The notes below the pieces were generated by a model, which was not told where the DNA came from, searched no databases, and saw only the letters and a list, made by a program, of their open reading frames with translations. From a virus: a DNA stretch of 30,685 bases. The stretch lies in the IMG/VR virus record IMGVR_UViG_3300042197_002952, positions 1 to 30,685 of that record. One strand, written 5' to 3'. Both the position numbers and the translations under genes were made by a program. Positions 1 through 30,685 of this stretch are shown in pieces (position 1 is the stretch's first letter; each line of letters opens with the position of its first letter).

Positions 1-524
1 TTTTCATATTGATTATTTCTAACCCTTATTGCTTGTTTAATTTTTTTATAGTAAATTAAAACTGCAAGAAGTATTAGAATGAATCCAAAAGTTACAAGTA
101 ATCCAACTCTCCAATTTTCAGAATAAATAAATCCAATTGACCCTAAAATTGTAACAATTGTCGCAATATAATAATGAACATAACCTTCTAAAACACCAAC
201 TATTTGGTGAGCCATGTCTGTTCTTGCCATTTTTGTGGATACATCAAAATTATTTTTTTTAAGAAATCTAAAAACAATACTGTTATAAATTTTTGTATAA
301 ACTTTCGTGTCATAAACCATTCTTTTATAGTTAAAAAAGTTTGATATAAAATATGAAAGTCCAAGAAATATTAACCAGTACCAAGTTCCATTTATTAACC
401 CATCAATACTCTTCCCAAGAAGAAAAGGTGTTGCAAGAATTGATAACTCTGTTATCAACATGAATAAATAAATCCACATCAATTCAGTTTTGAACTGTTT
501 GAAAATTTCTAAAATTTTATTCAT
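1..524 (-). CDS. ABC transporter six-TM-type membrane domain protein (3' end outside window)
   Basis: The first 174 residues are visible and the reading frame is still open at base 1, so the gene is cut by the window edge. Hydrophobic segments lie at about residues 16-37, 47-65, 113-134 and 139-159. They are separated by a charged loop containing VYTKIYNSIVFRFLKK and TDMAHQIVGVLEGY, which is the layout of the membrane-spanning half of ABC exporters. No nucleotide-binding domain is visible in the part present. It may be one of the Bacteroidetes proteins that carry only the six-helix membrane domain, or the ATPase part may lie to the left. The start ATG at 524 sits 3 bases after the stop of the homing endonuclease gene. 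The fold assignment comes from the sequence; substrate and role are unknown. Confidence 0.72.
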   Translation of the reverse strand, partial: MNKILEIFKQFKTELMWIYLFMLITELSILATPFLLGKSIDGLINGTWYWLIFLGLSYFISNFFNYKRMVYDTKVYTKIYNSIVFRFLKKNNFDVSTKMARTDMAHQIVGVLEGYVHYYIATIVTILGSIGFIYSENWRVGLLVTFGFILILLAVLIYYKKIKQAIRVRNNQYE

Positions 525-527
525 TTT

Positions 528-1469
528 TTAATCTTTGTATTTGTAGTTGTCAAATTTTGGGGATTTTAATCTACCCTTTATTGTCATAAAATGAATATTC
601 AAAATTTCATTTGCCTCTTTCAATGTTCTATATTCTACACCATCAATAAAAAAAGGTTTGTTGAATGATGTTATTTTACCTTTTTGTGGTTCACTCAATC
701 TTATTTTTTGTTCTTCATCGCTATAATAAGTTTTTATTTCACCCTTGAAATAATAATCTTTGTATTTTGGGTTTTTACTTAAAACCCTCCATCTAATAGT
801 TGTAATGGGTATTCCTAATTTGTCAGAAGCATCATTATAACTTATATATTCAATATTATTAATTACAATTTCCTTCCTGTTAATAGGAATATTACCCAAC
901 ATTCTTTCTCTTAATATTTTTCTTGTTTCTTCCGAATGTGTTTTACCAAAAAAAGGATTATTTTTGTTACTTCTAGGTCTACATTTATTACAATGGGTGT
1001 TTCCATATCCAATTCTTTTTCCACATTCACAATATATAAAAGAAATACCTCCTTTCCAATTTGAATTTTTATCTAAAGGTTTTGAAAATCTTTCTTTTCT
1101 TTTTTCATCAGACAAACTATCTCTCCATAATTTACTACCTTTTTTTATGTTTTCAATAATTTTATCTTTATTTGGGTTTTTACTTATATTATCACCCCCA
1201 CTTGCTTTTAAACCTATATTATAGTCACCACAAGTATCTATGTATTTTTGTTCAACCTCAAATATGTTATCTAATTCACACTCCTCAACGATTTCAAAAC
1301 TAAAATTATCTTCACCATATTTATCCCATGCTTTCTGTAAAATAGAATTTATATGTTTTTTATTCCTTAATTGATTCAAATGTGTTTTCCATCTTTTTTG
1401 AATGTTTTTGGATGACCCATAATAACATTTTTCATTAACCAAGTTTTTTATTCTGTAAATCCCAATCAT
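528..1469 (-). CDS. GIY-YIG homing endonuclease with zinc ribbon and NUMOD repeats
   Basis: This 313-residue protein begins with a GIY-YIG nuclease domain. The GIY tract is at residues 3-5, the YYG tract at 16-18, the conserved Arg of the KRW motif near 26, and the metal-binding Glu is E71 or E73. A small zinc-ribbon candidate follows with C147, C149, C160 and C163. A NUMOD3-like element (NPFFGKTHSEETRK, near 171-184) comes next, then two NUMOD1-like DNA-recognition helices at about 208-241 and 280-312. This is the usual layout of free-standing phage homing endonucleases (Seg/I-TevI group). It lies directly downstream of thymidylate synthase, the gene family whose T4 member hosts the I-TevI intron, but thymidylate synthase here is uninterrupted. 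A separate upstream motif at 1482-1492 suggests the gene is transcribed on its own. Confidence 0.9.
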   Translation of the reverse strand: MIGIYRIKNLVNEKCYYGSSKNIQKRWKTHLNQLRNKKHINSILQKAWDKYGEDNFSFEIVEECELDNIFEVEQKYIDTCGDYNIGLKASGGDNISKNPNKDKIIENIKKGSKLWRDSLSDEKRKERFSKPLDKNSNWKGGISFIYCECGKRIGYGNTHCNKCRPRSNKNNPFFGKTHSEETRKILRERMLGNIPINRKEIVINNIEYISYNDASDKLGIPITTIRWRVLSKNPKYKDYYFKGEIKTYYSDEEQKIRLSEPQKGKITSFNKPFFIDGVEYRTLKEANEILNIHFMTIKGRLKSPKFDNYKYKD

Positions 1470-1481
1470 AACTTTCCTTTA

Positions 1482-1492
1482 TTATAAATATC
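1482..1492 (-). promoter_or_regulatory. GATATTTATAA motif, candidate late promoter element
   Basis: The minus strand reads GATATTTATAA, 13 bases before the homing endonuclease ATG. The same 10-11 base core precedes all three tail-fibre-like genes and the gene starting at 6644. Its function as a promoter is inferred from its repeated placement after terminators and before start codons. Confidence 0.4.
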
Positions 1493-1528
1493 TCCATAAT
1501 AAGAAAAATTAAACTCTAACCCTAAAAA

Positions 1529-2620
1529 TTAATTAGAAAGTGGGAAATAAATTTTAGGGTGTGATTGATAATTTTCTAAAATAAAATCTTGATAAGTATA
1601 TTCAGATAAATCATTAACCACTTTATCCAAAAGTTTTACATTAGGTAATGGGAAAGGTTCTCTGTCTAATTGTTCTTTAACACCATCAATTTGGTTAAGA
1701 TAAATGTGACAATCGCCTAAATTACCAATTAACTCTTCGGGAACCATATTAACTTGTTTTGCCAAAATCATTAGTAAGAGCGCATAGGACATTGTGTTTG
1801 CGGGGATTCCAAGCGGAAAATCACACGATCTTTGATTCCACATTAAAGAGATTGCTCTGGTTGGGATATTAAGTTCAGAAAAATATTGATGAATATTAGG
1901 AATTTTAATATCTAATGGAACCATAGTATGGTCTAATTTTTCAAAATACATTACATATCTTTCTTCCAAACTCAACTCTCTCGTATAAACTTGAAATCCA
2001 TAATGACAAGGTGGAAGAACGGACGACTCTAAATCAACAGGATTCCAGGCGGTAACAATTAACCTCCTTGAGTCAGGATTTATTTTAAGGTCGTTGATTA
2101 GGTTTGCGATTTGGTCCACTTTACCAAAACCATGTTTATCTTCTAATGAACCTACACTCCAACTTCGCCATTGCTTCCCGTACACAGGTCCTAATTCACC
2201 CCACTTATTAGCAAACTCATCATCAGTTTTGACTCTTTCAATAAACTCATCTTTAGAATAAAGTTCAATAGTTGGAACTCCGTCAGTGTCTGTTGAGTAT
2301 GATTTAAGATAACGAACAATTTCCTTTTCACGAATAACTTTTTTACAGTAGTTTTGGTAAGCATCACCATCCCAAATATGACAATTGTTATCAACAAGGA
2401 ACTTGATGTTTGTATCACCACGAAGGAACCATAGAAGTTCGGTTACCATCGTTTTCCAATACATTTTCTTAGTTGTGAGTAAAGGAAAACCTTCACTCAT
2501 ATTATGTCTGATCTGACGACCAAAAACACTGATGGTTCCTCCGTTTCTTGTTTCTTTTTTTACCCCATTATCTAAAATGTCTTGGAGCAAGTTTTGATAA
2601 TCTAAATCTAATTTATTCAT
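1529..2620 (-). CDS. thyA: Thymidylate synthase
   Basis: This enzyme methylates dUMP to dTMP using methylenetetrahydrofolate, supplying thymidine for phage DNA synthesis. The 363-residue protein (start ATG at 2620) has the folate/dUMP motif near 60-90 (ELLWFLRGDTN, HIWDGDAY), GELGPVYGKQWR at 141-152, the phosphate-binding RR at 185-186, the catalytic Cys205 in PPCHYGFQ, NQRSCDFPLGIPAN and DCHIYLNQ. E. coli ThyA has 264 residues. The extra length is an insertion of about 50 residues before GELGPVYG, as in lactobacillus- and phi3T-type enzymes, and a second insertion of about 35 residues after PPCHYGFQVYT. An in-frame start at 2686 is possible, but 2620 is preferred because its ATG shares one base with the upstream stop (TAATG). 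A GIY-YIG endonuclease gene follows. Confidence 0.96.
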   Translation of the reverse strand: MNKLDLDYQNLLQDILDNGVKKETRNGGTISVFGRQIRHNMSEGFPLLTTKKMYWKTMVTELLWFLRGDTNIKFLVDNNCHIWDGDAYQNYCKKVIREKEIVRYLKSYSTDTDGVPTIELYSKDEFIERVKTDDEFANKWGELGPVYGKQWRSWSVGSLEDKHGFGKVDQIANLINDLKINPDSRRLIVTAWNPVDLESSVLPPCHYGFQVYTRELSLEERYVMYFEKLDHTMVPLDIKIPNIHQYFSELNIPTRAISLMWNQRSCDFPLGIPANTMSYALLLMILAKQVNMVPEELIGNLGDCHIYLNQIDGVKEQLDREPFPLPNVKLLDKVVNDLSEYTYQDFILENYQSHPKIYFPLSN

Positions 2621-2865
2621 TAATGTTCTATATTTAATCCATAACCTTCCAAAATACTTCTGATTTGTTCTCTTAATTTGTCGCAAACTTCTATTTCCTC
2701 ACTAGATGCATCACCAGTTCCATTAAATTTTTGTCCATGTTTTACGGTTGACCTTAACATTTGGTCCAAATCCCAAATAGCGAGTTTCCACTTATAACCA
2801 TCAATTGCGGTTCTTGCATCTTCTTGTTCTTCTACAGAATCAAATTCAATTATTATTTTTCCCAT
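2620..2865 (-). CDS. Small conserved phage-type protein, intact copy of a duplicated family
   Basis: This 81-residue acidic protein begins MGKIIIEFDSVEEQEDAR and contains WDLDQMLRSTVKHGQKF. I do not recognise a domain. It has a close paralogue of exactly the same length at 3316-3561, interrupted there by a stop codon. The N-terminal strand followed by DSVEE..DARTA and a WKLA.WDLDQ helix suggests a small alpha/beta fold. The stop codon overlaps the thyA start by one base, so translation of the two is probably coupled. Function unknown. Confidence 0.8.
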   Translation of the reverse strand: MGKIIIEFDSVEEQEDARTAIDGYKWKLAIWDLDQMLRSTVKHGQKFNGTGDASSEEIEVCDKLREQIRSILEGYGLNIEH

Positions 2866-2869
2866 TTTT

Positions 2870-3112
2870 TTATTTTTCTACAATTTTACTTTCTAACTGA
2901 TTTAATAATCCTTGTAATTCACCAAAGTTGGTAAATTTAATTGATGGTTCTGTATTGAATACTTCAACAAACCACCCTTTTTGTGTTGCTTGAAAACTTG
3001 TGCAAGAAATAAATCCTAATCCATTTACTACATCAAGGTAATAGTAGTAATCATCGTCTTCATCCATAAAGTTTTTTTCAAAACCAAGTAATTCTAATTC
3101 TTTTTCTGTCAT
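2870..3112 (-). CDS. Hypothetical protein, 80 residues
   Basis: The start is taken at 3112 (MTEKELELLGFEKNF) because this ATG lies one base after the upstream stop (TAATATG). A start at 3166 would overlap the previous gene by 53 bases. The protein is acidic and aromatic-rich (DEDDDYYYYLD) with a C-terminal leucine-rich helix (ELQGLLNQLESKI). The ELELLGFEK opening recurs among small phage proteins, but I cannot name a function. Confidence 0.75.
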   Translation of the reverse strand: MTEKELELLGFEKNFMDEDDDYYYYLDVVNGLGFISCTSFQATQKGWFVEVFNTEPSIKFTNFGELQGLLNQLESKIVEK

Positions 3113-3113
3113 A

Positions 3114-3305
3114 TTATTCTGATTTAAAGGTTTCATTGTAGTATTCTTCTGCTGAATTGTAATCACCTTTAGTCAGTGAATTTAACCAAGCATCTTTAAT
3201 CTGCTCCTTCTCCATTTCTTTGGCTTGGTCTATTAGCCAACTTGGTAATTGAGATTCAAGTATTGGCCATTGATCAATCAACCACTCTACTGCCGTTTGT
3301 TTCAT
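3114..3305 (-). CDS. Small conserved Bacteroidetes phage protein (MKQTAVEWL family)
   Basis: This 63-residue protein runs MKQTAVEWLIDQW, then SWLIDQAKEMEKEQIKDAW, then SAEEYYNETFKS. This three-part pattern is common among small hypothetical proteins of Bacteroidetes phages and prophages. It is probably entirely helical. Function is unknown. It lies in a run of similarly sized genes upstream of thyA. Confidence 0.82.
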   Translation of the reverse strand: MKQTAVEWLIDQWPILESQLPSWLIDQAKEMEKEQIKDAWLNSLTKGDYNSAEEYYNETFKSE

Positions 3306-3315
3306 ATTTTTTTAA

Positions 3316-3561
3316 TTAATCATTAATATTAAGACCATAATCATCTAGGATAGTTCTAATTTTTTCTCTTAATTTGTCACAAATTTCGACTTATTCCCTG
3401 GATGCCTCACCCGTTCCACTGAATTTTTGTCCATGTTTTACAGTTGATCTTAACGTTTGATCTAAATCCCACATGGCTAATTTCCATTTGTAACCATCCA
3501 GTGCGGTTCTTGCGTCTTGAGATTCTTCTACAGAATCAAACTCTAATATTATTTTTCCCAT
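3316..3561 (-). pseudogene. Duplicate of the 2620-2865 gene with an in-frame TAA
   Basis: The frame from ATG 3561 encodes 56 residues ending GTGEASRE and then meets TAA at 3391-3393. Reading through, the same frame continues V-E-I-C-D-K-L-R-E-K and ends at a second TAA at 3316. Total length is 82 codons, identical to the intact paralogue, and residues on both sides of the stop align with it. The paralogue has Glu at the interrupted position, so one G-to-T change (GAA to TAA) explains the break. This is either a recent nonsense mutation with a truncated 56-residue product, or a sequencing or assembly error. Confidence 0.75.
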
Positions 3562-3571
3562 AATAGCAAAA

Positions 3572-3865
3572 TTACAAATTTTTATCCAAGGAATCAAGAA
3601 ATTCGTTAAAATCTTTTTTGGATGGGGGTCGACCATCAATATTGTGATGACCATTATAGTAATTTCTTATTTTTTGAATTGTTTCATAAACTTCAATTCC
3701 TTCAAGCCCATCTCTCAAAGTATTTTCCCAAATTAACATTTCTTCATCGTCGTTATAATATCCTTCAGAACCGATACAATGATTTTTTACGTTTATATCT
3801 TCAAACGCACCATCAGGACCCATATTAGAGTCGTCTGAAAGGTAAGGTATTTTATTTTCATTCAT
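3572..3865 (-). CDS. Hypothetical protein, 97 residues
   Basis: This acidic protein begins MNENKIPYLSDDSNMGPDG and ends in KKDFNEFLDSLDKNL. A predicted helix at about 45-70 (WENTLRDGLEGIEVYETIQKI) is the only clear structural element. No domain is recognised. The start overlaps the stop of the 32-residue ORF upstream, and the duplicated gene at 3561 follows 10 bases later, so it belongs to the same operon. Confidence 0.7.
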   Translation of the reverse strand: MNENKIPYLSDDSNMGPDGAFEDINVKNHCIGSEGYYNDDEEMLIWENTLRDGLEGIEVYETIQKIRNYYNGHHNIDGRPPSKKDFNEFLDSLDKNL

Positions 3866-3956
3866 ATTTTATTGGATTTTTATATTTATTGATTATTTTT
3901 TTTGTTAGGTATTTCAAAGATTCCCAGGTTAATATTATTATCAAGATTGCTGTCAT
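3858..3956 (-). CDS. Tiny membrane-anchored ORF, 32 residues
   Basis: The frame reads MTAILIIILTWESLKYLTKK followed by a basic tail. The N-terminal 10 residues are hydrophobic and the rest is positively charged, as in very small inner-membrane proteins. Its ATG overlaps the upstream stop as ATGA, and its own stop overlaps the start of the next gene. These locked junctions are the main evidence that it is translated. Function unknown. Confidence 0.5.
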   Translation of the reverse strand: MTAILIIILTWESLKYLTKKIINKYKNPIKYE

Positions 3957-4510
3957 TGTTTTTTTATTTTTTCAAAATTAACAATTTGATTGATTAAGTG
4001 GTAATAATATCCCTTACTTAATGTGTCTCCATAACTCTTATATAGTTCGCAGTTTTCAGTTCCATAGTTAATTCCACAAACCAATTCTATTTGACAAGAA
4101 ATATCAACAAGATTATAACTCAATTTGTTTATGTCAAATTCTTCTTCCAAAGGTAAATCATAAACTATATGTTCTCCTTTACAGTAATCTTCGATCAAGA
4201 GATATTTATTGTCATCACAATAAACATCAGTGAAATTACAATTATCATAATCAAAACTTTCTGTTTCATAAACAATTTCACCTAATTCATTTTCAACTTT
4301 CATATAAAAAGTTTCTGTGTATGGACCCATATAAGTTTCGTTAGGTGAATCGAAATAACTTTCGACTCCTAGTAATTCACATATTTCATCATAATTTAGA
4401 CCATCTCTTTCAACATCACCTTCAATGAATTTCTCAAGTTGGTCTTCATTGATTTTGAATGGGTAAATTTCAGATCCTCTTCCTCCAAGTGTAATTTTAT
4501 AATATTTCAT
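3953..4510 (-). CDS. Hypothetical acidic protein, 185 residues
   Basis: The sequence starts MKYYKITLGGRGSEIYPFKI and is rich in Asp, Glu and Tyr, with several Cys residues and no obvious membrane segment. Alternating strands suggest a compact beta-rich protein. It may be an immunity- or inhibitor-like acidic protein, but nothing in the sequence proves this. It follows the 49-residue membrane ORF by 2 bases and precedes the 32-residue ORF with an ATGA overlap. Confidence 0.7.
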   Translation of the reverse strand: MKYYKITLGGRGSEIYPFKINEDQLEKFIEGDVERDGLNYDEICELLGVESYFDSPNETYMGPYTETFYMKVENELGEIVYETESFDYDNCNFTDVYCDDNKYLLIEDYCKGEHIVYDLPLEEEFDINKLSYNLVDISCQIELVCGINYGTENCELYKSYGDTLSKGYYYHLINQIVNFEKIKKQ

Positions 4511-4512
4511 AA

Positions 4513-4662
4513 TTAAAATATGTAATTAATTAATTCGTAAACTCCCCACCAAACTAACACTAACCATAAAGCCATCACTGAAAAAAATAATATTCTATAA
4601 TTTGTTTCAACATTTTTTCTTGATCGACCTTGATAATCGTTTCTATTCCAGTTGTCTTCCAT
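4513..4662 (-). CDS. Small single-pass membrane protein, 49 residues
   Basis: The frame begins MEDNWNRNDYQGRSRKN, a polar and basic N-terminus. It then has one hydrophobic segment of about 24 residues (ILFFSVMALWLVLVWWGVY and on). The ATG comes one base after the glutamine synthetase stop, and its stop is two bases before the next ATG, so it fills the gap precisely. Tryptophan at the membrane edge fits an inner-membrane protein. Function unknown. Confidence 0.62.
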   Translation of the reverse strand: MEDNWNRNDYQGRSRKNVETNYRILFFSVMALWLVLVWWGVYELINYIF

Positions 4663-4663
4663 T

Positions 4664-5800
4664 TTAAATTTCTTCGTTTTTATATTCACCTAACAACTCA
4701 TCATTAGATTTTGTTCCGTATTTTCCTTCCAATGTTTTTGTATCAATATGCGAATTCATCATGTTTTTCATTTCGTAAATTTGATGAGTTGTGTCCAATG
4801 ATTTAACAATCTCACAAATTATTTTATATGGGTCCGCATTTGACCCAGGTCTTCTATCTTCAACATAACCTTTCCATTCATTTGCCGTGTCCTGTGGAAC
4901 TCTAATTGACGCTCCTCGATCAGATACACCCCAAGTAAATTTATTAATTGATTGTGTTTCATATTCACCGGTAAGTCTTAAATGGTTTTGTGAACCATAT
5001 GATTTAATATGATCTTCGTGTCTTGCTTCAAATGCGTTAAACAAAGCCATAAAATATTCTTTATTTCCTTCATTTCTCATCTTGTCGGTTGAGAAGTTTG
5101 TATGAAGACCTGATCCGTTCCATTCACCGTGAGTTAATGGTTTTGGGTGAAGTTCAATATGGTATCCATATTTTTCGGCAATCTTAAATAAGAAATAACG
5201 AGTCATCCAAAGATCATCACCACCTTTATGTTTCCCTTGTGAGAACACCTGATATTCCCACTGACCTAATGCAACCTCAGCGTTTATACCGGTAATATCT
5301 ATTCCATAATTCAAACACATGTTCAAATGTTCGTCAACAAATGGACGACCCACCACATTATGTCCAACTCCGCAGTAATATTCACCTTGACCTTTTAAGA
5401 TATTTCTTTTGTGTCCCAAAATATTTCCGTTAATTTCTTCACGAATAAAATATTCTTGTTCAAATCCAAACCAAAGATCTTCAAATCCTTCACTAATTTT
5501 TGATCTTTTATTTGTTTCATGTGGTGTTCCATCAGGGTTTAATACCTCACATAAAATATAAACTGTGTTGTTTTCTAATGGAAAAGTCTGTGGAATATAG
5601 TGTCTCACAGGTTTTAACAATCGGTCTGAATTTCCAGTTTCAGCTTGGTTTGTTGATGATCCATCAAAATTCCAAACAGGAAAATTACCATCTAAAAAAG
5701 AGTTTCTAACTTTATCGTACTCCACAATTTTAACTTTACTTCTTAAGTTTGGTTCTGGTTTATAACCATCCAACCACACGTATTCTAATTTAATTTTCAT
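4664..5800 (-). CDS. Glutamine synthetase, eukaryotic-like type II (GSII)
   Basis: This enzyme joins ammonia to glutamate using ATP. The 378-residue length and motif order match GSII rather than the ~470-residue GSI or ~700-residue GSIII. Motifs are WNFDGSST at 43-50, the metal-binding EQEY at 114-117, GINAEVALGQWEYQ at 171-184 (two more metal-ligand Glu), the ATP/ammonia-site NGSGLHTNFST at 228-238, HLRLTGEYET, RGASIRVPQ and the EDRRPGSNADPY end motif. All the usual active-site residues appear present, so it should be functional. A glutamine synthetase is an unusual cargo for a phage. Its ATG overlaps the upstream stop (ATGA), and a small membrane gene follows one base after its stop. Promoter candidate: 6047-6077. 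Confidence 0.95.
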   Translation of the reverse strand: MKIKLEYVWLDGYKPEPNLRSKVKIVEYDKVRNSFLDGNFPVWNFDGSSTNQAETGNSDRLLKPVRHYIPQTFPLENNTVYILCEVLNPDGTPHETNKRSKISEGFEDLWFGFEQEYFIREEINGNILGHKRNILKGQGEYYCGVGHNVVGRPFVDEHLNMCLNYGIDITGINAEVALGQWEYQVFSQGKHKGGDDLWMTRYFLFKIAEKYGYHIELHPKPLTHGEWNGSGLHTNFSTDKMRNEGNKEYFMALFNAFEARHEDHIKSYGSQNHLRLTGEYETQSINKFTWGVSDRGASIRVPQDTANEWKGYVEDRRPGSNADPYKIICEIVKSLDTTHQIYEMKNMMNSHIDTKTLEGKYGTKSNDELLGEYKNEEI

Positions 5801-6036
5801 TGTTTGATATTCATTTCGTTTAATTCAACATCAGTTGCAAATGGTTCAGGTACAAATCCATCAAATTCGTTAAACTCATAAACATCATCTTGAACTGGTT
5901 GTTCATCAATGATACCCAATTCTTCAACCCAATTTTTAGGTTCAGGTTTGTCGTCAATAATAATAACTGATTTTTCTTGAAACAACTGATTTGTTCCAAC
6001 TCCAAGAGTAATTTCAATAATTCGAGGTTCTTTCAT
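5797..6036 (-). CDS. Small acidic protein upstream of glutamine synthetase
   Basis: This 79-residue protein begins MKEPRIIEITLGVGTNQ, followed by strongly acidic, proline-containing sequence (DDKPEPKNWVEELGIIDEQP). It has no recognisable domain and no membrane segment. It is the first gene of the glutamine synthetase operon: its stop overlaps the enzyme's ATG, and a Bacteroidetes-type promoter lies just upstream. The composition would suit a short intrinsically flexible binding protein, but that is inference. Confidence 0.7.
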   Translation of the reverse strand: MKEPRIIEITLGVGTNQLFQEKSVIIIDDKPEPKNWVEELGIIDEQPVQDDVYEFNEFDGFVPEPFATDVELNEMNIKQ

Positions 6037-6046
6037 TTTTTTATTT

Positions 6047-6077
6047 TAAATATAAAAAAACAAAATATTGTTGTCAA
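6047..6077 (-). promoter_or_regulatory. Bacteroidetes-type promoter for the glutamine synthetase operon
   Basis: The minus strand carries TTG, 20 bases, then TATATTTA, matching TTG-N20-TAnnTTT(G), with the box ending 11 bases before the ATG at 6036. The 20-base spacing is the same as in four other candidates in this window. Confidence 0.55.
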
Positions 6078-6095
6078 TAAGGAAATTAAGTATTT

Positions 6096-6644
6096 TTACC
6101 AATCGGCTTTGACATAATCAACTCCAATATTGAAGGATCCTAAAACATCATTTAAAAAATCAACAACACAATCCTCTATTACACTTCTAAATTCAAAATA
6201 TTCTGCAAAATCATCAAAGGGTATATTTCCAGTTGCAAATTCGACTGTTCCTTCATCTGTGGTAAAACTTCCGGAAAATACGGTAAAAGTCGTTATCATT
6301 TCCAATTCACTCCATTCATCTTTTTCGAAACTTACTTTGTCAAATCCAATTTCTATTTTTGCATTATCGACATATTCTGGTAATTGAACAATTTCTTTTT
6401 GGGTAAATCTATTATTTAATAAATAATTTTTTATTGCTTTATACTTATCAACACCAAAAGTATCTGAATATAGATTATAAATAATTTTTTCGTATTTACC
6501 AAGTCCTAATCTTCTAATATCTCTTGGGTTGAAAGTTGGTGTTTTTCCCGCAGCCTGTTGTTCTTTCCACTTTTTTGAAAAATAATTTTTAATTTTTTCT
6601 TCTTCAGTATTTTCTTTAAGAATTTGTTTGATCAAGCCTTTCAT
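6096..6644 (-). CDS. Hypothetical protein with a T4-like amphipathic leader, 182 residues
   Basis: The ATG at 6644 is used; a start at 6647 would need TTG. The N-terminus MKGLIKQILKENTEEEK is a short amphipathic helix ending in acidic residues. It resembles the MKxLxxFIxE-type leader of head-packaged proteins in T4-like phages and the leader of the gene at 26812-27339. The C-terminal half is acidic with beta-strand character (EFATGNIPFDDFAEYFEFRS). Function unknown; internal head or core protein is only a possibility. A GATATTTATA motif lies immediately upstream. Confidence 0.7.
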   Translation of the reverse strand: MKGLIKQILKENTEEEKIKNYFSKKWKEQQAAGKTPTFNPRDIRRLGLGKYEKIIYNLYSDTFGVDKYKAIKNYLLNNRFTQKEIVQLPEYVDNAKIEIGFDKVSFEKDEWSELEMITTFTVFSGSFTTDEGTVEFATGNIPFDDFAEYFEFRSVIEDCVVDFLNDVLGSFNIGVDYVKADW

Positions 6645-6647
6645 CAA

Positions 6648-6658
6648 ATATAAATATC
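6648..6658 (-). promoter_or_regulatory. GATATTTATAT motif before the 6644 start
   Basis: This is the same core as upstream of the three tail-fibre genes, here almost touching the ATG. The distance to the start is much shorter than at the tail genes, so the promoter role is less certain here. Confidence 0.25.
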
Positions 6659-6659
6659 A

Positions 6660-7877
6660 CTAAACAAAAACTTTTGGTAACTCGTCCCAAGAAGTTGTGT
6701 ATTTTTGTGTAATGTAATCTTGTCTCATTTCCCATTCATGTGTTTCATTTTTTGGTGAGTCAATTATTTTTATTTCTTCATCAAATAATGATTTTTGTAT
6801 TATATTATCTGGTGTTAATTCATTAAATATAATCCCACATTTTTTAAATTTTTCGGATTTATCACAAAGTACTTTATATTGATCGTGTATTTGAGACCAT
6901 ATTAAATCTGGGTTTCTTGTGGGGTTTTGAAGTTTTATTGTTTTGGAATAATGATACTTGTTTCCTTTATGGTAGTTTCCAGACACAAATATTGTTGCTT
7001 TATTTGCCATTAGTTCATTTTGTTTTAACTTTTTTACTCCGTTTACTATGTACGTATACATTGCCTCACCTAATTGATCAAAGTCCTCCACATCTTTACC
7101 AAAAGAACGTGTAGATGCAATATTTCTTTTAAGTTTGATCTTTTTTTGAATTGGGAAACAATATAATCCGGATAATTCTAATTGTGTTTTTAATCCATTA
7201 ATGTTCATTAATTTTTTTATTGTGTATTCATTTGTGTTTATAAATTGACCAACAGAATCAACACTAATATTTTTTAACTTTTTCGACCATTTACGACCAA
7301 TGCCCCAAACTTCATCGACTGGAATGCCATAACTAATTTGTTTAAAATTTGGTAAGTCCCAATATGAACAAACACCTTTATAGTTCATTTGTTGTTTTGC
7401 TAAAAATGATGTTAATTTAGCCAAAGTTTTATTTGGACCAACCCCAATAGATACCGGTATACCCACTTTTTTTCTTACTTCTTCTTTGATTTCTAGTAAT
7501 GTTTTTGTTAGATCTTCAAGTGAAATGTTTGAAAAATCAACAAAGGCTTCGTCAATAGAATAAACTTCAATGTCATTTCCAAACTCACCAATCACTTTCA
7601 TTACCCTATCTGACATATCACCATACAAGTTGTAGTTTGATGAGTACACACAGAATCTATTCTCATCCATAAACTCTCTACTTTTGAAAAATGGTTCACC
7701 CATTTTAATTCCAAGATCTTTTGCTTCTTGAGATCGAGCAATAACACACCCATCGTTGTTTGATAACACAACAGTAGGTCTTCCAATAGATTCAGGATTA
7801 AACAATCTTTCACAACTAACATAAAAGTTGTTACAATCTATTATACCGATTTTTTTTACATTTTTTTGAGTATCCAT
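6660..7877 (-). CDS. umuC: Y-family DNA polymerase, UmuC subunit of Pol V type
   Basis: This error-prone translesion polymerase copies past damaged DNA. It has 405 residues, close to E. coli UmuC (422). The palm carries IDCNNFYVSCERLF (catalytic Asp14), PTVVLSNNDGCVIARS at 34-49 and YSIDEAFVDFS (Asp109, Glu110). A helix-hairpin-helix segment (GIGRKWSKKL) and the little-finger domain follow. The C-terminus, with RQDYITQKYTTSWDELPKV, matches the DUF4113-type end of UmuC rather than DinB. The start overlaps the end of the UmuD-like gene by 22 bases, forming a umuDC operon. It probably acts during phage replication in DNA-damaged hosts. Confidence 0.95.
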   Translation of the reverse strand: MDTQKNVKKIGIIDCNNFYVSCERLFNPESIGRPTVVLSNNDGCVIARSQEAKDLGIKMGEPFFKSREFMDENRFCVYSSNYNLYGDMSDRVMKVIGEFGNDIEVYSIDEAFVDFSNISLEDLTKTLLEIKEEVRKKVGIPVSIGVGPNKTLAKLTSFLAKQQMNYKGVCSYWDLPNFKQISYGIPVDEVWGIGRKWSKKLKNISVDSVGQFINTNEYTIKKLMNINGLKTQLELSGLYCFPIQKKIKLKRNIASTRSFGKDVEDFDQLGEAMYTYIVNGVKKLKQNELMANKATIFVSGNYHKGNKYHYSKTIKLQNPTRNPDLIWSQIHDQYKVLCDKSEKFKKCGIIFNELTPDNIIQKSLFDEEIKIIDSPKNETHEWEMRQDYITQKYTTSWDELPKVFV

Positions 7878-8173
7878 GTTACTTTACCCCATAAATTTTT
7901 TTGTCCTTTATATTCTCGAAGTTTGAAGTGTGTTTTTTCTGTTAAAACAACAAGGTCATTTTCTTTTGGTTTTTCATTTCTATCAATCACTAACGTGTCT
8001 CCTTGATTAACACCAAATACTGATGGTCCAGAATATTTAAAATAGAAAGTCGTGTAATGATCTTTTACAATCAAATCATTTAAATCTAGTCTTTTGTCAA
8101 CATAAGTTTCCGCTGGTGATGCAAATCCTGTTGTTTTAGCGTTAATTTGTATTGGATTTCGGTGTCTTAACAT
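7856..8173 (-). CDS. umuD: UmuD-like S24 peptidase-fold protein, short form
   Basis: The 105 residues match UmuD: GFASPAETYVDKRLDLN (residues 16-32), TTFYFKYSGPSVFGV with the presumed catalytic Ser51, QGDTLVIDR, the presumed general-base Lys84 in FKLREY, and LWGKVTWILK. E. coli UmuD has 139 residues. This one has a shorter N-terminal arm and lacks the 30-residue loop before the last strands. The usual Cys-Gly or Ala-Gly self-cleavage site is Thr15-Gly16 here. It may be a pre-shortened UmuD' mimic that needs no activation. It overlaps umuC by 22 bases. Confidence 0.9.
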   Translation of the reverse strand: MLRHRNPIQINAKTTGFASPAETYVDKRLDLNDLIVKDHYTTFYFKYSGPSVFGVNQGDTLVIDRNEKPKENDLVVLTEKTHFKLREYKGQKNLWGKVTWILKKM

Positions 8174-8177
8174 ATAC

Positions 8178-8185
8178 TAAATATA
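8178..8185 (-). promoter_or_regulatory. Possible -7 element for umuDC
   Basis: TATATTTA on the minus strand lies 5 bases before the umuD ATG, as at several other genes here. There is no clear TTG at the expected upstream position, so this is a weak candidate. Confidence 0.3.
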
Positions 8186-8224
8186 GTTAAAGTAAATGAA
8201 TAAAAAAAGTAATTAAATATTAAT

Positions 8225-8719
8225 TTATTCAGAAATAAAAACACTTTTTACCGATTCATCACTATAATAATAGTACATTATTTTATTTTTTACAACTTCA
8301 ATCGGTCTACCAGTGATGTCTGTAATCATAACAACTTTTTTTGTGTCTAATATATTTTCGTCTAAATTGTTTGTCTTACAAATTTCTATAGCAAAATACA
8401 TTCCTCCAACATATTGAATTGGTCCAAAACATGCCGGTTGACAACCACAGGAACTATCTGGAATTGCACAAATCTGAAATGTAAAACTATCTAAAGAATC
8501 TGGAACATACAAAGTGTAATAATCTCCAAAATTAGTTCCATCAAAGTACCCACTTTGACTTATGTCGTTAAACTGCATATTTGTATAATTTTGACCACTC
8601 CAAGAAGCAACAAACTGATAATTACAATTGTGATTAAGAATATGACCATCCATTGTAGGTTGACAAATACCAAAAAAAGAAACTAAAACAAAACTAAAAA
8701 CTAAAATTAAATTTTTCAT
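8225..8719 (-). CDS. Secreted protein with signal peptide and sorting-tail-like C-terminus
   Basis: The start at 8719 gives MKNLILVFSFVLVSFFGICQ, a standard signal peptide with cleavage expected near ICQ-PT; 8728 is an alternative ATG. The mature part has several Cys (CGCQPACFG) and strands typical of an extracellular domain. The last 40 residues (VVMITDITGRPIEVVKNKI, YYYYSDESVKSVFISE) resemble the C-terminal domain used for export by the Bacteroidetes type IX secretion system. Export through the host is therefore likely. Role unknown. It sits between uvrC and umuD with short gaps. Confidence 0.75.
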   Translation of the reverse strand: MKNLILVFSFVLVSFFGICQPTMDGHILNHNCNYQFVASWSGQNYTNMQFNDISQSGYFDGTNFGDYYTLYVPDSLDSFTFQICAIPDSSCGCQPACFGPIQYVGGMYFAIEICKTNNLDENILDTKKVVMITDITGRPIEVVKNKIMYYYYSDESVKSVFISE

Positions 8720-8736
8720 AAAAAACATTTATTAAA

Positions 8737-10011
8737 TTAAACATACAACTTTTTACTTCTTTTTTTACGGTGAAAAGAAATAACAAACCGGTGAACTTCA
8801 TTTTGAACTTCTGCCAACAAAAACCCAAACTCATTTCGTGGAATATCAAATGATGATCCATCGGTTAAGTGGATTGTTTGAGATTGGTGTTTGTCGTTTT
8901 TAGAAATTGAAATCAAGTCGATACGAGACAACAAACCAAGAGATTCAAATACTTGTTTTGCAACACCCAACTGACCTTTACCACCATCAATAACGACAAG
9001 TGAAGGTAACTCTTGTTTTTCATTTAAAAGTCTTGTAAATCGACGATTTAATACCTCAGAAAAAGATGCATAATCATCCGGTCCCTGGACTGTTTTAATG
9101 TTGAACTTACGATAGTTTGACTTATCAGTTTTACCATTCTTGTAACGAACAAGAGCTGACACCTGACAGTCACCATTAGTGTGAGAGTTGTCAAACGCCT
9201 CAATCAAAGTAGGAACATTGATTAGACCTAAAGACTCTTTGAACTGACGGGCAACATCATTATACTTTCGAACACGAAAAGATTCAAGTTTTTTCTCAAG
9301 TGAATCAACAACAGAGATTTTGTTTTTGAAGTCATTTGCTTTTTCAAACTCCATAGAATCAGAAAAGTATTTCATAGATTTTTTCAAACGACTACGAACC
9401 TTGTCAAAGTCAAAAGAGAATACATCTTTCATCTCACTTACAATTTTCTTGTAGGAAAATTTTAGAATGTTTGAAATACAAGGAGCATTACAACGACCAA
9501 GATGAAACTCCAAACAAGTTTTGAACTTCTCGTTTGAAATATTTTCTTCAGTCAAGTTGTAAGAACAAGAACGAAGATTGAAAATGTCGTGAACCATCTC
9601 GTAGATTTCATAACAAGAGTTGGAACTTGTGGATTCCAAAAGAACTTCACCTGAAAAGTTAGATGGATTACAAACCAAAAGTCTTGGAAAGTCCTCATCG
9701 GTTAAAGTGATAAACCAACGACGAGATCTGTCGTCTTTTGCTTTGATGTTGTATTTTGGTTTTAAACTTTTGATAAGTTCATCCTCCAACAAAAGAGCTT
9801 GTGACTCATCGTTAGTAGTCATGAACTCAACATCACGGATCTCGTTGACAAGAGAGTTGGTCTTGATGTCCTTGTGATTTTTTTGAAAGTAAGACTTAAC
9901 CCTTTTAGGTAAAAACTTTGACTTACCCACATAAATGATCTGACCCTTCTCGTTTTTGAAAAGGTAACAACCGCTAGATTGGGGAATATTCGAAAGTTTT
10001 TCTGTAATCAC
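8737..10011 (-). CDS. uvrC: UvrC-like excinuclease, short form without HhH end
   Basis: This nuclease makes the two incisions beside bulky DNA lesions after UvrAB recognition. The GIY-YIG domain is at about 10-90 (GCYLF, IYVGKSKFLPKRVKSY). Four cysteines, C149, C166, C174 and C178, match the iron-sulphur ligands of E. coli UvrC. A UVR helix lies near 210-240. The RNase H-like nuclease domain has FDNSH (D274), the DDY motif at 312-314, VVIDGGKGQLG (D342) and NEVHRFVISFHR (H407). At 424 residues it ends right after this domain, whereas E. coli UvrC (610) continues with tandem helix-hairpin-helix motifs. Translation starts at GTG 10011. No uvrA or uvrB is visible, so it would have to use host partners or act alone. 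Confidence 0.95.
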   Translation of the reverse strand: MITEKLSNIPQSSGCYLFKNEKGQIIYVGKSKFLPKRVKSYFQKNHKDIKTNSLVNEIRDVEFMTTNDESQALLLEDELIKSLKPKYNIKAKDDRSRRWFITLTDEDFPRLLVCNPSNFSGEVLLESTSSNSCYEIYEMVHDIFNLRSCSYNLTEENISNEKFKTCLEFHLGRCNAPCISNILKFSYKKIVSEMKDVFSFDFDKVRSRLKKSMKYFSDSMEFEKANDFKNKISVVDSLEKKLESFRVRKYNDVARQFKESLGLINVPTLIEAFDNSHTNGDCQVSALVRYKNGKTDKSNYRKFNIKTVQGPDDYASFSEVLNRRFTRLLNEKQELPSLVVIDGGKGQLGVAKQVFESLGLLSRIDLISISKNDKHQSQTIHLTDGSSFDIPRNEFGFLLAEVQNEVHRFVISFHRKKRSKKLYV

Positions 10012-10015
10012 AATA

Positions 10016-10023
10016 CAAATATA
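10016..10023 (-). promoter_or_regulatory. Candidate -7 element for uvrC
   Basis: TATATTTG matches TAnnTTTG and ends 5 bases before the GTG start, which would give a nearly leaderless mRNA. No good TTG is seen 20 bases upstream. Confidence 0.4.
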
Positions 10024-10049
10024 GTGATTTTTTATTGAAAAAAATATAA

Positions 10050-10265
10050 TTACAAATACCTTAATTCGTCTTTTTTATTTTGAATGAGGTATGTTAATTT
10101 GTGAATTAAAATTATATTTGTATGTCCTGGTCTATCTTTATCTAGTTTACGTTCAAAATTGAATACAAGTTTTTTTGCAACATTTAATTGTTCAATATTT
10201 TGACAAGAGTCAATAATTTTTTCGATCCATTTTTGGATATCACCATAGTGATTACTTCTTTTCAT
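10050..10265 (-). CDS. Hypothetical helical protein, 71 residues
   Basis: The protein begins MKRSNHYGDIQKWIEKIIDSC and has two predicted helices joined by a DRPGH turn. Basic residues are spread through it and no catalytic motif is evident. The pattern resembles small phage proteins of unknown function. Its ATG overlaps the end of the neighbouring 61-residue gene by 14 bases. Confidence 0.7.
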   Translation of the reverse strand: MKRSNHYGDIQKWIEKIIDSCQNIEQLNVAKKLVFNFERKLDKDRPGHTNIILIHKLTYLIQNKKDELRYL

Positions 10266-10437
10266 TGTATAAATTATATAATTGTTTTGAAATTAAAATC
10301 AATTTGCCTTCTAAATTACGAATTTCTTTTTTTACTTCAGGTGTAATTTCAAAATTGGCGGTTTTAATATCCGTAATTTGATTTGTAATTAATCTGTGTT
10401 CGTTTAATAATCTTTCGTGTAATATTCTTTTATCCAT
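10252..10437 (-). CDS. Hypothetical coiled-coil-like protein, 61 residues
   Basis: The sequence MDKRILHERLLNEHRLITNQ continues as two amphipathic helices, with a break near PEV. This suggests a small helical hairpin or coiled coil. No family recognised. It overlaps the next gene by 14 bases, which supports coupled translation. Confidence 0.65.
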   Translation of the reverse strand: MDKRILHERLLNEHRLITNQITDIKTANFEITPEVKKEIRNLEGKLILISKQLYNLYNEKK

Positions 10438-10449
10438 GTTAAAATAATT

Positions 10450-10725
10450 TTAATCTAATTTTCTTTTATCCATTTCCGCCCTAACAGAATTGTACTTTTT
10501 TTGATTTCTTTTGTGTGAAAAATAATGAACAAGATATAGTCCATAACAAGTTAACATTGTAATACTAAATACTAAAAAACTAACAGGAACAAAAAAAGAA
10601 ACTATTGATTCAATAAAAACCACACCCATTAAAACCATCATGGAAATAAGGTTTTTTAACATGTTTTTATTTAGTCTAACGGCTTCATGAATCAAATCAT
10701 AATTACCCATCTTTTCATAGTCCAT
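10450..10725 (-). CDS. Two-pass membrane protein, 91 residues
   Basis: A polar N-terminus (MDYEKMGNYDLIHEAVRLNK) precedes two hydrophobic segments at about 25-46 and 48-68, and a basic tail (HKRNQKKYNSVRAEMDKRK). The short turn between the segments and the positive tail suggest a hairpin with both ends in the cytoplasm. Function unknown; size and form would suit a phage-encoded membrane modulator. A Bacteroidetes-type promoter lies just upstream. Confidence 0.7.
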   Translation of the reverse strand: MDYEKMGNYDLIHEAVRLNKNMLKNLISMMVLMGVVFIESIVSFFVPVSFLVFSITMLTCYGLYLVHYFSHKRNQKKYNSVRAEMDKRKLD

Positions 10726-10730
10726 AATTT

Positions 10731-10762
10731 CAAATATAATAATATTTTATTCTTTAAACAAG
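10731..10762 (-). promoter_or_regulatory. Bacteroidetes-type promoter
   Basis: CTTG, 20 bases, TATATTTG on the minus strand. The box ends 6 bases before the ATG at 10725, so the transcript would have almost no leader. Confidence 0.55.
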
Positions 10763-10975
10763 TTTTATAAATACTTTTCCTGGATTTAATGGATCATCTT
10801 GTACTTTCATTGAATAATCCTTGGCAACTTCTGAAACAATTTCTTTCATTTGATTTGAAATTCCAGTTATGATTTCAACTTCATTTTTTTTCTTTAACAT
10901 ATTTTCATATAAGAAAGAATCCATAACTCTTTGAACGTCTTCGTGTTTAACTCCATGAAGATCTAATATACTCAT
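10754..10975 (-). CDS. Stand-alone Smr domain protein
   Basis: This 73-residue protein consists of little more than a small MutS-related (Smr) domain. The signature LDLHGVKHEDV lies at residues 4-14, the TGISNQMK segment at about 38-45 takes the place of the family's TGxG loop, and it ends in the PGKVFIKL strand. Smr domains nick or cleave nucleic acid; recent work links many of them to mRNA cleavage at stalled ribosomes. The His of LDLHG is present, but the glycine-rich TGxG loop is altered (TGIS). It overlaps the preceding 70-residue gene by 29 bases. Confidence 0.8.
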   Translation of the reverse strand: MSILDLHGVKHEDVQRVMDSFLYENMLKKKNEVEIITGISNQMKEIVSEVAKDYSMKVQDDPLNPGKVFIKLV

Positions 10976-11159
10976 TATTATTTAGTATTAAATCTTTCAA
11001 TACGTTACTAGTTGGGTCAGTTTTTCCAACATTATAACTTGTAAAAGTTCCATCCGGATTTTTTGTTTTGATCATTGTAAACCCAAGTTCAGAAACAAAT
11101 ATTTTTTCTAATTCAACTGTCTTTCCTTCTAATTGTATTTTTAATTTTGTTTCTAACAT
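10947..11159 (-). CDS. Hypothetical protein, 70 residues
   Basis: It begins MLETKLKIQLEGKTVELEKI and contains TKNPDGTFTSYNVGKTDP. The alternating pattern suggests a small beta-rich fold. No domain is recognised. Its frame overlaps the 52-residue ORF upstream by 47 bases and the Smr gene downstream by 29 bases. These are unusually long overlaps even here, so one of the three starts may be off. Confidence 0.6.
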   Translation of the reverse strand: MLETKLKIQLEGKTVELEKIFVSELGFTMIKTKNPDGTFTSYNVGKTDPTSNVLKDLILNNNEYIRSSWS

Positions 11160-11271
11160 TGTTTTTAAACTTTCTTTTACTTTTTATAAATCTCAATAAT
11201 AGTTCACTTGGGATAAACAGTAAAATTACAACTGCGATCAATATTGCGGATATTTGTTCAAGAAAAATCAT
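11113..11271 (-). CDS. Small single-pass membrane protein, 52 residues
   Basis: The frame reads MIFLEQISAILIAVVILLFI and continues into a very basic tail (KSKRKFKNNVRNKIKN). One transmembrane helix followed by a positive cytoplasmic tail is typical of small inner-membrane proteins. Its ATG overlaps the stop of the 116-residue... gene upstream as ATGA, the same junction used by many genes here. It overlaps the next gene by 47 bases in another frame, which lowers confidence. Confidence 0.5.
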   Translation of the reverse strand: MIFLEQISAILIAVVILLFIPSELLLRFIKSKRKFKNNVRNKIKNTIRRKDS

Positions 11272-11576
11272 TCTAGAATAAATTTATATTCATTATTTTC
11301 CATTTCAACTTCTAATACTCCATCCCCTTCGGTTAATTTTTCAATTTGTTCTTTAGTTAATGTAACTTTTTCTGGTTCTAAAAATATTTTAAACGCTTGA
11401 GTTAATGTCAGTTTTGATTTTGAGATTAAATCAATTATTTGTTCATTAGGACACTCAACAATGGTTGGGTATTGACCTCCTACGGTTACAATCGCTTTAT
11501 CTCCAACCTCTAATTTATCTAATGATACCATGTAGGGTCTTTCTTCTACCATTATTAATTTTACTTTTTTTATCAT
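11268..11576 (-). CDS. Hypothetical protein, 102 residues
   Basis: The internal ATG at 11576 (MIKKVKLIMVEERPYMVSLD) is preferred to 11630. The longer form would begin inside the terminator region and have an atypical start. The protein has a beta-rich first half (VGDKAIVTVGGQYPTIV) and a Leu/Lys/Glu-rich second half. No domain is recognised. It is the first gene after the terminator at 11627-11655, so it should have its own promoter, but I see no clean TTG-N20-TAnnTTT match. Confidence 0.65.
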   Translation of the reverse strand: MIKKVKLIMVEERPYMVSLDKLEVGDKAIVTVGGQYPTIVECPNEQIIDLISKSKLTLTQAFKIFLEPEKVTLTKEQIEKLTEGDGVLEVEMENNEYKFILE

Positions 11577-11626
11577 GACTATATTATTTCTTAAATAAAT
11601 ATTAAAACATTTATTTGTTTTTGTAA

Positions 11627-11655
11627 ACAAAAAAGGGAAACATTACGTCTCCCTT
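11627..11655 (-). terminator. Rho-independent terminator after the DUF6011 gene
   Basis: On the minus strand, AAGGGA and TCCCTT form a 6-bp stem around an 11-base loop, followed by TTTTTG. It begins 15 bases after the stop at 11670. Confidence 0.75.
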
Positions 11656-11669
11656 CTTTGCCTAATCAA

Positions 11670-12416
11670 TTATTTTTGTTCGAACCAATATTTTGACATT
11701 TTCATAAGAACGTTGGTTTTTCCGTCCCAACTTTTAATTTGTCTTTTTGGTATCCAAAATTCCATTTCTCCGATTTCTTCAACTTTTTTCAAGTATTCTT
11801 CACGAAAACGATCAGCTTGACTTGCGTCAGTAATATATTCTACACCCATGTGTTTTGAACAAGTTTTACCCATTTTAGTTAACATTGAAAACTCGTCAGT
11901 TAAAGTACGTCCACAACACATACAAACATCACCACGTTTTACTGTCATTTTACCTGCGAACTTAACGGCTTTTTCTGAAAACCCTAATACACGAGTAAGG
12001 TCAATTAAAACTGGGTTGAATTTTAAACCATATTTCTCTTTAAGTTCTTGACCAATTCCTCGAGAAATTATAATTGTGTCACCTTCAGCCTTAACGTTCA
12101 TTGATCGAACAACAGTTTTGTTTTCTTCTTTTTGAATTGCTTTAATGGTAACCATGATTTGTTTATCGGTGAGATTACCGTATTTTTCTAATTTGGATTT
12201 GATATCGTTAATGAATGTATTTTTTCCTTCATAAGACATGATTTTTTTCATGTCGTCGGTCATTGCTTGTTTTGCTTCGGTAGGAGCTGTTAATATTTTT
12301 TGAACTGCCGCTTCTTGAGCCGGAGTTAACTTTCCGTACTTTTGAATTGTGTCTTTCATTTTGATAACGAAAGAATTTGAACCTTGGTAATTTTTAACTT
12401 GAGATACTGTTGACAT
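11670..12416 (-). CDS. DUF6011-type zinc-finger protein with two helical repeats
   Basis: The start at 12416 (MSTVSQVKNYQG) gives 248 residues; the longer frame to 12539 would cross a promoter and terminator. Residues about 9-42 and 62-95 are two copies of one unit: N-F-x6-L/I-x2-YG-x-LT-x2-Q. The later part has a four-Cys zinc site (GDVCMCCGRTLTD and MGKTCSKHMG), characteristic of DUF6011 domains in phage and plasmid proteins. These are thought to bind nucleic acid, often next to helicase or replication functions. The gene stands alone, with a strong Bacteroidetes-type promoter in front and a terminator behind. Confidence 0.82.
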   Translation of the reverse strand: MSTVSQVKNYQGSNSFVIKMKDTIQKYGKLTPAQEAAVQKILTAPTEAKQAMTDDMKKIMSYEGKNTFINDIKSKLEKYGNLTDKQIMVTIKAIQKEENKTVVRSMNVKAEGDTIIISRGIGQELKEKYGLKFNPVLIDLTRVLGFSEKAVKFAGKMTVKRGDVCMCCGRTLTDEFSMLTKMGKTCSKHMGVEYITDASQADRFREEYLKKVEEIGEMEFWIPKRQIKSWDGKTNVLMKMSKYWFEQK

Positions 12417-12443
12417 ATATATTTGTTTTAATTGATTATAATA

Positions 12444-12475
12444 CAAAGATAAAATACTTTTTCTAATTGGCCAAA
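12444..12475 (-). promoter_or_regulatory. Strong Bacteroidetes-type promoter for the DUF6011 gene
   Basis: TTTG, 20 bases, TATCTTTG on the minus strand is a full match to the TTTG / TAnnTTTG consensus. The box ends 28 bases before the ATG, leaving a short A/T-rich leader without a Shine-Dalgarno sequence, as is usual in Bacteroidetes. Confidence 0.75.
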
Positions 12476-12484
12476 TTTTTTTTA

Positions 12485-12519
12485 AATAAAAAAAAGGGGA
12501 GTAGCGAATTCCCCTTTTT
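12485..12519 (-). terminator. Rho-independent terminator of the third tail-fibre gene
   Basis: GGGGA and TCCCC form the core of a stem extended by A/T pairs, with a 9-base loop and eight T on the minus strand. It separates the tail block from the DUF6011 gene. Confidence 0.8.
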
Positions 12520-12548
12520 AATGTTGCCTTAACAGACAACGGTCCTAA

Positions 12549-12572
12549 AAGCCCACCACTAAAGGTGGGATA
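12549..12572 (-). terminator. Additional hairpin just after the tail-fibre stop
   Basis: CCCACC and GGTGGG pair across a 6-base loop. The T tract on the minus side (CTTTTAGG) is short, so this may be mRNA 3'-end protection or a weak first terminator ahead of the strong one at 12485-12519. Confidence 0.5.
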
Positions 12573-12578
12573 TTTTTA

Positions 12579-15467
12579 TTATACAATTTTTAAGAAACAA
12601 TTTGCATCTTTATATACAGATCCAATTGGTAAACCTAACGGTGATGGTGGTATGTTCACTATTGATAAGTTATTAACAAATGTTGTACATGCTCTGTCAG
12701 TAATAATATTGGACCCAACAACAAAAGATTTATCTGTTTGTAGTGTGTTACTTGATCCACCTAATATTGATGAATCTGTAATTCCTAATCCAATAATTGT
12801 GTTACAACTACCACCAAGAATAGTAGAAGTTCTTGAGGTAATTGACCCGCATATTAAATTTTTACATCCTGACCCTATAAATGAACATCCTAATTGCACA
12901 GTATTACACTCTCCTGCTCCAATTGTAGATTTTGAAACTTGAAAATTGAATCCTTGTTTTTTATTGATAATATTACAAGATCCGTTAATTATTGAACTCC
13001 ACCATGCATTATCGATTGTATTTAGTTCTCCACCAAGAATACTAGAATAAACAGATTGCCGCTGAATTATATTACCTTGACCAACTAAAATAGCCGATAA
13101 TGGTGCATTAATAAGTTTATTTGTTGCACCTCCACCTAAAAATGAAGCGGGACTAATAGATGTTGTATTATTTTGACCTCCACCCAAAAATGCATAATTA
13201 GATGAATTAATAATGTTAGCACAACCACCACCAATGAAAGCAGTAACGGTACTTCCTGATAATATATTTAATGCCCCACCTACAATTGTCGAACAACATG
13301 ATTGTGATTGAATTATATTACTTTGTCCACCATTAATAGAGGAATTTACATTATTGGAAAGAATTGTATTAGATGTGCCCCCACCAATTGAAGCAAAAAC
13401 ACTACAAATTTTATTTAATGTACCACCTAGGATTGAAGATGAGACTGATCCCACGCTAATCTCATTTTGAACTCCTATAACAAAGGAACAAGCTCCGTTA
13501 GCAATGTTTGAATTTCCACATCTTAATGTTGATCCCAAACCTACTCCTGCAATCATAACACCTCCACCACTTCCACCAGTACTAAATCCTGATGCTGTTA
13601 CTGTAGAACCATTTGTATTTGTAAGGGTAAGAACTCCTGTCCCAGTGTTGTAAGAAGCTCCTGTTAAATAGATATCTTGTAATCCTGAAATTACAACAGA
13701 ACCGTTTTGTCTATTTAATGTTAAATTACCTGTGTTATAATTTAAGGTTCCTCCAGTTACAAAATAATCTGTAGTTCCAGTTAAAAATCCTGAAGTAGTT
13801 ACAATTGATCCATCGGTATTTGTTAAACTTAAAACTCCTGTTCCAGAGTTGTAAGAAGCACCTGTTAAGAAGACATCAGTATAACCGGTTAAGAATCCTG
13901 AAACATCAAAAGTATTTCCAGAGTTTGTTGTGAATGTTGCAATACCAGTAACTGGGTTGTAAGTTCCACCTGTTACTGTCATGTCGGAAGCAAGAATTGA
14001 CAAATTAACCGTATAGTTATTTCCATCATTAACTTCAGCCGTTAAATCAAATGTTCCTGGATTCCAGGTTAGACCTGTTAAATAGTAATCAGTTCCTCCG
14101 GTGTATAATCCTGTAACCACAACAGGAGATACTCCGTTATTGTAGTTAAGAGTTAATTCACCTGTAAGTTGATTGTATGTTGCTCCAGTCGTATAAGTGT
14201 CTTGTAAACCTGAAATTACAACTGACCCGTTTTGTTTACTTAAAGTTAAATTACCTGTATTATAATTTAAGGTTCCACCGGTTACAAAATAATCATGGAT
14301 CCCTGAAACAACAACACTACTCAAATCATTATTTACAAGTGTTAGTTCTCCGGTGTTATAATCAATTGTTCCGCTTACTAAAAATTTATCTTGTGTTATA
14401 GGTGATGAAACAACATTTCCTGAAGAATCAATTCCTAAATTAGTAACCACAGGATTAACACCAAGTGTTTGTATGTTTAAGTTCGGAACATAAACCGTAT
14501 CATTTTGAGTTCCAGTAATATTAGATCCTCCAAGAATAACTGAATTATTTGCGCTTAAAGTTGATCCAACTGAAAAAATTAAAGATTCATTTCCAGAAAT
14601 AAAATTATTCTTACCTCCAACAATAACATTTCTTTCACCAACAGAATCAATTGCATTAACATCACCACCAAGAATGGATGATCTATCAGATAAAACAGTA
14701 TTTGATTCTCCACCAACAATAATTCCATAATTACTATTAAGAGTGTTAAGTGTACCTCCACCAATAAATGAATAATTTGTTGGTATACCTGGTTTCATTA
14801 AATTATCTAAACCACCAACTATTACATTATAACCACCACCACCGGTGTTTATTTGATTGTTACTACCAGCAACAATAGTTGAGTAATCTTCATCTATTAT
14901 TACGTTTTCTCTACCGCCATTTATTGAGTTATAAGATGGTGTTGATAAAACACTATAAATTTTGTTATCATATCCTCCATCAATGTTACTATAAATTGAC
15001 GTATGAATTTTATTAAGTCCACCGGAGTTTATACTAGAAAAACATGTATTAGATAATGTATTATTTTGTCCAAAATTTATATTTGATAATCTAGCATTTG
15101 ACAAAGTATTAAATCCACCACCACCAATTTTATTTGTTTTAGAAAATTGTGTTATGGTATTAGAATATCCATTATCAATAGAATTACATCCAGATGCAGT
15201 ATTTGTTATTGTATTAGAAGCACCATTTGTTATTGTATTATACCCACTTTGTGCTGAAATTTTATTATTACTTCCAGAAACTATTGTCGAGTAGTTTCCA
15301 GTTGCAGTGTTTGATATACCACCAATTACATTTGTATAACTATTTACTGCGGTATTGAGTCTACCTGCTAAAACAGAACTATACGTTCCTAGTGCTGCGT
15401 TGTTTAATCCACATCTTACCGTGGTCGAGGATCCTCCAATTGGGTCGTCAATTATTACAAAAGCCAT
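12579..15467 (-). CDS. Giant beta-solenoid tail-fibre/adhesin-like protein A, 962 residues
   Basis: It opens MAFVIIDDPIGGSSTTVRCG, identical to its neighbour B and nearly so to C. Residues up to about 330 are 13-16 residue repeats of the form S-x-I-x-G-G-x-x-N-x-I, a YadA-head-like beta-roll or solenoid. About 340-640 are 30-40 residue beta units (TGASYNSGTGVLSLTN type). A second solenoid block begins VMIAGVGLGSTLRCGN and runs to the C-terminal cap (TTFVNNLSIVNIPPSPLG, then PIGSVYKDANCFLKIV). No signal peptide or anchor is present, which favours a phage tail fibre or receptor-binding protein over a host adhesin. Many Cys occupy equivalent repeat positions. The gene is monocistronic with its own motif and terminator. 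Confidence 0.8.
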   Translation of the reverse strand: MAFVIIDDPIGGSSTTVRCGLNNAALGTYSSVLAGRLNTAVNSYTNVIGGISNTATGNYSTIVSGSNNKISAQSGYNTITNGASNTITNTASGCNSIDNGYSNTITQFSKTNKIGGGGFNTLSNARLSNINFGQNNTLSNTCFSSINSGGLNKIHTSIYSNIDGGYDNKIYSVLSTPSYNSINGGRENVIIDEDYSTIVAGSNNQINTGGGGYNVIVGGLDNLMKPGIPTNYSFIGGGTLNTLNSNYGIIVGGESNTVLSDRSSILGGDVNAIDSVGERNVIVGGKNNFISGNESLIFSVGSTLSANNSVILGGSNITGTQNDTVYVPNLNIQTLGVNPVVTNLGIDSSGNVVSSPITQDKFLVSGTIDYNTGELTLVNNDLSSVVVSGIHDYFVTGGTLNYNTGNLTLSKQNGSVVISGLQDTYTTGATYNQLTGELTLNYNNGVSPVVVTGLYTGGTDYYLTGLTWNPGTFDLTAEVNDGNNYTVNLSILASDMTVTGGTYNPVTGIATFTTNSGNTFDVSGFLTGYTDVFLTGASYNSGTGVLSLTNTDGSIVTTSGFLTGTTDYFVTGGTLNYNTGNLTLNRQNGSVVISGLQDIYLTGASYNTGTGVLTLTNTNGSTVTASGFSTGGSGGGVMIAGVGLGSTLRCGNSNIANGACSFVIGVQNEISVGSVSSSILGGTLNKICSVFASIGGGTSNTILSNNVNSSINGGQSNIIQSQSCCSTIVGGALNILSGSTVTAFIGGGCANIINSSNYAFLGGGQNNTTSISPASFLGGGATNKLINAPLSAILVGQGNIIQRQSVYSSILGGELNTIDNAWWSSIINGSCNIINKKQGFNFQVSKSTIGAGECNTVQLGCSFIGSGCKNLICGSITSRTSTILGGSCNTIIGLGITDSSILGGSSNTLQTDKSFVVGSNIITDRACTTFVNNLSIVNIPPSPLGLPIGSVYKDANCFLKIV

Positions 15468-15478
15468 TTTGTTTGTTT
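15403..15478 (-). repeat. 76-bp identical 5' segment shared by genes A and B
   Basis: This segment covers the first codons and the start of the leader. It is identical to 18318-18393, so the two 5' ends were recently copied or are held identical by recombination. Confidence 0.85.
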
Positions 15479-15501
15479 GTTTTTAAAAATTTATTGTTTA
15501 G

Positions 15502-15512
15502 TTATAAATATC
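15502..15512 (-). promoter_or_regulatory. GATATTTATAA motif, candidate late promoter of gene A
   Basis: It lies between the gene B terminator and the gene A ATG, 35 bases before the start. The surrounding ~26 bases match those before gene B. No TAnnTTTG promoter is present, so this motif is the best candidate for transcription initiation. Confidence 0.5.
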
Positions 15513-15527
15513 TATTAAATTTCGTTT

Positions 15528-15560
15528 AAAAAAAAAGGAGAAAAAATCTCCTTTTTTTTA
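15528..15560 (-). terminator. Terminator after gene B
   Basis: GGAGA and TCTCC form the core stem, extended by A/T pairs, with a T run on the minus strand. It begins about 18 bases after the gene B stop. Confidence 0.8.
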
Positions 15561-15577
15561 TAATTTTTAGTTTTGAA

Positions 15578-18382
15578 TTAAGGTACAATTCTTAATGTAT
15601 TGTCAGCTGTACATCTCCAAACAGAACCTGATGGAAGACCAGATGATGATGGTGGTACATTCATTATTGATAAATTGTTTACAAATGTTGTACAAGCTCT
15701 GTTTGAGCAGATTCCGTCTCCAATAATAAATGAACAAGCATTTTTCACTGTGTTATTCCATCCACCTAAAATTGCGGATCTAGTATTATTTAATAATATT
15801 GTGTTACTATTACCATTCAATATTGATGAGTAGGAAGAGTTTATTATGTTATTAGTACCAGCTCCAATGAAGGTATGAACGTCAGTTAACTTATTATTAA
15901 AACCACCAACAATTATAGTTGAGTTATTTATTGCGGTATTGAATGATCCACCGCCAATAAATACTTCTTGACCAATTGATGTATTACATAGTCCTCCCGT
16001 AATAACACTATTAATTGAGGCATCCATTAAATTGGATTCTCCCCCAACAATTAAGGAGCCAAATGAGTATCCTTGAATTTTATTACACTGTCCACTACCT
16101 ATAAAAGAATATCTATACCCTGTTATAGAATTCCTGTATCCACCTGAAATTAAAGAATAATTTGGTCCCCCCAGAGCAAGATTTCTGATAATACTGTTAC
16201 ATTCGCCACCAAGTACTGAAGCATATATAGTACAAGTAATTGTATTACACAAACCTGCAACCACATTTGAGTAGGAACTAGAACAAATGACTTTGTTAGA
16301 AACTCCTCCTAAAATTGTTGAATATTGTGAATCTACAACATTACCAGTACCTGCCCCGATAATTGAACCAAAAGCAGTACAATGTATTGTATTATAATTT
16401 CCACCCACTATAACAGAACTATTCGATCCTGATCCAGCTTTAAAGATAGTATTTTGGGCTCCACCCCCAATAAAATTTGCATCGTTAGAACTTAATGTAT
16501 TACAAAAACCTCCAGAAATTACAGAACAACTGTCTCCGGCAAGAATACTATTATTACTCCCGCCTCCAATCACAGATTGGTCAGCACCCACCAAAATTGT
16601 ATTAAATCTACCTCCACTTACGTTGGTGTAAGCTCCGTTTGATAAATTTGAATTTCCACATCTTAAAACTGAACCCGTACCTGTTCCAGCGATCATAACA
16701 CCTCCACCGGTACTAAATCCTGTTGCCGTTACAGTAGAACCATTTGTATTTGTTAAGGTAAGAACTCCTGTTCCAGAGTTGTAAGATGCTCCTGTTAAAT
16801 AAATGTCTGTAAATCCAGTTAAGAATCCTGAAGTTGTCACGATTGATCCATCGGTATTTGTCAAACTTAAAACTCCTGTTCCGGAATTGTAAGACGCTCC
16901 TGTCAAGAAAATATCTGTATATCCAGTTAAGAATCCTGAAACGTCGAATGTATTTCCAGAGTTAGTTGTAAATGTTGCAATACCAGTGATAGGATTATAT
17001 GTTCCTCCTGTTACAGTCATGTCGGAAGCAAGAATTGACAAATTAACTGTATAGTTATTTCCATCATTAACTTCGGCCGTTAAATCAAATGTTCCTGGAT
17101 TCCAGGTTAAACCTGTTAAATAGTAATCAGTTCCTCCGGTATATAATCCTGTAACAACAACAGGAGATACTCCGTTATTGTAGTTAAGAGTTAATTCACC
17201 TGTAAGTTGATTATAAGTTGCTCCAGTTGTGTAAGTGTCTTGCAAACCTGTTAATGTCACTTGACCTAATTGTGTATCAAGAACAATGGTTCCATTATTA
17301 TAATCAATTGTTCCTCCGGTAACATAATAATCATGGAAACCTGGAATTACAACAGATGTTCCTTTATTATCAAATAAGGTTAGATTACCAGTTGTGTAAT
17401 CGATTGTTCCTCCGGTAATAAAAACGTCTTGAGTTGGCGCTGCAACCACAACATTTCCTAGAGCATCAATTCCTAAATTATCAACCGCGGTTCCAGATCC
17501 TAAATTTTTTATATTAAAATAAGGTACATAAACCGTATCATCTTGAGTTCCTGAAATATTTGATCCTCCAAGAATTACAGATCTATTTCCAGATAAAGTA
17601 GAATTACAAGATAAAATAAATGATGAATTACCACTTAATTTGTTGTTATAACCAACAACAGCATTGTAACTTCCACTCGAGATTGTGTTAAGATCGCCAC
17701 CAAGTATTGTATCTGAAACACCATTAGAATTAATTGTGTTTTTACATCCTCCGATAACATTTGAAAAATCTGTTATAATTGTATTTCTTAATCCTCCGCC
17801 CATAAAAGAATATTCAGTTATGTTTGGTCCTGGAGTTCCTATAATACTTTCTCTAGCGTGTGAAATTAATGTAAATTTAGAGTTTTGGATGGTGTTTTTA
17901 AAACCTCCTCCAATCGCATTGTATCCTTGAGTTGCGTTTATTGTATTACATTGTCCTTGCGTGATATGTGATGAACAAATATCAATATTTGTATTTCTTT
18001 GACCTCCTAATACAGATACAAAACAACCAGAAACTACGTTATTGTTACCATTTAAAATTGTTCCTTGTGGGCTCAAATTAGTGTTATATGCTCCGTTATT
18101 GATTGTTGCGTAACCATTGGTTGTTGTGTTATATAAACCACCTAAAATTGAGCTATATGATGCATTAAGAGAAATTATGTTGTTTAATCCGCCAACTATT
18201 GATGTGTAAGCTGATCTAACAGTGTTTTGATTACCTCCGGCGATTACACCATATTGTGAAGTTACGGTATTACATCTTCCTGCTAATACACCAGAATAAA
18301 GTTGTAGTACCGCATTATTTAATCCACATCTTACCGTGGTCGAGGATCCTCCAATTGGGTCGTCAATTATTACAAAAGCCAT
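15578..18382 (-). CDS. Giant beta-solenoid tail-fibre/adhesin-like protein B, 934 residues
   Basis: Same plan as protein A: the MAFVIIDDPIGGSSTTVRCG start, a solenoid block to about 320, beta units (FLTGYTDIFLTGASYNSGTG type) to about 565, a second solenoid from VMIAGTGTGSVLRCGN, and a C-terminal cap ending GLPSGSVWRCTADNTLRIVP. The GLPxGSV cap occurs at the ends of many phage tail proteins and may help trimerisation. Residues about 126-424 are encoded by a segment that appears identical in DNA to part of gene C, while the first 120 residues and the second solenoid differ. That mosaic pattern fits exchange of receptor-contact domains. Phage structural role is inferred from context. Confidence 0.8.
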   Translation of the reverse strand: MAFVIIDDPIGGSSTTVRCGLNNAVLQLYSGVLAGRCNTVTSQYGVIAGGNQNTVRSAYTSIVGGLNNIISLNASYSSILGGLYNTTTNGYATINNGAYNTNLSPQGTILNGNNNVVSGCFVSVLGGQRNTNIDICSSHITQGQCNTINATQGYNAIGGGFKNTIQNSKFTLISHARESIIGTPGPNITEYSFMGGGLRNTIITDFSNVIGGCKNTINSNGVSDTILGGDLNTISSGSYNAVVGYNNKLSGNSSFILSCNSTLSGNRSVILGGSNISGTQDDTVYVPYFNIKNLGSGTAVDNLGIDALGNVVVAAPTQDVFITGGTIDYTTGNLTLFDNKGTSVVIPGFHDYYVTGGTIDYNNGTIVLDTQLGQVTLTGLQDTYTTGATYNQLTGELTLNYNNGVSPVVVTGLYTGGTDYYLTGLTWNPGTFDLTAEVNDGNNYTVNLSILASDMTVTGGTYNPITGIATFTTNSGNTFDVSGFLTGYTDIFLTGASYNSGTGVLSLTNTDGSIVTTSGFLTGFTDIYLTGASYNSGTGVLTLTNTNGSTVTATGFSTGGGVMIAGTGTGSVLRCGNSNLSNGAYTNVSGGRFNTILVGADQSVIGGGSNNSILAGDSCSVISGGFCNTLSSNDANFIGGGAQNTIFKAGSGSNSSVIVGGNYNTIHCTAFGSIIGAGTGNVVDSQYSTILGGVSNKVICSSSYSNVVAGLCNTITCTIYASVLGGECNSIIRNLALGGPNYSLISGGYRNSITGYRYSFIGSGQCNKIQGYSFGSLIVGGESNLMDASINSVITGGLCNTSIGQEVFIGGGSFNTAINNSTIIVGGFNNKLTDVHTFIGAGTNNIINSSYSSILNGNSNTILLNNTRSAILGGWNNTVKNACSFIIGDGICSNRACTTFVNNLSIMNVPPSSSGLPSGSVWRCTADNTLRIVP
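17111..18007 (-). repeat. 897-bp duplicated segment, copy in gene B
   Basis: Read line by line, this stretch matches 20318-21214 without a difference that I could find, at a constant offset of 3,207 bases. On both sides the sequences diverge clearly within a few bases. Confidence 0.9.
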
Positions 18383-18393
18383 TTTGTTTGTTT
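18318..18393 (-). repeat. 76-bp identical 5' segment, copy at gene B
   Basis: Identical to 15403-15478. It covers the leader end and the codons for the shared N-terminus. Confidence 0.85.
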
Positions 18394-18411
18394 TTTAAGT
18401 TTATTATTTAG

Positions 18412-18422
18412 TTATAAATATC
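18412..18422 (-). promoter_or_regulatory. GATATTTATAA motif, candidate late promoter of gene B
   Basis: It lies 30 bases before the ATG, immediately after the gene C terminator, in the same arrangement as at gene A. Confidence 0.5.
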
Positions 18423-18437
18423 TATTAAATTTCATTT

Positions 18438-18474
18438 TAAAAAAAAAAGGGAGAAAAACTCTCCTTTTTTTTTA
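18438..18474 (-). terminator. Terminator after gene C
   Basis: GGAGA and TCTCC pair across a 5-base loop, flanked by long A and T runs, 14 bases after the gene C stop. Confidence 0.8.
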
Positions 18475-18487
18475 TATTTTTTCAGTT

Positions 18488-21400
18488 TTATGGTACTATA
18501 AACAGACCATTTGTTGATGGGTTTCTCCAAACAGATCCAATTGGTAAACCTGCCGGTGATGGTGGAATATTCATTATTGATAAGTTATTAACAAATGTAG
18601 AACAAGATCTATTTGCGGTAATGTTGGATCCAATAATAAATGTTTTATTTTGGGATTGTATTGAATTGAATTGTCCACCGAAAATTCCGGAATTAGTAGA
18701 TGAATCGATAATATTGGCAGAACCTCCATTTATTGTTGAGCAATTAGAACTTGTTGATATTTGATTATAACAACCTCCATCAATATTTGAATAATTAGAT
18801 GATGATACATAATTATTGGTACCGCCACCTATATTTGAATGAAAAGAATATTCTATCTTATGGTCTTGTCCTACTAAAATTAAATTATTGTTTCCTCCTA
18901 AAATTGTATTTTGTAATCCTACACCAACAAAAGACCTAGTAGTCCCAGAGACAATATTATTACCACCGTTTATAATTAAGGAACTATTACTGGATACTAT
19001 TCTACCGTTATAACCTCCTAATATTGTACTAAAACCTGATCCTTGAACTGTGTTTTTACAACCTGCGGCGATAGTACCAGAAGACGAAATTAACGTATTT
19101 TGTTGTCCACCAGCAATATTACTGAAACTTGCGTTCCAAATTGTATTAGTAAATCCACCACCAACTGTTGAATTAAATCCAAAATTTTTGTTGCTATCTC
19201 CACCTGAAATTACAGATCCGGTACCAGAAGTCCCCCCTAAAGCTGAGTATCCTATTGTATTACTTAAACCACCACCAATAGAAGCTCCGTATCCAAAACA
19301 TATCATATTACATTGACCACCAACAATTAAGGATCTTGTTGTACTTTGAAGGTTAACTGGGTCTCCAACAATTGTATTATAAAATCCTCCACCAATGAAA
19401 GAATGCGCACCGCAGGATTTATTATATTCACCTCCAGATATTGTTGAGGATATACAATTTGTTGTATTTCCCCATCCACCTCCAATTACAGACATATCAG
19501 AATTAATATAATTTTCTAATCCTCCTCCAATGGAGTTTCTACACCCATTAATTTGATTACATTGTCCACCAACTATGACAGAAGCATAATTATTTGTCAG
19601 TGTGTGAAATTTATTTCCGTCTCCACCACCAATAAATCCACTTAATGCCGTATTTGTGTTTTGACCACCACCACCAATAAATGAATTACCATAATTAGTT
19701 GTGGTATTAAATTGTCCTCCAGCAATAACGGATAATCCATCAGAAATTAAATTCGATCTACCTCCTCCAATCACAGAACAAGTGGCTGCGCTCAGAATAG
19801 TATTGGCAAAACCACCGCTTACGGCAGAACAAACAGCGTTTGCGGTATTTAAATTTCCACATCTTAAAACTGAACCCGTACCTGTTCCAGCGATCATAAC
19901 TCCACTTCCACCACCGGTACTAAATCCAGTGGCAGTAAATTGAACTCCGTCATTTCTTCCTAATGTTAAAACACCAGTTCCAGAGTTATAAGTTGCTCCA
20001 GTAACGTATATATCTGTTGTTCCAGTCAAAAATCCTGAAGTTGTCACAATTGATCCATCGGTATTTGTCAAACTTAAAACTCCTGTTCCAGAGTTGTAAG
20101 ATGCTCCTGTTAAGTATATGTCTGTATATCCTGTCAAAAATCCTGAAACATCAAAAGTATTTCCAGAGTTAGTTGTAAATGTTGCAATACCAGTAACTGG
20201 GTTGTAAGTACCGCCGGTAACTGTCATATCACTTGCTAAAATAGATAAACTAACTGTGTAATTATTTCCATTATTAACTTCAGCCGTTAAATCAAATGTT
20301 CCTGGATTCCAAGTTAGACCTGTTAAATAGTAATCAGTTCCTCCGGTATATAATCCTGTAACAACAACAGGAGATACTCCGTTATTGTAGTTAAGAGTTA
20401 ATTCACCTGTAAGTTGATTATAAGTTGCTCCAGTTGTGTAAGTGTCTTGCAAACCTGTTAATGTCACTTGACCTAATTGTGTATCAAGAACAATGGTTCC
20501 ATTATTATAATCAATTGTTCCTCCGGTAACATAATAATCATGGAAACCTGGAATTACAACAGATGTTCCTTTATTATCAAATAAGGTTAGATTACCAGTT
20601 GTGTAATCGATTGTTCCTCCGGTAATAAAAACGTCTTGAGTTGGCGCTGCAACCACAACATTTCCTAGAGCATCAATTCCTAAATTATCAACCGCGGTTC
20701 CAGATCCTAAATTTTTTATATTAAAATAAGGTACATAAACCGTATCATCTTGAGTTCCTGAAATATTTGATCCTCCAAGAATTACAGATCTATTTCCAGA
20801 TAAAGTAGAATTACAAGATAAAATAAATGATGAATTACCACTTAATTTGTTGTTATAACCAACAACAGCATTGTAACTTCCACTCGAGATTGTGTTAAGA
20901 TCGCCACCAAGTATTGTATCTGAAACACCATTAGAATTAATTGTGTTTTTACATCCTCCGATAACATTTGAAAAATCTGTTATAATTGTATTTCTTAATC
21001 CTCCGCCCATAAAAGAATATTCAGTTATGTTTGGTCCTGGAGTTCCTATAATACTTTCTCTAGCGTGTGAAATTAATGTAAATTTAGAGTTTTGGATGGT
21101 GTTTTTAAAACCTCCTCCAATCGCATTGTATCCTTGAGTTGCGTTTATTGTATTACATTGTCCTTGCGTGATATGTGATGAACAAATATCAATATTTGTA
21201 TTTCTTTGACCTCCCAAGATTGAAGAAAAATTTCCACAAACTAGGTTATTATTACCATTTAAAATTGTTCCTTGCGGACTAAAATGTGTATTATACGCTC
21301 CGCCACCAATAATTCCATAACTAGAGTTAGGACCCATACAGTTAGAAAAACCATTAAGTATTGTCGTATATTGACACCTTGTGGTGTTACACGCCCCGTT

Positions 21401-21595
21401 TAAAATTACGCTGTAACCTGCTTGTGTTGAATTTGAGTTTTTACAGCCACCAATTGTTAAACTGTATTGCCCAGCGGCAAAATTACATTGACCCGCAAGG
21501 TTTCCACTATACAGAGCACTAGAAATGTTACTTAATCCACATCTTACTGTAGATGTTGGTCCTCCAATCGGGTCGTCAATTATTACAAAAGCCAT
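18488..21595 (-). CDS. Giant beta-solenoid tail-fibre/adhesin-like protein C, 1,035 residues
   Basis: This is the longest and first-transcribed of the three paralogues. It starts MAFVIIDDPIGGPTSTVRCG, then has a solenoid block to about 320, beta units to about 565 and an extended second solenoid (about 570-990) with many more turns than A or B. The cap is TTFVNNLSIMNIPPSPAG followed by LPIGSVWRNPSTNGLFIVP. Repeats follow S-x-I-x-G-G-x-x-N-x-I with scattered Cys (GGQCNQINGCRNSIGGG). Residues about 127-425 share an apparently identical DNA segment with gene B. The extra solenoid turns suggest repeat gain by slippage or recombination. Receptor binding is inferred; no enzymatic domain is seen. 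Confidence 0.8.
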   Translation of the reverse strand: MAFVIIDDPIGGPTSTVRCGLSNISSALYSGNLAGQCNFAAGQYSLTIGGCKNSNSTQAGYSVILNGACNTTRCQYTTILNGFSNCMGPNSSYGIIGGGAYNTHFSPQGTILNGNNNLVCGNFSSILGGQRNTNIDICSSHITQGQCNTINATQGYNAIGGGFKNTIQNSKFTLISHARESIIGTPGPNITEYSFMGGGLRNTIITDFSNVIGGCKNTINSNGVSDTILGGDLNTISSGSYNAVVGYNNKLSGNSSFILSCNSTLSGNRSVILGGSNISGTQDDTVYVPYFNIKNLGSGTAVDNLGIDALGNVVVAAPTQDVFITGGTIDYTTGNLTLFDNKGTSVVIPGFHDYYVTGGTIDYNNGTIVLDTQLGQVTLTGLQDTYTTGATYNQLTGELTLNYNNGVSPVVVTGLYTGGTDYYLTGLTWNPGTFDLTAEVNNGNNYTVSLSILASDMTVTGGTYNPVTGIATFTTNSGNTFDVSGFLTGYTDIYLTGASYNSGTGVLSLTNTDGSIVTTSGFLTGTTDIYVTGATYNSGTGVLTLGRNDGVQFTATGFSTGGGSGVMIAGTGTGSVLRCGNLNTANAVCSAVSGGFANTILSAATCSVIGGGRSNLISDGLSVIAGGQFNTTTNYGNSFIGGGGQNTNTALSGFIGGGDGNKFHTLTNNYASVIVGGQCNQINGCRNSIGGGLENYINSDMSVIGGGWGNTTNCISSTISGGEYNKSCGAHSFIGGGFYNTIVGDPVNLQSTTRSLIVGGQCNMICFGYGASIGGGLSNTIGYSALGGTSGTGSVISGGDSNKNFGFNSTVGGGFTNTIWNASFSNIAGGQQNTLISSSGTIAAGCKNTVQGSGFSTILGGYNGRIVSSNSSLIINGGNNIVSGTTRSFVGVGLQNTILGGNNNLILVGQDHKIEYSFHSNIGGGTNNYVSSSNYSNIDGGCYNQISTSSNCSTINGGSANIIDSSTNSGIFGGQFNSIQSQNKTFIIGSNITANRSCSTFVNNLSIMNIPPSPAGLPIGSVWRNPSTNGLFIVP
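20318..21214 (-). repeat. 897-bp duplicated segment, copy in gene C
   Basis: Partner of 17111-18007. The copies encode the end of the first solenoid and the first beta units in the same frame in both genes. Confidence 0.9.
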
Positions 21596-21626
21596 TTTGT
21601 TTGTTTGTTTAAATGTTTATTTTTGT

Positions 21627-21637
21627 TAATAAATATC
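21627..21637 (-). promoter_or_regulatory. GATATTTATTA motif, candidate late promoter of gene C
   Basis: The core is shared with genes A and B, 32 bases before the ATG. The leader ends in the same AAACAAACAAA-type A-rich tract, which probably replaces a Shine-Dalgarno sequence. Confidence 0.45.
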
Positions 21638-21653
21638 TCAACAAACCAACTAT

Positions 21654-21884
21654 TTACTTTTTTTTATTTATGTGAATTTTATCCACACTATAAAAACAAT
21701 AATTTTCTTCATCGATATGGCATTGCTCAACTTTTACAACTAAAGAATCTTTATTTTGTAAACTACCATATGCGTCACAACCAGACTTACTTGATTTACA
21801 ACTTGATAGTATCAAAACAAAAACTGATGCCACTAACAATACAATAAACAAATAAATTTTATTTAAACTTTTCATTATCTTCAT
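21654..21884 (-). CDS. Small lipoprotein, up to 76 residues
   Basis: A hydrophobic signal (IYLFIVLLVASVFVLILSS) ends in a lipobox LSSC, so the mature protein would be lipid-anchored at Cys29 (counting from 21884) with about 48 exposed residues and three more Cys. A second ATG at 21875 is equally good. Phage-encoded small lipoproteins often block superinfection or act as outer-membrane spanins. Nothing here decides between these. It overlaps the upstream gene and is the last gene before tail gene C. Confidence 0.75.
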   Translation of the reverse strand: MKIMKSLNKIYLFIVLLVASVFVLILSSCKSSKSGCDAYGSLQNKDSLVVKVEQCHIDEENYCFYSVDKIHINKKK

Positions 21885-22047
21885 TTTTATTTTTTATTAA
21901 TTCCATTTTTAATGAACATGGATCAAAACATATATATGTCATACATTTTTTTATTTCATGTGTCATACAATCATAATATAAATCACCTTTTAAAATTGGT
22001 TTTTTTATATTTGCTTTATAAATATTTCCTTTGTGTTCTATTTTCAT
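21859..22047 (-). CDS. Small Cys-containing hypothetical protein, 62 residues
   Basis: The sequence starts MKIEHKGNIYKANIKKPILK and has four Cys in the segment YDCMTHEIKKCMTYICFDPC, which could bind a metal ion. It lacks a signal peptide. The ATG overlaps the AAA+ ATPase stop (4 bases) and its end overlaps the lipoprotein gene, so all three are in one operon. Confidence 0.65.
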   Translation of the reverse strand: MKIEHKGNIYKANIKKPILKGDLYYDCMTHEIKKCMTYICFDPCSLKMELIKNKNEDNEKFK

Positions 22048-23039
22048 TTTCCAAATCCTACTTTTCCTGATCCTTTTATTGTTGGCGCTTTTTTCAATCC
22101 TTCGAGATTATCCATTACTTCCTCAAATTCTCTACCCATAACAATAGTTGAAATAACAACTTCTTTCAAATGAGATAATGACATACCATCGGTTCTTTTA
22201 ATCCATTCTTTTATGTCTATGTTTTTCAAATCATCCTCCGTTAACTTGTGACGAATGTAAGCTTTTCGGATTTCTTCATTTGGAAGTTCAACTTTATATC
22301 GTCTGTCAAAACGGGAAGGTCTATTTGTAATTCGTTCTTGAAGTTTTTCAGGATAGTTTGTTGTTGCGATATACACAACATCTTCAATCTGTTTTACTCC
22401 ATCAAGAATGTTTAGTAATTTACTTGTAGAGTGATTACTTTCTCCGGCAATAGAATCAATGTCTTCCAACAAAACAATCAAAGGTCTATTTGGTTCAATT
22501 TTTCTAAATGTTGCAATGAAATCAATAAAATATTCAACATCGTCATGGTCTTTGATGTTGAGAATAATTCCGTCGTTTTCAATTAGTTGTTTTGAAATTA
22601 ATTGAATTATTCCTGACTTACCACATCCTGGTTCGCCATACATTAAAATCCCACGCTTATGAACAAAGTTATACTCTCGATATTTGTCTCTACGATCCCA
22701 AAAATTTTGGATGTCTTTAAGAATGTCTTGAATTTCATGAGAAGGTAATTGATATAATTCATCTGTTTTGAATGGTTGTCTTTTTATTGTGTTTTGAGAT
22801 AAAGATCTGTTCCACATTATTTCATAAATACCGGGAGGCACTTTATCTACTGATTTAAAAGCCGGAACAAACTCTTCGTCTTGTAATGATCCCCAACATG
22901 TTGGAGTTGATGAATTTAAACTGTCAGATTTTTCATTATTTACATATTCGTTTATAGTAATACCTGAATTATATTCAATCATTTCTATATTGTCCAACTC
23001 CGCCATCATTTCTTCTAATCTTTTTTCGGTATCACTCAT
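22044..23039 (-). CDS. AAA+ ATPase
   Basis: This 331-residue ATPase has Walker A GEPGCGKS at 135-142, Walker B PLIVLLEDIDS at 186-196, sensor-1 Asn228 in IATTNYP, and arginine-finger residues in NRPSRFDRR (239-247). A small helical lid follows. The segment RGILMYGEPGCGKS and the FtsH/BCS1-like ATTN and RFDRR motifs place it in the classic AAA clade of protein-remodelling ATPases. No protease or membrane domain is attached. The first 100 residues are acidic and variable. Similar proteins occur in large phages, where the target is unknown. It follows the WCTA-motif gene by 13 bases. Confidence 0.9.
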   Translation of the reverse strand: MSDTEKRLEEMMAELDNIEMIEYNSGITINEYVNNEKSDSLNSSTPTCWGSLQDEEFVPAFKSVDKVPPGIYEIMWNRSLSQNTIKRQPFKTDELYQLPSHEIQDILKDIQNFWDRRDKYREYNFVHKRGILMYGEPGCGKSGIIQLISKQLIENDGIILNIKDHDDVEYFIDFIATFRKIEPNRPLIVLLEDIDSIAGESNHSTSKLLNILDGVKQIEDVVYIATTNYPEKLQERITNRPSRFDRRYKVELPNEEIRKAYIRHKLTEDDLKNIDIKEWIKRTDGMSLSHLKEVVISTIVMGREFEEVMDNLEGLKKAPTIKGSGKVGFGK

Positions 23040-23052
23040 CTTACTTTATATT

Positions 23053-24060
23053 TTATAATATTTCATTAATGTTTATAATTCTAGTCGTATTTTGTTTCAT
23101 CAAAAATTCTTGTTCTTCCTGATTTAAATATTCATCTGGTAATGATAGATAATCAGACGGTGTTGGTTGAATGTCGTCAAATAAGGGACCTTGATATTGT
23201 AGACCATTAGTCGTCATTTCAGATAATAAACACCTTGATTTTGGAATTATTTTATTTTCATCATCTATCCAAACATAATTTAGCATTTTTCCTATTTCTT
23301 CGTTTGTGAAAAATTTATAGTTAGGTACGTTTGTTTGTAGTTCGTCGTGTATAATTTTAAGTAAATTGTGTGGTAATCCAGTTTCAAATGAATCAATTCT
23401 ATAATCGGTTTTATTATAAACAATAAAAGCATTTTGGTATTTATAATCTTCTGGACTCATGTCGATGTCTTTATAAAACGCAAACTTATCATCAGTTTTT
23501 TTATCTATCACATAAATCAAAATTCCTTTGGAATGTTTGTAGAAATAATCTGGTTCTCTGACTGATGCGGTACACCACTTTGTTTGATAACCATAAGTAC
23601 AAGATGTGTTGTAATTTAGTGGTCTGATGATTAAATGTGTATCATCTTCAAAAATTTTTTTATATTCTTTTTTTGAATTTTTAAAATTTTGTTTGTTTTT
23701 TGCAACATAAAGTTGATGTTCAATTTCGTCCCATGAATTATAGTTTGAAATATCTTTTTTCTCAATAAGATTTTTTTCCATAAGATTTGAAAATTCAACA
23801 AACATTCTTAAATTTTCGTAACCAATCAATCTTTCTGAAACTCTTTGGATCATTGCATTTTCGATATTTGTTGTTTGAAACAATTCCGAAAACTCTGATG
23901 TTGGTTCCAGATTAATATAAGGTCCTTCCAAACTCATATTTAACATTTTAACAAGAAACTGCGTGTATTTATTTGTTTCGCTTATATCATAATACGCCAA
24001 CACATCTACTATTGTTTTTGTTAGATGTGGATTTTCTTTTTTTATTTTTTTAGTTCCCAT
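23053..24060 (-). CDS. Phage protein with KWCTAS motif, function unknown
   Basis: The 335-residue protein carries GYQTKWCTASVREPDYFYKH, followed by GILIYVIDKKTDDKFAFYKD. This pair (WCT(A/S), then a glycine and hydrophobic strand with K-x-A-F) recurs in otherwise unrelated hypothetical proteins of myoviruses. Its N-terminal half is helical and its C-terminus acidic (LPDEYLNQEEQEFLM). No catalytic assignment is possible. Its placement just upstream of the AAA+ ATPase suggests a joint function, possibly adaptor and motor. Confidence 0.75.
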   Translation of the reverse strand: MGTKKIKKENPHLTKTIVDVLAYYDISETNKYTQFLVKMLNMSLEGPYINLEPTSEFSELFQTTNIENAMIQRVSERLIGYENLRMFVEFSNLMEKNLIEKKDISNYNSWDEIEHQLYVAKNKQNFKNSKKEYKKIFEDDTHLIIRPLNYNTSCTYGYQTKWCTASVREPDYFYKHSKGILIYVIDKKTDDKFAFYKDIDMSPEDYKYQNAFIVYNKTDYRIDSFETGLPHNLLKIIHDELQTNVPNYKFFTNEEIGKMLNYVWIDDENKIIPKSRCLLSEMTTNGLQYQGPLFDDIQPTPSDYLSLPDEYLNQEEQEFLMKQNTTRIININEIL

Positions 24061-24259
24061 TTTCTTCTTCTATTATTATAAAACTTGTATTAATTATAAA
24101 AAATTCTATTATCGAAAACAAGACTCCTCCCCAAAAATGTTGATAAATTAACCAATCTGTTGGGTTCAATGAATTTCCAATTAAAGAAGATATTGCATAA
24201 AAAAGTAAATTCTTGGAAAGAAATGAAAACAAACTAAATTTAACACTTATAAATTTCAT
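24050..24259 (-). CDS. Two-segment membrane protein, 69 residues
   Basis: Aromatic and hydrophobic stretches at about 5-28 and 40-63 (FWGGVLFSIIEFFIINTSF) flank a short polar turn with NPTDW. It is probably a membrane hairpin. It starts with an ATGA overlap with the 37-residue ORF upstream and overlaps the next gene by 11 bases. Function unknown. Confidence 0.6.
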   Translation of the reverse strand: MKFISVKFSLFSFLSKNLLFYAISSLIGNSLNPTDWLIYQHFWGGVLFSIIEFFIINTSFIIIEEENGN

Positions 24260-24369
24260 TTAATATATTTTTCGTATTTTTCGACATAGTATTTGATCAT
24301 TTCATCCATTCGTGGTCTTACCATTATACCAATAAAGTATCCACCTAAAAATATCACTAAAGTTTCCAT
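24256..24369 (-). CDS. Tiny single-pass membrane protein, 37 residues
   Basis: The frame METLVIFLGGYFIGIMVRPR continues into a charged helix (MDEMIKYYVEKYEKYIK). There is one short membrane segment at about 3-17, then an amphipathic tail. The ATG lies one base after the upstream stop (TAATATG), and its stop overlaps the next ATG (ATGA). This exact fit between neighbours is the main support. Confidence 0.58.
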   Translation of the reverse strand: METLVIFLGGYFIGIMVRPRMDEMIKYYVEKYEKYIK

Positions 24370-24370
24370 A

Positions 24371-25165
24371 TTATATAATTTTATTTTTTTTTATTACGTT
24401 ATTTACTGATGTCTCTGGTCTGTGATAAACTGGTTGAGTTTTTTTTATAATACTAATAACTTCTCTGTTTCTATGATGTATTTCTTGGTTTACGTACTTA
24501 ACTCCACATTCAATTGTTTTTTTGATTTTGTCTCTAGTGACATATCTACCGCCCTTTGTGTCCTTAACTCCGTCTTGAATTGCACTTTTAACTATTTCGG
24601 GTTGTGAGAACGATAAATTACAAATTTGTTTAACCCCATTTTGAATGGTATCTTCAACGTAATCCTTCAGTTCCAACCAAACATCCCTGGTGTGCTTCAC
24701 CCCATTTTGAATGGTGTCTTCAACCACGAACCGATTCAAGCCAACATGGTGTTTGGTGTGCTTCACCCCATTTTGAATGGTGTCTACAACAAAAACGTTA
24801 CATCGACATTGATCGTAATGGGTGTCCTTCACTCTATTTTGAAATATGTCTTCAGGAAAAAAGTCACGCTTTGACAATTCGGTTTGTTTCACCTGATTGA
24901 TATTTAAGTATCTAGATTCAAACCATTTTTGAATAAGGTCTTTATTATCAACACAATCCAAATTGCATAATCTCATTTTTTTTTCAAAAAATTGATAGTT
25001 ATACCATAATGTGTTATTTTCTGTAAACTCTAAAATCCAATTTTGTTTTTCAGTGTTTATAACCCACAAACTTCCATTATTTTTATATCTGTCTATTGAT
25101 AAAATGAATTTATCAAAAATATAAAACAACAATTTTTCTATTTTTTCTTTACTACTTTTTTTCAT
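24371..25165 (-). CDS. 22-residue tandem-repeat protein (DTIQNGVKHT repeats)
   Basis: The 264-residue protein has an N-terminal domain of about 85 residues (NGSLWVINTEKQNWILEFTE, TLWYNYQFFEKK). It is followed by at least six units of exactly 22 residues, each with a conserved DTIQNGVKHT-like core and a 12-residue variable part, then a lysine-rich end. Cores run from DIFQNRVKDT through three nearly identical DTIQNGVK units to decaying SAIQDGVKDT and KTIECGVKYV. Similar N-terminal-plus-repeat proteins appear in flavobacterial and phage sequences, but I know no function. It is followed one base later by a 37-residue membrane ORF. Confidence 0.8.
   Translation of the reverse strand: MKKSSKEKIEKLLFYIFDKFILSIDRYKNNGSLWVINTEKQNWILEFTENNTLWYNYQFFEKKMRLCNLDCVDNKDLIQKWFESRYLNINQVKQTELSKRDFFPEDIFQNRVKDTHYDQCRCNVFVVDTIQNGVKHTKHHVGLNRFVVEDTIQNGVKHTRDVWLELKDYVEDTIQNGVKQICNLSFSQPEIVKSAIQDGVKDTKGGRYVTRDKIKKTIECGVKYVNQEIHHRNREVISIIKKTQPVYHRPETSVNNVIKKNKII
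24504..24860 (-). repeat. Six tandem 66-bp units inside the repeat protein gene
   Basis: The conserved CCATTTTGAATGG-type core (plus strand) begins at 24504, 24570, 24636, 24702, 24768 and 24834, exactly 66 bases apart. The middle three are almost identical over about 30 bases and the outer ones are degenerate. The intervening DNA differs between units. Confidence 0.9.
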
Positions 25166-25166
25166 T

Positions 25167-25430
25167 TTATTCTAATATTTCAAAAAATATAATTGTTATT
25201 ATTGACCCAATCAAATATCCAAGACCTGAACAAAGGGCCAACTTTATTCTTTCTTTCCATGTTTTTGACTCCACCATAAAACCTACAAATGGTAATGATA
25301 GAAATGGTCCAATGAATGCAAAAAACATCATACCAAGATAGTTCTTATCTGATACCACACTAATATAAAAAGTGCTACCGATCTCAAGAACAGCAGCACT
25401 TAAAAATACGATAATATATTTTCTCATCAC
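25167..25430 (-). CDS. Three-pass membrane protein, 87 residues
   Basis: Hydrophobic segments at about 4-22, 30-52 and 68-86 are separated by short charged loops (VSDKNYLG, ESKTWKERIK). The sequence GPFLSLPFVGFMVES is glycine- and proline-rich. No family is named with confidence. Its ATG overlaps the upstream stop by 4 bases, and the repeat-protein gene follows 2 bases later. Confidence 0.68.
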   Translation of the reverse strand: MMRKYIIVFLSAAVLEIGSTFYISVVSDKNYLGMMFFAFIGPFLSLPFVGFMVESKTWKERIKLALCSGLGYLIGSIITIIFFEILE

Positions 25431-25648
25431 CTTAAAACATACTGGTGAATAACTATTACTAACTTACCTTCAACCAAAGCTCGGTCTGATTTTATTTCAA
25501 TATCCATCATACCCAAGTCTTCTTTGAGTCGATTTGATTGTATTTCAACTTCGTGTTCAGCATCCTTTTTGTTTTTGAAAAAACCAAAATATGAATCACA
25601 GGATCCTGTCTTATCACACACTCCGTAAATTATCTCTCTATCTTTCAT
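25427..25648 (-). CDS. Hypothetical protein, 73 residues
   Basis: The sequence begins MKDREIIYGVCDKTGSCDSY and has one helix (KNKKDAEHEVEIQSNRLKED) followed by strands, suggesting a small alpha/beta fold. It carries two Cys near the start. No function can be assigned. It overlaps genes on both sides (11 bases upstream, 4 bases downstream). Confidence 0.65.
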   Translation of the reverse strand: MKDREIIYGVCDKTGSCDSYFGFFKNKKDAEHEVEIQSNRLKEDLGMMDIEIKSDRALVEGKLVIVIHQYVLR

Positions 25649-25832
25649 CTTTTAATCTTTTTTTTGATTCTTCTTTTAACCCCCTTAACAATCCTTTTTT
25701 GTATGCCATATAATCTTCTTCATATTTATATGGCCAAGCAACTAAATAAGTATCTCTTTCACTCTTTGGGTAAGTAAAGAAATCTTTTTTCAATTTCTTT
25801 TTTGTCTTTCTTGGTAATCTAAACTTTTTCAT
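25638..25832 (-). CDS. Small very basic protein, 64 residues
   Basis: Lys and Arg make up roughly a third of the residues (MKKFRLPRKTKKKLKKDFF, LLRGLKEESKKRLKDER), with a Tyr/Trp-rich middle. It may bind nucleic acid or another acidic partner. It begins 2 bases after the receiver pseudogene stop and overlaps the next gene by 11 bases. Confidence 0.65.
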   Translation of the reverse strand: MKKFRLPRKTKKKLKKDFFTYPKSERDTYLVAWPYKYEEDYMAYKKGLLRGLKEESKKRLKDER

Positions 25833-25834
25833 TT

Positions 25835-26248
25835 TTATAATTTTTTAATTGTGTATTCTGGTTCAAATCTAACACAATTTTGTGGAAGTTTATTAATGTG
25901 TCGGTAGTTGTTGATATATCCCATCATATTACCACTTCCAATTGCGTTGTGTGAATGAATCACAACATCAACAACAGGTTTACCATCCATCCATTGATTT
26001 ACTAACCATTTGGTACAATCCATACCAGTCTTTTCGGTAATGTTATCGTAGTTGATTGTATAATTTGTTGTGACGTTTCTTTTCCATTAAATCATTGCGG
26101 TGTCACCCAAATCGTGATTCAAAGAGATTAGTTCAATATTCTCTAAACCAATCTCATTAACCTTTTCAACAAATTCATCATAAGATCTAACAACAATCCA
26201 ATCATTATCAACCGGTGTACGAACGTCATCTAAATATATTTTTTTCAT
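25835..26248 (-). pseudogene. Cyclic-phosphate-processing receiver-like domain gene interrupted by TAA
   Basis: From ATG 26248 the frame gives MKKIYLDDVRTPVDNDWIVV and LISLNHDLGDTAMI, then TAA at 26087-26089. It continues in the same frame with WKRNVTTNYTINYDNITEKT, GMDCTKWLVNQWMDGKP, VIHSHNAIGSGNM and the terminal stop at 25835. The whole (137 residues plus one stop) matches the phage-type cREC family: the LDDxRTP start, (D/N)HDLG, the TG.DC.KWLV helix and the HS.N..G...M end. Some members associate with RNA-repair systems. Only the single stop spoils it; no indel is needed. The downstream part alone has an ATG at 26023. The ATGA junction with the 102-residue gene supports the 26248 start. 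Confidence 0.75.
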
Positions 26249-26553
26249 TTTGTTTTGTTTTTATATTCTCTAATTAACTGAAATATTTTTTTAATGTCTG
26301 TAAATTCAGATGGTGGTGAGTCATTTCTTCCTGGAAGAAACATCACAGTAAACCCGTGGTTTGCTTGGAAATTTTCTTTAACTCTTATACCATTTATTTC
26401 ACTAATATGAACCCAAGGAAAGTTCCCTGATAGTTTTACATCTATTCCTATTTTTTTAAGTCTTTCAATAAACACTCCGAGTTTATCTGAACTTATTTGT
26501 GTACTACTTCTTGTTTCCACTGTATATGTTCCGAATTTTGATTCTACTTTCAT
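26245..26553 (-). CDS. Hypothetical protein, 102 residues
   Basis: The sequence starts MKVESKFGTYTVETRSSTQI and alternates strands with one helix (DKLGVFIERLKKIGIDVKL), followed by FPWVHISEINGIRVKE. It looks like a compact alpha/beta protein, and the C-terminus is helical (DIKKIFQLIREYKNKTK). No named family. It has its own Bacteroidetes-type promoter, and its stop overlaps the receiver-domain start (ATGA). Confidence 0.72.
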   Translation of the reverse strand: MKVESKFGTYTVETRSSTQISSDKLGVFIERLKKIGIDVKLSGNFPWVHISEINGIRVKENFQANHGFTVMFLPGRNDSPPSEFTDIKKIFQLIREYKNKTK

Positions 26554-26557
26554 TTTA

Positions 26558-26589
26558 GAAATATAAGAATAATATTTTAATAAAACAAA
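26558..26589 (-). promoter_or_regulatory. Bacteroidetes-type promoter, nearly leaderless
   Basis: TTTG, 20 bases, TATATTTC on the minus strand, with the box ending 5 bases before the ATG at 26553. Confidence 0.6.
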
Positions 26590-26811
26590 AAATTATATAG
26601 GTAATTTAATTTTTGATAACAATTGGTTTGATACGTGAATGTAAATTTATGTGGTTTTAACATTGTTGTGTCCGGCAATTTTTTGGATAATTCTCAGATC
26701 AACTCAAGATTCCAATAAATTTGTAAAACAAGCCAACTGTTATGTGTAAGTGTTTCGTTCATCGTTCTAATAAACATTTCGGTTGAAAATTTTAAAATAA
26801 AACCCCCCGCA
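26590..26811 (-). other. Non-coding stretch with cassette-end-like motif
   Basis: I see no convincing gene here; one 27-codon frame exists but nothing supports it. The plus-strand motif GTTATGTGTAAGTGTTT at 26739-26755 recurs with small changes at 27915-27930, and inverted at 27442-27458, so it may mark boundaries of inserted DNA. Confidence 0.35.
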
Positions 26812-27339
26812 CTACTTAATTCTGTATCTTATATTTTTTTCATTAAGTAATGATTCTAATTCTTCATTTTCATAGGGTAATATTATATTAATGATATATT
26901 TATCCAAATTTGTTATATCACGATATACTCTTTCTTCCATCTCATCAGATTTTCTACCACCAAAGTGTGAATAAGGCGTAATTTTATATCTTTCTGAAAT
27001 CTTATCACCATCAATCAAGATTGTTACATCTTCTGGATTTCTTTTATAATTTTTATTTCTTGTAAATGAAATATATGGTGGATATTTTTCTTTATTTTTG
27101 ATTATGGGACCAGCCAATGGATGAAACATAAAATTGTCGTCTCTTAGAGTTCTAAAATCTATGAGGTTGTTTGAATCGTTTGAGTAAGCATTTAGTTTAT
27201 TATCTTCAATGATTTTAAATAAATTTTTAATATTTGTACTATGGTATAGAACCCCAACCTGTTTGTTTTCTGTTATTATATTTTGTTCATTCAAAAACTC
27301 TCGTATCGTGGTTTTAATGAACTCTCTCAAATCTTTCAT
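26812..27339 (-). CDS. ADP-ribosyltransferase-like protein with capsid-targeting-like leader
   Basis: The 175-residue protein has LYHSTNIKNLFKIIEDNKLN at 31-50 (candidate His33), ISFTRNKNY at 90-98, VTILIDGDKISERYKI at 105-120 and MEERVYRDI at 134-142 (candidate Glu135/136). This H-(S/T)-E layout, with an 'xSxTR' strand and a late Glu, resembles ADP-ribosyltransferase-fold proteins. The pattern is also common in phage proteins of unknown function, so activity is inference. The first 26 residues (MKDLREFIKTTIREFLNEQN then IITENK) form an amphipathic helix like the capsid-targeting leaders of T4-like internal head proteins. If so, it could be injected with the DNA, as T4 Alt is. Confidence 0.65.
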   Translation of the reverse strand: MKDLREFIKTTIREFLNEQNIITENKQVGVLYHSTNIKNLFKIIEDNKLNAYSNDSNNLIDFRTLRDDNFMFHPLAGPIIKNKEKYPPYISFTRNKNYKRNPEDVTILIDGDKISERYKITPYSHFGGRKSDEMEERVYRDITNLDKYIINIILPYENEELESLLNEKNIRYRIK

Positions 27340-27441
27340 CTTTTCTTTTATATGTAAATATTAAGAATTTGAATATTCCACCCTTCTTTTTCTTTTAAAA
27401 TTTTTGTTTAGTTCTCCGAATGAAGTTTAGTGGTTAATAAT

Positions 27442-27458
27442 CCACACCTACACATAAC
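27442..27458 (-). repeat. Inverted copy of the GTTATGTGTA boundary motif
   Basis: The minus strand reads GTTATGTGTAGGTGTGG. Direct relatives lie on the plus strand at 26739-26755 and 27915-27930. Confidence 0.5.
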
Positions 27459-27502
27459 AAATGATAAACAACATTAAAACGATTGTTTATCATCGGACGT
27501 TA
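27455..27502 (-). other. attC-like hairpin downstream of the DUF4326 gene
   Basis: ATGATAAACAA (27461-27471) and TTGTTTATCAT (27483-27493) are a perfect 11-bp inverted repeat around an 11-base loop. Outside unpaired spacers (2 and 5 bases), TAAC (27455-27458) pairs with GTTA (27499-27502). An inner stem, asymmetric unpaired spacer and outer AAC/GTT pair is the layout of an integron attC site. The outer pair overlaps the DUF4326 stop codon, as in many cassettes. A plain terminator is less likely because no T run follows. Confidence 0.45.
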
Positions 27503-27856
27503 GTTGCAATGTTTAGCGACCAACTCTGAAAGTACATCTCCGTGACAAGATTGCGGATTACACCAACAACCAAGCACCTTATCTTTCAATTCGTGTAAAT
27601 CATTCATTAAATGTTTACCTTCTCCGTTGGTAATCCATTCACGATATGCTTCTACTGCTTCATCTCTACTACCTACAATATATTTTGCAAGTGTTTTACC
27701 GTCTTTTATGTGTGTGAATGGATTGCCCCACTTACTTGGTCTGCCAATATAAATATCATAAGGTGCTTTTTTGCAATGAACAACACTGCAACTAACAGCA
27801 CCTATATTCAATTGCGGGTTCTGTGGTTCATTCAAGTTTTCTGCTTCTACTGTCAT
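27500..27856 (-). CDS. DUF4326 domain protein
   Basis: The 118-residue protein shows the DUF4326 signature: VVHCKKAPYDIYIGRPSKWG (about 26-45), then NPF, a middle helix (RDEAVEAYREWI) and the CWCNPQSCHGDVLSELV end. Conserved Cys and His in CWCNPQSCHG suggest a metal site. Function is not established; these proteins are frequent in phages and mobile elements. The gene is bordered by inverted TTAGTTGC/GCAACTAA and attC-like sequence, and its flanks differ from the compact packing elsewhere. That suggests it came in as a cassette. Confidence 0.88.
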   Translation of the reverse strand: MTVEAENLNEPQNPQLNIGAVSCSVVHCKKAPYDIYIGRPSKWGNPFTHIKDGKTLAKYIVGSRDEAVEAYREWITNGEGKHLMNDLHELKDKVLGCWCNPQSCHGDVLSELVAKHCN

Positions 27857-27937
27857 TTTATATTAATTTAAAGTTTTCGTTTTCAAAGTCCGCAACTAAA
27901 TATACCCGCAAACCGTTATATGTAAGTGTTCCTTTTG
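27857..27937 (-). other. Cassette-like 5' flank of the DUF4326 gene
   Basis: The plus strand contains GTCCGCAACTAA at 27888-27899, whose GCAACTAA is the inverse of TTAGTTGC at the gene's 3' end (27500-27507). It also has GTTATATGTAAGTGTT at 27915-27930. No terminator or TAnnTTTG promoter is seen. Confidence 0.35.
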
Positions 27938-28291
27938 TCACTTTAATCTGTTTTTAATTTTTAATAATTCACCAGCCATTTCGTAATCTTCATCCTCAAC
28001 TGGTAATTTTTCACCTTGTTCACAGATTTTTTTTAACCTATCAATAATAAATTCTCTAATTTCTTCTTCAGATTTATCTTTTAAGTATTCACGCATTTCT
28101 TGTTCATTCATTTCATTGTATTTTTTACTTCCATAACATTCAAGTTTCTTATCCGTTACATTCCACAAATCTTTTTTTCCTTCTGTCATGTGACAATTGT
28201 GTTTCTTTCCAGTTCTCTTACCGAACTCTACGATCATATCATTATGATGATTACGGATAAGATGTGGACATTCTTTACAGGGTTTTTTCAT
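27938..28291 (-). CDS. DUF6283-like zinc-ribbon protein
   Basis: The start at 28291 (MKKPCKECPHLIRNHHND) fits best because its ATG shares a base with the upstream stop (TAATG). A frame from 28300 adds three residues. Cys and His residues in KPCKECPH, KKHNCHMTEG and LECYGS match the CxxCP...CH...C spacing of DUF6283-type domains, which are frequent in phages and presumed to bind zinc. The C-terminal half is an acidic helical tail (SEEEIREFIIDRLKKICE). Function unknown. Confidence 0.78.
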   Translation of the reverse strand: MKKPCKECPHLIRNHHNDMIVEFGKRTGKKHNCHMTEGKKDLWNVTDKKLECYGSKKYNEMNEQEMREYLKDKSEEEIREFIIDRLKKICEQGEKLPVEDEDYEMAGELLKIKNRLK

Positions 28292-28530
28292 TATTGACAA
28301 TGTATTTTATAAATTAAATAACCCTCAATGTCTCGTAAAATTTGACCTATACCATTTTTAGCGGAGTCCAAATATAAAAAACCAACACCATTTTTTATTG
28401 AGACAATTTTACCATTAGATAGATGAATTCTTTTTTTGGTTTTTTTAACCACGACCACATCATTGTATCCTTCTCCCACATTTAAGGACAATAAAAACCT
28501 CTCACCACATTCAAAATTATTCGCATTCAT
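28291..28530 (-). CDS. Small beta-rich protein, 79 residues
   Basis: Strand-rich sequence (MNANNFECGERFLLSLNVGE, DVVVVKKTKKRIHLSNGKIV, GVGFLYLD) suggests an SH3-like barrel. No specific family is recognised. A full Bacteroidetes-type promoter lies 5 bases upstream, so the start and a leaderless transcript are well supported. Confidence 0.7.
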   Translation of the reverse strand: MNANNFECGERFLLSLNVGEGYNDVVVVKKTKKRIHLSNGKIVSIKNGVGFLYLDSAKNGIGQILRDIEGYLIYKIHCQ

Positions 28531-28534
28531 GAAA

Positions 28535-28566
28535 CAAAAATAAAAAACATTTTTTAATTAAACAAA
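28535..28566 (-). promoter_or_regulatory. Bacteroidetes-type promoter, leaderless
   Basis: TTTG, 20 bases, TATTTTTG on the minus strand, a full consensus match. The box ends 5 bases before the ATG at 28530. Confidence 0.7.
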
Positions 28567-28572
28567 TCTAAT

Positions 28573-28959
28573 TTAAATAAGTGGTGTATGTTTTTGTTCG
28601 TAATGCTTATCACATAAAGTTGTAAACCAACGGATTTTTGTTCTTAATTCTCCTTTTTCACCACAAAGTTCGCATATATTATAACTTAACTTTTCATATT
28701 CGTTAATTTTTTCATATATCTCATCAGACCCACCATTAATATAAAATCTTAAACCTCCAAACTTTTCTTTTACTTGTGTTATTTTTTTATCCCAACCCAA
28801 TTTTATAAGTTCGTCAATTAAATTTTTAATCAACAAATACCAACCAGCATCAACATCAAAAAAGTCACAACTGGTAATTTTTGGTTTGTTGGAATACATG
28901 CCATTCTCAAGTCCTCCTATTGACTCAAGGTAATCATTCATTTCTTTCTTAGTCATCAT
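28573..28959 (-). CDS. Phage zinc-ribbon protein (KEKFGGLRFY family)
   Basis: The 128-residue protein has the recurrent phage pattern: GWYLLIKNLIDEL, then QVKEKFGGLRFYINGG, then an ICELCGEKGEL zinc knuckle and a TTLCDKHYE end, giving a four-ligand Cys/His site. Many tailed-phage hypothetical proteins share it; function unknown. Two ATGs (28959, 28956) are possible. The first overlaps the stop of the 57-residue gene upstream (ATGA). Confidence 0.82.
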   Translation of the reverse strand: MMTKKEMNDYLESIGGLENGMYSNKPKITSCDFFDVDAGWYLLIKNLIDELIKLGWDKKITQVKEKFGGLRFYINGGSDEIYEKINEYEKLSYNICELCGEKGELRTKIRWFTTLCDKHYEQKHTPLI

Positions 28960-29129
28960 ACTAATTCTAATTCAGTTTCATAAAAATAAGGACAAAACCA
29001 CCTTGGGTTGTCGCACATTAGTTTTACCAAATGTCCACTATAACAACCAACTTCTATTACGGTTGCCATTCCAGATAGTTTAGTTTTTACTCTATCACCT
29101 ACTTTAAGATTTTTAAACTTATCACTCAT
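28956..29129 (-). CDS. Small protein, 57 residues
   Basis: The frame reads MSDKFKNLKVGDRVKTKLSG, then ATVIEVGCYSGHLVKL and NPRWFCPYFY. The VGDRV..ATVIEV pattern is typical of a small SH3-like barrel that binds nucleic acid or protein. Its start overlaps the HAD gene by 8 bases and its stop overlaps the next ATG. This gene is too short for usual ORF cut-offs but is well supported by these junctions. Confidence 0.68.
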   Translation of the reverse strand: MSDKFKNLKVGDRVKTKLSGMATVIEVGCYSGHLVKLMCDNPRWFCPYFYETELELV

Positions 29130-29727
29130 CTTTTAAAAATTTAATTATTTTTTCTTTAATACCACTTTGTTTGATTCCTCTGCTAGATTTTGGTGTGAGT
29201 ACAAAATTAGATAAACCAGGTTTCTTATCAGATCCATCTTTTGAAGAAAATCTATCGCCTAAAAACTCCATACTCATATTAAAATCATCAACTGCAACCC
29301 AATGAGTAACTTCAGGATGATTTTCTAACCAATGATTAATTTCCATATTTCTTTCTAACTCTAAATCGGCACAAAACCTGAATGCATTCCATTCTTTTGG
29401 AAATATGTCTTGGAATATATCTGTGGTGGCAACTGGTCGTTTAATAATACCTTGACTGATGTAGTAGTCACCAAGTTCCTCTAAGGTCGCATGAAGTCTC
29501 CAATCAGAACTCACAACAATATCACATCCTGTTTGTTCAATAATCTCATTAAGGATCTTAATTGCCTTTTTATCAAAGTCATCAAAACGATATTCAACAG
29601 GAGCGTGTTTTTTTTCTTTACTACTGTCCGGATTAGCACTACGATACTTTGACCATTTTTTTGATCTACTACCCCAATTGTTTGAAAGGCAAATTACCCC
29701 ATCATGATCTAAAAACAAGACTTTCAC
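29122..29727 (-). CDS. HAD-superfamily hydrolase of the RNA-repair type
   Basis: The 201-residue protein starts at GTG 29727 and has motif I FLDHDGVICLS (Asp7 and Asp9, nucleophile and acid), motif II IVVSSDWRLHAT (about 80-91) and motif IV AVDDFNMS. The DHDGV...SSDWR combination resembles the HAD domain of 'Swiss army knife' RNA repair proteins, which remove 3'-phosphates or cyclic phosphates, though other HAD phosphatases use similar motifs. The receiver-like gene at 25835-26248 belongs to a family also associated with RNA end processing. A TATCTTTA element lies just upstream. Confidence 0.82.
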   Translation of the reverse strand: MKVLFLDHDGVICLSNNWGSRSKKWSKYRSANPDSSKEKKHAPVEYRFDDFDKKAIKILNEIIEQTGCDIVVSSDWRLHATLEELGDYYISQGIIKRPVATTDIFQDIFPKEWNAFRFCADLELERNMEINHWLENHPEVTHWVAVDDFNMSMEFLGDRFSSKDGSDKKPGLSNFVLTPKSSRGIKQSGIKEKIIKFLKDE

Positions 29728-29732
29728 AATTG

Positions 29733-29740
29733 TAAAGATA
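29733..29740 (-). promoter_or_regulatory. Candidate -7 element for the HAD gene
   Basis: TATCTTTA with a TTTC 19 bases upstream on the minus strand. It ends 6 bases before the GTG start and is weaker than the full-consensus sites. Confidence 0.35.
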
Positions 29741-29751
29741 TGAAAATAAAA

Positions 29752-29955
29752 TTAACCAGGAAAGTAATATGAAATAAAAAGATTAAATTTTGAAATGTTT
29801 TCCATTAAAAAACATATTAAAAGAAAAGTTAAAAACCAAATAACCGCAGTTGATGTTAAAGGAATAGTCTTGATTGAATATTTTATAAAATCAAAAATGT
29901 CCGAAATTAAAAATGACAGAATAAAAATAATTAAAATAAAAATTAATAAAATCAT
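29752..29955 (-). CDS. Two-segment membrane protein, 67 residues
   Basis: Two hydrophobic stretches, at residues 1-20 (MILLIFILIIFILSFLISDI) and about 36-54 (STAVIWFLTFLLICFL), are joined by a polar turn. The ATG overlaps the stop of the secreted protein gene upstream (ATGA). Membrane topology is the only clue to function. Confidence 0.65.
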   Translation of the reverse strand: MILLIFILIIFILSFLISDIFDFIKYSIKTIPLTSTAVIWFLTFLLICFLMENISKFNLFISYYFPG

Positions 29956-30685
29956 TTTATAACTTGTTTTATAACTTCTGATGATGTTCCATTAGAAATT
30001 ATTTGTATGTAGTAAACTCCGGAAATAAGATTTGTGTTTGAAATGTTAAACAAATTTATTCCTGAAGATACTTTAACATCTTGTTTATACACTTCAGACC
30101 CTTTAGTATCTTTTATTATAAGTATCCCTTCACCTATCATTTTTTTATTATTTAATATAACTTGAAAATCTCCAGAACTTGGATTAGGAAATATTGAAAA
30201 ATAACCATTTGAGTTTCCATTACAAACAACATTTACAGGTCCATATTCTTTGAACTGTCCGTCAATATCATATTGAATTAATTTATAATAGTTATTTCCA
30301 TCAATCGCATTATGATCTTTAGTTTCGTATGACAATTCTTGAGTTGAGTTTCCTGCTGATCCAACGGTTGTAAGTGAAGACCAATTTTCGCCATCCCTTG
30401 ATTTTTGAATTTCAAAATATTGCGAATTATGTTCAAATGCGGTTTTCCAATTCAAAGTTATTACATTATCATTGCAGGATCCATCAAATGATAATAGTTC
30501 AACAGGTAAAGCTTGTGAATTTGGGGTTCCTATGTTAAACCAACTAAACCCTTGTGTATTATTACTTGTAATTAAAAATGCCATTGGGTTAGCATTTCCA
30601 GGAATTGCAACATGACTTCCACACGGTTGCCAACTTGAGTGAACTGAACCGGGAGATTTAATAATTCTACAGATTTGTGGAGTTG
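29952..30685 (-). CDS. Secreted T9SS-type protein, C-terminal part (5' end outside window)
   Basis: The frame is open through base 30685, so the start codon lies to the right; the ATG at 30584 is internal. The visible end has a fibronectin-like domain (LPVELLSFDGSCNDNVITLN, WKTAFEHNSQYFEIQKSRDG, YYKLIQYDIDGQFKEYG). A type A sorting domain of the Bacteroidetes type IX secretion system follows (FSIFPNPSSGDFQV, then GVYYIQIISNGTSSEVIKQV). This strongly suggests surface export in a Bacteroidetes cell. Such a protein on a phage genome would be unusual, and a host-derived origin is likely. Its stop overlaps the membrane protein ATG. Confidence 0.88.
   Translation of the reverse strand, partial: TPQICRIIKSPGSVHSSWQPCGSHVAIPGNANPMAFLITSNNTQGFSWFNIGTPNSQALPVELLSFDGSCNDNVITLNWKTAFEHNSQYFEIQKSRDGENWSSLTTVGSAGNSTQELSYETKDHNAIDGNNYYKLIQYDIDGQFKEYGPVNVVCNGNSNGYFSIFPNPSSGDFQVILNNKKMIGEGILIIKDTKGSEVYKQDVKVSSGINLFNISNTNLISGVYYIQIISNGTSSEVIKQVIK

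Follow-up and report, generated by a model that had tools for sequence, protein, structure and literature searches.

Several receptor-binding proteins in one phage are a known arrangement, best studied for the enzymatic tailspikes of enterobacterial phages. The closest described systems are of four kinds. In the trimeric autotransporter adhesins (UspA1, YadA, CbpF, BpaC) the heads resemble the beta-rolls described below, with UspA1 as the best solved match. In the tailspikes TSP1-4 of the Ackermannviridae (phage CBA120), the N-terminal parts serve assembly and anchoring and the remainder serves host recognition (PMC8825819). Klebsiella phage Muenster, a multi-fibre jumbo phage, carries nine tail fibres (PMC8407769). 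Finally, the moraphages are large aquatic T4-like phages with Bacteroidota hosts, nine genomes of which encode a glutamine synthetase and some a DnaK (PMC12619734).

The locus studied here lies in a 30,685-nt stretch of viral DNA, called the window, to which all coordinates refer (Table 1). It consists of three tandem paralogues on the minus strand, in the order C, B, A, with intact open reading frames uninterrupted end to end and spacers of 105–110 nt between the genes. The array occupies an early-type accessory region, away from the tail genes. Like the TSP1-4 locus (PMC8825819), it places several adjacent attachment-protein genes, here candidates, in one phage; unlike TSP1-4, the paralogues have most of anchor and shaft in common, show no enzymatic domain, and vary between zero and three copies at one site. 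With Muenster-type jumbo phages the likeness is that of several fibre genes in one large genome (PMC8407769), whereas the array here is tandem and shows conversion. In contrast to the trimeric autotransporter adhesins, A, B and C are phage-encoded and combine two roll blocks, a repeat shaft between them and a phage-type cap.

The source, an uncultured Bacteroidota phage, is probably of the jumbo kind. Its thymidylate synthase has its nearest counterpart in a Flavobacterium phage (51%), and its glutamine synthetase is 68–86% identical to that of relatives with genomes of 272–304 kb. It shares with the moraphages a large genome, a Bacteroidota host and a glutamine synthetase, traits that make them its probable home lineage; a fibre array of this kind is not described in the available portion of that source (PMC12619734). 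A search for relatives of the open reading frame at 8225–8728 of the window returned none.

Table 1. Features of the fibre-gene array and its surroundings in the window
Feature	Coordinates	Strand	Basis
DUF6011-like gene, landmark downstream of array	11670..12416	minus	match below Pfam cut-off
Terminator-like hairpin after A	12552..12569	minus	hairpin scan
Gene A, fibre-like protein, 962 aa	12579..15467	minus	intact ORF
Promoter-like motif GATATTTATAA of A	15502..15512	minus	motif search
Terminator-like hairpin after B	15529..15559	minus	hairpin scan
Gene B, fibre-like protein, 934 aa	15578..18382	minus	intact ORF
897-nt tract in B, identical to C tract	17111..18007	minus	exact match
Promoter-like motif GATATTTATAA of B	18412..18422	minus	motif search
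Terminator-like hairpin after C	18441..18473	minus	hairpin scan; T runs at both sides
Gene C, fibre-like protein, 1035 aa	18488..21595	minus	intact ORF; UspA1 roll homology
C: C-terminal cap, last 50 residues	18491..18640	minus	cap shared with A, B, L113, L163, L109, L110
C: roll 2, divergent block, residues about 565–997	18605..19903	minus	module boundaries, identity comparison
C: neck and shaft repeats, residues about 285–565	19901..20743	minus	module boundaries
897-nt tract in C, identical to B tract	20318..21214	minus	exact match
C: conserved N-terminus and roll 1, residues 1–285	20741..21595	minus	module boundaries; invariant N-terminal columns
Promoter-like motif GATATTTATTA of C	21627..21637	minus	motif search
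AAA ATPase gene, landmark upstream of array	22044..23039	minus	Pfam AAA; synteny in relatives

Each protein follows the order roll 1, shaft, roll 2 and C-terminal cap. The original prediction, made from the DNA sequence, had proposed a common internal plan and cap, and both are borne out: the LPxGSVWR cap at the C-terminus is 60–68% identical in pairwise comparison of A, B and C. It had also given the first 20 residues as common to all three, which is true of A and B, with C deviating at three positions (13–15, SST to PTS). The shaft contains seven repeat starts spaced 31–37 residues apart and is 79–95% identical between copies. By approximate regex counts, the rolls have mostly 15–17 residues per turn, with about 14–17 turns in block 1 and 19, 19 and 25 turns in block 2 of A, B and C. 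Together with a pairwise identity of 44–45% in roll 2, this agrees with the predicted difference of the second block in sequence and turn number. The N-terminal part is thus conserved and the C-terminal part variable, the pattern looked for in tail fibres and receptor-binding proteins. The predicted lack of a signal peptide and of an enzymatic domain also stood: the N-terminus, MAFVIIDDPIGG, when read directly has no charged-hydrophobic signal peptide, and the three proteins gave no Pfam family above the curated cut-off and no PHROG match. No YadA-type C-terminal membrane anchor was found in the Pfam scan at E up to 1, and no T9SS sorting domain was found on A, B or C.

Profile searches against solved structures returned UspA1 (3pr7) for both halves (E=6.1e-29 for the first, 1.8e-19 for the second), and UspA1 was matched by C alone at E=1.1e-5. 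In the same profile search of the first half, the plant ice recrystallisation inhibition beta-roll 3ult followed after UspA1 at E=5.4e-6. Alignments showed invariant G and N columns at spacings of mostly 15–17, in line with the 14–15-residue repeats with a conserved glycine that were looked for. The G-G repeats of A, B and C accord with those of UspA1, which are mostly 15 residues long and have an additional glycine (PMC9543794). In AlphaFold single-chain models each turn has two short strands; pLDDT is mostly 70–90 in roll 1 and the first half of roll 2 and low in the shaft and the later turns. Structural alignment placed roll 2 on the adhesin CbpF (Z 15.6, rmsd 7.7), alongside other solenoids. 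Foldseek searches with the second half found nothing below E 0.001 in the PDB; against viral predicted structures the top matches were proteins of uncultured phages (E=3e-8). Beta-propellers returned by Foldseek for the first half (TM about 0.1, via the low-confidence shaft) were set aside. In Pfam, LbR_Ice_bind scored 21.5 and 21.4 for B and C, below the curated cut-off of 30, gave no match in A, and exceeded the cut-off in one relative, L115. Judged by profile homology, both roll blocks are predicted to be left-handed parallel beta-rolls of the UspA1/YadA-head type known from trimeric autotransporter adhesins. The earlier term beta-solenoid is made more exact by the UspA1 profile match, which points to this roll rather than a generic solenoid. 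As neither signal peptide nor membrane anchor was found, the proteins have adhesin-head-like rolls but do not belong to the autotransporter family.

The three genes had been predicted to form separate neighbouring transcription units, and each indeed has its own upstream motif and terminator-like hairpin. The window contains four matches to GATATTTATNA against 0.40 expected, a number reached in none of 100 shuffles. Each of A, B and C has one of these 29–34 nt ahead of its ATG, and the fourth lies 12 nt upstream of a homing-endonuclease ATG at 1469. Terminator-like sites in the region 11000–23100 number 12 against 4.9 ± 2.4 expected. Throughout the phage group, the TATTTATA-type motif shows a strand bias in the regions preceding genes. 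In the sense direction, TATTTAT precedes 31 of 79 virion-module genes and 80 of 359 early-type genes (Fisher p=0.0026), and the two sets also differ in its distance profile; in the antisense control the counts are 19 of 79 and 27 of 359, so that a strand bias exists in both sets and the antisense count is raised in virion loci. Because of the bias in both sets and the raised control, the motif is promoter-like only and not late-specific. A T4-type late promoter was considered and rejected, TATAAATA being the reverse complement of the sequence upstream of A, B and C. The DUF6011-like gene has, instead of the TATTTATA-type motif, a host-type TATCTTTG promoter element at 12444–12451, which resembles the TAnnTTTG element of Bacteroidota promoters.

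The locus was compared among relatives, as had been proposed originally, using the flanking AAA ATPase (26 related loci) and DUF6011 genes (43 related loci) as landmarks. In 23 AAA loci a known downstream landmark is also present, with zero A/B/C-like genes between. A small lipoprotein gene precedes C in the window; in three loci (L038, L039, L044) a gene like it is directly followed by the DUF6011 gene and the TATCTTTG element. Three further loci have the genes at the same place, one copy in L163 and two each in L113 and L129, with the AAA ATPase before them (74–78% identical where held) and HAD and w11268 genes after. The syntenic site thus holds 0 copies (23 loci), 1 (L163), 2 (L113/L129) or 3 (window), and a stable one-to-one orthology of all three genes in related phages, which would have spoken against alternative copies, was not found. 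An early view of the array as an insertion confined to the window genome was rejected on account of the occupied sites in L163, L113 and L129. L113 and L129 come from two metagenomes, are identical over 3,573 nt and agree on a two-copy array. In metagenomic assembly short reads struggle with an exact repeat of 897 nt such as that shared by B and C, and the copy number in the window could therefore be wrong; two direct repeat copies permit one ordering, so a misordering by the assembler is improbable, but it could have under-counted the copies.

The flanks of this tract are 68% (5') and 82% (3') identical. Recent whole-gene duplication cannot explain an identical tract between diverged flanks and internal conversion or recombination can; on the sequence evidence the tract is the mark of recent gene conversion. 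In anchor, roll 1 and shaft, copies from one phage group generally resemble each other more than they resemble copies from another group. Identities in roll 1 and shaft are 83% and 95% for B/C, 51% and 83% for A/B, and 70% and 83% for the two L113 copies, and comparison of the window with the L113/L163 group gives 45–54% and 57–69%. Roll 1 of A is as near to the other phages as to B and C, and hence the grouping of A by genome rests on the shaft. In an anchor/shaft tree, a grouping of C with L113_2 was strongly rejected (AU p=3e-41). In a roll-2 segment, C and L113_2 are identical at 29 of 40 positions, and other pairs at no more than 22 of 40 except B/C (27 of 40; conserved roll start). The tree of the whole roll 2 gave no resolved grouping (AU p=0.16 for a clade of A, B and C), and an orthology of C and L113_2 by whole-roll-2 phylogeny was dropped, its support coming from the local segment. 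No reverse transcriptase of a diversity-generating retroelement was found among the window ORFs scanned, which are part of the ORFs of a genome fragment.

The N-terminus MAFVII[DN]DP and the first roll are present on several other uncultured phage contigs, and one N-terminus is combined with several unlike C-termini across relatives. On L001–L003 a gene with this N-terminus is placed in the head module, with the terminase large subunit on one side and the portal on the other, followed by head protease and major capsid genes (families assigned on L003). In L004, L005 and others, such genes come as tandem pairs in the neighbourhood of structural and glycosyltransferase genes; the L005 pair has a gene of structural type and genes of glycosyltransferase type at its borders. 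In a relative of 304 kb the A/B/C cap occurs on two proteins, one in a tail-type gene block (L110) and one adjoining glycosyltransferase and sulfotransferase genes (L109). In the 272–290-kb relatives A/B/C-type genes were not detected; a tblastn search of cultured phages, with low-complexity filtering as a caveat, gave no A/B/C match, and neither did the N-terminal DNA pattern in the genome_contigs collection. The gene neighbourhoods in the relatives are the best evidence available that the family may be structural. A virion-module position is true of the N-terminus relatives, whereas the window genes lie in the early-type region.

We hold with moderate confidence that A, B and C are accessory, copy-number-variable virion fibres, likeliest for host attachment through receptor binding, whose anchors and shafts are homogenised and whose tips diverge. 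Their place on the virion, the orientation of the tip and the binding of receptors are inferred from domain homology and gene neighbourhood. According to this model, each protein would probably trimerise; the conserved N-terminus and first beta-roll would dock on the virion, the repeat shaft would keep these parts at a distance from the exposed tip, which would consist of the cap and the divergent second beta-roll. Copies would be gained and lost at one genomic site as a tandem array, and gene conversion between adjacent copies would keep anchor and shaft alike and preserve a compatible mount, with tips either persisting or being exchanged. A lineage would in this way carry a limited set of different tips, all fitted to a shared mount. 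The three fibres may be displayed together or used as alternatives. The original prediction of a cassette array of alternative receptor-binding proteins is supported in so far as the array is variable, anchor and shaft are shared, the second block diverges and relatives lie in virion neighbourhoods; the early-type location in the window speaks against it.

Among the alternatives, a different kind of virion fibre is doubtful but deserves most attention: whisker or head fibres, or decorations of the capsid, which would give the phage an unspecific hold on cells, mucus or particles and leave host range unaffected. In its favour are the head-module position of the L001–L003 gene and the dispensability of the genes, which are missing from most relatives and were not detected in those of 272–290 kb. 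However, the L001–L003 proteins have a C-terminal half unlike that of the three window proteins, members of the family are also found next to glycosyltransferase genes, the A/B/C cap occurs in a tail-type block, and divergent tips on a kept mount better fit selection for specific binding.

We regard it as unlikely that the genes are ordinary drifting tandem duplicates with no functional repertoire, differing in roll 2 through easy loss and gain of turns. Drift would accord with a beta-roll repeat number that varies in all relatives, with one short L113 copy (417 aa) and with the lack of resolution in the roll-2 tree. Against this, every copy in the window is intact with its own motif and terminator, the cap is kept, and homogenisation affected anchor and shaft but not roll 2; as copy loss is common, the fact that three have stayed intact suggests use. 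Beta-roll proteins that are no part of the virion and are set free by lysis, such as ice-binding or matrix proteins, are very improbable, since the LbR_Ice_bind scores (sub-threshold in B and C, above cut-off in L115) and the 3ult match are far surpassed by UspA1 (6e-29), signal peptide and T9SS sorting domain are absent, and the N-terminus family stands in virion modules of relatives.

The accessory attachment fibres that we favour thus form a well-supported tandem array with a measurable history of copy number and conversion, for which receptor binding is the likely function. A multi-fibre logic similar to that of the tailspike phages would here be built from adhesin-head beta-rolls, in large Bacteroidota phages that have not been cultured. 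As a tentative extension, the array may be a recombination-driven repertoire of up to three tandem adhesin-like fibres, their mounts and shafts kept alike by conversion and their tips preserved or swapped between copies and phages; if true, the array would serve host attachment in a manner analogous to antigenic-variation arrays, with neither enzymes nor a retroelement involved. The syntenic site with zero, one, two or three copies and the conversion tract suggest how such a set grows, shrinks and stays compatible with its mount. If confirmed, copy number at the locus and tip sequence could help to predict the breadth of host range in uncultured phages.

The rolls (the two beta-roll blocks of each of the fibre-like proteins A, B and C) are rich in cysteines, with 17, 21 and 24 per protein, and no cysteines were seen in the shafts, the repeat stretches joining roll 1 to roll 2. 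The promoter-like motif GATATTTATAA, present upstream of the A, B and C start codons, also occurs at 1482-1492, ahead of the ATG of a homing endonuclease gene. At L109 10398-13770 and L005 15918-18505, two loci from related uncultured phages, tandem genes for roll proteins resembling A, B and C in the C-terminal cap (L109) or the N-terminus (L005) have glycosyltransferase genes downstream of them, joined at L109 by a sulfotransferase gene. The encoded enzymes could be modifiers of the fibres.

Further features of the window
Feature	Position	Remark
GIY-YIG homing endonuclease	528-1469	adjoins thymidylate synthase
Glutamine synthetase	4664-5800	
UmuC/UmuD-like pair and UvrC-like protein	6660-8173 and 8737-10011	
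Protein with imperfect VEDTIQNGVKHT-type repeats	24371-25165	
Phage gene with C-terminal sorting domain	29952-30683, continues past window end	Por_Secre_tail

The glutamine synthetase shares 68-86% identity with copies from 272-304-kb relatives, the UmuC/UmuD- and UvrC-like proteins form a DNA-damage cluster of the phage, and the repeat protein varies in length among relatives.

The product of the gene at the window end terminates in a type IX secretion (T9SS) C-terminal sorting domain. Because its versions in relatives (L021, L035, L038, L039, L041, L042, L044) are long, at 645-1353 aa, and some start with a signal-like N-terminus, this phage protein may be a cargo exported by the host's T9SS.
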